In this document: one piece after another, positions 1-45,428 of the stretch
Layout of the letters: the number at the start of each line of letters is the position of its first letter
Position numbering within the stretch: the first letter of the stretch is position 1
From: Parvibaculum sp.
GTDB lineage: Bacteria > Pseudomonadota > Alphaproteobacteria > Parvibaculales > Parvibaculaceae
Direction of reading: 5' to 3'
Assembly: GCF_002684405.1 (NCBI RefSeq)
Contig: NZ_NYVD01000114.1
Span: 1-45,428, forward strand
Length of the DNA stretch: 45,428 bases
Program-made: the position numbers and the translations under genes
The notes under the pieces: generated by a model
The model's database searches: none
Told to the model about the DNA's origin: nothing
The model's input: the letters and a program-made list of their open reading frames with translations, nothing else

Positions 1-23
1 CCCCCATCCACGTCTTCTTTAAT

Positions 24-110
24 TGTCATTGCCGGGCTTGATCCGGCAATCCAGCGCAGTAAGTGCCGCAGGCGCAGACTGGATGCCCGGATCGGGGTCC
101 GGGCATGACA
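24..110. repeat. Palindromic intergenic repeat (copy 1)
   Basis: The left end reads TGTCATTGCCGG and the right end CCGGGCATGACA, so the ends are inverted copies. Inner arms (GCAATCCAG and CTGGATGC) also pair. Elements of this look (TGTCAT-CCGG ... GGATCCCGG) are dispersed between genes in many alphaproteobacterial genomes. It lies directly upstream of nrdB, so it may be transcribed in that leader. The function is unknown. Related but not identical copies lie at 1190-1362. Confidence 0.7.
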
Positions 111-147
111 GAATAAAATTCTCCGGTACAGAGAAACGAGCAAAGCC

Positions 148-1107
148 ATGTCCCTTCTCGAAGAACGTCACGTCTACAAGCCCTTCCGCTATCCCTGGGC
201 CTATGATGCCTGGCTCACCCAGCAGCGCATTCACTGGCTGCCGGAGGAAGTGCCGCTGGCCGACGACGTGAAGGACTGGTCGAAGAACCTCACCGAAGGC
301 GAGCGCAACCTGCTCACCCAGATCTTCCGCTTCTTCGTGCAGGCGGATGTGGAAGTGAACAACTGCTACATGAAGCACTATTCGCGGGTCTTCAAACCCA
401 CGGAAGTGCAGATGATGCTGGCCGCCTTCTCCAATATCGAGACGGTCCACATCTCCGCCTACAGCCATCTGCTCGATACGATCGGCATGCCGGAAGCCGA
501 ATACGAGGCCTTCCTGAAATACGAGCAGATGAAGAACAAGTTCGACTACATGCAGGAATGGGGCGTGGAGACCAAGGAAGACATCGCCAAGACGCTGGCG
601 GTCTTCGGCGGCTTCACCGAGGGCGTGCAGCTCTTCGCCTCCTTCGCGATCCTGATGAACTTCCCGCGCTTCAACAAGATGAAGGGCATGGGCCAGATCG
701 TGACATGGTCGGCGCGCGACGAAACGCTGCACACGCTGTCCGCCATGAAGCTCTTCCGCGTCTTCGTGGAGGAGAACCCGGAAATCTGGACCGACCAGCT
801 GCAGCGCGACATCTACAAGGCCTGCGAAACCATCATCGACCATGAGGACGCCTTCATCGACCTCGCCTTCGAGATGGGCGGCGTGGAAGGCCTCGATGCC
901 GGGCAGGTGAAGCAGTATATCCGCTACATCGCGGACCGCCGCCTGACCCAGCTCCACCTCCAGCCCATCTACCGCACCGAAAAGAACCCGCTGCCCTGGA
1001 TGGACGAGATGCTCAACGGCATCGAGCACGCCAACTTCTTCGAAAACCGCGCGACGGAGTACTCCAAGGCCTCCACGCAAGGCAGCTGGGAAGAAGCGTT
1101 CGACTGA
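148..1107 (+). CDS. nrdB: Ribonucleoside-diphosphate reductase subunit beta, class Ia
   Basis: This is the radical-generating R2 subunit that partners NrdA to reduce ribonucleoside diphosphates to deoxy forms in the cytoplasm. The protein is 319 aa, short compared with E. coli NrdB but usual for the compact alphaproteobacterial form. The di-iron ligands are all visible: D67, E98, H101, E158, E192 and H195. The tyrosyl radical residue is Y105 in the ETVHISAY segment. The C-terminal tail (EEAFD) is the acidic peptide expected to dock to NrdA. ATG 148 follows GAGAAACGAGCAAAGCC. nrdA is not in the window and is probably to the left. A strong terminator follows. The identification is secure. Confidence 0.97.
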   Translation: MSLLEERHVYKPFRYPWAYDAWLTQQRIHWLPEEVPLADDVKDWSKNLTEGERNLLTQIFRFFVQADVEVNNCYMKHYSRVFKPTEVQMMLAAFSNIETVHISAYSHLLDTIGMPEAEYEAFLKYEQMKNKFDYMQEWGVETKEDIAKTLAVFGGFTEGVQLFASFAILMNFPRFNKMKGMGQIVTWSARDETLHTLSAMKLFRVFVEENPEIWTDQLQRDIYKACETIIDHEDAFIDLAFEMGGVEGLDAGQVKQYIRYIADRRLTQLHLQPIYRTEKNPLPWMDEMLNGIEHANFFENRATEYSKASTQGSWEEAFD

Positions 1108-1128
1108 GCGATCTTCACTGCCGAATGA

Positions 1129-1160
1129 AAAATGCCCGGGCCAGCGCCCGGGCATTTTGT
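1129..1160 (+). terminator. Rho-independent terminator after nrdB
   Basis: A perfect 11-bp stem (AATGCCCGGGC at 1131-1141 with its complement at 1146-1156), a 4-nt loop and a TTTTG TTTTG tail lie about 20 nt after the nrdB stop. A-tracts on the left side make it potentially bidirectional. Confidence 0.9.
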
Positions 1161-1189
1161 TTTGTGGGAAGAAGAAAATCAAAACATAG

Positions 1190-1362
1190 TGTCATCCCGG
1201 CCACCTTCACACGCAAAGAGAGCCGGGACCCATTGGCCTATCCACTTGCCGCGGCGCCAATGGATCCCGGGAACAAGTCCCGGGAAGACATCGCTTGTTT
1301 GACCTGCTGAGGAAAACCCAACTCCAGTGTCGTCCCGGCACTCGTTGCCGGGACCCAATCCA
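1190..1362. repeat. Two adjacent intergenic palindromic repeats
   Basis: The first unit (about 1190-1290) starts GTCATCCCGG and contains GGGACCCATTGG, CCAATGGATCCCGGG and CAAGTCCCGGGAAGACA. The second, shorter unit (about 1327-1362) reads GTGTCGTCCCGGCACTCGTT, then GCCGGGACCCAATCC. Both resemble the element upstream of nrdB and are typical alphaproteobacterial dispersed repeats. They fill the space between the nrdB terminator and the end of the convergent MazG-like gene. Confidence 0.65.
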
Positions 1363-1384
1363 CCTCTCCGCTAATGCTGCCTTG

Positions 1385-1693
1385 CTACTTCACATGCTTG
1401 CCCGTGCCGTCGCCGGCGGGCACCCATTGGCGCGCCCGGTTGATCGCCATCTTCTCGTCGATGGCCGTGTGCAGGTCCACGCCGCTCTCTTGCGCGACGC
1501 GGTAAAGCAGGATGACGATATCCGCCAGCTCATGGGCGACCTCTTGCCGGTCGCCTGTCCTCAATGCGTCGGAGAGTTCCTCCATCTCGGGCAGGGCGCG
1601 CGCATGGAGCGTGGCCGCGCTCTTTGCAGGACCGAATGTTTCTTCCGCCCATGCGCAAATGCTCTGCTGCGTTTCGCTTGCCGCGTCACTCAT
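1385..1693 (-). CDS. MazG-like nucleotide pyrophosphohydrolase
   Basis: A 102-aa protein of the all-alpha NTP pyrophosphatase superfamily. The metal-binding signature is visible as EMEELSDAL followed by EVAHELADIVILLYR, that is the EExxE...ExxD pattern. Relatives hydrolyse non-canonical or excess (d)NTPs to the monophosphate and pyrophosphate, cleaning the nucleotide pool. ATG 1693 is chosen because GGGGAGGAAAGA precedes it. The frame stays open upstream to 1831, but that part has no family resemblance. It is convergent with nrdB. The exact substrate cannot be told. Confidence 0.8.
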   Translation of the reverse strand: MSDAASETQQSICAWAEETFGPAKSAATLHARALPEMEELSDALRTGDRQEVAHELADIVILLYRVAQESGVDLHTAIDEKMAINRARQWVPAGDGTGKHVK

Positions 1694-2120
1694 TCTTTCC
1701 TCCCCTAAACCGTCTCGATAAGGGAAAGAGTAGCGCGTGGCAGCGCATTCGGCACGCATGACCTCGCCTCCTGTCGCATCCGGAAATATGCAGACTCTTG
1801 CATGTTGCAGGGCGAAAAATGCCCTCCACATGGTGATTTCTCGTCCCGAAGAGCGAAAAACCCCTGTCAGACAGGCATTTCTCGCAATCCCCTTATTGCG
1901 GAGTGAGATTCATGACTGATAATTGGGTGTTTATCGGGTGATTCGGCACGAGGGACCTGTCGCTATCATCAAAGAGGGATTTCCCTCATGCGGTCCCGGG
2001 GAAACTGCTTCGTTCATACCTGTCTTTCTCGGGCGACGCTCGATCCGGAAAGACAGCCCGTCATCGGAAAAAAGATGCGGCCGGGTGGTGTGAACGAACA
2101 CAGCAATGAGGATCAAGACC
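1694..2120. promoter_or_regulatory. Divergent control region rich in short inverted repeats
   Basis: These 427 bases have no convincing gene. They separate the leftward MazG-like gene from the rightward HU gene and must carry both promoters. Three compact dyads are visible: AGGGC-7 nt-GCCCT at 1809-1825, CCTGTC-A-GACAGG at 1863-1875, and GAGGGA-TT-TCCCTC at 1974-1987. The last lies in the probable HU leader and could fold in mRNA. A weak sigma-70-like pair (TTGCGG, 18 nt, TAATTG) lies near 1896-1925. No known riboswitch pattern was recognised. Confidence 0.4.
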
Positions 2121-2555
2121 ATGGCAACGAGACCTGCTGCGAAGAAGCCCGCCGCCGCTGCGAAGAAGCCGGCCGCGAGGAAGCCTGCGGCTGCCGCCAA
2201 GAAGCCCGCCGCCGCTGCGAAGAAGCCGGCTGCCCGCTCCACGGCTGCCAGGACGACGGCTGCGAAGCCCGCGACGCCGCCCACCATTCCGATGTCGAAG
2301 CTCATCGCCGAACTGGCCGAGAAGCACGACATGCCGAAGAAGCAGATGAACGAAATCTTCCAGGATTTCGTCGACATGACGCAGAAAAACCTGAAGAAGG
2401 GCAACAAGATCCGTCTGACGGGCCTTGGCATCCTGCAGGTTCGCAAGCGTGCCGCCCGCATGGGCCGCAACCCGGCCACGGGCGAAGCGATCAAGATCAA
2501 GGCCTCCAAGAAGGTGGCGTTCCGCGTCGCCAAGGATCTGAAGGAAATGATCTGA
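2121..2555 (+). CDS. HU-family DNA-binding protein with Ala/Lys/Pro-rich N-terminal tail
   Basis: Of 144 aa, about the first 55 are low-complexity AAKKPAA-type repeats like eukaryotic histone H1 tails. Residues from about 58 form an HU/IHF fold ending in the beta-arm motif GRNPATGEAIKI, typical of HU. Such tailed HU proteins occur in many alphaproteobacteria and compact the nucleoid; the tail is expected to bind DNA non-specifically. ATG 2121 is preferred over ATG 2106 because GAGGA lies 8 nt upstream of it. The repetitive tail coding sequence (AAGAAGCC[G/C]GC units) is prone to slippage, and it creates long open frames on the other strand that are not genes. A terminator follows. Confidence 0.92.
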   Translation: MATRPAAKKPAAAAKKPAARKPAAAAKKPAAAAKKPAARSTAARTTAAKPATPPTIPMSKLIAELAEKHDMPKKQMNEIFQDFVDMTQKNLKKGNKIRLTGLGILQVRKRAARMGRNPATGEAIKIKASKKVAFRVAKDLKEMI

Positions 2556-2587
2556 TCCTTCCCGCCTGACGGCGAGCAAGAGTTTCA

Positions 2588-2630
2588 GGCGCCCCGTCCG
2601 CGGAGATTTTCCGCAGGCGGGGCGTTTTCT
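2588..2630 (+). terminator. Rho-independent terminator after the HU gene
   Basis: CGCCCCG at 2590-2596 pairs with CGGGGCG at 2618-2624, with an inner CCGCGG/CCGC extension and a TTTTCTTT tail. It lies about 35 nt after the stop. Confidence 0.88.
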
Positions 2631-2679
2631 TTGGGGGGTGTGCCACGATACCGCCTCATAGGCGGCTAAGCTCGGGCCC

Positions 2680-3648
2680 ATGCGGTATCTGTGGTTCCTT
2701 TCCCTGCTCCTTCTCATGCTGCCTCACGCAGTGTCGGCGGCGCCCGCCTGCGCAAAGCGCGAGGCCGTGCGGCCCCGCCTCGACACGCTGCGCGACACGA
2801 TGGCGACGGGCCGCTTCGTCTCCTATTCGCCGACGGGCCTGAAGAAATGGCGAGAGGGCACGGCGACGCCGGACGAGAAGAGCATCCATGACGATCTCGT
2901 CGCACTGCGTCCGTGGTTCGATGGCGTCATCACCTATGGCGCGCTGGACGGGCTCGACCGCGTGCCGGATGTCGCCGCGAAGCTCGGCTCCCGCGCGGTC
3001 ATTCTCGGCGTCTGGGACATTACCGATAAGAAGGAGATCGACCGCGCGCTCGCCGCGGCGAAGCGTCATCCGCATCTCGTCGTCGGCCTCTCGCTCGGCA
3101 ATGAGCTCGTCTTCGGCAAGCGCGCAAGCTGGGACGATCTTTCAAAAGCCATCGCCCGTATGCGCAAAGAAGCGCCGTCGCTGCCCCTCGGTGCGACCGA
3201 GCCTTTCGCCTGGTGGCTGAAGCCGGAAGCGAAACCGGTCCTCGGGAAACTCGACTTCCTGCTCGCAAACGCGCATCCCGCCTTCGAACCCTGGTTCAGC
3301 GATGCGCCGGCAAGAAACGGCGCGGATTTCGTCGTCGATGTCACCGGGCAGGTCGCGGAGATTTATTGCGGCCCCATCCTGGTGAAGGAGACGGGACTTC
3401 CCACCAGGCCCGCCTCGCGCAATTTCACGCCCGCCCGTCAGGCCGCTTTCTGGAAGGCGCTCGAGGCGGAAATGCCGCCGACGCGCGACCGTGCCTTTGC
3501 CGGTTTCGCCGCCTTCGATGCACCCTGGCGCGTCTATGATGAGACGCCGGGCACGGACGGTCTCAACCCTTCCGAGGGCGCATGGGGCCTCTTCACCGTG
3601 GACCGCAAACCGAAACCCGTCATGGATGGGCTGCCGCGCCTGCGCTAA
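2680..3648 (+). CDS. Secreted GH17-like glycosidase (beta-1,3-glucan active family)
   Basis: A 322-aa protein with a clear Sec signal peptide (MRYL, hydrophobic LLLL stretch, VSAA cleavage near residue 20). The two catalytic glutamates of glycoside hydrolase family 17 appear in context: the acid/base in VGLSLGNEL (about residue 148) and the nucleophile in ILVKETGLP (about residue 242). The repeated beta-strand spacing fits a TIM barrel. Family members act on beta-1,3-glucans or related glycans. In a Gram-negative the product would be periplasmic, so cyclic or periplasmic glucan trimming is a possibility (inference). It stands alone between two terminator-like or repeat regions. The fold family is fairly sure, the substrate is not. 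Confidence 0.75.
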   Translation: MRYLWFLSLLLLMLPHAVSAAPACAKREAVRPRLDTLRDTMATGRFVSYSPTGLKKWREGTATPDEKSIHDDLVALRPWFDGVITYGALDGLDRVPDVAAKLGSRAVILGVWDITDKKEIDRALAAAKRHPHLVVGLSLGNELVFGKRASWDDLSKAIARMRKEAPSLPLGATEPFAWWLKPEAKPVLGKLDFLLANAHPAFEPWFSDAPARNGADFVVDVTGQVAEIYCGPILVKETGLPTRPASRNFTPARQAAFWKALEAEMPPTRDRAFAGFAAFDAPWRVYDETPGTDGLNPSEGAWGLFTVDRKPKPVMDGLPRLR

Positions 3649-3671
3649 GGCGCTTTCAATTTTGATGGAAT

Positions 3672-3773
3672 CGTCATTGCGAGGAGCGGAATGCGACGAA
3701 GCAATCCATGCGGCCGCAATTCACGGCAAGCGCCTTGTGGATTGCTTCGGCTCTTGCGGGCCTCGCAATGACG
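3672..3773. repeat. Palindromic dispersed repeat (CGTCATTGCGAGG type)
   Basis: The element starts CGTCATTGCGAGGAGCG and ends GGCCTCGCAATGACG, an inverted match of 12-13 bp. Internal arms CGAAGCAATCCA and TGGATTGCTTCG also pair perfectly, so the whole element can form a long cruciform. This sequence family is very common between genes in alphaproteobacteria and is distinct from the CCGGGA-type elements near nrdB. No function is known. Confidence 0.75.
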
Positions 3774-3882
3774 GTACGGTTTTCGTGATACGGTGAACGA
3801 CTCTGGCGCCGCTCCGCCCTTTCTTCATGGGGGAGGGCTGGCTACACTCGCGCGCTTTCAGGGAACGGGCGAAAGAGGCGGC

Positions 3883-4788
3883 GTGGCGGGACATAACGAC
3901 AATTGGTGGAGGAGGCTGGCTGCATGCGCCCTCGCGGGCGTTTTGGTCGCCGCGCCCCATGTCCATGCTGGAGAGGCCCATGCTGGAGAGGCCCGCGCGG
4001 GAGAGGCCCCGCAGCGCATCGTCTCCATCAATCTGTGCTCGGATATCATCCTCGCCTCGCTGGCAAAGCCCGGCACCGTCAAATCCGTCTATCGCCTGTC
4101 GAAAGACCCGGCGGATTCGCCCGTGGCGGATGAGGTAAAGGACATTCCCGCCAATGACGGCCGCATCGAGGACGTTCTGCCCTACGCGCCCGATCTCGTG
4201 CTGGCGCATCAGTTCACCTCGCCCTTCGTGCTCGACATGCTGAAGCGGCTGAACATCCCCGTCGCGCGGGTGAAGAACGCGGCGACCTTCGACGACATAC
4301 GCGACAATATTCGCACCGTAGCGCAGGCCATCGGGCGGGAGCAGCAGGGCAGGGCTCTCATCGCCCGTTTCGACCATGCGCTGGCCGCCGACCGCCGCCC
4401 CCTCACCGCGAAGTCCCCGAGCATCCTGCTCTATCAGGACCTCGGCGGCGCCTCGACGCCCAATTCCATTCTCGGCCGCATCATGGCGCTCACCGGCTTT
4501 CGCAATGTCATCACGCGCGAGAATGCGGTGGGGATCGTCTATCCCGATCTGACGGACGTCATAGAAATGCACCCCGATCTCGTTGCCATCGGCGTTTATC
4601 GCCCCGGCGCGCCGTCGCTGGCGAGCGCCGTCCTCCAGCACCCGGCGTTGAAAACCTACATGACGCGCTATGCGCATGAGCTCCGCCTGTCGACGAAGTT
4701 CTGGCAATGCAGCACCCATTTCATCACCGGCACGATAGACCGCTTCGCCGCCGCGCATGACCGCCTCGCGGCAGGGGAGACGCCATGA
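3883..4788 (+). CDS. ABC transporter substrate-binding protein, BtuF/FepB-type
   Basis: Periplasmic binding protein for a metal chelate (Fe-siderophore, haem or cobalamin). It has the family pattern RIVSINLCSD near the mature N-terminus, then two lobes joined by a helix (class III binding protein); mature length is about 270 aa. GTG 3883 is chosen because it follows AAAGAGG and gives a compact signal peptide (NWWRRLAACALAGVLVAAP). The frame is open to ATG 3793, but that would put 30 unlikely residues before the signal. Directly after the signal are three copies of HAGEA/RAGEA encoded by a 15-bp tandem repeat. The stop overlaps the permease start (ATGA). No TonB-dependent receptor is nearby, so the ligand is open. 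Confidence 0.85.
   Translation: MAGHNDNWWRRLAACALAGVLVAAPHVHAGEAHAGEARAGEAPQRIVSINLCSDIILASLAKPGTVKSVYRLSKDPADSPVADEVKDIPANDGRIEDVLPYAPDLVLAHQFTSPFVLDMLKRLNIPVARVKNAATFDDIRDNIRTVAQAIGREQQGRALIARFDHALAADRRPLTAKSPSILLYQDLGGASTPNSILGRIMALTGFRNVITRENAVGIVYPDLTDVIEMHPDLVAIGVYRPGAPSLASAVLQHPALKTYMTRYAHELRLSTKFWQCSTHFITGTIDRFAAAHDRLAAGETP
3964..4008 (+). repeat. Three tandem 15-bp units inside the binding-protein gene
   Basis: CATGCTGGAGAGGCC occurs twice in a row, followed by CGCGCGGGAGAGGCC. It encodes HAGEA-HAGEA-RAGEA just after the signal peptide, a linker where copy-number change would keep the frame. Confidence 0.9.
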
Positions 4789-5786
4789 CCGAGACCCGCA
4801 AATACTGGACGGTCAATGCCGTGCTGCTGGGGCTCGTTCTGCTCCTTTTCGTGGGCTCGGTCTTCATCGGGCGCGGCTTCGAGATGCTGCCCGGCAAGTT
4901 CGAGACCATCGCGAAGATCGACCGCGACCTTGCCTGGCTGGTGCTGGAGCAGGTGCGCCTCCCGCGTGCCCTGCTGGGCGTGCTGGTGGGCGCGACGCTG
5001 GGGCTCACCGGCGCCGTCCTGCAGGGCCTCCTGCGCAACCCGCTGGCCGAGCCCGGCATTATCGGTGCCTCTTCCGGCGCGGCGCTGGGCGCGGTGCTCG
5101 TCTTCTATTTCGGCCTTGCCGCGGGCGGCGCCATGGCGGTGCAGCTTGGCGGCGTGGCGGGTGCCCTCATCGCGCTCGTCACGCTCTATCTGCTGGTGGG
5201 GCGCAACGCGCCCATCGTGACGCTCATTCTCGGCGGCGTGGCGATCACCGCCTTTGCGGGCGCGCTCACCTCGCTCGCGCTCAATCTTTCCCCGAGCCCC
5301 TATGCGGCGCTGGAGATCGTTTTCTGGATGCTGGGCTCGCTCTCCGACCGCTCCATGACCCAGGTCTGGTTCGTCCTGCCCTTCATGATCGTCGGCTGGG
5401 CGCTCGTCGCCTCCACCGCCCGCGCGCTCGATGCGCTGACGCTGGGCGAGGACACGGCCTCGACGCTCGGCTTCAACCAGACCTCGGTAAAGGCGCGCGC
5501 CATTATCGGCACGGGGCTCGCCGTCGGCGCGGCGGTGTCGGTCACCGGCGTCATCGGTTTCGTCGGTCTCGTCGTGCCGCATCTGTTGCGCCCCTTCGTT
5601 GGCTACCGCCCCGGCGGCCTGCTGCTGCCGAGTGCGCTGGGCGGTGCGGCGCTGGTGCTCGCTGCTGACATCATCGTCCGCCTGCCCGTCGGCGGGCCGG
5701 AGCCGAAGCTCGGCGTCGTCACCTCGCTGCTCGGCGCGCCCTTCTTCCTCTTCCTCATCATGCGCATGAGGAGGGACACGGCATGA
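4785..5786 (+). CDS. FecCD-family ABC transporter permease
   Basis: A 333-aa inner-membrane permease with about ten hydrophobic segments. Family landmarks are LEQVRLPRALLGVLVGATL near residue 50, NPLAEPGIIGASSGA near 85, and GFVGLVVPHLLRPFVG near 265, the loop that contacts the ATPase. It forms the channel of the importer with the neighbouring binding protein and ATPase. It starts at the ATGA overlap with the upstream gene and overlaps the ATPase start by 4 nt, so the three are translationally coupled. Confidence 0.95.
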   Translation: MTETRKYWTVNAVLLGLVLLLFVGSVFIGRGFEMLPGKFETIAKIDRDLAWLVLEQVRLPRALLGVLVGATLGLTGAVLQGLLRNPLAEPGIIGASSGAALGAVLVFYFGLAAGGAMAVQLGGVAGALIALVTLYLLVGRNAPIVTLILGGVAITAFAGALTSLALNLSPSPYAALEIVFWMLGSLSDRSMTQVWFVLPFMIVGWALVASTARALDALTLGEDTASTLGFNQTSVKARAIIGTGLAVGAAVSVTGVIGFVGLVVPHLLRPFVGYRPGGLLLPSALGGAALVLAADIIVRLPVGGPEPKLGVVTSLLGAPFFLFLIMRMRRDTA

Positions 5787-6571
5787 CGGAACTTGTCCTC
5801 CGCCACCTCAATGCCGCGCTGGGCGGCACGCGCATCGTTCACGATGTCTCGCTGGATATCCCCGGTCCGGGTTTCGTCGGTCTCGTTGGTCCCAACGGGG
5901 CGGGCAAGACGACACTGATCCGCGCCATCGCCTCCCTTATCCCCTTCGAGGGGGACATTCTGCTGGACGGCGATCCGCTCGCTTGCTCTACCTCGCCCAA
6001 TCATGCGCGCAACCTTGCCCGCAGGCTCGCCTATCTCGCCCAGAACGCAGAAAGTCACTGGCCGATCGAGGTCTCCCGCCTCGTCGCGCTGGGCCGCCTG
6101 CCGCATCTGGAACCGTTCCGGAAAATGCGCGAAGCCGATGAAAAGGCGGTCGCGCACGCCATGCAGCTTGCCGATGTCGAGCGCTATCGCGGCCGCGACG
6201 TGATGGCGCTGTCGGGCGGCGAGCGCGCCCGCGTCCTCCTCGCCCGCGCGCTGGCGGTCGAGGCGCCGCTCCTCCTCGTCGACGAACCGGTCGCTTCGCT
6301 CGACCCCTATCACCAGCTTCGCATCATGGAAGTGCTTGAAAATTATGCGAAAAATTCAGGCCGCATCGTCATCGCGGTGCTGCACGACCTGTCGCTCGCC
6401 TCGCGCTTCTGCGACCGGCTGGTCCTGCTGCATGAGGGAAGAGTGCGCGCATCCGGCGCGCCGCAAGACGTCCTGACCGACCGGAACCTCGAAGACGTCT
6501 ATCGCGTGAAAGCGCTCACCGCCATGGAAGGGGAAACCCGCTTCGTCGTCCCGCTCTCCCGGACGGAATAG
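5783..6571 (+). CDS. ABC transporter ATP-binding protein, FepC/BtuD-type
   Basis: A 262-aa ATPase that energises the upstream importer. Walker A is GPNGAGKTT (about residues 36-44), the Q-loop is in LAYLAQNAE, the signature is LSGGERARV, Walker B is LLLVDEP, and the H-loop is in VLHDLSLA. ATG 5783 overlaps the permease stop (ATGA). It ends the operon; the next gene (LysR) is convergent, 4 nt away. The family assignment is sure, but the ligand is not readable from the ATPase. Confidence 0.95.
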   Translation: MTELVLRHLNAALGGTRIVHDVSLDIPGPGFVGLVGPNGAGKTTLIRAIASLIPFEGDILLDGDPLACSTSPNHARNLARRLAYLAQNAESHWPIEVSRLVALGRLPHLEPFRKMREADEKAVAHAMQLADVERYRGRDVMALSGGERARVLLARALAVEAPLLLVDEPVASLDPYHQLRIMEVLENYAKNSGRIVIAVLHDLSLASRFCDRLVLLHEGRVRASGAPQDVLTDRNLEDVYRVKALTAMEGETRFVVPLSRTE

Positions 6572-6575
6572 GCAC

Positions 6576-7478
6576 CTAACCTCCTGTCACGGCTTCGCGA
6601 ATGAGGGTCCTGAGCCAAATATGGTCCGGGTCGTCGTCAAGGATCGCGGGCCAGGCCTGGTGCACGAAGGCAGGCGGCACCTCAAACGGCATCTTGTCGA
6701 CGCGAAGACCTAGCAGCGCTGCATAGCGTTCAGCGAGCAGGCGCGGCATGCAGCCCGCAATGTCGGAACTTGCCGCCAGAAATGCCATGGCGTGAAGCGT
6801 ATCGACCTCCGCGACGACCCGCCGCGCCTTGCCCTTCCGCCTGAAGGCATGCTCTCCGATATGGCCGGGCGCATGACGGGCGGCAAGCCGGACATGCGTC
6901 AGGTTGAAGAAGGTCGTTTCGTCGAGTATCCGCCCGGCAATCGTCGCCGACGCCGTCACGCAGACGAACTCGTCATGCAGCAGCGCTTCGTTGCATACCG
7001 ATTTGTCGTCAGGCGGAATGCTGAGCCATGCGAGGTCGAGATGTTCTTTTTTCACGTCCTGAATGAGCGTGTCGTCCGACGGCTGCTTCAGAACGATGCT
7101 GGCGGCCGCAGCCTGTAAACGCAGGCGCGGCATGATCCGGGGCAAGTAGAGCGTTTCCCCGAGGTCGCCGAGAAACAGGCTGAATCTGCGCATGATTTCC
7201 CCCGGATGGAACGGGTGGCGCTCCTGAAAAGCGTGTCTGGCGAGCATGAGAGCCCGCCGCACCGGGGCGTCCATTGCACGGGCGCGCGCCGTTGGCGCTA
7301 TTTCATTACCCTGACGAACGAAAAGCGGGTCATTGACCAGAGCCCGCAATCTCGACAAGGCATTCGAGAGGGCAGGCTGCGTCATGTTCAGCCTGGCGGC
7401 GGCCCGCGTAATACTTCTCTCGACCATAATTGCCTCGAAGATCGTAAGCAGGTTCAGGTCAATGTTGCGTAAATTCAT
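6576..7478 (-). CDS. LysR-family transcriptional regulator (NodD-like subgroup)
   Basis: A 300-aa protein. The N-terminal winged HTH (residues 1-65) shows the pattern DLNLLTIFEAI, SITRAAARLNMTQPALSNALSRLR and DPLFVRQG, as in the NodD/LinR-like LysR subgroup. Residues from about 90 form the effector-binding domain. It is divergent from the TauD-like gene, with an AT-rich 80-110 bp spacer that carries a perfect dyad (7532-7548), the classic LysR layout of autoregulation plus control of the neighbour. The effector is unknown. Confidence 0.9.
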   Translation of the reverse strand: MNLRNIDLNLLTIFEAIMVERSITRAAARLNMTQPALSNALSRLRALVNDPLFVRQGNEIAPTARARAMDAPVRRALMLARHAFQERHPFHPGEIMRRFSLFLGDLGETLYLPRIMPRLRLQAAAASIVLKQPSDDTLIQDVKKEHLDLAWLSIPPDDKSVCNEALLHDEFVCVTASATIAGRILDETTFFNLTHVRLAARHAPGHIGEHAFRRKGKARRVVAEVDTLHAMAFLAASSDIAGCMPRLLAERYAALLGLRVDKMPFEVPPAFVHQAWPAILDDDPDHIWLRTLIREAVTGG

Positions 7479-7531
7479 AAGACCAATAACTAGTCATAAT
7501 GAACATCAATTTGAATTAAATGCATAAACCA

Positions 7532-7548
7532 GAGACAAACATTGTCTC
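7532..7548. promoter_or_regulatory. Perfect inverted repeat, candidate LysR operator
   Basis: GAGACAA-ACA-TTGTCTC is a perfect 7-bp dyad with a 3-bp centre, lying in the AT-rich spacer between the divergent LysR and TauD-like genes. Its place just upstream of the rightward start fits a regulator site. The use by this LysR protein is inferred. Confidence 0.5.
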
Positions 7549-7590
7549 GAACAAGGGGTGGGGAATGAAGGTGATCTGGCGGCGAGGCCT

Positions 7591-8394
7591 ATGCGGCGAT
7601 TGACCCCGCAGGCACTGGAGGGGGAGATCGATCGTCTCATCGAAGTGATGCCGGGAGACTTTCCGGAACTTCAGCGGGATAAGATGGTCTCGTGTATCCG
7701 CCGCACCTTGGGAACGCGTGGTTTCGTCTCCCTTTATCTGCCCGACCTGTCCGCCGGCATCCTTGCCGATATTGCTTCCATCGTCGGTGACCCGTTGGGC
7801 AACCCGCCGTTGACGACCTTCCGGGACAGGACGACACGCGATGCGTTGCAGCTGCTTGCCGATCCGATATGGCAGCGGTCGCCGCCTGAGCTCGCGCTCC
7901 TCGCGGCGGGAAAGGGGGCTGCCGGGCGTGGGGGACTGATATCCGCGTCCCGCATTGCGGTTTATGAGGCTCTCTCGCCCGCGATGCGTCGTTATCTTGC
8001 GGGACTGGAAGCATGTCACGACGCAGCTCTGCCATTGGCGCAGACTTGTGAGACGCCGGAGCAATTGCGCTGGCTGGCGACCCTTCGCGAAAGAAATCCA
8101 CCGAGGCGGAGCGCGCTTGCAGCATTGCAGGCCGAAAGCGGTACGATGGCGCTGGGCGTGAGCCCCGCCTTTACCCGCGCCATTCATGGTGTGCCGGGAG
8201 AAGAGGGGCGCGCCGTTCTCGACTACCTCAAGGCGCTGTTCGAGGAACCCGATGTCCAGCGCCGCATTGAGTGGGAGGACGGGCTCGTGGTGATCTGGAA
8301 ACCGAGTGCCACGCTGCTTTACCCTTTCGGGGACGACGACATATCGTTTCCGGTGTCCTATGCCGCATTGAAGAGGAAAGGCGCGCCTGACTGA
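7591..8394 (+). CDS. TauD/TfdA-like protein lacking the iron-binding residues
   Basis: A 267-aa protein alignable by eye with TauD/TfdA taurine/2,4-D dioxygenases. SPPELALL and SRIAVYEALSPAMRRYLAGLEACHD match the segment after the TauD HxD, and TRAIHGVPGEEG...IEWEDGLVVIWKPSATLLYP matches the C-terminal segment. But HxD reads L89-A-D91 and the distal histidine of the WDNRxTxH motif is L243; no arginine follows for 2-oxoglutarate. It therefore probably does not bind Fe(II)/2OG and may be a pseudoenzyme or have another role. ATG 7591 has GGCGAGG close upstream; the frame is open to GTG 7558. It is divergent from a LysR gene. Confidence 0.65.
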   Translation: MRRLTPQALEGEIDRLIEVMPGDFPELQRDKMVSCIRRTLGTRGFVSLYLPDLSAGILADIASIVGDPLGNPPLTTFRDRTTRDALQLLADPIWQRSPPELALLAAGKGAAGRGGLISASRIAVYEALSPAMRRYLAGLEACHDAALPLAQTCETPEQLRWLATLRERNPPRRSALAALQAESGTMALGVSPAFTRAIHGVPGEEGRAVLDYLKALFEEPDVQRRIEWEDGLVVIWKPSATLLYPFGDDDISFPVSYAALKRKGAPD

Positions 8395-8453
8395 TCCGGC
8401 ACCGGCTGAAAAGCGTATCGAGAAAAACCGCGCCGCCGCACTGATAGCAGGAC

Positions 8454-9899
8454 ATGACAGAAAGCAAATCAACTCCGCCGATCATTGTCTGGTTTCGTCG
8501 CGATCTGCGCGTCGCCGACAACCCCGCGCTTGCCGCGGCCGCCGAGCGGGGAGTGCCCGTGCTGCCATTGTTCATTCTCGACGAGCGCGACCTGCCGGGC
8601 GAAGCTTCCGCCTGGTGGCTTCATGGAAGCCTCTCCGGTCTTTCGGAAGCGCTGGGCAAACGCGGTGCGAATTTGGTCCTGAGACGGGGAAAGCCTGAAG
8701 AGGAACTTCCCGCCCTGGTGAGGGAGACCGGCGCCAAATCGGTTTTCTGGAACCGCTGTTACGAGCCAACCGTCACAGAACGCGACAAGAGCCTCAAATC
8801 CTCTCTGGCCAAGGCCGGTATCGAAACAAGGAGTTTTGCCGCCTCGCTTCTGGCGGAGCCTTGGCAGGTGAAAACGAAGACCGGCGACCCTTACAAGGTC
8901 TTCACGCCTTTCTGGAAAGCGCTTTGCGCATCCGCTCCTTTCGGTGCGCCATTGGCGCCGATGCGCAAGCTGGAGGGAGGCTGCGATCCGGTGTCGGACG
9001 AGCTGGACGACTGGCATCTCCGTCCGTCTTCGCCGGATTGGGCGGGCGGCATAAGGGAGCGCTGGACCCCGGGTGAAAAAGGCGCGCATGAACGCCTGCG
9101 TCATTTCCTCGAAAACGCGGTAAGCGATTACCGGGGACAGCGCGACCTGCCGGGGGTGGAAGGAACCTCACGGCTTTCGCCGCATCTTCATTGGGGAGAA
9201 ATCTCTCCCCGCCAGATATGGGCGGCAGTCGAGGCGCATCGCGGCGACAACCCATCCGCCGAAAAGTCGCTCGACACATTCCTCTCCGAGGTTGCCTGGC
9301 GCGATTTCGCCTATCACCTGATCTATCACTGGCCATCCATCGTGGATAAAAACTGGAAACCGGCCTTCGACGCGTTTCCATGGAGCGATGATGACGAGGC
9401 GTTCCGGAAATGGACGGTGGGAAAGACGGGCTATCCCATTGTCGATGCGGGGATGCGCGAACTCTGGCAGACCGGCTGGATGCACAACCGTGTCCGCATG
9501 ATCGCGGCCTCTTTCCTGGTGAAGGATCTGCTCATCCACTGGAAGCGTGGCGCGGGCTGGTTCGAGGATACGCTGGTCGATGCCGACCTCGCGGTGAACC
9601 GGGCGAGCTGGCAATGGGTGGCGGGTTCGGGCGCGGATGCAGCGCCCTATTTTCGTATCTTCAACCCGGTACTGCAGGGCGAGAAGTTCGACCCGGCAGG
9701 TGATTACGTCCGGCGTTATGTGCCGGAGCTGGCCGGGCTCGACACGAAATATATTCACAAACCATGGGAGGCACCGCCCGCCATGCTGGAGGCGGCCGGT
9801 ATCGTTTTAGGCGACAGTTATCCCCGTCCCATCGTCGACCATCGCGAAGCAAGACAGCGCGCGCTTGACGCCTATGAAGCGGTGAAACAGGCCAGTTGA
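8454..9899 (+). CDS. phrB: Deoxyribodipyrimidine photolyase (class I CPD)
   Basis: A 481-aa light-driven repair enzyme that splits cyclobutane pyrimidine dimers with FADH-. The N-terminal antenna-binding Rossmann domain starts IIVWFRRDLRVADNPAL. The C-terminal FAD domain has EVAWRDFAYHLIYHWP, KTGYPIVDAGMRELWQTGWMHNR and the FAD/DNA loop RASWQWVAGSGADAAPYFRIFNP. The length is normal for the family. ATG 8454 follows GCAGGACATG spacing. It is monocistronic. Confidence 0.96.
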   Translation: MTESKSTPPIIVWFRRDLRVADNPALAAAAERGVPVLPLFILDERDLPGEASAWWLHGSLSGLSEALGKRGANLVLRRGKPEEELPALVRETGAKSVFWNRCYEPTVTERDKSLKSSLAKAGIETRSFAASLLAEPWQVKTKTGDPYKVFTPFWKALCASAPFGAPLAPMRKLEGGCDPVSDELDDWHLRPSSPDWAGGIRERWTPGEKGAHERLRHFLENAVSDYRGQRDLPGVEGTSRLSPHLHWGEISPRQIWAAVEAHRGDNPSAEKSLDTFLSEVAWRDFAYHLIYHWPSIVDKNWKPAFDAFPWSDDDEAFRKWTVGKTGYPIVDAGMRELWQTGWMHNRVRMIAASFLVKDLLIHWKRGAGWFEDTLVDADLAVNRASWQWVAGSGADAAPYFRIFNPVLQGEKFDPAGDYVRRYVPELAGLDTKYIHKPWEAPPAMLEAAGIVLGDSYPRPIVDHREARQRALDAYEAVKQAS

Positions 9900-10065
9900 A
9901 AAGGGCCGGTTGAAACAGGCTCGTTGCAGACAGCGGCGAAGCGAAGGGGTGAGAACCGGAAAACGCCTGTCGCCGCGTGCCTCCCCATGGGGTCCTGACT
10001 GGAGCGGCGCGCCACGGGCATTGCCCGGTCCTCTCAGCCTTCTACGCGATGCGCCACGCGCCGGT

Positions 10066-10836
10066 TCACATGCCGGCTTTACGACGGGACAGAAAAAACT
10101 GGGAAAGCGCAATGCTGGCTGCCGCCATGGCATTGAGGGATTCGACCTTGCCGCTGGTTGGAATGGAGAGGCGTTTCATTTTGAGACTGTCCGGTACGCC
10201 ACGGCCTTCCTCGCCCAGGACCAGACGAAGATCCGCCGGCCAGTCAAACGTCGTCATATCGGTGCCGTGACCGTCCAGCGCGAAGATCGAACCCTGGGCG
10301 GTATTGAGCGCTTCCCAGCTCGACGCCGTCTCCAGCCGCAGCTCGAAGACGGCATTGGAGCCCGCCCTCAAGGCGCGCGGGTGAAACGGATGAGCGCATT
10401 CCGGCATTAGAATGAGGCGGCTGACATTGAAGGCGGCCGCGGAGCGAATGAGTGCGCCGAGATTGTTCGGATCGGAGAGCGCGCAGACCAGTTCCAGTCC
10501 TTGCGGTGCGGCGGAAAGATCGGTCCGCGGCATCTCCGGGACCAGCCCGACAAGCAGCGCATGGCCGGTTCCGGACAGATCCAGCCGCTCGAAAATGGCT
10601 TTCGGTACAAGGATGCGGGCCAGCTCGTCCGGAATGGCAGGGTCTTCCAGCGCGGCCTCATCGGTGGCGATGAGCGCTTCGAATTGCCCGGGCCAGCGGC
10701 TCAGCGCTTCGGGCACGGTTTTCCGACCTGCAAGAAGGAAACGCCCGCTCTTTCGGATCGCTCTCGGCTCGGCAAGTCCGAGCCAGAGCTTTACCCGCGG
10801 GTTCTGGGCGCTTTCCAGATATTCAATCTTCCTCAT
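10066..10836 (-). CDS. TrmH/SpoU-family RNA 2'-O-methyltransferase
   Basis: A 256-aa SAM-dependent methyltransferase of the knotted SPOUT fold. There is an N-terminal substrate-binding region (IEYLESAQNPRVK... GRFLLAGRKTV). Motif 1 is SDPNNLGALIRSAAAF, motif 2 LVLGEEGRGVP, and motif 3 IPTSGKVESLNAMAAASIALSQF, with the knot residues in place. Relatives methylate ribose in rRNA or tRNA; which target cannot be decided here. ATG 10836 is chosen because family homology starts there; the frame continues to 10890. A terminator lies between it and the next upstream gene. Confidence 0.88.
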   Translation of the reverse strand: MRKIEYLESAQNPRVKLWLGLAEPRAIRKSGRFLLAGRKTVPEALSRWPGQFEALIATDEAALEDPAIPDELARILVPKAIFERLDLSGTGHALLVGLVPEMPRTDLSAAPQGLELVCALSDPNNLGALIRSAAAFNVSRLILMPECAHPFHPRALRAGSNAVFELRLETASSWEALNTAQGSIFALDGHGTDMTTFDWPADLRLVLGEEGRGVPDSLKMKRLSIPTSGKVESLNAMAAASIALSQFFLSRRKAGM

Positions 10837-10896
10837 GCCCCATGCGAGTAGCACATCCAGACGTTTTCGTCCGCAAGCTCGTGAGCGCATACGAAG

Positions 10897-10922
10897 AAGG
10901 GCGTCCCTAAAAGGACGCCCTT
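10897..10922 (-). terminator. Terminator of the beta-barrel protein gene
   Basis: A 10-bp perfect stem (AAGGGCGTCC at 10897-10906 and its complement at 10913-10922) with a 6-nt loop lies about 25 nt after the leftward stop at 10948. On the minus strand it is followed by CTTCTT, so the tail is T-rich but not ideal. Confidence 0.75.
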
Positions 10923-10947
10923 TGTGAGGCTTAAAAATAGCCGCCCG

Positions 10948-11496
10948 TCAGAAGTTGAAGCCGACGCCGACCGTGTGCTGCCAGAGCCCGTGCTCGGAAT
11001 CGTTGCTGAGATTGTCCACGTCATCGAAGGTGAACTGGTACTCGGTCTGGGCGAAGACGAAAGTGTTCTGGTCCGCGTAGTATTTGAGGCCGGCCTCGGG
11101 ACCTGCGGCGAACGTATCGTTGAAATTATCGCCATAGATGCCGCCGACGCTCACACCCAGATAAGGGCGGAACTTCTTCAGATCGAAGACATAATCCGCA
11201 AAGCCGCGCGTGGAGCCGCCCCACTGGTCGCTACCGTTCTTGGGGTCTGTCCAGTTCACGCTCTGACGAATGCCGATGGCCACGTTGTCCGTCAGATATT
11301 TGGCAAGGCTGCCGCTGAGACCGAACGTATTGTTGTCGAAATCCTTGTTGCTGTAGCCCGAGCCGGACAGAGTGAACTCCGTGTCGCCGGCTTTCGGACC
11401 ATAGCTTTCGGTGTCGACATTGGCCGTGTTCATCTGCGCGAATGCAGCCGTCGGCGCCAGAGCCAGCGCGAGAGCGGTGATCGCAGTTTTCATCAT
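10948..11496 (-). CDS. Small outer-membrane beta-barrel protein
   Basis: A 182-aa protein. A clean Sec signal (MMKTAITALALALAPTAAFAQ) is followed by alternating polar/hydrophobic strands rich in G, Y and N, such as FTLSGSGYSNKDFDNNTFGLSGSLAKYL and RPYLGVSVGGIYGD. It ends in VGVGFNF, with the C-terminal phenylalanine recognised by the BAM complex. It looks like an OmpA-barrel or OmpW-size eight-strand porin-like protein with no periplasmic domain. Start at ATG 11496 (or 11493) after GAGGAAAAAGGAC. The 294 nt upstream, up to the TrkH gene, hold its leader and no other gene I can see. The precise function is unknown. Confidence 0.8.
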   Translation of the reverse strand: MMKTAITALALALAPTAAFAQMNTANVDTESYGPKAGDTEFTLSGSGYSNKDFDNNTFGLSGSLAKYLTDNVAIGIRQSVNWTDPKNGSDQWGGSTRGFADYVFDLKKFRPYLGVSVGGIYGDNFNDTFAAGPEAGLKYYADQNTFVFAQTEYQFTFDDVDNLSNDSEHGLWQHTVGVGFNF

Positions 11497-11790
11497 GTCC
11501 TTTTTCCTCTTCTTATCGCTCGGCCGGTCGCAATCGATCGGCCCCACACGAAGGATGAGTTTTCGCGAGCGCCTCATAGCGTGCGCCGCTGACATGCATT
11601 TGGGTAGCGGCCGAGTGTGACGGCGGGGAGGAGTGTGGAAGGCGGAAATATGGAGATGTTGCGATCCCGTCGACATATTTGTTGTGTAGCAGCAACAGGT
11701 TACGCCGTTACGGAAAAGGAAGCTCTATATCGGAAAATATTGGCTCGTATACGGCGGGTCGATAGAGGGCCGGAATATGGTCGCGCGGCT

Positions 11791-13233
11791 TCAGTTCCGC
11801 CAGAAATCCGGCAGGAACAGAATATAGACGGTTGTCAGCTCAAGCCGGCCGAGCAACATCGCGGCGCTTAGCAGCCATTTTGCAGAATCGGAAACCGAGG
11901 CGAAGGTAGTGCCGGGGCCGACGATAGGGCCGAGACCCGGCCCGGCATTTGCCATCGCGGTGGCGACGGCGCTGCCGGACGAGAGAAAGTCGAGCCCGGT
12001 AAACATGAGCAGGGTCGAAACGACACCCCATGTCAGGATGTACATGAAGAAGAAATTGCGCACCGAAGAGACCATATCGTCGTCCACGGGTTTGTCGCGG
12101 TAGCGCGGCACGATCATGCGATGGGGGGCGATGTTTCGCTTCAGATGTACGGCGAACGACCTGAAGAGGATCTGCCAGCGGAAAATCTTGATGGATCCGG
12201 AGGTCGACCCGGCGCAGCCGCCGATGAACATCAGCAAGAGGAACAATGCATGTGCGCCCGTGCCCCATTTACTGAAATCGGTGGAAGCAAAGCCCGTATC
12301 GGTGATGACGGAGGTGACGTTGAATGTCGCCTCCCTCAGCGCGTGTCCGAAATCCTCAGGGCTCGATGAGACCCGCCAGAAGGTCACGGCCAGAATGGCG
12401 GCTGCCAAAGTCAGCAGAAAAGCGGGAACCTGCTTTTCCTGTCGCCATGCGCGCTGCCCGTCCTTGACCAGCATGGCGTAGAAGACAAGCGGCAACGCGC
12501 CCGCCACCATGAAAATGACGAGCACAAGTTCTATCGGCACGGAATTGTAGAAGCCCACCGAGGCATCCCGGGTTGAAAAGCCTCCTGTCGCGAGGGTAGC
12601 CATCGCGTGATTGATCGCATCGAATGGCGTCATGCCGACAACGACGAGACAGATCGCGCAAGCAAATGTCAGCACCGCATAGATGACGATTGTCAGTGAT
12701 GCGATCTGATAGACGCGCGGGGCGACTTTCTCCGAGATGTCGGAAGATTCGGAACGGAAGAGCTGCATTCCGCCGACACGCAACAGCGGCAGCATGAAGA
12801 TCGCTGCGACGATGATGCCGACACCGCCTATCCATTGCAGCAGCGAACGCCAGAATAGGAGCCCTGGCGCCATCGTATCGAGCCCGGTCAGCACCGTGGC
12901 GCCCGTCGTGGTCAGGCCAGACACGGTTTCGAAAACGGCATCGGCAGGCGATAGCTGGAGCGAGCTGAATATGAGCGGCAAAGATCCGAAGGCGCTCACC
13001 GCAAGCCAGCTTCCTGTCGTCAGGAGAAAACCTTCCCGCGCCCGGATGTGGACATGGGGCGCACGGAAAGCGAGGATCATCGAGCCGCCCGCATAGGCCG
13101 TAAGCCCGGCCGAAGCGATGAAGACACGCCAATCCACATCGCCGGCGGCATAGTCGACCATGGCCGGCAGCAGCATGGCGGCAGCCAGAATGCACAAAAG
13201 CAGGCCGATGACATAAAGCACGGTTCTGAGCAT
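11791..13233 (-). CDS. trkH: TrkH-family potassium uptake channel protein
   Basis: A 480-aa inner-membrane protein with four repeated M1-P-M2 units. The four selectivity-filter segments are visible as TTTGATVL, ATGGFST, TDTGFAS and NAGPGLG, as in TrkH/KtrB. It imports K+ with a cytoplasmic regulator of the TrkA type, which is not in the window. Start at ATG 13233, where family similarity begins (MLRTVLYVIGLLL). The frame stays open to 13362, but those residues look non-homologous and the ribosome site is weak. It is monocistronic, on the same strand as the upstream tRNA-Thr. Confidence 0.92.
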   Translation of the reverse strand: MLRTVLYVIGLLLCILAAAMLLPAMVDYAAGDVDWRVFIASAGLTAYAGGSMILAFRAPHVHIRAREGFLLTTGSWLAVSAFGSLPLIFSSLQLSPADAVFETVSGLTTTGATVLTGLDTMAPGLLFWRSLLQWIGGVGIIVAAIFMLPLLRVGGMQLFRSESSDISEKVAPRVYQIASLTIVIYAVLTFACAICLVVVGMTPFDAINHAMATLATGGFSTRDASVGFYNSVPIELVLVIFMVAGALPLVFYAMLVKDGQRAWRQEKQVPAFLLTLAAAILAVTFWRVSSSPEDFGHALREATFNVTSVITDTGFASTDFSKWGTGAHALFLLLMFIGGCAGSTSGSIKIFRWQILFRSFAVHLKRNIAPHRMIVPRYRDKPVDDDMVSSVRNFFFMYILTWGVVSTLLMFTGLDFLSSGSAVATAMANAGPGLGPIVGPGTTFASVSDSAKWLLSAAMLLGRLELTTVYILFLPDFWRN

Positions 13234-13486
13234 GGCTTTTTGTACTGCTTTTGGGGCGCTGCGGCGGCCCTGCCTCGGGATATGCCCCAGCCCGGGGGCG
13301 GCCAGCATGTCGGGTACCCTATTTTCGAGCGGGATTAATGGGGCGGCCCCGGCCGGGATCAAGTGAAAAATAGCTCATGTGCGGCATATGCTGGAACCGG
13401 GTCCGGCCGCATCATGGCCCTAGCCCCGACAATTGCCATGAACAGGCTGTCAGGCGGACAATATAAAGGCCGGAATGCGCGGGAAA

Positions 13487-13561
<75 letters not shown>

Positions 13562-13811
13562 CCGGAGCCGGGATAGTTGATCCGCGGAAAGTCTAGCCTT
13601 CTTTGGTAAACGGAAAGCTGACAGGCGACGCAACCCGCAGGTGTGCGAAGCGCGCGGAAACTGCCACATGCCCCGATTATCTGCAACCCTGTAAAACGGC
13701 CTCGGGTCTCGTCCTAGCCGGGAATGGCGTCCCCGGTTGACGGCGCCGCGCCTACGCCTCTAAATCGCGCCCGGAAGGGGCCGGTTTGGCCCGAAAAGAA
13801 AGCCCCAAGCG

Positions 13812-13991
13812 ATGAACAAGACATCCAGAACGAATATGAGCGGCCGCGCGCCCAACGGGAAAGGTACCGACAGAGCGAGCCAGGCCAGGGACGCCAAGGC
13901 CAAACAGGCGCGTCTGGCCGAAGCCCTTCGGGAAAACCTGAAGAAGCGGAAGTCCCAAAGCCGGGGCCGCAAGGCTGCCGACGAGGAGTGA
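13812..13991 (+). CDS. Small basic conserved protein upstream of murA
   Basis: A 59-aa reading frame, very basic (K/R/A-rich), with a helical segment AKQARLAEALRENLKKRKSQSRGR and acidic end ADEE. Small proteins with the pattern LREALRENLxRRKxQxRxR commonly sit just before murA in alphaproteobacteria, which supports it being real. ATG 13812 has only a weak AAGAAAG ribosome site. The function is unknown; the charge suggests RNA, ribosome or DNA contact (inference). Confidence 0.65.
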   Translation: MNKTSRTNMSGRAPNGKGTDRASQARDAKAKQARLAEALRENLKKRKSQSRGRKAADEE

Positions 13992-14204
13992 GCCGGCCAC
14001 GAGATCTCCGATGGGCGATCAACGGCGCCGTTCCCCGATTGTCGCCATGATCTGCCTCCCGGGCGTCACCTCCGCGACATGATAAGGCCGCGCTGGTCCG
14101 GTACTTGCTGGGATAGGCCAGCGGGGAGCAGGGGACGTCCCTTTTCGTGACTCTCCCCGGCCACCTCATCTATAAGACACTCAGCGATCGGATCGGAACG
14201 GCAG

Positions 14205-15479
14205 ATGGACAGCATTCACATTAGGGGCGGCAATCGCCTGACCGGCGATATCCCTATTTCAGGCGCGAAGAACGCGGCCCTGCCGCTGATGACGGCGGCC
14301 CTGCTGACCGACGAGACGGTCAAATTCCACAATATGCCTCAGCTCACCGACGTGCAGACGCTGGGCAAGCTCCTGAACGTGCTGGGTGCCGAGCTGGAAC
14401 CCGAAATCGCCGGTCACAGCTATACGCTGTCCATCACCACGCCCGACATTGAGTCGACCACCGCTCCCTATGAGATCGTTTCGCGAATCCGGGCGAGCTT
14501 CTGGGTGCTGGGGCCACTGCTGGCGCGCTGCGGCAAGGCGCGTGTTTCGCTGCCCGGCGGTTGTGCCATCGGCGCGCGGCCGGTGGACCTCTATATCAAG
14601 GGCCTCCAGAAGATGGGGGCGCAGATCGACCTGGTGGACGGCTATGTGGTCGCCGCCGCCCCGGACGGGCTCAAGGGCGCGCTCATCCGGTCTCCGGTCG
14701 TCTCGGTCGGTGCCACGCATACGCTGCTGATGGCCGCAACGCTTGCCGAGGGCGAAACCATTCTCGAAAACGCCGCCCGCGAGCCGGAAGTGACCGATGT
14801 CGCCAACTGTCTCGTTTCCATGGGCGCGAAGATCGAAGGGATCGGGACCTCCACCCTGCGCATACAGGGCGTCGACAGGCTCCACGGCACTACCCATCAC
14901 GTGGTCGCCGATCGGATCGAGGCCGGCACCTACGCCATAGCTGCGGCTATGACCGGCGGCGATGTGACGCTGAAAAACGCAGATGCTTCCACTTTCGAGG
15001 CGGCTCTGGTCGCCATGCGCGCGGCGGGCGTCGAGGTGGAAAGCCGCCAGGGCGAGGTGCGTGTCGCCCGCAACGGGGCGCGGCTTCAGGCCACCGATGT
15101 GGTAACGCAGGTCTTCCCCGGTTTCCCGACCGACCTGCAGGCGCAGTTCATGGCGCTGATGACCATGGCGGAAGGCGAGTCGGAAATCACCGAGACGATT
15201 TTCGAGAACCGCTTCATGCATGTGCAGGAGTTGGCCCGCTTTGGCGCGGATATCTCGCTGCATGGCGACAAGGCGCTGGTGCATGGCGTGGAAAAGCTGA
15301 AAGGCGCCCCCGTGATGGCGAGCGACCTGCGCGCATCGGCGGCGCTGATTATTGCGGGCCTTGCCGCCGAAGGCGAAACAGTGATCAATCGCGTCTATCA
15401 CCTCGATCGGGGTTTTGAGCGTATAGAAGAAAAACTTAGTGCCTGCGGGGCCGAAATCTGGCGCGAGAAAGCCTCCTGA
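14205..15479 (+). CDS. murA: UDP-N-acetylglucosamine 1-carboxyvinyltransferase
   Basis: The first committed step of peptidoglycan synthesis: transfer of enolpyruvate from PEP to UDP-GlcNAc in the cytoplasm. At 424 aa it is family length. K22-N23 in SGAKNAALP and the PEP-binding cysteine C120 in [13 protein letters not shown] (the fosfomycin target, Cys115 in E. coli) are present, so it should be fosfomycin-sensitive at the target. Two inside-out alpha/beta domains fit the sequence periodicity. It heads the run of DUF2948, hisD, UPF0262 and phosphatase genes, with 21 nt to the next. Confidence 0.97.
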
Positions 15480-15500
15480 CGTGATCGAGATGGAGACAGC

Positions 15501-15950
15501 ATGAGCGAAGAATTACGGCTCTCGGCGCGGGATGCCGAAGACCTCGAAGTCATTTCCGCGCAGATGCAGGATGCGGTGCTGAAAGTGGGCGATCTGGCCC
15601 ACCTGCCCGGCACGCGGCGCTTTGCGCTGGTCGCGAACCGTTTTCGCTGGGAGAGCGAAGTAAAGCGGCGTGGCTGGTTCGCCAAGGCTCGGCACGAGCG
15701 TGTCCGAACCGGTCTTCATTTCGAGAATGTGATGAAAGTCCGGACGCGCAATATTGCGCAGGACAAGCCCGACGGCGTGCTGAACCTGCTCGCCATCCGC
15801 TTTGAGGAAACCGACACGCCTGCCGGTGTCGTCACGCTGGTGTTTTCCGGCGGCGGGGAAATTCGGCTGGACGTGGAGGCGCTTGAAGCCCATTTATCCG
15901 ATCTGGGGCTGATGCGCGAAACGCCGCTCGCGCCCAGACACGAAAATTGA
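15501..15950 (+). CDS. DUF2948 family protein
   Basis: A 149-aa protein of a family almost confined to alphaproteobacteria and regularly placed between murA and hisD. The pattern LSARDAEDLEVISAQMQDAVLKVGDLAHLP at the N-terminus and LAIRFEETDTPAGVVTLVFSGGGEIRL in the C-terminal half is characteristic. No enzyme motif, signal or membrane segment is visible, and its role is not known. It lies 21 nt after murA with AGATGGAGACAGC as ribosome site and is probably co-transcribed with hisD. Confidence 0.88.
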   Translation: MSEELRLSARDAEDLEVISAQMQDAVLKVGDLAHLPGTRRFALVANRFRWESEVKRRGWFAKARHERVRTGLHFENVMKVRTRNIAQDKPDGVLNLLAIRFEETDTPAGVVTLVFSGGGEIRLDVEALEAHLSDLGLMRETPLAPRHEN

Positions 15951-15979
15951 CGGCATGAAACGAACTGACGGATTGAGTG

Positions 15980-17275
15980 ATGGCCCAGCGCCTCGATAGT
16001 GCCGATGCGGGTTTCGACGCGCGATTTGCCGAACTTCTGACGGCAAAGCGCGAAGCCTCTGTCGATGTGAACGAAACCGTGACGGCGATCATTGCCGATG
16101 TCCGCAAGCGCGGCGACGAAGCCGTGGTCGACTACACACGTAAATTCGACCGCTTGCCGGAAATCACGCCCGAGACGCTCGCCATTCCCGCCGCCGATAT
16201 CGATGCCGCGACCGCGGCCTGTGCGCCTGAAACCGTCGAAGCGCTGAAGATCGCGGCGGAACGCATCGCGGCCTATCACCAGCGGCAATTGCCCGAGAAT
16301 GCCCGCTTCACCGATCCGCAAGGCGTGGAACTCGGCCACCGCTGGACGCCTGTGGGCGCGGTGGGCCTTTATGTGCCGGGGGGCACGGCGAATTATCCAA
16401 GTTCGGTTCTGATGAATGCAATCCCCGCGAAAGTCGCGGGTGTGAAGCGCATCGTCATGGTGGTGCCGACGCCGGACGGGGTGGTGAACCCGCTCGTGCT
16501 GGCGGCGGCAAAGCTCGCCGGCGTTTCGGAAGTTTATCGCATCGGCGGTGCGCAGGCGGTGGCTGCGCTGGCCTATGGCACCGACGCCATCGCGCCGGTG
16601 GACAAGATCGTCGGTCCCGGCAATGCCTATGTGGCGGCGGCCAAGCGGCAGGTCTTCGGTACGGTCGGCATCGACATGATCGCGGGGCCGTCCGAAATTC
16701 TCGTTGTCGCGGATGGCGAGAATGATCCGGACTGGATCGCGGCGGACCTTCTGAGCCAGGCGGAACACGATGCAAGCTCGCAAAGCATTCTGATTACGGA
16801 TGATGCCGCTTTCGCCGACAGGGTGGAAGAGGCGGTTACCCGCCAGCTGGAGGCCCTTCCGCGCAAGGAAACGGCCGCGCAGAGCTGGGAAGAGTTCGGC
16901 GCCGTCATCACGGTCGCCGCGCTGGAAGATGCGGTGCCGCTGGTAGACAGGCTCGCACCGGAGCATCTGGAAATAGCGACGGCCGACCCCGATGCACTGT
17001 CCGACCGGATTTCCAATGCGGGCGCCATTTTCCTCGGGCGCTATACGCCGGAAGCGGTGGGCGATTACGTGGCAGGGACGAATCACGTCCTGCCCACGGC
17101 CCGCAGCGCGCGCTTTTCTTCCGGCCTCAACGTGCTCGACTATATGAAGCGGACCTCGCTGGTGCGCTGCGATGCGGCCTCGCTCGCGGCAATCGGGCCG
17201 GCGGCGGTGGCGCTGGCCGATGCGGAAGGGCTTCAGGCGCATGGACGCTCCGTTTCCATCCGGCTCAACCGCTGA
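15980..17275 (+). CDS. hisD: Histidinol dehydrogenase
   Basis: The last two oxidation steps of histidine synthesis (L-histidinol to L-histidine, NAD+- and Zn-dependent), cytoplasmic dimer. It is 431 aa. YVPGGTANYPSSVLMNAIPAKVAGV and the zinc-site motif LLSQAEHDASSQS (Q and H ligands) are intact, as is LAPEHLEI. ATG 15980 is taken; a GTG directly before it (15977) is the alternative. An 84-nt gap separates it from the UPF0262 gene. Confidence 0.97.
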   Translation: MAQRLDSADAGFDARFAELLTAKREASVDVNETVTAIIADVRKRGDEAVVDYTRKFDRLPEITPETLAIPAADIDAATAACAPETVEALKIAAERIAAYHQRQLPENARFTDPQGVELGHRWTPVGAVGLYVPGGTANYPSSVLMNAIPAKVAGVKRIVMVVPTPDGVVNPLVLAAAKLAGVSEVYRIGGAQAVAALAYGTDAIAPVDKIVGPGNAYVAAAKRQVFGTVGIDMIAGPSEILVVADGENDPDWIAADLLSQAEHDASSQSILITDDAAFADRVEEAVTRQLEALPRKETAAQSWEEFGAVITVAALEDAVPLVDRLAPEHLEIATADPDALSDRISNAGAIFLGRYTPEAVGDYVAGTNHVLPTARSARFSSGLNVLDYMKRTSLVRCDAASLAAIGPAAVALADAEGLQAHGRSVSIRLNR

Positions 17276-17359
17276 GCCTCGACCCAGGCGCATGCCCGCG
17301 CCATTGAGATGCGCTTCGGGCCTCGCATCGCAAGTGCGATTGGGCTTAGAGTACCCCAT

Positions 17360-17887
17360 ATGAGCGATCGGAGCGCAGAAGGCGGAATGGAAGAGGCGGC
17401 ATCGTCCCCCGAGCGGGATGCGCACTATCGCATTGTCGATCTCGCCCTCGACGAGACTTCCGTCGTGCGCCGCAGCCCCGACGTCGAGCATGAGCGCAAG
17501 GTGGCGATTTTCGACCTGCTGGAAGAAAATCTCTTCATGCCCGTCGGCAGCGAAGGCGGCCCGTATCGCCTGCGTCTGTCGGTGGAGGAAAACCGACTTA
17601 TCTTCGATATCCGCCTGGAAGACGACGAAGAGCATGGCAAGGTCATGCTCTCGCTGACCCCGTTCCGCCGGATCATCAAGGACTATTTCCTGATCTGCGA
17701 GAGCTATTACGACGCCATCAAAAGCGCAGCGCCTGCCCAGATCGAGGCGATCGATATGGGGCGCCGGGGCTTGCACAATGAAGGCTCGACGCTGCTGAAG
17801 GAGCGTCTCTCGGGTAAGATCGACATGGATTTCGACACCGCCCGCCGTCTCTTCACGCTTATCTGCGTACTTCACATCAAGGGGTAG
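17360..17887 (+). CDS. UPF0262 family protein
   Basis: A 175-aa conserved alphaproteobacterial protein of unknown function, normally next to hisD and a low-MW phosphatase as here. Recognisable segments are [36 protein letters not shown] and [19 protein letters not shown]. It has no signal or membrane segment. ATG 17360 matches the family N-terminus; the longer frame from 17309 adds unrelated residues. The stop is 2 nt before the next ATG, so the two are coupled. Confidence 0.9.
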
Positions 17888-17889
17888 GC

Positions 17890-18351
17890 ATGGCGGGAGA
17901 AGGGAAATTGCCGGGCTCGGTGCTGTTTATCTGCAACCTCAATGCGATCCGCTCCCCCATGGCCGAGGGGCTGATGAAGGCGCTCTATCCGGGCCGCATC
18001 TTCACGCAGTCGGCGGGCGTGACGCCCGGCGACCCCGATCCCTTCGCCGCGGAGGTGATGGGCGAAGTCGGGATCGACATTGCATCCCATATGCCGCGCG
18101 GGGTCGATGAGCTGGACGACCTCACATCCTATGACGTGATTGTGGCGCTGACGCCGGAGGCGAAGGAAGCCGCCGAAGGAGCTACCCGGTCTGCGGCGAC
18201 GGAAGTCGAATACTGGGACGTGATCGATCCGCTGGCTACCCCTACCGGCGGTAGCCGAGAGCGCCGTCTCGTCGCCTATCGTGAATTGCGCGACCAGCTC
18301 AAACGCCTGATCGAGAAGCGCTTCGGGCGGACTGAGCGGCGCGTCGGATAG
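17890..18351 (+). CDS. Low-molecular-weight phosphotyrosine phosphatase-like protein
   Basis: A 153-aa protein. The P-loop C15-NLNAI-R21-S22 matches the C-x5-R-S signature of LMW-PTPs and thioredoxin-type arsenate reductases, and WDVIDP carries the general-acid aspartate. The variant CNxNxxRSPMAEGL is the form found beside UPF0262 in alphaproteobacteria. Its true substrate is not known; phosphotyrosine or a small phosphate ester is likely. It follows UPF0262 by 2 nt. Downstream (18352-18500) is a short spacer with a run of ten C. Confidence 0.87.
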   Translation: MAGEGKLPGSVLFICNLNAIRSPMAEGLMKALYPGRIFTQSAGVTPGDPDPFAAEVMGEVGIDIASHMPRGVDELDDLTSYDVIVALTPEAKEAAEGATRSAATEVEYWDVIDPLATPTGGSRERRLVAYRELRDQLKRLIEKRFGRTERRVG

Positions 18352-18500
18352 CGGGCGGGATTGCTGGATCCCCCCCCCCTCCGGCGACCGGCCTACCCAT
18401 TCTGGGCCATGCGGCGTCTGCCGGGGTCGCATTCTCGACACAAGCCTCCCTATAATAACCGCACACGGGGTAAGCCGTTCTGCCGGGAGGAAGTTCGCTC

Positions 18501-19226
18501 ATGAATAATGTTTTCGCAATCGCCGCTGCCGCCATTCTGGGCGTTGGAATAGCCCTTGGTGGCTACTTCGGCGGGCAGGGCCTCGTTGAATCCCGGCTGG
18601 GCGACCGCTCGGTCACCGTGAAAGGGCTTTCCGAGCGTGATGTGAAAGCCGACCTTGCTCTCTGGCCCATTCGGTTCGTGGCGACCGGCAACAATGTCGA
18701 AGGTGTTCAGGCCCAGATCGCGGTGAGTACGAAGGCGGTGATCAAATTCCTGAAAAGCGAAGGGTTTTCTGACGATGAAATCTCTGTGGAAAGCCCCGAA
18801 GTGACCGACCGCATGGCGCAGGCCTATCGCTCCGGGCCGGTGGATATTCGTTTCATCATCAGCCAGCTCGTGATGGTGCGCTCTACCGATGTGGACAAGG
18901 TTGCCGAGGCGAACCGGTCGACCGGCAATCTGGTCGCGGCGGGGATTGTTCTTTCCAGCGACCGCGGTCCGAGCCGTCCCTCCTATCTTTTCACCGGCCT
19001 CAACAAGGTAAAGGGTGAGATGATCGAAGAGGCGATGGGCCGCGCCAAGGAAGCCGCACAGACCTTCGCCAGGGATTCCGGCACTAGCCTCAACGGCATC
19101 CGCCGCGCCTATCAGGGCCAGTTCCAGATCCTGCCGCGCGACAATGCCCCCGGCATTCAGCAAAGCGAGCAGATCGACAAGACCGTTCGCGTCGTTTCGA
19201 CGATCGAATATCTGCTGGCGAACTGA
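18501..19226 (+). CDS. SIMPL domain (DUF541) periplasmic protein
   Basis: A 241-aa protein. An N-terminal hydrophobic segment (NNVFAIAAAAILGVGIALGGYF) acts as signal anchor or signal peptide. The rest is the SIMPL domain, recognised by SVTVKGLSERDVKADLALWPI at its start and by KGEMIEEAMGRAKEAAQTFA later. Relatives include E. coli YggE (oxidative-stress linked) and form periplasmic oligomers of unclear role. GGGAGGAAGTTCGCTC precedes ATG 18501. It is monocistronic. Confidence 0.87.
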   Translation: MNNVFAIAAAAILGVGIALGGYFGGQGLVESRLGDRSVTVKGLSERDVKADLALWPIRFVATGNNVEGVQAQIAVSTKAVIKFLKSEGFSDDEISVESPEVTDRMAQAYRSGPVDIRFIISQLVMVRSTDVDKVAEANRSTGNLVAAGIVLSSDRGPSRPSYLFTGLNKVKGEMIEEAMGRAKEAAQTFARDSGTSLNGIRRAYQGQFQILPRDNAPGIQQSEQIDKTVRVVSTIEYLLAN

Positions 19227-19352
19227 GCCATTCCAGCGGATTTGTCGCTTTTTTGTGAGTACTTTGCTGCCCCTGCGAAAAGAGGGTGCATGCAGTACTT
19301 GATTTCGGGCGCCTTTCTGACCATTCTTCGGCCAAATTTCAAAGGGTTGTGA

Positions 19353-19571
19353 ATGGCGAAGGAAGAAACACTCGAATTCGAGGGGGTCGTAGTCGAACTC
19401 CTCCCGAATGCCACTTTCCGGGTGAAGCTGGAAAATGATCACGAGATCATTGCCCACACGGCAGGCAAGATGCGCAAGAACCGCATCCGCGTGCTGGCGG
19501 GGGACAAGGTGCTCGTCGAAATGACGCCCTATGATCTGACCAAGGGCCGGATTACCTACCGATTCAAGTGA
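19353..19571 (+). CDS. infA: Translation initiation factor IF-1
   Basis: A 72-aa OB-fold protein. It is near-identical by eye to family IF-1 ([55 protein letters not shown]). It binds the ribosomal A site during initiation. AAAGGGTTGTGA precedes ATG 19353. The stop codon overlaps the Maf start (GTGA), giving coupled translation with maf, a standard alphaproteobacterial order. Confidence 0.98.
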
Positions 19572-20194
19572 GCGTCGCCCCTCATAGTGCGAACGCTTCC
19601 GACGGTGCGCGCCGCAGGCTGGTTCTTGCCAGCGCCTCGCCGCGCCGCCTTGCTCTCCTGGCACAAATCGGCATCGCTCCCGATGCGGTAATTCCGTCGG
19701 ACATCGACGAGACAACGCTGCGCGACGAGCCACCGCGCGTCCATGCCGGCAGGCTGGCGCGGGAAAAGGCGCAAGCCGTGGCTGCGGCCGAGCCGGACGC
19801 TTTCGTGCTGGCGGCCGATACGGTCGTCGCCTGCGGGCGGCGTATCCTGCCCAAAACGCTCGATCGGGCGGAAGCAGATCGATGCCTGCGGCTTCTGTCC
19901 GGCCGCACACACAGGGTCTATACCGGGCTGTGCCTTGCCGGCGACGGTAGGTTCAGTTGCCGCGTTGTGACGACGAAGGTCTGCATCAAGCGCCTTTCCG
20001 AGACGGAAATTGCCGCTTATCTCGATAGTGGCGAGTGGGACGGCAAGGCGGGTGGCTATGCTATTCAGGGGCTTGCCGCAGCGTTTGTGCGCGAAATTTC
20101 GGGATCCTACTCATCCGTAGTCGGTCTGCCGCTCTATGAGACCGCGCAATTGCTGACCGGCAGGGGCTATCGGGTCCTTTCGCCGCATCTATGA
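19568..20194 (+). CDS. maf: Maf family nucleotide pyrophosphatase
   Basis: A 208-aa house-cleaning pyrophosphatase that hydrolyses non-canonical or modified nucleoside triphosphates (dTTP/UTP or m7GTP classes). [16 protein letters not shown] at the N-terminus holds the conserved S-x-S-P-R-R. The second motif [14 protein letters not shown] and third motif [26 protein letters not shown] follow. It starts at GTG 19568, overlapping the infA stop. Family length is normal. Confidence 0.94.
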
Positions 20195-20303
20195 ACGCAG
20201 CGCAAATTGCTGCTAGGATCATTTTTCCAGAATTGGTTTGCAAATTAGGGGTTCCGTATCCGTCTGTGATGGGGGTCGCGGTCGGAAGATGGCAAGGGGA
20301 TTG

Positions 20304-21824
20304 ATGTCGGAGGAAGTGCTGATCAATGTCGGCCCCGGCGAAACGCGCGTCGCGGTCGTCGAAAGCGGTCGTCCTGTCGAGTTCTTTCTGGAGCGCACCA
20401 TGGCGGATGCGCTGAAGGAAAGGACGGGACGTGCAGGGCATTCCGTCATCGGAAATATCTTTCTGGGCCGTGTGCAGCGTGTGCTGCCGGGCATGCAGGC
20501 CGCCTTCGTGGAAATCGGTCTGGAGCGCGCGGGCTTTCTTGGCGCGCGCGAGGCGAGATGCCTTTGCGAATTGACGGGCCTTGATGAAGGCACATTGCCG
20601 CCTATTTCCGCTTGCGTCACGGAAGGGCAGGAAATTCTCGTCCAGGCAGTGAAGGACCCGATCAGCGAAAAGGGTGCGCGCCTTTCCGCTAATGTCACGC
20701 TGCCCGGACGCCTGCTCGTATTGGTACCCAACCAGTCCGGCGTTGCGCTGTCGCGCCGTATCGAGGACGAGCCTGAGCGCGAAAGGCTGACCGCGCTGGT
20801 GGAAGAAATGGTCGAGCGCTTCAATGCCTGTGGCGTTACGGGCGAGCCTGCGGGCTTCATCGTGCGCACCGCCGCCATCGGTGCGACAGCGGAAGAGATT
20901 GCCGCTGACGCACGACAGCTCGCCGAGGAATGGCGCCAGGTCCGCGACAGGCAGAAACGATCTTCGCCGCCTTCCGTCGTCTTTCACGATCTCGATCCGG
21001 TGGCAAAGACGCTGCGCGACTGCGTGAATGCCGACACCGAGCGTGTGCTGATCGACGATGCTGAAGCCTTTGCGGAAGCAAAGCACTACTGCAAGCGTGC
21101 CATGCCTGAAATGCTGGACCGGGTACAGCTTTTCAACGGGCCGGGGCCTCTTTTTGCCCTTTACGACGTGGACGGACAGATCGAAACCGCGCTGGAGCCG
21201 CGTGTGGAACTGCCCTCGGGCGGTTGGATCACCATAGAGACGACGGAAGCGCTGACCGCGATCGATGTGAACTCTGGCCGCTACACCGCGGCCACCGGCC
21301 TGGAAGAAACAAGCGCGCGCATCAATCTCGAAGCGGTAGAGGAAATCGTCCACCAGCTTCGCCTGCGCGGTACGGGCGGCATCGTGGTGATCGATTTCAT
21401 TCACCTGAACGAACCCGACAACATTGCAAAGGTGATCGACGCGCTGGAAACGGGGTTTGCGCGCGACCGCGTGCCGACCCAGATCTCGGCCATGTCGGAA
21501 TTCGGCCTGGTAGAGATGACAAGGAAGCGCGTGCGCGAGCCGCTGGACAAGCTGCTGACCGAACCCGCCTATGCCAATTGCAGGCCGCGCCGCAAGACCT
21601 GTGCGACGGTGGCAAACGATCTCTTGCGGCGCATCCAGCGCGAAGCGGCAGGGGCTCCGGGCCGCACGCTCGTTGCGCATGCGTCCACCGAAGTGGTGGA
21701 CTGGCTGGAACGAGGCAACCCCTATCTGCTGGAACGGCTTAGCGAGAAAGTCGCCGCGGCGGTCAGTCTCGTGCCGGAGCCCGATTATGCCCGCGAAAAG
21801 CTGGATGTCGGGGTGCTGCAATGA
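20304..21824 (+). CDS. Ribonuclease E/G family protein
   Basis: A 506-aa endoribonuclease of the RNase E/G type without the long degradosome-scaffold tail, placed between maf and yacG as usual in alphaproteobacteria. An S1-like RNA-binding region (SVIGNIFLGRVQRVLPGMQAAFVEIG) follows the N-terminal RNase H-like part. The DNase I-like catalytic aspartates are in TAIDVNSGRYT and VVIDFIHL. The Zn-link CPxCxGxG of RNase E is not present; the segment reads ANCRPRRKTC. ATG 20304 has AAGGGG 5 nt upstream; ATG 20289 is the alternative. It overlaps the yacG start by 4 nt. Confidence 0.9.
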   Translation: MSEEVLINVGPGETRVAVVESGRPVEFFLERTMADALKERTGRAGHSVIGNIFLGRVQRVLPGMQAAFVEIGLERAGFLGAREARCLCELTGLDEGTLPPISACVTEGQEILVQAVKDPISEKGARLSANVTLPGRLLVLVPNQSGVALSRRIEDEPERERLTALVEEMVERFNACGVTGEPAGFIVRTAAIGATAEEIAADARQLAEEWRQVRDRQKRSSPPSVVFHDLDPVAKTLRDCVNADTERVLIDDAEAFAEAKHYCKRAMPEMLDRVQLFNGPGPLFALYDVDGQIETALEPRVELPSGGWITIETTEALTAIDVNSGRYTAATGLEETSARINLEAVEEIVHQLRLRGTGGIVVIDFIHLNEPDNIAKVIDALETGFARDRVPTQISAMSEFGLVEMTRKRVREPLDKLLTEPAYANCRPRRKTCATVANDLLRRIQREAAGAPGRTLVAHASTEVVDWLERGNPYLLERLSEKVAAAVSLVPEPDYAREKLDVGVLQ

Positions 21825-22069
21825 GCGGGAAGGAGAGCGGAGAGCGGGATGGAAAGGTCATTCCCTTGCGCGCGCCAAGGCCTTGCCCGATTTGCGGCAA
21901 GAAATCTGCGCCCGATGTCCATCCCTTCTGCTCGAAGCATTGCGCGGATGTCGATCTCAATCGCTGGCTGAGCGAGGGCTATGCGATTCCCGCCGTGGAG
22001 CCGCCCGACGATTTCGACCCCGAAAGCCTTGATCTCGACGAAGAGGGCGAGCGCGGCGGAGGCAGGTAA
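21821..22069 (+). CDS. yacG: DNA gyrase inhibitor YacG, zinc-binding
   Basis: An 82-aa protein with a four-cysteine zinc finger: CPICGKKS...PFCSKHCADVDLNRWLSEGYAIP, then an acidic tail. The family blocks GyrB-DNA binding in E. coli; the role in alphaproteobacteria is inferred from that. It starts in the ATGA overlap with the RNase gene. The tRNA-Phe gene follows after about 150 nt. Confidence 0.94.
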   Translation: MSGKESGERDGKVIPLRAPRPCPICGKKSAPDVHPFCSKHCADVDLNRWLSEGYAIPAVEPPDDFDPESLDLDEEGERGGGR

Positions 22070-22222
22070 GCCCTTAACCCTGTTCGCCAATTCGGCTTTC
22101 GATATTCTGACCGAAAGCTGTGCGGCACCTCTGGACAGTGCCGGATCAATCTCTTATAACCCGCGAACCTCACCAAGGCGGTTTGCCGGGGCCTCAAGAG
22201 CCCGCCCCGCTTTGGAGCTTCC

Positions 22223-22298
22223 GCCCAGGTAGCTCAGTTGGTAGAGCATGCGACTGAAAATCGCAGTGTCGGTGGTTCGATTCCGCCCCTGGGCACCA
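22223..22298 (+). tRNA. tRNA-Phe (GAA), probable integration site
   Basis: A complete 76-nt cloverleaf with encoded CCA: acceptor GCCCAGG/CCTGGGC, D stem GCTC/GAGC, anticodon stem TGCGA/TCGCA with loop CTGAAAA (anticodon GAA), T stem GGTGG/CCGCC with TTCGATT loop. An integrase fragment begins 150 nt downstream, on the side where tyrosine recombinases leave their element when they use a tRNA 3' end as attB. The 3' part of this gene would be one attachment site (inference). Confidence 0.97.
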
Positions 22299-22448
22299 CC
22301 TACCCATCCAAGGACGTTCGAGAAAGTCCGAGACGGGTCTAAATCTCAAACAAAATCAAACGCTTGAGTCCGGCAAGGTCCGACCTTGTCTTTGGGCTTC
22401 CGAATGTCGTGACGGCACATTTCTTCCTCTCTGTAAGGAGATACCGTC

Positions 22449-22700
22449 ATGCCGTTGACCGATGTGGCTGTAAGGACCGCGAAACCAAGGTCCAAGGCAT
22501 GCAAGCTTTCCGATGGAGCGGGCCTCTTCTTGCTGGTCGCCACCAAAGGGCAGCGGTACTGGCGATATGAATATCGGTTCGGAGGCCGGCGGAAGTCCTT
22601 TGCACTTGGTGTGTATCCAGATGTGCTGTTGGCGCAGGCCCGCGAGGCGCACCGAGTGGCGCGGAAGGCGGTGGTGAGGGGAGAAGATCCCGGTTCCTGA
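22449..22700 (+). pseudogene. Truncated tyrosine integrase (arm-binding domain only)
   Basis: 83 aa that match the N-terminal DUF4102 arm-type DNA-binding domain of P4-like integrases: LTDVAVRTAKPRSKACKLSDG, GLFLLVATKGQRYWRYEYR, FALGVYPDVLLAQAREAHR, EDPGS. Full-length relatives have about 400 aa. The core-binding and catalytic domains (R-H-R-Y) are missing, and the sequence after the stop does not continue them in any frame by eye. A good AAGGAG site precedes ATG 22449, so the fragment may still be translated. It marks the left edge of a formerly mobile block next to tRNA-Phe. Confidence 0.85.
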
Positions 22701-23078
22701 AATGCGGAAGCTTCCCACCAATAGGATTTCCATGTGCATCAGTGGCGATCATTCGAGCTATTCGATTCCATGTTCACTCTCTTTGACTGAAATGCACTTT
22801 ATCTTTTGGAAGTCGGGGGACGAAGTCGTTACCCCGAGGGCGGCGGCACCGGTAATCGAAAAAACGATTTCGATCACTTTGAGTGGCGGGCATCCGGACG
22901 ATACGTAAAGCGCTTGGATTGCCTGCCGGTGTCGGACGATCTGTCTGGAGATTCATACGTCCGGATATTGTTTGCATGTCCTGCAATAGGTCTAGTGCCG
23001 ATGTGATTGGTGGAGAAGGGCGGGTGAGCTGCCTCGGCGCCAATCGCATGGGTATGGACTGGAAAGCAGGGCCAGCTT
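22701..23078. other. 378-nt stretch without a recognisable gene
   Basis: It lies between the integrase remnant and the flavin monooxygenase gene. Short open frames exist on both strands, but none shows family motifs or a good ribosome site. A small dyad (AATCG-6 nt-CGATT) lies near 22855-22871. It must hold the promoter for the downstream three-gene set, but I cannot point to it. Eroded mobile-element sequence is possible. Confidence 0.4.
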
Positions 23079-24287
23079 GTGGCGAAATCGGTAAATATCA
23101 TCGTAGTCGGAGCAGGGCCGGTCGGCTTGACCGCAGCCTTGGCGCTTCGGGCGAGAGGGCTACCCGTACTTGTCGTGGAAGCCGATGCTGATGGGCGGCA
23201 AAGACCTGGCAGCAGAGCCTTGTTCCTCCATAAAGAGCCGCTGCAGATACTCGACCGGATGGCGCCGGGCCTTGCAAAGCAGATAGGTGAGGCGGGCGTT
23301 ACATGGCGTGGCGCTGAATTCACCTATGCAAACAAGCTTGTTTATCAACGTTCATTCGAGCGTTCGAGCTATCTGAACTATGGGACGAGCCTTCCGCAGG
23401 TGGACACTGAGACAATCCTCTACAAGGCTGCTCTGGAAGCCGGCGTCGAATTCCGTTGGTCATTTTCCGTTAGCACGGTGCAGGTGGGATCCGAGGGTGT
23501 GACCCTGCTGAACGCTGAAGGCGAGAGGCTTGTTGCGCCTTATGTGGTCGCTGCCGACGGGGCGCGTTCGTCGGTACGCAAGGCTTTGGGGATACCCCTC
23601 CAGGGCAGCAGCTCGAACACTGCTTATGTCATCGCAGATGTGTCGTCGCCTACTCTCGACGCTTGGCCGCTCAAACTTTACTTCCATTATCGGCACAAGA
23701 GCCTCGCCGGGCGCAATCTCTTGATCCTTCCCTTCAAAGGAGGTTGGCGCTTTGACCTCCAGTGCAAGGCGGATGACGACGTTGAATTCCTCGGGTCGCC
23801 TGAAGGGTGCCGAGCATGGTTGTCAGATTTCAATCATGGCCTTGCCGATGCCGAAATCACTTGGGTTTCGACTTACCGCTTCCGGCAACTGGTAGCGCGA
23901 GACTTCACAGATGATAGCGGCCGCATTCTGCTTTGTGGCGAGGCAGCACATCTTTTTGCCCCCTTCGGTGGAAGAGGGCTGAATTCGGGGATCGTGGATG
24001 CAGATTCCGCCGCTGTCGCAATCGCAACGGCGATGAGCAGCACAGACCCGGCAGTCGCGAAGATGGCTACCCGACATTTTGCGGCTGATCGCCACGAAGC
24101 CGCCGAGTTCAACAAGAGTGTTGCCGCATCCGGCCTGGATAGGCTCTCGCCACCCAATGTCATGGCGCATGCGAAGCGATGGGCCGCGGCACAGCTCGCA
24201 CCTTGGGTGAAGAGCGCCGGCCGCTGGCTGAGTCAGGGGCCGACAGGTGTTGCGCATGGGCGCCGCGAAGACTCCGGGATTTATTGA
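23079..24287 (+). CDS. FAD-dependent aromatic-ring monooxygenase (PHBH/MhpA fold)
   Basis: A 402-aa class A flavoprotein hydroxylase-like protein. The FAD site GAGPVG is at residues 11-16, the DG motif in ADGARSSVR at 160-161, and the third FAD motif GEAAHLFAPFGGRGLN at 287 onwards. The last has E where most relatives have D. Relatives hydroxylate phenols such as 4-hydroxybenzoate or 3-hydroxyphenylpropionate with NAD(P)H and O2. Starts at GTG 23079 with a poor ribosome site. It heads a set with CoA ligase (12 nt gap) and MaoC genes. With a hydroquinone pathway downstream, decarboxylating hydroxylation to hydroquinone is a candidate role (inference only). Confidence 0.8.
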   Translation: MAKSVNIIVVGAGPVGLTAALALRARGLPVLVVEADADGRQRPGSRALFLHKEPLQILDRMAPGLAKQIGEAGVTWRGAEFTYANKLVYQRSFERSSYLNYGTSLPQVDTETILYKAALEAGVEFRWSFSVSTVQVGSEGVTLLNAEGERLVAPYVVAADGARSSVRKALGIPLQGSSSNTAYVIADVSSPTLDAWPLKLYFHYRHKSLAGRNLLILPFKGGWRFDLQCKADDDVEFLGSPEGCRAWLSDFNHGLADAEITWVSTYRFRQLVARDFTDDSGRILLCGEAAHLFAPFGGRGLNSGIVDADSAAVAIATAMSSTDPAVAKMATRHFAADRHEAAEFNKSVAASGLDRLSPPNVMAHAKRWAAAQLAPWVKSAGRWLSQGPTGVAHGRREDSGIY

Positions 24288-24299
24288 GACGGGAGCGAC

Positions 24300-25850
24300 A
24301 TGGGTACTTCGACCACGGAACACATTGTTGAAGATACGCTCTACAAAAAAGCGAAAGAAATTTCCGTCGATCGCCCGATGCATCCGGCGATCGAATATGG
24401 AGAGCGCGTTATCTCATACGCGGAACTGGTTGATCTGGTAGATCGATGCGCCCTCTCGCTTAGGCGTCGCGGCGTAGGTGTCGGAGATCGTGTCGCGTTC
24501 CTTGCGGCGCCATGCCCCGAAGTGACGACGGTCTTGCTGGCCTGCTCGAAAATCGGGGCGATTTTCGCGGGGCTGGGGCCGAGGCTTTCGGATGACGAGC
24601 TCTCGCATTTGCTGGAGGACTCTGCGTCGACGATCATCTTTTCAATCGAAAGGCTCGATGGGCGTGATTTTGCGAAAGCGATCGAAGAGGTGCTGGGCAA
24701 AGATGAAAAACACCGTCTCGTGAGGCTATCGGATTTTGGTGCCTTTCTTGAGCAAGATGCTGCCCAGCAGGTTATCCCTGCAGACGACCCCGAAGCTGCC
24801 GTCGCGCTGATCTACACTTCAGGTTCGACAGGAAAGCCGAAGGGCGTTCTGATCTCGAACCTCGCTATTCTCACTTCGGTTACCAATGCACTCGCTCGCA
24901 TTGATATGGAGGATATTCGCGCCTTATCCATGCTGCCGATCGATCATGTCGCATTTCTGGCGAATGAAGTGGTGATGGCATTGCTGGCGGGCGGTACCGC
25001 GGTGCAGCTCCCCGGGTTCGATGTGGAACGAACGCTGGAAGCGATCGAGCAGAAGCGAATAACGCTTTGGTGTGCAATCCCGACCATGCTTCAGCGTCTT
25101 GCTTCATCCGGACGGATGGATGAATTCGACCTGTCGAGTCTGGAGTATGTCTGGTGGCCAGGGCCCCTCTCGCGTGAAGCCTTTGATGCTATTCGCTGTC
25201 GGGCGAAGCGGTTGGGTGTGTCCTACGGGATGTCGGAAGCTGCTGGCGGAATAACATTTTCCGATAGAGACATGTCCGCGGAAGCCTTGCTGTCGGGTGT
25301 GGGCAAGCCGCTGCCGAGCCTTGAGGTCAAGCTCGATGATCCGGTGGAAATGGATGGGCGCTTCGTCGGTGAGATACTTATTCGAGGGAGGCAGGTCATA
25401 TCCGAATATCGGGGCCGTCCGGATGCGACGGCGGACTCCTTCACGGAAGATGGATGGTTTCGTACCGGAGATCTCGGAGCCTTCGACCAGGAATATCTCT
25501 CGATTGTTGGACGGAAAAAGGAACTCATCCGGTCGGGCGGCTACAACATCTCCCCCTACGAAGTCGAGAGCGCTATCGAAGTTCATGGGGCGGTGGCGTT
25601 CGCCACCATTGTTGGTGTGAAAGACGAGGAGTACGGCGAGGTCGTTGCGGCTGCCGTGTCATTTGCGGATGGTAGGACGGCAGACGTCGAAGAACTTCGT
25701 GCGCATCTGCGTGGTCGGCTCCCGGGTTACAAGGTGCCGAAACTCATATCAGTTTGGTCCGAGATGCCGTTTCTGGCGAATGGCAAGGTTGATCGAAGCC
25801 TGGTCAGGCGACAGCTCGCCGAGGAATGGAAAACGCTAGCGCATACATAA
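24300..25850 (+). CDS. AMP-forming acyl/aryl-CoA ligase
   Basis: A 516-aa adenylate-forming ligase that activates a carboxylic acid to its CoA thioester using ATP. Core motifs in order are the P-loop IYTSGSTGKPKG (residues 171-182), YGMSEAAGG, WFRTGDLGAF, GRKKELIRSGGYNISPYEVE, and the catalytic lysine in ANGKVDRSLV near the end. GGGAGCGAC precedes ATG 24300. The acid substrate is not readable. The context (flavin monooxygenase before, MaoC hydratase after) suggests an aromatic or arylalkenoic acid. It belongs to the set that ends at the terminator at 26376. Confidence 0.88.
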   Translation: MGTSTTEHIVEDTLYKKAKEISVDRPMHPAIEYGERVISYAELVDLVDRCALSLRRRGVGVGDRVAFLAAPCPEVTTVLLACSKIGAIFAGLGPRLSDDELSHLLEDSASTIIFSIERLDGRDFAKAIEEVLGKDEKHRLVRLSDFGAFLEQDAAQQVIPADDPEAAVALIYTSGSTGKPKGVLISNLAILTSVTNALARIDMEDIRALSMLPIDHVAFLANEVVMALLAGGTAVQLPGFDVERTLEAIEQKRITLWCAIPTMLQRLASSGRMDEFDLSSLEYVWWPGPLSREAFDAIRCRAKRLGVSYGMSEAAGGITFSDRDMSAEALLSGVGKPLPSLEVKLDDPVEMDGRFVGEILIRGRQVISEYRGRPDATADSFTEDGWFRTGDLGAFDQEYLSIVGRKKELIRSGGYNISPYEVESAIEVHGAVAFATIVGVKDEEYGEVVAAAVSFADGRTADVEELRAHLRGRLPGYKVPKLISVWSEMPFLANGKVDRSLVRRQLAEEWKTLAHT

Positions 25851-25873
25851 GCGCACTCAGCAGGAGGGAAAAA

Positions 25874-26353
25874 TTGCCGGTTACATTCAAGGGTGTTGAA
25901 GGCATCAAGTCGTACCGCGGACAACGTGTAGGGTCGAGTGAATGGCATGACGTGACCCAGGAACAAATCAATATGTTTGCCGACGCGACCAAGGATTGGG
26001 ACTGGAGTCACGTCGATGTGGAGAAGGCCAAAACAGGCCCTTTCGGTTGTACGATCGCGCATGGCTATTGGACACTCGCCATGCTGGTGCCGTTGCTGCG
26101 TGATGTCTACAAACTGGAAGACATCGGCATGGGGCTGAACTACGGCATCGAGAAAGCAAGGTTCCCGGCACCGGTGCTTGTGAACTCGCGTATTCGGCTC
26201 CACATGACCCTGAAGGACGTGATCGACGTCAAAGGCGGTGTTCAGCTGTTGATGGGATGCGAAATCGAAAACGACAAGGCAGACAAACCCGTACTTGTCG
26301 CGGATATTATTTTTCGCTTCTATCCATCGAATCAGGTTGCTGTGAACAAGTAG
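25874..26353 (+). CDS. MaoC-like hydratase (hotdog fold)
   Basis: A 159-aa single-hotdog protein of the MaoC/R-specific enoyl-CoA hydratase family. The active-site motif reads FADATKDWDWSHVD...GCTIAHGYWTLAML, with the catalytic D and H present. The likely reaction is hydration of a 2-enoyl-CoA, matching the CoA ligase upstream. TTG 25874 is proposed as start because a perfect AGGAGG lies 6 nt before it. ATG 25826 in the same frame overlaps the ligase gene by 25 nt and has its ribosome-site-like bases too close. A terminator follows. Confidence 0.82.
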   Translation: MPVTFKGVEGIKSYRGQRVGSSEWHDVTQEQINMFADATKDWDWSHVDVEKAKTGPFGCTIAHGYWTLAMLVPLLRDVYKLEDIGMGLNYGIEKARFPAPVLVNSRIRLHMTLKDVIDVKGGVQLLMGCEIENDKADKPVLVADIIFRFYPSNQVAVNK

Positions 26354-26375
26354 CAGGAATGGATGGTGATCCGGG

Positions 26376-26406
26376 CGCGGCGCAAGTTTACTGCGCCGCG
26401 TCTTTT
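26376..26406 (+). terminator. Terminator after the MaoC gene
   Basis: A 9-bp perfect GC stem (CGCGGCGCA at 26376-26384, TGCGCCGCG at 26392-26400) with a 7-nt loop and TCTTTT tail lies 23 nt after the MaoC stop. It overlaps the last codons of the convergent AraC gene. Confidence 0.82.
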
Positions 26407-27317
26407 AGTATCGAGGACCGGAAGCGACCGGGCGTAATGCCTTTCTCCCGTACAAAGGCCCTGCTGAAGGCGGCTTCCGACATATAGCCGGTCGCAAAGG
26501 CGATCTCGCTGAGAGAGAGTGCGCCTTCCTCAATTAGTATAATGGCACGGTTAATCCTGATTGAGGTGAGATACGAAATCGGCGTGCCGCCGGTGATGTT
26601 GCGGAACCGCTCGGCGAAAACCGATCTGCTCAAACCGACTGCCTGGGCCAGGCGTTCGAGAGTCCAGTCTTCCTGAGGGTTTTGATGCAGCAGGTCGAGG
26701 GCACTTGAAATAGAACGATCCGTAGTGGTGGGGTGCCAGAATCGATCCTCGCCGCGTGCTCGCTTGCGTTCGACATTGGTCAGAAGTTCGATAGCGAGTG
26801 CCTCTGTCAGCCTCTTTAGGATGGCACGCTCTGGCGATCCATCTGCCTGTGCGTAGTCCCTGATGATCATGTCGATGATGTTCCGGGTACGCAAATGCGG
26901 TTTGCCGTCGCGCGGTGTGAGCAGGGATATCGTCGGGTAGATGCCCGCAAGAACCTGCTTTTTAAGGGGCACACGTCCAATAACCAGTTCCGTATCACCT
27001 TCTCCGGTCGACGGCGTATGCCGTGTCTTGCGGGCAAGGCTTTCAAATATCTCTCTCCCGTCGATGATGCTCGCAGCAGCGGGCTCCGGCTCGCTCGACA
27101 GCGTGTAACCGATTCCGGCTGACACGCCGATGATATCTCCCTCTCCAAGCTCAACCCGAGGCAAGGATTTGTTGTCCGTCTGGAACCACGCCTTGCCGCG
27201 GCTGACAACGAAAAGGGCGAGCATGCGCCGCGGTTCCACATGAATGCCCCAAGGGACGTTCCGGTGGATCGTCCCATAGTCGATGTCGTCGAGATTGATG
27301 TAGCCGAAGTTTGCCAT
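26388..27317 (-). CDS. AraC-family transcriptional regulator, candidate activator of the dioxygenase operon
   Basis: 309 aa. The N-terminal two thirds form an AraC-binding-like cupin domain (HVEPRRMLALFVVSRGKAWF, LGEGDIIGVSAG). The C-terminal 100 residues hold two helix-turn-helix units: WTLERLAQAVGLSRSVFAERF and LSEIAFATGYMSEAAFSRAFVREKGITPGRFR. It is transcribed divergently from the dioxygenase alpha gene across about 190 bp, the usual place of an activator that senses the pathway substrate or an early intermediate. The effector and sites are inferred. Confidence 0.9.
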   Translation of the reverse strand: MANFGYINLDDIDYGTIHRNVPWGIHVEPRRMLALFVVSRGKAWFQTDNKSLPRVELGEGDIIGVSAGIGYTLSSEPEPAAASIIDGREIFESLARKTRHTPSTGEGDTELVIGRVPLKKQVLAGIYPTISLLTPRDGKPHLRTRNIIDMIIRDYAQADGSPERAILKRLTEALAIELLTNVERKRARGEDRFWHPTTTDRSISSALDLLHQNPQEDWTLERLAQAVGLSRSVFAERFRNITGGTPISYLTSIRINRAIILIEEGALSLSEIAFATGYMSEAAFSRAFVREKGITPGRFRSSILKDAAQ

Positions 27318-27511
27318 TTGTCCGTTTCCTCGGACCCGTCATCAACAGAAGCGGACAGTCGGTCAATGACGGGCAGCGCACTACCTTCTAGTTTGTTCTA
27401 GGTAAGATACGGAAAAAACGAACATAAAAACAAATAGAAAATACAAATAACAAGTAATTATTACCTGAAATGGCGGGTAGTATTTTTCTTGTTGAGGAGT
27501 CGGGTAGTAAA
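27318..27511. promoter_or_regulatory. Divergent AT-rich control region upstream of the dioxygenase operon
   Basis: From about 27385 the sequence turns strongly A/T-rich, with A-tracts (GGAAAAAACGAACATAAAA) unlike the GC-rich surroundings. Partial dyads are present: TTTGTTC and GAACATAA around 27393-27424, and AGGTAA near 27399 against TTACCT near 27461. Such curved, A-tract DNA is typical of AraC-regulated promoters. No convincing -35/-10 pair could be fixed by eye. Confidence 0.45.
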
Positions 27512-28873
27512 ATGCCAAATCCATACTCTGGTGGTCCAGATCGTAGCATGATTGATCTCGTCGGGGGCGATGGTGGTGAGATTAATCCTGCCATCTACGT
27601 GGATGAAGACATTTACCGGCGCGAGTTGGAGCAGGTGTTCGGTCGCAGTTGGTTGTTCCTCGCGCATGGCAGTCAGATTCCGGAAACGGGCGATTTCGTC
27701 TCCACATATATGGGGGAGGATCCCGTACTGGTCGTGCGCCAGAAGGATGGGAGCGTCGTTGCCTTTCTCAATCAGTGTCGCCATCGGGGTATGCGCATCT
27801 GTCGGACCGATTGTGGCAAGGCACGCTCTTTCACCTGCTCCTACCATGGCTGGGCCTATGACATTTCGGGCCGGCTCGTACATGTGCCTCTTGAGCAGGA
27901 GGCCTATCACGGAGAAATCGACAAGGACGCCTGGGGCCCTGTTCGTGTTCCCCGGATTGCATCCTTCCGTAATCTGATTTTCGGTTGCTGGGATGAGGCA
28001 GCCCCTGACCTCGAAACCTATATTGGCGATGCCGCCTGGTATATGGACGTCATGTTCGATCGTTCGGGTGCGGGCAGCGAGTTGATTTCGGGCGTGCACA
28101 AATGGGTTATCCCCTGCAACTGGAAGCTGGCGGCCGAGCAGTTTGCAAGTGATATGTACCACGCGCCCTATTCGCATCTTTCAGCGGTTCTGGCGAGCCT
28201 GCCAGACGACGCGTCCCCGGCGGATGCGGACTGGCCGCAAGAGGGAGCACAGTTTCGCGCGCCGCGTTTCGGTCATGGAACGGGCTTTTTCGCCAGCGAG
28301 CGCGGGTGGGAATTCAACGTCAACACGATGGGTCGAACAATCGTGGACTACCTCGCTGGAAAATATTCCGACGCGGCAGTCCAGCATCTGGGTGAGTTGA
28401 GAGGCCGCCAGATTACCGGACAACATATGACGATCTTCCCAAATTTCTCCTTCTTGCCGGGTATCAACGCGCTGCGCGTATGGCATCCGCGGGGGCCTCA
28501 GGAAATGGAAGTCTGGTCGATGATCCTGGTGGATAGCGATGCGCCGGACGAAGTGAAGGCCGCATATCGCGACCGGATCACGCGAATGTTCGGCACGAGC
28601 GGAATCTTTGAGCAGGACGATGGCGAAAACTGGGTGGAGGTCCAGAGAGTGTTGCGGGGGCACAAGACGCGCCAGACATCTCTCAACGCGTCGATGGGAA
28701 AGGGCCATACGGAAGATCGTTCGGAGTACCCAGGAATCGTGAGTGGCATGTTCTCCGAGGAAGCGGCAAGGGGGTTCTACCAGCATTGGGCCAGAATGAT
28801 GGCGGGCCAAAGTTGGGAGGAACTGGCGCAGGAACCGGCATCGGCCTGTGGAAAACCGGACAGTGGCAGCTAG
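27512..28873 (+). CDS. Rieske aromatic-ring dioxygenase, alpha subunit (biphenyl/toluene type)
   Basis: The 453-aa catalytic large subunit that, with the beta subunit, ferredoxin and reductase, adds O2 to an aromatic ring to give a cis-dihydrodiol. The Rieske [2Fe-2S] ligands are C89, H91, C109 and H112 (CRHRG...CSYHGW). The mononuclear iron site has bridging D214 with H217 and H222 (SDMYHAPYSH). Long stretches resemble biphenyl dioxygenase BphA1: VFLNQCRHRGMRICR-like, VHKWVIPCNWK, EQDDGENWVE. The histidine spacing is H-x4-H, one residue shorter than BphA1 of LB400 and equal to naphthalene dioxygenase. ATG 27512 has GAGGAG 12 nt upstream; ATG 27470 is the alternative. Confidence 0.93.
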   Translation: MPNPYSGGPDRSMIDLVGGDGGEINPAIYVDEDIYRRELEQVFGRSWLFLAHGSQIPETGDFVSTYMGEDPVLVVRQKDGSVVAFLNQCRHRGMRICRTDCGKARSFTCSYHGWAYDISGRLVHVPLEQEAYHGEIDKDAWGPVRVPRIASFRNLIFGCWDEAAPDLETYIGDAAWYMDVMFDRSGAGSELISGVHKWVIPCNWKLAAEQFASDMYHAPYSHLSAVLASLPDDASPADADWPQEGAQFRAPRFGHGTGFFASERGWEFNVNTMGRTIVDYLAGKYSDAAVQHLGELRGRQITGQHMTIFPNFSFLPGINALRVWHPRGPQEMEVWSMILVDSDAPDEVKAAYRDRITRMFGTSGIFEQDDGENWVEVQRVLRGHKTRQTSLNASMGKGHTEDRSEYPGIVSGMFSEEAARGFYQHWARMMAGQSWEELAQEPASACGKPDSGS

Positions 28874-28888
28874 GGCGGATCGAGCGAT

Positions 28889-29410
28889 ATGAACAACCGC
28901 ATTGACGTTGAAACTGCGCGCGAAGTTGAAGAGTTCCTCTTCGATGAGGCGGCCCTGCTCGACGACGGGCATTTCGATGAATGGCTCGCGCTCTTTGCGC
29001 CGGATATTCGCTACTTCGTTCCCGTGAGAACGACACGGAGCGCGCGCGAGCGTGACAAGGAATTCAGCGGAACGGCCGAGCTTGCCCATTTTGACGATGA
29101 CTACGAGGGGTTGAAGACGCGCATACGGCGTCTCGCAACCGGGTTTGCCTGGGCCGAGGATCCGCCATCTCGAACGAGACATTTTGTTTCCAACATTCGC
29201 CTGCGAGCGCTGGAGAACGACGAGTTCGAGGTGACGTCCAATACGCTCGTATACCGCAGCCGTCTTGAGCGGCAGGTGGATATGTTTTCCGGAAAGCGCG
29301 TGGATCGGCTGCGTCGGAGTGGTGGCGGCGGGAAGTTCGAAATCGCTGCGCGTACCGTATACCTCGACCACACTCTAATTCTGACCAACAGCATCAGTAT
29401 CTTCTTTTGA
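28889..29410 (+). CDS. Aromatic-ring dioxygenase, beta subunit
   Basis: 173 aa, the small structural subunit of the alpha3-beta3 dioxygenase, cone-shaped NTF2-like fold. Typical stretches are EVEEFLFDEAALLDDGHFDEWLALFAPDIRYFVPVR, RTRHFVSNIR and the end DHTLILTNSISIFF. It follows alpha by 15 nt. The stop overlaps the first possible start (TTG 29407) of the ferredoxin frame, and the ferredoxin ATG is at 29419. Confidence 0.93.
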   Translation: MNNRIDVETAREVEEFLFDEAALLDDGHFDEWLALFAPDIRYFVPVRTTRSARERDKEFSGTAELAHFDDDYEGLKTRIRRLATGFAWAEDPPSRTRHFVSNIRLRALENDEFEVTSNTLVYRSRLERQVDMFSGKRVDRLRRSGGGGKFEIAARTVYLDHTLILTNSISIFF

Positions 29411-29418
29411 GTTCTCGA

Positions 29419-29754
29419 ATGGCCTTTATTGCTTCCGTCGAAAAATCCGATTTACCGCTGGGCGCCATTCTCAAGGTCGAGACCGAGGTGGGGCCGGTCG
29501 CTGTGTGCAATGTCGATGGTGAGTTCTTCGCATTTTCCGACACATGCACGCATGGCAATTGGTCACTTTCGGAAGGTTGGCTAGATGGTCATGTAATCGA
29601 ATGCACACTGCACATGGCGAAGTTCGATATTCGTACCGGCTGTGTGCTCTCTCCGCCTGCGACTTGCCCACTCAAGACATTTGCGGTGGAAGACGTGGAT
29701 GGTGAAATCAGGATCGAATTACCGGCGCCTGATGAAGGTGGTGAGAAAAAATGA
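29419..29754 (+). CDS. Rieske-type ferredoxin of the dioxygenase
   Basis: A 111-aa electron carrier that passes electrons from the reductase to the alpha subunit. Cluster ligands are C43 and H45 (CTHG) and C62 and H65 (CTLH), in BphA3-like spacing. ATG 29419 is taken; a TTG at 29407 overlapping the beta-subunit stop (TTGA) is an alternative that adds four residues. It overlaps the reductase start by 4 nt, so the two are coupled. Confidence 0.93.
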   Translation: MAFIASVEKSDLPLGAILKVETEVGPVAVCNVDGEFFAFSDTCTHGNWSLSEGWLDGHVIECTLHMAKFDIRTGCVLSPPATCPLKTFAVEDVDGEIRIELPAPDEGGEKK

Positions 29755-30980
29755 CCGCCGGTACGTTGATCATTGGCGGTGGCCTCGCAGGTTTTGAATG
29801 CGCAAGACAGCTCCGTAACATGGGCTATAAGGACAGCGTCCGCATTCTTTCGTCGGAAAACCTGTTTCCTTATCAACGGCCACCCCTGTCAAAGGATGCG
29901 CTGAAGGCTACTGACCCAGACGTGCCATTTCTCTCGGAGGAGGCGGAGCTTCGTTCGTTGGAAATTGTCCTGCACAAAGGGCGGGAAGCGACCTCGATTG
30001 ATAAAGTACGGCGAGTCGTTACGACGTCCGACGGCGTCGAATATCCTTTCGACACCCTGGTAATCGCTACGGGTGCTCGCCCCAAGACAATCAGCGCTCC
30101 GGGTGCCGGTGCGACGGACTTTTACACGCTGCGCGATTGGGGTGATGCGCGTGTACTCGGTGATGCACTGCGCGAAGCAGAGAACGTCTGCGTAGTTGGG
30201 GGAGGCGTGATTGGGCTCGAAGTCGCGTGTGCCGCGGTCGGGCTTGGATGCAATGTCCGGGTCATAGAGCAGCAATCGCGGATCATGTCCCGATCACTAC
30301 CGGCGCAGATGGCGCAGTTGCTCCAGAGGCTTCTGGAGGAGAAGGGAATCGGCTTCGAGCTCGGGGCATCGATACTCCGCATCGATCGGAACAAATCGGT
30401 TGAGGCGATCTGCCTTGCGGACGGTACCTGCATTCCAGCCGATCTGACCTTTGTCGGGATAGGTGTGTCTCCGCGAGATGAGCTGGCCGAGGCGGCCGGG
30501 ATTGCCGTTTCCGATGGTGTGCTGGCAGACGAAAGAGGGCGAACATCGGACGCAAATGTCTTTGCCGTCGGTGATGCTGCCCGTTGGGGGGCGCATCCAG
30601 GAAAGCCGGGATGCCGTCACGAGACCTATAACGATGCGATGGCGCAGGCCCGGATCGTAGCGGGCGAAATCGCAGGGCAGGACTGTGCCGCGTCAATTCT
30701 CCCTACCTTCTGGTCGGAACAGGCGGAAATCTACATCCAGGGAGCGGGCGAGGCGCAGGGTGATGATCTTGTCCTGCGTCGGAGCAAAACTTCCGGCGCG
30801 GCTAGCTGTCTGGTGTTGAAAGAAGGCCGGGCAACAGGCGCTTTCGCGATCGGAGCACCATCGGATTTCGCCGCAATGAGACGCCTCATCGGCAAGCCGG
30901 TCGCTAATCCATCGGCATTGGCTGATTTGGAAGTGCAGCTACGGACTCTCGTACAAGAGATTGAAAGGGCAGCCGCATGA
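29751..30980 (+). CDS. Ferredoxin reductase (BphA4-like), FAD/NADH
   Basis: 409 aa, oxidoreductase that takes electrons from NADH to the Rieske ferredoxin. The FAD-binding motif IIGGGLAGFECA is at the N-terminus, the NAD-binding VVGGGVIGLEVAC in the middle, then the second FAD motif NVFAVGDAARW, and the C-terminal reductase domain. The length equals BphA4 and HcaD. It overlaps both neighbours (ATGA at start and end). Confidence 0.94.
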   Translation: MTAGTLIIGGGLAGFECARQLRNMGYKDSVRILSSENLFPYQRPPLSKDALKATDPDVPFLSEEAELRSLEIVLHKGREATSIDKVRRVVTTSDGVEYPFDTLVIATGARPKTISAPGAGATDFYTLRDWGDARVLGDALREAENVCVVGGGVIGLEVACAAVGLGCNVRVIEQQSRIMSRSLPAQMAQLLQRLLEEKGIGFELGASILRIDRNKSVEAICLADGTCIPADLTFVGIGVSPRDELAEAAGIAVSDGVLADERGRTSDANVFAVGDAARWGAHPGKPGCRHETYNDAMAQARIVAGEIAGQDCAASILPTFWSEQAEIYIQGAGEAQGDDLVLRRSKTSGAASCLVLKEGRATGAFAIGAPSDFAAMRRLIGKPVANPSALADLEVQLRTLVQEIERAAA

Positions 30981-31819
30981 ACTGGCTTGATGGGCATGTC
31001 GCGCTTGTAACAGGCGGCGCGTCGGGTCTGGGGCGCTCGATCGTGAAGCGTTTCGTTGAAGAAGGCGCACGCGTTGCGGTTCTTGATCGCTCTTCGGAAA
31101 AGCTGGAAGCGCTGACCCGGGAGTTTGGTGCGGAGGTTATCCCTTGCTGTGGTGATGTACGTAACTATGAAGACAATCTCTCTGCAGTCTCTAACGCTCT
31201 AAAGACTTTCGGTCGCCTGGACGCATTCATAGGCAATGCCGGCATTTGGGATTATCAGACAGCTCTTGCCGACATCGATCCGGATTGCCTTGACGAGGCC
31301 TTCAATGAGGTGATGGGGATCAACCTTCTGGGCGCGATGAAGGGAGCGAGGGCCGCGCTTCCCGCTCTTCTCGAAGCGCGGGGCAGTGTCGTTCTTACAC
31401 TTTCGAATGCCAGTTTCTACGTAAATGGCGGTGGCATTCTCTACACCGCCTCGAAGTTTGCTGGCGTTGGCGTCGTCCGCCAGCTTGCATTCGAATTTGC
31501 CCCGCATGTCCGGGTTAACGGTGTGGCCCCGGGGCCGCTGCAGTCGGATCTGCGCGGGCCCCAGAGTCTCGGTCTTGCCGATCAGTCGATTACTTCGCTG
31601 CCGATGGCAGACCTTGTCGCACAGCATTCACCCCTACCCGACATGCCGCGGGGCGAGGACTACGCCAGCGCCTATGTACTGCTGGCGTCATCACGGCATT
31701 CGCGCGCGACGACGGGCGCGATCCTCAATGTGGATGGTGGTGTCGGCGTGAGAGGTCTTGTCGAACCTGCTGGGGGAAATGGTCTGTTGGAACGATTTTG
31801 CGAGGGGAGCGGGGAATGA
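30977..31819 (+). CDS. cis-Dihydrodiol dehydrogenase (BphB/HcaB-like SDR)
   Basis: A 280-aa short-chain dehydrogenase that oxidises the cis-dihydrodiol to a catechol with NAD+. The cofactor motif TGGASGLG is at residues 12-19, NAG at 87-89, and the catalytic triad S143, Y156, K160 is offset by one from BphB (S142, Y155, K159). The length matches BphB. It is translationally coupled at both ends by ATGA overlaps. Confidence 0.92.
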   Translation: MNWLDGHVALVTGGASGLGRSIVKRFVEEGARVAVLDRSSEKLEALTREFGAEVIPCCGDVRNYEDNLSAVSNALKTFGRLDAFIGNAGIWDYQTALADIDPDCLDEAFNEVMGINLLGAMKGARAALPALLEARGSVVLTLSNASFYVNGGGILYTASKFAGVGVVRQLAFEFAPHVRVNGVAPGPLQSDLRGPQSLGLADQSITSLPMADLVAQHSPLPDMPRGEDYASAYVLLASSRHSRATTGAILNVDGGVGVRGLVEPAGGNGLLERFCEGSGE

Positions 31820-32700
31820 GCCTGGTCGAAAATTTGGGATATGCGGTTGTCGGCGTGAGTGATCAGCCGGCGTGGGATGATTTCCTCGTCCGGTATCTCG
31901 GGCTGATGAACGGTCCTCATGTCGGAGGCGGAGCAAAGGCCTATCGCATCGACGATTATGCGATGCGCATTGCAACCGAGCCCTCGCAGGACGACGACCT
32001 TTTGGCTCTCGGGTTCGAGGTGAAGGATGTGGACGAACTGTCTCATCTTGGTCAGATACTCGCCGCCAAGGGAATAGAAGCCGTGATGGGTGACGAGGAC
32101 GTTCTCAAGCGGCGCATGGTAGACGGGCTGCTCATTGCGGCAGACCCGGATGGAAACCGGTTGGAGTTTTTTCATACCGTGCGTCGCTGTCCCGAAGAAC
32201 CCTTCTGTTCGCCTCGCTTGCGGTCGCAATTCGTCACCGGTTCCCTGGGGCTGGGCCACGCTGTTCTCGCCACAAGCCGAATTGAGGAAATGCGGAATTT
32301 CTACTGCGAAGTACTCGGGTTCGAAGTCAGTGACTACATCGATGTGTCATTGGGGCCGGATATGACTGTCGAAGCCGTGTTCCTCCACTGCAATCCTCGC
32401 CATCATACGATTGCTCTGCTGCCGGCACCTTTACCGAAGCGTCTTGTGCATCTGATGCTTGAAGTGGAAAGCGTGGACGATGTGGGACGTCTCTACGATC
32501 AGGCGGAATCCGCCAAGGTGCCGGTGACCGGCAGTCTCGGCCGGCATAGCAACGACAGGATGCTCTCCTTTTACGTGGCAACGCCATCCGAATTCGAATT
32601 GGAGTTCGGATGCGACGGTCGCCTTATCGACGAAAAAACATGGGTGCCTGCCCGATATGCCTCGACCTCCATTTGGGGGCATGGACGCACTCGGCAGTAA
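31816..32700 (+). CDS. Extradiol ring-cleavage dioxygenase (BphC-like)
   Basis: 294 aa, two VOC-fold domains, opens the catechol ring next to the hydroxyls (meta cleavage). The Fe(II) ligands are H148 (GLGH), H212 and E263. The second-sphere histidines are in NPRHHTIAL (196/197) and GRHSND (H244), all as in BphC. ATG 31816 lies after GGGGAGCGGGG and overlaps the SDR stop (ATGA). Relatives act on 2,3-dihydroxybiphenyl and on bicyclic or steroid catechols, so the pocket does not name the substrate. Confidence 0.93.
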   Translation: MSLVENLGYAVVGVSDQPAWDDFLVRYLGLMNGPHVGGGAKAYRIDDYAMRIATEPSQDDDLLALGFEVKDVDELSHLGQILAAKGIEAVMGDEDVLKRRMVDGLLIAADPDGNRLEFFHTVRRCPEEPFCSPRLRSQFVTGSLGLGHAVLATSRIEEMRNFYCEVLGFEVSDYIDVSLGPDMTVEAVFLHCNPRHHTIALLPAPLPKRLVHLMLEVESVDDVGRLYDQAESAKVPVTGSLGRHSNDRMLSFYVATPSEFELEFGCDGRLIDEKTWVPARYASTSIWGHGRTRQ

Positions 32701-32762
32701 TTCAAACCGAACATATCCGGCCCGGCGAGGTCGACAGAACGAATATCGAAAGGAAACGCGAC

Positions 32763-33602
32763 GTGTCCTACACCTTCGAAGCAACGAGTCGTATGGCAGA
32801 ACTCGATGGGGTCTCTCTTCACTATCACGATATGGGAGAGGGGTTTCCGACCATCCTGATACATGGTGGGGGACCCGGCGCCACGGGCTGGAGCAATTAC
32901 CAGCGCAACGTAGAAGATCTTGCAAAAAAAGGCCGAGTCATTGTCATTGATCTGCCGAACTATGGGCGCTCCACCAAAGTGGGGCCGCAGCCTGGCCTGT
33001 TCCGCTACTACTCCGGCGTTGTGCGCGAATTCATGGACAAGATCGGCATTGAGAAAGCCAATTTTGTCGGTAATTCGCTTGGAGGCGGTACATCGCTGAA
33101 GTTCGCGCTCGACAATCCCGAGCGCACCGGCAAGGTCATCCTGATGGGCGCGGGAGGTGGCCTGCCTATCTTCTCCGCAATGCCCACGGAAGGACTGCGC
33201 CGGATGTTTGCCTATTATGCAGATGGCAAGCCGACGCGTGAGCGCCTGCGCGATTTCATCGACATGATGGTTTTTGACGGGTCGCAGATCTCGGATGAAC
33301 TGCTCGAGCAGCGCTACCAGAACTCGATTGATCCGGAAGTCGTCGCCGCGCCTTCCATCTTGCCTCGCAACGGCAAGCCGGCTATCGAAGACCTCTGGCG
33401 CGAGGATCTCGCAGGCCTGGAAAACGAGGTCCTTATTATCTGGGGGCGTGAGGATCGTGTCCTTCCTCTAGATTCTTCATTCATTTTGCTGAACCGGTTG
33501 CCGAACGCCAGACTGCACGTCTTCCCGAATTGTGGGCACTGGGCGCAATGGGAAAAGGCATCGGAGTTCAATGAACTCGTCGCCAATTTCATCGCCGCCT
33601 GA
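32763..33602 (+). CDS. meta-Cleavage product C-C hydrolase (BphD/MhpC-like)
   Basis: A 279-aa alpha/beta hydrolase that cuts the meta-cleavage product into 2-hydroxypenta-2,4-dienoate and a carboxylic acid. The oxyanion motif is HGGGPGATGWSNYQRN, the nucleophile S105 in GNSLGGG, the acid in WGREDRVLP and the histidine in NCGHWAQWE. The segment MPTEGLRRMF and VFDGSQISDELLEQRY is also reminiscent of HsaD of steroid catabolism. GTG 32763 is chosen for AAAGGA 8 nt upstream; ORF-style starts further left overlap the extradiol gene and lack homology. The carboxylic product depends on the unknown substrate. Confidence 0.9.
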   Translation: MSYTFEATSRMAELDGVSLHYHDMGEGFPTILIHGGGPGATGWSNYQRNVEDLAKKGRVIVIDLPNYGRSTKVGPQPGLFRYYSGVVREFMDKIGIEKANFVGNSLGGGTSLKFALDNPERTGKVILMGAGGGLPIFSAMPTEGLRRMFAYYADGKPTRERLRDFIDMMVFDGSQISDELLEQRYQNSIDPEVVAAPSILPRNGKPAIEDLWREDLAGLENEVLIIWGREDRVLPLDSSFILLNRLPNARLHVFPNCGHWAQWEKASEFNELVANFIAA

Positions 33603-33617
33603 GGAAGGCCTCAAGCC

Positions 33618-34403
33618 ATGCCGGAATCGTCCGCGAACATAGCAGATGCTGTTTACCAATCCCGAAGAACGGGGTTGTGCATTCCGCCCCTCAGTCTGAC
33701 CTACGGGCTTAGCGATGTGGATGAGGCCTATCGAGTGCAGGAAATTAATACGCGCCGTCGCATCGACGAGGGAGCGCGGCGCGTCGGCCGCAAGATCGGC
33801 CTCACTTCAAAAACCGTCCAGGCTCAATTGGGGGTGGACCAGCCTGATTTCGGGGTTCTGTTCGATGATATGCAGTTTGCAAGCGGTGAGACGCTTCCCA
33901 TGAAGCGTCTCATGCAGCCACGGATTGAGGCCGAGATCGCGTTTGTACTCGAACACGATCTGGTCGAGCCCAACACATCCTGGTCGGCCCTAGAAGGAGC
34001 GATCGGTTATGCAGTCGCTGCGGCAGAGGTCGTGGATAGTGCCATAGCTGACTGGAAAATCACTCTGGCTGATACCATTGCGGACAATGCGTCATGCGGT
34101 TTGTTCGTACTTGGAGAGCAGGAACGAAAGCTCGGTGACTTCGATCCGCGGCTTTGCAGCATGGTTTTGAGCCGTAATGGTGAGGAAGTCTCCGTCGGCA
34201 CCGGCGCGGCTTGTCTCGGCCATCCGCTTCGCGCGGTCAAGTGGCTAGCCGATATGTCGGTCAGGCTCGGCGATCCCCTCCGGCGCGGCGAAATTATTTT
34301 GTCCGGTGCGCTTGGTCCAATGGTCGATGTAGCGCCGAACGATACGTTCACCATCGAAGTGGGCGGCTTTGGCGCACTGACGGTTCCGTTCTCGGCGGAG
34401 TGA
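33618..34403 (+). CDS. mhpD: 2-Hydroxypenta-2,4-dienoate hydratase
   Basis: 261 aa, adds water to the dienoate to give 4-hydroxy-2-oxovalerate. Family segments are [42 protein letters not shown] and the end [17 protein letters not shown]. The metal-binding acidic residues in [11 protein letters not shown] are kept. TGAGGAAGG at the previous stop is the ribosome site for ATG 33618. It is the first gene of the standard dienoate lower pathway. Confidence 0.93.
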
Positions 34404-34411
34404 GGAGAACC

Positions 34412-35347
34412 ATGTCCGTCAAAGTTGCGATTATTGGTTCCGGAAATATCGGAACGGACTTGATGATCAAGGTCATGCGTCTCTCCAAAGTGTTGGAAGT
34501 GGGTGCCCTTGTTGGCATCGATCCGGAGTCCGACGGGTTGAAACGCGCCACTCGATTGGGTGTACCGGTGACTTCGGCGGGAGTTGAGGGGCTAGTGAGC
34601 ATGCCTGGCTTCTCTGAAATCGAAATCGTCTTCGACGCGACATCGGCGGGCGCGCATAAACACCATGACGAAGTCTTGCGCGCATACGGAAAGCGGGTAA
34701 TCGACCTTACACCTGCCGCGATCGGCCCCTATACGATTCCGCCGGTCAACCTGGACGACAATCTCGATGCACCGAATGTCAATATGGTGACTTGCGGTGG
34801 TCAGGCGACCATTCCAATGGTGGCGGCGGTCAACAGCGTGGCTCCGGTCCTCTATGCAGAGATCGTGGCCTCCATCGCCTCGCGGTCGGCTGGGCCGGGC
34901 ACACGTGCAAATATCGACGAGTTTACTGAAACGACTTCGAAAGCGATTGAGGTGGTCGGCGGCGCGCAACGCGGTAAGGCCATCATCGTTCTCAATCCGG
35001 CGGAACCGCCGCTCATCATGCGCGATACGGTCTACTGCCTGAGCGAAGACGCGGACGAGACGGCGGTAGAAGCCTCGATAGAAAGAATGGTGCTAGCCGT
35101 TCAGGCTTATGTGCCTGGGTACCGGTTAAAGCAGAAAGTGCAGTTCGAGCGCATCGGCCATAACAATCGCCTTCACATACCGGAAATGAACGGCGACTTC
35201 ACCGGGTTGAAGACGACAGTCTTTTTGGAAGTGGAAGGCGCTGCACACTACCTGCCGGCTTATGCAGGAAATCTGGACATTATGACCTCTGCTGCGTTGA
35301 AAACTGCAGAACGAATCGTTGCGCGTAGTTCCTCGGAGAAAGCGTGA
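34412..35347 (+). CDS. mhpF: Acetaldehyde dehydrogenase (CoA-acylating)
   Basis: 311 aa, converts acetaldehyde, channelled from the aldolase, to acetyl-CoA with NAD+. Rossmann motif [11 protein letters not shown] (residues 7-17); catalytic cysteine C128 in [13 protein letters not shown] 34412 directly follows GTGAGGAGAACC, so the longer frame from 34211 is not used. It forms a complex with the aldolase encoded next, with which it overlaps by one base (TGATG). Confidence 0.95.
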
Positions 35348-36384
35348 TGAGAGATTTCAGGCCAGCGCGCAAACTCTACATTCAGGACGTCACGCTGCGC
35401 GATGGCATGCACGCGATCCGCCACCAATACGGTCTGGCGCATGTTTGTGAGATAGCAAAAGCGCTGGATGAAGCCAAGGTCGACGCGATCGAAGTGTCTC
35501 ATGGTGACGGGTTGGCGGGATCGAGTTTCAACTATGGATTTGGTGCGCACACGGATTGGGACTGGATCGGCGCGGTTGTTGAGTCGGTAAAACATGCGAC
35601 GGTGACGACGCTGCTTTTGCCGGGTATCGGAACCGTCCACGATCTCCGCCATGCTTTTGAAATGGGGGTTCGTTCGGTTCGCGTAGCAACGCATTGTACC
35701 GAAGCCGATATATCCAGACAGCACATCGAAGCGGCGCGGGAAGCCGGGATGGACGTCTCCGGCTTCCTGATGATGAGTCACATGAGTCCACCGAAGAGGC
35801 TGGCCGAGCAGGCCAAGCTGATGGAAACATATGGTGCGCATTGCGTCTATGTGACCGACAGCGGCGGCGCGCTGACAATGAAAGGCGTGGCGGAGAGATT
35901 TCGTGCCTATGGCGACGTACTGAAGCCCGAGACCGAGCGCGGCATTCATGCTCATCACAATCTGAGTCTCGGTGTGGCGAACTCCATCACGGCGGTCGAG
36001 AACGGCGCGATCCGGGTCGATGCATCTCTGGCAGGGATGGGCGCAGGCGCGGGTAATGCTCCTTTGGAAGCCTTTATAGCCGCGGCAGATGTCTATGGCT
36101 GGGATCACGGCACCGACCTCTTTCGTCTGATGGACGCTGCCGACCAATTGGTGCGTCCCCTGCAGGACCGACCCGTCCGCGTAGACCGTGAGACATTGAG
36201 TCTCGGTTATGCAGGCGTCTATTCGAGTTTCTTGCGCCATGCGGAAAAGGCGGCGGAAACCTATGACCTTGATGTCAGAGACATCCTTGTCGAGCTGGGT
36301 CGACGGCGAATGGTGGGTGGCCAGGAAGACATGATCGTCGACGTTGCCCTCGACCTGAAGGAAGCCAGCCGTCAACGGAAATAG
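35347..36384 (+). CDS. mhpE: 4-Hydroxy-2-oxovalerate aldolase
   Basis: 345 aa, TIM-barrel class II aldolase that splits 4-hydroxy-2-oxovalerate to pyruvate and acetaldehyde. Metal and catalytic residues are in [14 protein letters not shown] at the N-terminus and [12 protein letters not shown] (HxH ligands). The C-terminal domain ([20 protein letters not shown]) is the DRE-TIM communication domain that docks to the acylating dehydrogenase. ATG 35347 overlaps the previous stop. Confidence 0.95.
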
Positions 36385-36400
36385 CCGGGGAAGAAAACAG

Positions 36401-36904
36401 ATGACCGAAAAGCGCACAGAATTTGGATCGCTCGACAACTTCCAGAAGGGAGGCATCGACATTGTCGATGATGATCCGAGGAACTACGTGTTCTCGAACA
36501 TTTACGAGACTGCGGCGCGCTCCGAGCCCTATGAACGTGTCTGCGCGGCGAAGAATTTCGAATATGTGATCGAGGTCGCTCGGGCCGAGGGCCAGTCGGG
36601 GTGGTATGCGTGCAGGCATGACGAATTCGTGGTCTGCATGGATGGCGAAGTGGACGTCCATCTCGTCAAGCTCGATGCGCCTGAGGGACTGGTCGACTCG
36701 TCTCTCGACGGTGCGCAAAGGCTCGAAGAGCTACCCGACAATCAACGAAAGATGGGGCGTGTCAGGCTCAAGCGGGGTCACATGGCGCTCTTGCCTGTTG
36801 GCGCCGCCTACAGGTTCGAGGCGTCGAGCCCGGCTGTCGTGATCTTCCAAACTATTCAGGGCGCAGAGACGGTTGAGAAATGGGCAGAGATTTGTCTGGC
36901 CTGA
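36401..36904 (+). CDS. hapC: Hydroquinone 1,2-dioxygenase, small subunit
   Basis: 167 aa (about 18 kDa), a cupin-like protein of the HapC/PnpC type. Together with the 345-aa partner encoded 42 nt downstream it matches the 18 + 38 kDa heterotetramers known for hydroquinone dioxygenases of 4-hydroxyacetophenone and 4-nitrophenol degraders. Features seen are FVVCMDGEVDVHLVKLD and KRGHMALLPVGAAYRFEA, beta-sandwich repeats. The small subunit is needed for assembly and does not itself hold the iron in the known structure. Start ATG 36401 after GGGGAAGAAAACAG. The first gene after the aldolase (16 nt gap). Confidence 0.85.
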   Translation: MTEKRTEFGSLDNFQKGGIDIVDDDPRNYVFSNIYETAARSEPYERVCAAKNFEYVIEVARAEGQSGWYACRHDEFVVCMDGEVDVHLVKLDAPEGLVDSSLDGAQRLEELPDNQRKMGRVRLKRGHMALLPVGAAYRFEASSPAVVIFQTIQGAETVEKWAEICLA

Positions 36905-36946
36905 GTCTGACGCCGTGTAATTCAAAGAGACCGGAGGAGAACAATC

Positions 36947-37984
36947 ATGGCTATGAAAGACAATGATACCGGAGATCTGAAGGTCGCCAATCCGCGCGGA
37001 TTGCCGGTGGTATCGGATTTCGAAATTGGCGCAATCGATAATGAAACCGGTTACAGATCATTTCGTGTCGGCTCCTTCTCATTTCGCCGCGATGAGTACT
37101 TTGTTCGCATTTCGTGGCCTGGCGGAAACCATCAGATGCCGATCGACGCTTTTCTTCGTGCAATGATGCGCGACGTGGCGTGGGGTTTTTTCTACGGTAC
37201 GGTGAACTTCGATGGCGTGTTCGGCACGACAAACTACTACGGCGAGGTGGAAGTTTTTGTCGGTGCAATGAATGATGCCTACACATCGGCGGGTCGCGAA
37301 CTCATCGAACGCTTTCGGTCGGAAGAGCTGATTGATGTGTTCAGGCAGATGGTCGATGACTGGACGAATGAATCCTATGACCCCTTTGCCGCACCCATGG
37401 AAACGGGGACGCCTTGGGGAACCAAGAAGGGCTCAAATAATGAAGCGGTTAGCCGCCAGCGTGTTACCGCACAGCGCATGGTCGGCTTGGCCGGCGACGC
37501 GCCAAAGCGTAGCGACGAAACAGGATATCCGGTCAACCGTGCTTTCCGCGATGTCGGGCAGGATGAACCCGAAGTGCACGCCGAGCCGGGATTCGAGGGG
37601 GAAGTAGCAGCCTTCAACCTGTTTGCCTATCTCTCCCGATCGGACGTCACATGGAATCCATCGGTCTGCTCTGTGGTGCGGGATAGTCTGTTCTGCCCAA
37701 CGACCGAGGAGTTTATTTTGCCGGTTGAGCATGGAAACGACCGGGTCGAGTGGTTTTTGCAGCTCTCCGATGAAATTGTTTGGGATGTAAAGGACGGCAA
37801 GACAGGTGCGCCGCGTGCCGTCGTCACAATGCGTGCCGGAGATGTTGCATGCATGCCGGCCGATATTCGTCATCAGGGATACTCCAACAAGAGAGCGATG
37901 CTCCTTGTATGGGAGAACGGCTCGCCGGCAATTCCGGAGATGGTGCGTTCGGGAACGGCACCCGTTGTGCCTGTCCGTTGGTAG
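36947..37984 (+). CDS. hapD: Hydroquinone 1,2-dioxygenase, large (iron) subunit
   Basis: 345 aa (about 38 kDa). Opens hydroquinone to 4-hydroxymuconic semialdehyde with O2. The known PnpCD iron ligands (His256, Asn258, Glu262, His303) map with a constant shift of six to H262, N264, E268 and H309 here (VEHGNDRVEW and DIRHQGYS). This is the main evidence for the call. ATG 36947 has CCGGAGGAGAACAATC upstream. It follows the small subunit and precedes the aldehyde dehydrogenase that would use its product. The ligand numbers are from memory of the published structure. Confidence 0.88.
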   Translation: MAMKDNDTGDLKVANPRGLPVVSDFEIGAIDNETGYRSFRVGSFSFRRDEYFVRISWPGGNHQMPIDAFLRAMMRDVAWGFFYGTVNFDGVFGTTNYYGEVEVFVGAMNDAYTSAGRELIERFRSEELIDVFRQMVDDWTNESYDPFAAPMETGTPWGTKKGSNNEAVSRQRVTAQRMVGLAGDAPKRSDETGYPVNRAFRDVGQDEPEVHAEPGFEGEVAAFNLFAYLSRSDVTWNPSVCSVVRDSLFCPTTEEFILPVEHGNDRVEWFLQLSDEIVWDVKDGKTGAPRAVVTMRAGDVACMPADIRHQGYSNKRAMLLVWENGSPAIPEMVRSGTAPVVPVRW

Positions 37985-37998
37985 AGGGTACCGCCAAA

Positions 37999-39471
37999 GT
38001 GCAAACACGATTGTTTATCGAAGGCGAGTTCGTGGATGCCCTTCACGGGGCGACCATGCCGGTGTTCAACCCCTTCAACAATAGTCAGATATGCGAGGTT
38101 TCTAGCGCTCAGGCGGAAGATATAGACCGAGCGGTTGAAGCGGCTCGGAGAGCGTTTTCCGAGTGGAAGCGTGTGGACGCTGCTGAACGCGGGGAATTGT
38201 TGCTTAAGCTCGCCGTGGCCATCGAGCAAAATGCCGAGGAACTCGCGTTGCTGGAATCCCGCGATACCGGACACCCTCTGCGCGACGCAAGGAACCTGGA
38301 CGTTCCGCGCACGGCACGTTGTTTCCGGTACTTCGGTGGAATGGCGGACAAGCTCGAGGGCTTTCTTCCGCCCGTTTATCCAGGGTTCCTGAACTATGTT
38401 CAGAGGGAACCGATTGGCATTGTCGGGCAGATCGTGCCTTGGAATTTCCCGCTTATGTTCACGAGCTGGAAGCTGGCGCCTGCGCTTGCGGCGGGAAACT
38501 GTGTCGTAATGAAGCCGGCGGAACTGACGCCGCTGAGCAGCCTCAGGATTGCAGAGCTGATTAACGAGGCGGGATTCCCACCAGGGGTTGTGAACATTCT
38601 TCCGGGTTTTGGTTCGACTGCGGGTGTCCGGCTCGCAGAGCATCCGGATATCGGGAAGGTGTCTTTCACGGGCTCGACGGAGACCGGTCGCAACATCGTT
38701 CGGATGTCGGCAGGAAATCTCAAGAAGCTTCAGCTTGAGCTTGGCGGCAAGGGAGCGAATATCGTTTTTGACGACGCGGATATCGATAAGGCGGTCAAGG
38801 GATCTGCCTCGGCAATCTTTCACAATCAGGGGCAGGCCTGCATTGCTGGTTCGCGCCTCATTCTCCATGAGGCGATAACGGACGAATTTCTGGAGAAATT
38901 CATACCGCTCGCGGAATCCATTCGTCTTGGCGATCCGTTGGATCCGTTGACGGAAATGGGGCCGCTCACCTCCAAGGCGCACCAGGAGAGAGTGATCGAC
39001 TACTGCAAGATTGCGGTAGAGGAGGGCGGAGAAATTTTGACCGGCGGAAAAGTGCCGGATCATCCTGCCTTGGCGAATGGGTGTTTTGTGGAGCCGACAG
39101 TCGTTCGTGCAAGGCCAACGGACAGGGCTTGTCAGGAGGAAGTCTTCGGCCCGTTTGTCTCTGTGATGACATTTGCGTCTGCTGAAGAAGCTCTCACAAT
39201 AGCAAATGACGTGTCCTACGGTCTGGGTTCAGGGATCTGGACAAGCGATCTGCAACGCGCTCATCGTGTTGCAGGTGAGCTCCATGCCGGCATGGTCTGG
39301 ATCAATGCCTACAAGATTGTGCACCCCGGGTCTCCCTTCGGAGGCGTGGGGCAATCCGGATATGGCCGGGAAATGGGTTTTGAGGTGATGCGCGAATACA
39401 CCCAGCCGAAATCGGTTTGGGTCAATGTCGATGCAAATATCCCGGACTTCTATCAGCGTCCCGCGACATGA
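37999..39471 (+). CDS. Aldehyde dehydrogenase, probable 4-hydroxymuconic semialdehyde dehydrogenase
   Basis: A 490-aa NAD(P)+-dependent ALDH superfamily member. The glutamate is in LELGGKGANIVFDD, the catalytic cysteine in NQGQACIAGSR, and the PWNFP motif in VGQIVPWNFPLM. Position right after the hydroquinone dioxygenase indicates oxidation of 4-hydroxymuconic semialdehyde to maleylacetate, as HapE-type enzymes do. GTG 37999 is proposed: AGAGGG lies 10 nt before it and family homology starts there, while the open frame to 37780 only overlaps hapD. It overlaps the CoA-transferase start (ATGA). Confidence 0.88.
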   Translation: MQTRLFIEGEFVDALHGATMPVFNPFNNSQICEVSSAQAEDIDRAVEAARRAFSEWKRVDAAERGELLLKLAVAIEQNAEELALLESRDTGHPLRDARNLDVPRTARCFRYFGGMADKLEGFLPPVYPGFLNYVQREPIGIVGQIVPWNFPLMFTSWKLAPALAAGNCVVMKPAELTPLSSLRIAELINEAGFPPGVVNILPGFGSTAGVRLAEHPDIGKVSFTGSTETGRNIVRMSAGNLKKLQLELGGKGANIVFDDADIDKAVKGSASAIFHNQGQACIAGSRLILHEAITDEFLEKFIPLAESIRLGDPLDPLTEMGPLTSKAHQERVIDYCKIAVEEGGEILTGGKVPDHPALANGCFVEPTVVRARPTDRACQEEVFGPFVSVMTFASAEEALTIANDVSYGLGSGIWTSDLQRAHRVAGELHAGMVWINAYKIVHPGSPFGGVGQSGYGREMGFEVMREYTQPKSVWVNVDANIPDFYQRPAT

Positions 39472-40352
39472 GGGTAGGCAATATTGAAGATGGCAGGATC
39501 ATGCCTCTGGACGAAGCGGTGCGGCGCTTTGTGAATGATGGCGACCACCTCGCCCTGGAAGGTTTCACGCATCTTATTCCATTCGCCGCCGGGCATGAGA
39601 TAATCCGGCAAGGCAGGAAGAATCTCACTCTTTATCGGATGACGCCCGATCTGATCTACGATCAGATGATTGGTATGGGCTGTGCAAAAAAGCTCGTATT
39701 TTCCTGGGGAGGGAATCCGGGTGTCGGGTCCCTGCACAGATTCCGCGATGCCGTAGAACGGGGCTGGCCACACAAGATTGAGCTCGAAGAGCGTAGCCAT
39801 GCCGATTTGGCAAACGCCTATGTCGCCGGCGCGAGTAATTTGCCTTTTGCCGTTATGCGCGGGTATGTAGCGTCCGACCTCGCGACGCATAACCCGCGTA
39901 TCGCGTTCATCTCATGCCCTTTCACGGGTGAGAAGCTCGCAGCGGTTCCCGCCGTGAGGCCGGATATCACGATTATCCATGCGCAGAAGGCGGATCGCAG
40001 GGGAAATGTCCTGCTCAAGGGGATACTCGGTGTCCAGAAAGAAGCGGTTCTCGCAGCAAAAAGAACAATCGTGACGGTCGAAGAAATCGTCGATGAGCTC
40101 AGCGCCCCCTCTAACGCCTGTATCCTGCCGCATTGGGTTCTAAGTGCCGTTTGCCCGGTACGGTATGGCGCATGGCCGTCATATGCAGAAGGGTATTACG
40201 AGCGAAGCAACAGATTCTATCAGGCATGGGACCCGATTTCGAAGGACCGCGAGGCTTTTACTAGCTGGATGGAGGAGTTCGTTCTCGGCACTACGGGGTG
40301 TGACGAATTTTTGCAAAAGCTGCCGGAAGCGCGCGACGAGGTGACAGCGTGA
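39468..40352 (+). CDS. Class I CoA-transferase family, subunit A
   Basis: 294 aa. The family pattern is EGFTHLIPFAAGHEIIRQGRKNLTLYRMTPD near the start, GNPGVGSLHRFRDA, and DITIIHAQKADRRGNVLLKG. It pairs with the next gene. Likely reaction: 3-oxoadipate + succinyl-CoA to 3-oxoadipyl-CoA. The A+B lengths (294 + 256) are also close to the steroid ring-cleaving hydrolase IpdAB, so the assignment to 3-oxoadipate rests on context. ATG 39468 overlaps the ALDH stop; the longer frame lies inside it. Confidence 0.82.
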   Translation: MRVGNIEDGRIMPLDEAVRRFVNDGDHLALEGFTHLIPFAAGHEIIRQGRKNLTLYRMTPDLIYDQMIGMGCAKKLVFSWGGNPGVGSLHRFRDAVERGWPHKIELEERSHADLANAYVAGASNLPFAVMRGYVASDLATHNPRIAFISCPFTGEKLAAVPAVRPDITIIHAQKADRRGNVLLKGILGVQKEAVLAAKRTIVTVEEIVDELSAPSNACILPHWVLSAVCPVRYGAWPSYAEGYYERSNRFYQAWDPISKDREAFTSWMEEFVLGTTGCDEFLQKLPEARDEVTA

Positions 40353-41122
40353 TGTTTGCCAACGATTTCACTTCTTCGGAAATGATGGCGGTGGCCGCGT
40401 CGCGCCTGTTGTCTGATAGAGCCGTTTGTTTTGTCGGAATCGGATTGCCGTCCAAGGCCGCGAATCTGGCTCGCCTGACGCATGCACCTGACGTGACCTT
40501 GATTTACGAGTCCGGTCCAATCGGTGCAAAGCCCGATACTCTTCCCTTGTCTATTGGGGATGGGGACCTTTCGCTGACCGCCGATACGGTCGTGCCGACG
40601 CATGAGATATTCCGATACTGGCTTCAAGGCGGACGGATCGATGTCGGGTTTCTGGGCGCGGCGCAAATCGATCGCTACGCCAATATCAACACGACGGTGA
40701 TCGGGGATTATGAGTCACCGAAAGTCAGGCTCCCTGGCGCTGGCGGCGCGCCGGAGATTGCGGCCTCCGCCAAAGAGGTCCTGATCGTTCTCAAGCAAAG
40801 TCGAGCGGCTTTCGTCGAGAAGCTGGATTTTGTCACGTCTGTCGGTCATCTCGATGGGGGCGATGCGAGAATAAACGCCGGGCTCCCTGGCGCCGGGCCG
40901 ACCGCGGTGGTTACGGATATTGGCATACTTACGCCGGATCCGATCACGCGTGAACTGCAGCTATCGAGCCTTCATTCCGGACGCACGCTCGACGAAGCGC
41001 GGGACGCCACGGAATGGGATCTCAAGCTTGCCGACAGCATCGCGGAAACGCCGCCACCCACCGAGAGGGAGATTTCTGCACTCAGGGACCTCGAGCGGCG
41101 GACAGCGGACCGAAATCGATGA
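40352..41122 (+). CDS. Class I CoA-transferase family, subunit B
   Basis: 256 aa. CFVGIGLPSKAANLARL and the glutamate E53 in IYESGPIG match the catalytic glutamate position of class I CoA-transferases (forms the glutamyl-CoA intermediate). Its retention argues for a transferase rather than an IpdAB-type hydrolase, which is reported to work differently. ATG 40352 overlaps the A-subunit stop by one base, with a GTG at 40349 as alternative. The stop overlaps the next start (ATGA). Confidence 0.82.
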   Translation: MFANDFTSSEMMAVAASRLLSDRAVCFVGIGLPSKAANLARLTHAPDVTLIYESGPIGAKPDTLPLSIGDGDLSLTADTVVPTHEIFRYWLQGGRIDVGFLGAAQIDRYANINTTVIGDYESPKVRLPGAGGAPEIAASAKEVLIVLKQSRAAFVEKLDFVTSVGHLDGGDARINAGLPGAGPTAVVTDIGILTPDPITRELQLSSLHSGRTLDEARDATEWDLKLADSIAETPPPTEREISALRDLERRTADRNR

Positions 41123-42201
41123 CGATCAGAAACTCCTTTGCCTGGCAGTCGTTCGATGTTGTGGCACTTCCGCAGCGTGTTCTTTTCGGGCGCGGCAGGG
41201 TTGCTGAAATTGAACGGGAAGTCGCACGTCTTGATGCAAAGCGAGCCTGGGTGTTGTCGACCCCGGAGCAGGCAGCGCAGGCGGAAATGCTTGTCGAAGC
41301 GCTTGGAGGCAGAGCATACGGACTTTCTTCCGGTGCACGTATGCACACCCCGGTGGAGGCGACAAACAAAGAGCTTCGCTTGATTGAAGAAAAAGGCGCC
41401 GATGTGCTTGTCGCATTTGGCGGGGGGTCATCTATCGGACTCGCAAAAGCACTGGCGCTACGAACAGGGTTGCCGCAGATCGCAGTTCCAACGACATTCG
41501 CCGGTTCGGAAATGACGCCTATTCTCGGGCAGACGGAGAACGGCGTCAAAACAACGCTACGTGATGGGCGGCTGTTGCCGCAAACCGTCATTTACGATCC
41601 GGATTTCGTCGAGACGTTGCCACCCGAGGTGGCCGGACCTTCTGGTATGAATGCAGTCGCTCACGCTGTAGAAGCGCTATATGCCGAGCAGAGAAATCCT
41701 GTTGTGAGTATGTGGGCCGAAGCTGCAATCGGCGCTTTAGGGGTGGCTCTTCCTCGCATCATGGCAAACCCGTCCGACCGCGACGCGTGGACGGAGGCGC
41801 TCTATGGAGCCTGGCTTGCGGGGGCATGTCTCGGTTCCGTCGGGATGGCTATTCATCACAAATTGTGCCATGTGCTGGGGGGGGCTTTCGATCTTCCGCA
41901 TGCAGATGTTCATAGCCTGTTGATCCCCTATTCCGCGGCTTACAACAGAGAAGACGCGCCTGATGCGATGGGTCGGATTGCGCGGGCTTTGAACGTTGCG
42001 GATGCTCCGATGGGGCTCTTCCAACTCATGCGTAAAGTGGCAAGGATAAAAAGCCTGTCTGAACTGGGGCTGACGCTCGCGGATATTGATCTCGCCGCAA
42101 GCATGGCAACGGAAAACCCCTACTACAATCCGCGCCCCGTAGATCGGGAAAGCGTCAGGGATCTGCTGAGGAAGGCTCATCGGGGCGATGCCCCTGTTTA
42201 A
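41119..42201 (+). CDS. Maleylacetate reductase
   Basis: 360 aa, iron-containing alcohol-dehydrogenase fold. Reduces maleylacetate to 3-oxoadipate with NAD(P)H. Family signatures are FGGGSSIGLAKALALR, PTTFAGSEMTPILGQTENGVK and the metal-site histidines in HHKLCHVLGGAFDLPHADVH. The length and motifs match maleylacetate reductases rather than general alcohol dehydrogenases. ATG 41119 overlaps the CoA-transferase stop (ATGA); longer frames overlap that gene. It supplies the step between the ALDH and CoA-transferase. Confidence 0.92.
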   Translation: MTIRNSFAWQSFDVVALPQRVLFGRGRVAEIEREVARLDAKRAWVLSTPEQAAQAEMLVEALGGRAYGLSSGARMHTPVEATNKELRLIEEKGADVLVAFGGGSSIGLAKALALRTGLPQIAVPTTFAGSEMTPILGQTENGVKTTLRDGRLLPQTVIYDPDFVETLPPEVAGPSGMNAVAHAVEALYAEQRNPVVSMWAEAAIGALGVALPRIMANPSDRDAWTEALYGAWLAGACLGSVGMAIHHKLCHVLGGAFDLPHADVHSLLIPYSAAYNREDAPDAMGRIARALNVADAPMGLFQLMRKVARIKSLSELGLTLADIDLAASMATENPYYNPRPVDRESVRDLLRKAHRGDAPV

Positions 42202-42212
42202 GGGAGAAACCA

Positions 42213-43406
42213 ATGTGTCATGTTGTCGGTCAGGCGATCGAAAGGGCAATCGAAAGGCGTCAGTTTCTGGCCGGTTTGGGGGCCGCATCGACGCTGGTAC
42301 TAGGCTCTCCTGCCAGCGCAAAGGAAATGGAAGAGCAGAGGAAAAGGATCAATGCCTCCCAAGCGGAAGCAAGCCAATTTAACACAAGGCTCATTCTGCT
42401 TGGAACGGCGGGAGGCCCTGTGTTCTGGCCGGGCACCAACCGGCACGGGATTGCATCCGCTGTCGCTGTTGGGGACGCGCTCTATCTCGTGGATTGCGGG
42501 GCGGGCGCGGGACGCAGGTTGCAGGAGGCACAAGGCCCTTCGACAAACGGAATTGGCGTCCTTCGGGATGTGAGAGCTCTATTTTTTACGCACCTGCACT
42601 CGGACCATATCGTCGATTATCCGGCATTGACGCTTTTTGGAATATTCGACGGATCGCATGCGAAGGTCCCATTGAAGGTCTTCGGCCCAGGAAGAAGAAA
42701 TGAAATGGAGCCTGTTTTCTCGCCGGCGGGCGCCGCGCCTCATGACCTTCCCGTCGTCAACCCCGAGAACCCGACCCCTGGCACTAAGGACATGGCAGGA
42801 TATCTGTATCAGGCGTTTGCAACGGACATAAACGATCGGATTCGAGACAATCATCGGCCCGATCCTTCGACGATGATCGATGTTCACGACATAGAGCTGC
42901 CCGAAATTCCCGGCTTCGAAAGTCCAAACAAGACACCGGAGCCGGAGATGGCTCCCTTCAAAGTCTTCGAAGATGATCGGGTCCGGGTATCTGCGACATT
43001 GGTAAATCACTTTCCCGTTTGGCCTGCTTTCGCCTTCCGTTTCGATACCGACGATGGGTCCATCGTATTTTCAGGGGACACGGCGGTAAGTGAAAACCTT
43101 ATTCGTCTGGCGAAAGGGGCTGACATACTTGTGCATGAGGTGATTGTTGCGGATTGGGTGCGCAGCATGTTTCCCCAACCGCGTAGCGAAAATGATGATG
43201 CTATTCTCAATCACCTCCTGAGCGCACATACAGCGGTAGAAGATGTCGGCACCGTTGCCGCCCGTGCTGAAGTTTCCACCCTTGTCCTTAGTCATATCGT
43301 TCCAGGCAATGCCAGCAATGAGGATCTGGCGCCAGCGCAGAAAGGATTTGAGGGTAAACTTGTGATTGGCGAAGACCTGATGCAATTGGGTGTTGGAAGG
43401 CGGTAA
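42213..43406 (+). CDS. Tat-exported metallo-beta-lactamase-fold hydrolase
   Basis: 397 aa. The N-terminus carries a twin-arginine signal: E-R-R-Q-F-L-A-G (R15-R16) followed by a hydrophobic stretch and A-S-A (about residue 36). The mature part has the zinc motif HLHSDH (H127, H129, D131, H132), later FSGDTAV (D) and LSHIVPG (H). The fold is that of RNase Z/arylsulfatase-like hydrolases. A periplasmic location is unusual for catabolic ring cleavage, so it may hydrolyse an ester, lactone or sulfate of the substrate before uptake (inference). AAGGGAGAAACCA precedes ATG 42213, 11 nt after the reductase stop. Confidence 0.85.
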   Translation: MCHVVGQAIERAIERRQFLAGLGAASTLVLGSPASAKEMEEQRKRINASQAEASQFNTRLILLGTAGGPVFWPGTNRHGIASAVAVGDALYLVDCGAGAGRRLQEAQGPSTNGIGVLRDVRALFFTHLHSDHIVDYPALTLFGIFDGSHAKVPLKVFGPGRRNEMEPVFSPAGAAPHDLPVVNPENPTPGTKDMAGYLYQAFATDINDRIRDNHRPDPSTMIDVHDIELPEIPGFESPNKTPEPEMAPFKVFEDDRVRVSATLVNHFPVWPAFAFRFDTDDGSIVFSGDTAVSENLIRLAKGADILVHEVIVADWVRSMFPQPRSENDDAILNHLLSAHTAVEDVGTVAARAEVSTLVLSHIVPGNASNEDLAPAQKGFEGKLVIGEDLMQLGVGRR

Positions 43407-43553
43407 TCAAACTGACCATCCGGGTGGGGAGGGATTGTATGTTTCTGGCGTGGATGGAAACGCCCCTCCAGAAGGTGCGAAATGAGTGATCGTTCTTTTC
43501 CGCGAAATTAAGCCGTGCATATGGAGCACCGTCGGCTGACTGCATCCACATGC

Positions 43554-43596
43554 ACCGACGTTGCTCGGAGTGAATTATCTTCAGTGCGTCGGTTTT
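43554..43596 (+). terminator. Possible terminator at the end of the catabolic run
   Basis: ACCGACG (43554-43560) and CGTCGGT (43587-43593) are perfect 7-bp complements, with a 26-nt loop and TTTT following. The long loop makes it weak. It lies 148 nt after the metallo-hydrolase stop, before the convergent LysR gene. The rest of the 236-nt gap shows no gene I can support. Confidence 0.35.
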
Positions 43597-43642
43597 CCGC
43601 GAGGCCCTACGGGGTATGTTTCCGGTCAAGCTAAGGTTGAGC

Positions 43643-44524
43643 CTATTGAGACTTCAAAATCCTGCTCCAGAGCGCCTCCGCCGCCGGTGATTGTCGGGCC
43701 GCGGGGCGCCACAGACGTATCTCAATAGGAATATCCTGCTCCGGCGGGCCGGCGCGCAACAGGGTTCCCGCCTCGATGTCGTCTCCTACAAGACTGAGCG
43801 CTGTCCATGCGACGCCGCGGCCGTCGCGGGCCATGGCCGTCAGGACACTGGCTAAATGAGAAGAAAAGACAGGCTTGGCTCTTGGCGTGCGCCCGGAGGC
43901 GGCGCAGGCCGCGGACAGGATCCTTCCCATGCCCGATTCGGCGGAGAAGGATAGTTGCGGCGCCTTTTCCGGGTCGACCTGTTTTGCCAGTTCCGGTGAA
44001 ATCACGGGCAACAGCGTATCCTCGCCCAGCCGTACGGACCGGAAGTCCTTGCCGAACCTTGTCGTTGCGGCTTCGTGGTGATGGCCGAGCAGAAACTGTG
44101 CACGCCCTTCGATCATCAGTCTTTCGCACGCCACCATGTGGTCGGCCGTCAGCTCCACCGTCACGCTTGTCGGTTCGTCCTTCTCCAGACGGCGCAGCCA
44201 GGTCGGAAAGAAGGTCAGCGACAGCGCATGGGTCGAGGCGAAGCGAAGCGTTTCGGACGAAATCTTGGCGATCGCCCGCGCTTCCTCCCGCCCGAGCTGG
44301 AGACGGCGGACCGTCTGTTCCGCCACAACCTTAAAACTCTCGCCGGCGGCGGTTAGCTTCATTGTGTGTGTGCTGCGGTCGACAAGCGTGGCGCCGACCC
44401 ACTCTTCCAGAGCCTGAATCCGCCGGCTGAAGGTCGGCTGCGTGACCGCGCGTTGCTCCGCGGCGCGCGCAAAGCCGCCGACCTCGACCAGCGCCAGGAA
44501 ATCGTCGAGCCAATCGATATTCAC
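43643..44524 (-). CDS. LysR-family transcriptional regulator
   Basis: 293 aa. The N-terminal winged HTH (DWLDDFLALVEVGGFARAAEQRAVTQPTFSRRIQALEEWVG) is canonical. The effector domain follows from about residue 90. It is divergent from a hydantoinase B-family gene, with 174 bp holding two palindromes, so it probably controls that gene. It is convergent with the metallo-hydrolase and not obviously linked to the catabolic run. Confidence 0.9.
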   Translation of the reverse strand: MNIDWLDDFLALVEVGGFARAAEQRAVTQPTFSRRIQALEEWVGATLVDRSTHTMKLTAAGESFKVVAEQTVRRLQLGREEARAIAKISSETLRFASTHALSLTFFPTWLRRLEKDEPTSVTVELTADHMVACERLMIEGRAQFLLGHHHEAATTRFGKDFRSVRLGEDTLLPVISPELAKQVDPEKAPQLSFSAESGMGRILSAACAASGRTPRAKPVFSSHLASVLTAMARDGRGVAWTALSLVGDDIEAGTLLRAGPPEQDIPIEIRLWRPAARQSPAAEALWSRILKSQ

Positions 44525-44611
44525 GTCGCTCTCCTTTCCCGCGCGCCTGCGCGGCGCACCTGAAATCGGGACAGTCTGTTGGGCCGGGAGGGGGAATATC
44601 GATGCATCAAT

Positions 44612-44623
44612 CTATACGTATAG
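44612..44623. promoter_or_regulatory. Perfect 12-bp palindrome, candidate LysR site
   Basis: CTATACGTATAG is self-complementary and lies between the divergent LysR and hydantoinase B-family genes, about 90 nt from each start. This is where a LysR recognition site would be expected; binding is inferred. Confidence 0.5.
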
Positions 44624-44646
44624 CGAATTGGAAGTAGGGGGATGCC

Positions 44647-44684
44647 GCTGCTAGCTTGGCGCCAATTCCGGAGACACTAGCAGC
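44647..44684. promoter_or_regulatory. Nested inverted repeats before the hydantoinase B-family start
   Basis: The outer arms GCTGCTAG (44647-44654) and CTAGCAGC (44677-44684) are perfect complements 22 bp apart. Inside is the palindrome TTGGCGCCAA (44656-44665). The element ends 14 nt before ATG 44699, so it could be a leader hairpin near the ribosome site or a second operator. Confidence 0.45.
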
Positions 44685-44698
44685 ATCGGTGGACGCAT

Positions 44699-45428
44699 AT
44701 GAGTGAGAAATTCGACGCGATTTCGCTCGAAATCTACTGGAGTAAGCTGATTGCCGTCGCCGACGAGGCGGCGACCACGCTGCTGCGTACTGCCTTCTCT
44801 CCAATTATACGTGAATCGAATGATTTCGCGACATGCCTGATGAATCTGCGTGGCGAGACGCTGGCCGAGTGCAGCGGCGGCATCCCCGCCTTCGCGGGGC
44901 TTCTGGGGCGGGCCTGCCGGAGCATTCTGGAGCGATTTCCGCTGGAAACCTGGCGGGAAGGGGACTGCGTTTTCACGAACGATCCCTGGATCGCGACGGG
45001 GCATCTGCCGGACATCGCGCTCATCGCGCCGGTCTTTCACAACGGCAGGCTGGTCGCCTTTTCCGGCACGGCGGCCCATGCGCCCGATATCGGCGGGAGC
45101 GTCCGGCCCGACAATCGCGAGATATATGAAGAGGGCGTATGTATCCCGCCCATTCATCTCTACCGGGCCGGCGTTCGCGAGGAGACCATGCTGCGTCTCT
45201 TCCTCAACAATGTCCGGCACCCCGATCTGATTCTTGGCGACATCGAGGCGCAGGTGACCGCCAACCAGGTCTGCCGGAAACGTGCATCCGATTTCCTCGC
45301 CGATACCGGGCTTGAGGATTTCGAGGATCTGTCGCGCGAGCTTCACGCCATGTCCGAGCAATCCATGCGGCGCGCGATCGCCGCCGTGCCGGACGGCGTT
45401 TATTCCTCCTCCGTCCGCCTCGACGGCG
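44699..45428 (+). CDS. Hydantoinase B/oxoprolinase family protein (5' part, runs off window)
   Basis: The frame is open from ATG 44699 to the end of the window, so only about 243 N-terminal residues are seen and no stop is present. The start reads SEKFDAISLEIYWSKLIAVADEAATTLLRTAFS, then GDCVFTNDPW and HAPDIGG, which are typical of HyuB and the related large subunits of acetone/acetophenone carboxylases and 5-oxoprolinase. Reaction class: ATP-dependent ring opening or carboxylation of amide/ketone substrates, normally with a partner HyuA that is not in the window. Which substrate it acts on cannot be said. It is divergent from LysR. Confidence 0.85.
   Translation, partial: MSEKFDAISLEIYWSKLIAVADEAATTLLRTAFSPIIRESNDFATCLMNLRGETLAECSGGIPAFAGLLGRACRSILERFPLETWREGDCVFTNDPWIATGHLPDIALIAPVFHNGRLVAFSGTAAHAPDIGGSVRPDNREIYEEGVCIPPIHLYRAGVREETMLRLFLNNVRHPDLILGDIEAQVTANQVCRKRASDFLADTGLEDFEDLSRELHAMSEQSMRRAIAAVPDGVYSSSVRLDG

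Follow-up and report, generated by a model that had tools for sequence, protein, structure and literature searches.

A metallo-β-lactamase-fold hydrolase with a predicted Tat signal at the end of an island-borne aromatic catabolic operon in Parvibaculum

The window analysed here, a 45,428-nt contig of Parvibaculum sp. (NZ_NYVD01000114.1), carries a run of aromatic catabolic genes that ends in a gene for a metallo-β-lactamase (MBL)-fold protein (Table 1). The genes in the first part of this run, which extends from a Rieske dioxygenase through extradiol ring cleavage to an aldolase and comprises a full lower pathway, lie on one strand with gaps of no more than 68 bp, except for the stretch holding the ferredoxin ORF, and the gaps in the operon are mostly below 70 bp. 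The second part resembles the hydroquinone operon of Sphingobium cloacae, with identities of 61% for the small and 74% for the large dioxygenase subunit, 68% for the semialdehyde dehydrogenase, and 53% for the maleylacetate reductase. These values bear out the catabolic gene calls of a first-pass annotation of the sequence, which had also stated that the block lacks a transporter; none is present among the annotated genes of the catabolic block. We infer that a two-ring compound, whose hydroxylated ring ends as hydroquinone, is a plausible substrate of the operon. The CoA-transferase subunits encoded within the run gave no match to the Sphingobium hydroquinone locus at 1e-8 and scored below the NCBIfam cut-offs, so they seemingly belong to a different transferase lineage.

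Table 1. Features of the window discussed in the text, with their positions and the evidence for each.
Feature	Position	Strand	Evidence
tRNA-Phe, anchoring the variable segment on its left	22223..22298	+	ARAGORN; synteny with G012 ends at 22299
Variable genomic island: catabolic genes, MBL gene last	22300..43642	.	Homology break vs G012; GC
Truncated integrase, arm DNA-binding domain only	22449..22700	+	PF13356, E 9.6e-24
Rieske dioxygenase (HcaEF-like, ferredoxin, reductase), dihydrodiol dehydrogenase, extradiol dioxygenase, C-C hydrolase, hydratase, acetaldehyde dehydrogenase, aldolase	27470..36384	+	NCBIfam
Hydroquinone 1,2-dioxygenase small and large subunits (PnpC/PnpD-like)	36401..37984	+	PF18191 (large subunit); Sphingobium cloacae identity
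4-Hydroxymuconic semialdehyde dehydrogenase-like gene	37996..39471	+	PF00171; Sphingobium cloacae identity
CoA-transferase subunit A and B genes	39474..41122	+	PF01144
Maleylacetate reductase-like Fe-ADH, directly upstream of the MBL gene	41119..42201	+	PF00465/PF25137; Sphingobium cloacae identity
MBL-fold metallo-hydrolase gene, 397 aa	42213..43406	+	Intact ORF; Pfam; AF2 model; Foldseek
Tat-type signal peptide (predicted), residues 1-36	42213..42320	+	Sequence; motif and homologue comparison; consensus in PMC1182353
Recurrent MC start of the MBL signal	42213-42218	+	
HLHSDH metal-binding motif (H127, H129, D131, H132)	42591..42608	+	Invariant, 60/60 homologues
H266, predicted metal ligand	43008..43010	+	Invariant, 60/60 homologues
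D289 of SGDT motif, predicted bridging metal ligand	43077..43079	+	Invariant, 60/60 homologues
H361, predicted metal ligand	43293..43295	+	Invariant, 60/60 homologues

The MBL gene is an intact ORF with an ATG start codon. Its start follows the stop of the maleylacetate reductase-like gene (42201) by 11 nt, a gap that contains a GGGAG ribosome-binding-like site, and no promoter or terminator candidate was scored at this junction. The ORF, its spacing, and the RRQFL twin-arginine motif near its N-terminus are all as the first-pass annotation had described them. In the literature, we found no study on this gene family, nor on such a cluster in Parvibaculum.

Comparison with a close relative, G012, delimits the segment in which these genes reside. 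Homology between the two sequences ends at 22299 of the window and is restored at 43643; the flanking blocks are 91-96% identical, and in between the relative has a wholly different stretch of roughly 11.7 kb. At the cut-offs used, G012 gave no hit for either the MBL or the hydroquinone dioxygenase. The catabolic genes are therefore carried on a single variable segment, whose last cargo gene is the MBL gene. The GC content of this island is about 0.55-0.59, versus 0.59-0.68 otherwise. The segment is anchored on the left by a tRNA-Phe gene, which is followed by a truncated integrase gene; at the right junction, no attR repeat of the end of this tRNA gene was found with up to three mismatches allowed. 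By eye, the segment that occupies the tRNA-Phe site in the relative contains TonB receptor-, MFS-, and RND-like ORFs.

The MBL gene ends about 237 bp from the right junction, where synteny with the relative resumes, and it has the lowest GC3 of the gene run (0.555). Given this position at the island edge and this low GC3, the gene may be unrelated cargo. It would then encode an exported enzyme that is read through from the operon but serves some other purpose, for instance to scavenge an unrelated ester or antibiotic-like compound or to render it harmless. The operon-like spacing and the ribosome-binding-like site speak against such a separate origin and for a role within the operon, and the neighbourhoods of related genes, described below, bear on both readings.

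The metallo-hydrolase identity proposed in the first-pass annotation agrees with Pfam, in which the protein scores above the gathering thresholds of PF12706 and PF00753. An AlphaFold2 model, computed from an input alignment of 55 sequences with five rows from annotated records left out, has a mean pLDDT of 90.8 and a pTM of 0.90. In addition to the predicted ligands listed in Table 1, E309 and H339 are invariant among the 60 aligned homologues, and H266 and D289 are separated by only 23 residues. The combination of an HxHxDH motif with further H, D, and H ligands and an alpha-beta/beta-alpha fold, seen with Pfam, the model, and Foldseek, is that of the metallo-β-lactamase superfamily. Within this superfamily, the protein is a hydrolase of the ElaC/AtsA neighbourhood, and the two metals of its site are probably zinc. 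In NCBIfam it falls below every curated cut-off; the best models are those of RNase Z, GntH, and a cyclic-nucleotide phosphodiesterase, and the protein is far below the cut-off in each case.

The solved structure most similar to the model in Foldseek is 8gyg, an arylsulfatase from Pseudoalteromonas atlantica (E 7.4e-24, 22% identity), followed by PNGM-1 and RNase Z, both at about 20% identity. The same arylsulfatase ranks first by sequence (phmmer, E 4.8e-19) and by profile (E 3.1e-46), and it shares with the window protein the MBL fold and the HxHxDH site. As AtsA itself has been placed close to the ElaC clade (PMC5066984), the protein could be regarded as an AtsA-type arylsulfatase (SulfAtlas family S4) that liberates a phenolic substrate by periplasmic hydrolysis of its sulfate ester. 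However, assignment to S4 is based on at least 30% identity to AtsA (P28607) together with the HxHxDH motif (PMC5066984), and the window protein has the motif but an identity of 22%, measured against the related 8gyg in place of AtsA. Furthermore, an exported MBL protein from Novosphingobium (L016) fits 8gyg much better than the window protein does (114.7 versus 71.6 bits). The window protein also differs from 8gyg in having a longer segment that separates the two blocks of the match (residues 178-268, versus 120-170 in 8gyg) and in the residues after the GDT strand, which are HE instead of SE. We consider a sulfatase of this type improbable here.

With RNase Z/ElaC proteins (1y44, 2cbn, TIGR02651), the window protein has in common the HxHxDH and GDT motifs and the HE motif after the GDT strand. 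Nevertheless, an RNase Z assignment was rejected, as the protein reached 75.9 bits (E 2.8e-21) against a cut-off of 292.95 for TIGR02651 and 112.4 against 363 for PRK00055, missed the other RNase Z models as well, and lacks in the alignment any counterpart of residues 154-202 of 1y44 (about 49 residues). This stretch lies between the third and fourth metal motifs, which we take to be the place of the tRNA-binding exosite. Unlike RNase Z, moreover, the window protein bears a Tat-type signal. GntH, the MBL protein of the guanitoxin cluster, was likewise rejected on its score (85.2 bits against a cut-off of 333 for NF041257), although this model matched all 55 members of alignment A4. The metagenomic PNGM-1 (6j4n) has the common MBL fold across the whole domain at about 20% identity. 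By description, the window protein can also be likened to Mblp01 and Mblp02, two metagenomic MBL phosphatases that are reported to be active on phosphorylated compounds; they have PF12706 and predicted signal peptides, and their closest fold is E. coli ZipD/RNase Z (PMC6584368).

The first 36 residues of the MBL protein, MCHVVGQAIERAIERRQFLAGLGAASTLVLGSPASA, are followed by KE and have the features of a Tat-type signal peptide, with the twin arginines at positions 15-16, RRQFL at 15-19, and an AxA cleavage motif (ASA) at 34-36. Compared with the published consensus (S/T)RRxFLK and the pattern RR.[FGAVML][LITMVF] (PMC1182353), the signal fits except for E in place of S/T and A in place of K. 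The Tat call was made from the motif pattern, i.e., a twin-arginine motif, a moderately hydrophobic h-region, and an AxA site; among the 21 window proteins examined, this is the only one with a Tat motif in its first 40 residues. The signal is kept in the nearest relatives, including those from P. sedimenti (72% identity), Bradyrhizobium (59%), and Cupriavidus metallidurans pMOL30 (59%), as well as Caballeronia, Burkholderia, and Paraburkholderia, and this conservation argues that it is not due to chance. Export is supported by this signal in the closest relatives and by the presence of a TatC gene in the genome (E 4.9e-69). The enzyme thus probably acts outside the cytoplasm, as the first-pass annotation had anticipated from the motif, and we are fairly confident that it is an exported two-metal hydrolase. 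Its signal starts with Met-Cys (MCH), and Met-Cys precedes the twin arginines in 29 of 48 Tat-type homologues, versus 3 of 25 other Tat-like ORFs from the same loci.

The signal could nonetheless be unused, and the protein could be a cytoplasmic enzyme of the pathway, e.g., a lactonase acting on a side product. This would be in line with a supported actinobacterial clade of homologues that has no signal at all and is presumably cytoplasmic. In the close relatives, however, the twin-arginine signal has been retained despite divergent N-terminal surroundings, and both the motif and the AxA site are near the consensus (PMC1182353), which makes a cytoplasmic location of the window protein very unlikely.

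On these grounds we propose that the MBL gene would be co-transcribed as the last gene of the island-borne aromatic operon, and that its product, a member of the ElaC/arylsulfatase-like branch of the superfamily, would fold and take up its metals in the cytoplasm before being exported by the Tat system. In the periplasm, the enzyme may cleave an ester-like bond (of a carboxylic ester or lactone, a sulfate ester, or a phosphoester) in a compound that occurs alongside the substrate of the pathway or ahead of it, and the freed aromatic would then enter the cytoplasm for ring cleavage. An ester-type bond is suggested by the nearest solved folds, all of which are hydrolases, the first (8gyg) and the third (RNase Z) acting on bonds of this type. 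In the way it works, an analogue would be methyl parathion hydrolase, an MBL enzyme that is exported and frees a phenol, p-nitrophenol, for the hydroquinone pathway. No entry for this enzyme appeared among the 17 PDB matches of the window protein up to E 0.1, and it therefore belongs to a different MBL subfamily. If the MBL protein does feed the operon, the natural growth substrate would not be the free aromatic but a masked compound, whether an ester, a lactone, a sulfate, or a phosphate, and this would change the choice of pollutant or plant product to be tested.

The distribution of related genes provides a further view of this proposal. A single-sequence scan of genome contigs and viral contigs gave no MBL relatives, while an alignment-based scan (alignment A2) gave at least 465 relatives among at least 596 matched stretches. 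The best 80 loci were kept, and the 75 longer than 10 kb were used for neighbourhood counts. We found no characterised member of this widespread subfamily. Several of the neighbourhoods are catabolic. In Cupriavidus, Caballeronia, and Paraburkholderia, relatives adjoin catabolic genes (hydrolase and fumarylacetoacetase-family), some of them also a porin and a periplasmic TctC binding protein, and at four Burkholderiales loci the MBL gene is preceded by fumarylacetoacetase-family, alpha/beta-hydrolase, and amidohydrolase genes. On the C. metallidurans megaplasmid, genes for an acyl-CoA ligase and an FAD monooxygenase belong to the same cluster, in which the MBL gene lies next to a porin-like ORF and the gene for a TctC binding protein. 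Meta-cleavage genes are located near the MBL gene in Streptomyces, Nocardioides, and Arthrobacter. Overall, meta-cleavage-type genes occur within 9 kb at only 13 of the 75 loci, a raw count without a random-locus baseline in which the neighbours were called by homology to a reference set picked partly from the same loci.

Among the 75 loci, taken from the best 80 of at least 465, no other locus has a hydroquinone dioxygenase or maleylacetate reductase neighbour, and no MBL gene is present in either of the two hydroquinone operons that were inspected (Sphingobium and Burkholderia). The copy in P. sedimenti, 72% identical to that of the window, lies in a different accessory region without this operon, and a Rieske-type dioxygenase gene occurs within about 9 kb after it. 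A complete phage-type integrase is found near this copy, and with the Rieske-type dioxygenase it indicates that both Parvibaculum copies are situated in accessory regions. The P. sedimenti gene (L017/L009) is preceded by a DUF1302 ORF in which the match is confined to the C-terminal portion of that domain.

These observations bear directly on the suggestion of the first-pass annotation that the enzyme unmasks the growth substrate before uptake. The suggestion stands as a possibility, but is weakened by the lack of hydroquinone-gene neighbours at the other loci, by the two hydroquinone operons without an MBL gene, by the low number of loci with meta-cleavage-type neighbours (13 of 75), and by the different location of the P. 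sedimenti copy. The occurrence of the gene without this operon in P. sedimenti and many other settings, and the absence of a conserved partnership with hydroquinone genes, instead favour separate cargo at the island edge, whereas its recurrence beside other catabolic clusters in unrelated bacteria argues against it and for a catabolic role. Whether the MBL gene is tied to the substrate of the operon or merely travels with it is, in our judgement, a nearly balanced question. More specifically, that it performs a peripheral step for this aromatic pathway is a tentative assignment that we put slightly short of an even chance, and that it is an exported enzyme with an unrelated purpose seems possible, if somewhat more doubtful.

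The homologues appear in two cellular layouts. Fifty of the 75 loci encode a protein called exported (44 with Tat-like and six with Sec-like signals) and 25 encode one that is not, although one of the latter (L021) has a Tat motif by eye and was probably miscalled. As the starts of the homologues are our own ORF calls, some signals may have been misread. A metabolite:H+ symporter gene is present within two genes at one of the 50 exported loci, compared with 20 of the 25 non-exported ones. On the tree, the core of the signal-less group, consisting of actinobacterial relatives, forms one supported clade, and the signal and symporter traits changed about three times each; a test of the signal-symporter pair had only two to three independent pairs and was not significant. 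The contrast, which is suggestive, rests on about one evolutionary event. The pattern is in keeping with hydrolysis outside the cytoplasm as well as within it. The first-pass annotation's picture of hydrolysis outside the cytoplasm without an importer fits the exported loci that lack a symporter, but this pattern is essentially a single evolutionary split.

It is conceivable, though we consider it rather unlikely as a whole, that these proteins form an undescribed MBL subfamily that carries out peripheral catabolic steps on masked compounds of a single class. Its layouts would be interchangeable, with either a Tat or other signal and no importer, or a cytoplasmic enzyme with a metabolite:H+ symporter and a LysR regulator, and in the Parvibaculum window it would feed an aromatic ring-cleavage operon. 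A widespread subfamily in two cellular layouts becomes directly testable. In Arthrobacter-type genomes (e.g., L035 and L046), a trio of genes for a LysR regulator, a signal-less MBL protein, and a metabolite:H+ symporter recurs, and this trio is apparently a catabolic unit.
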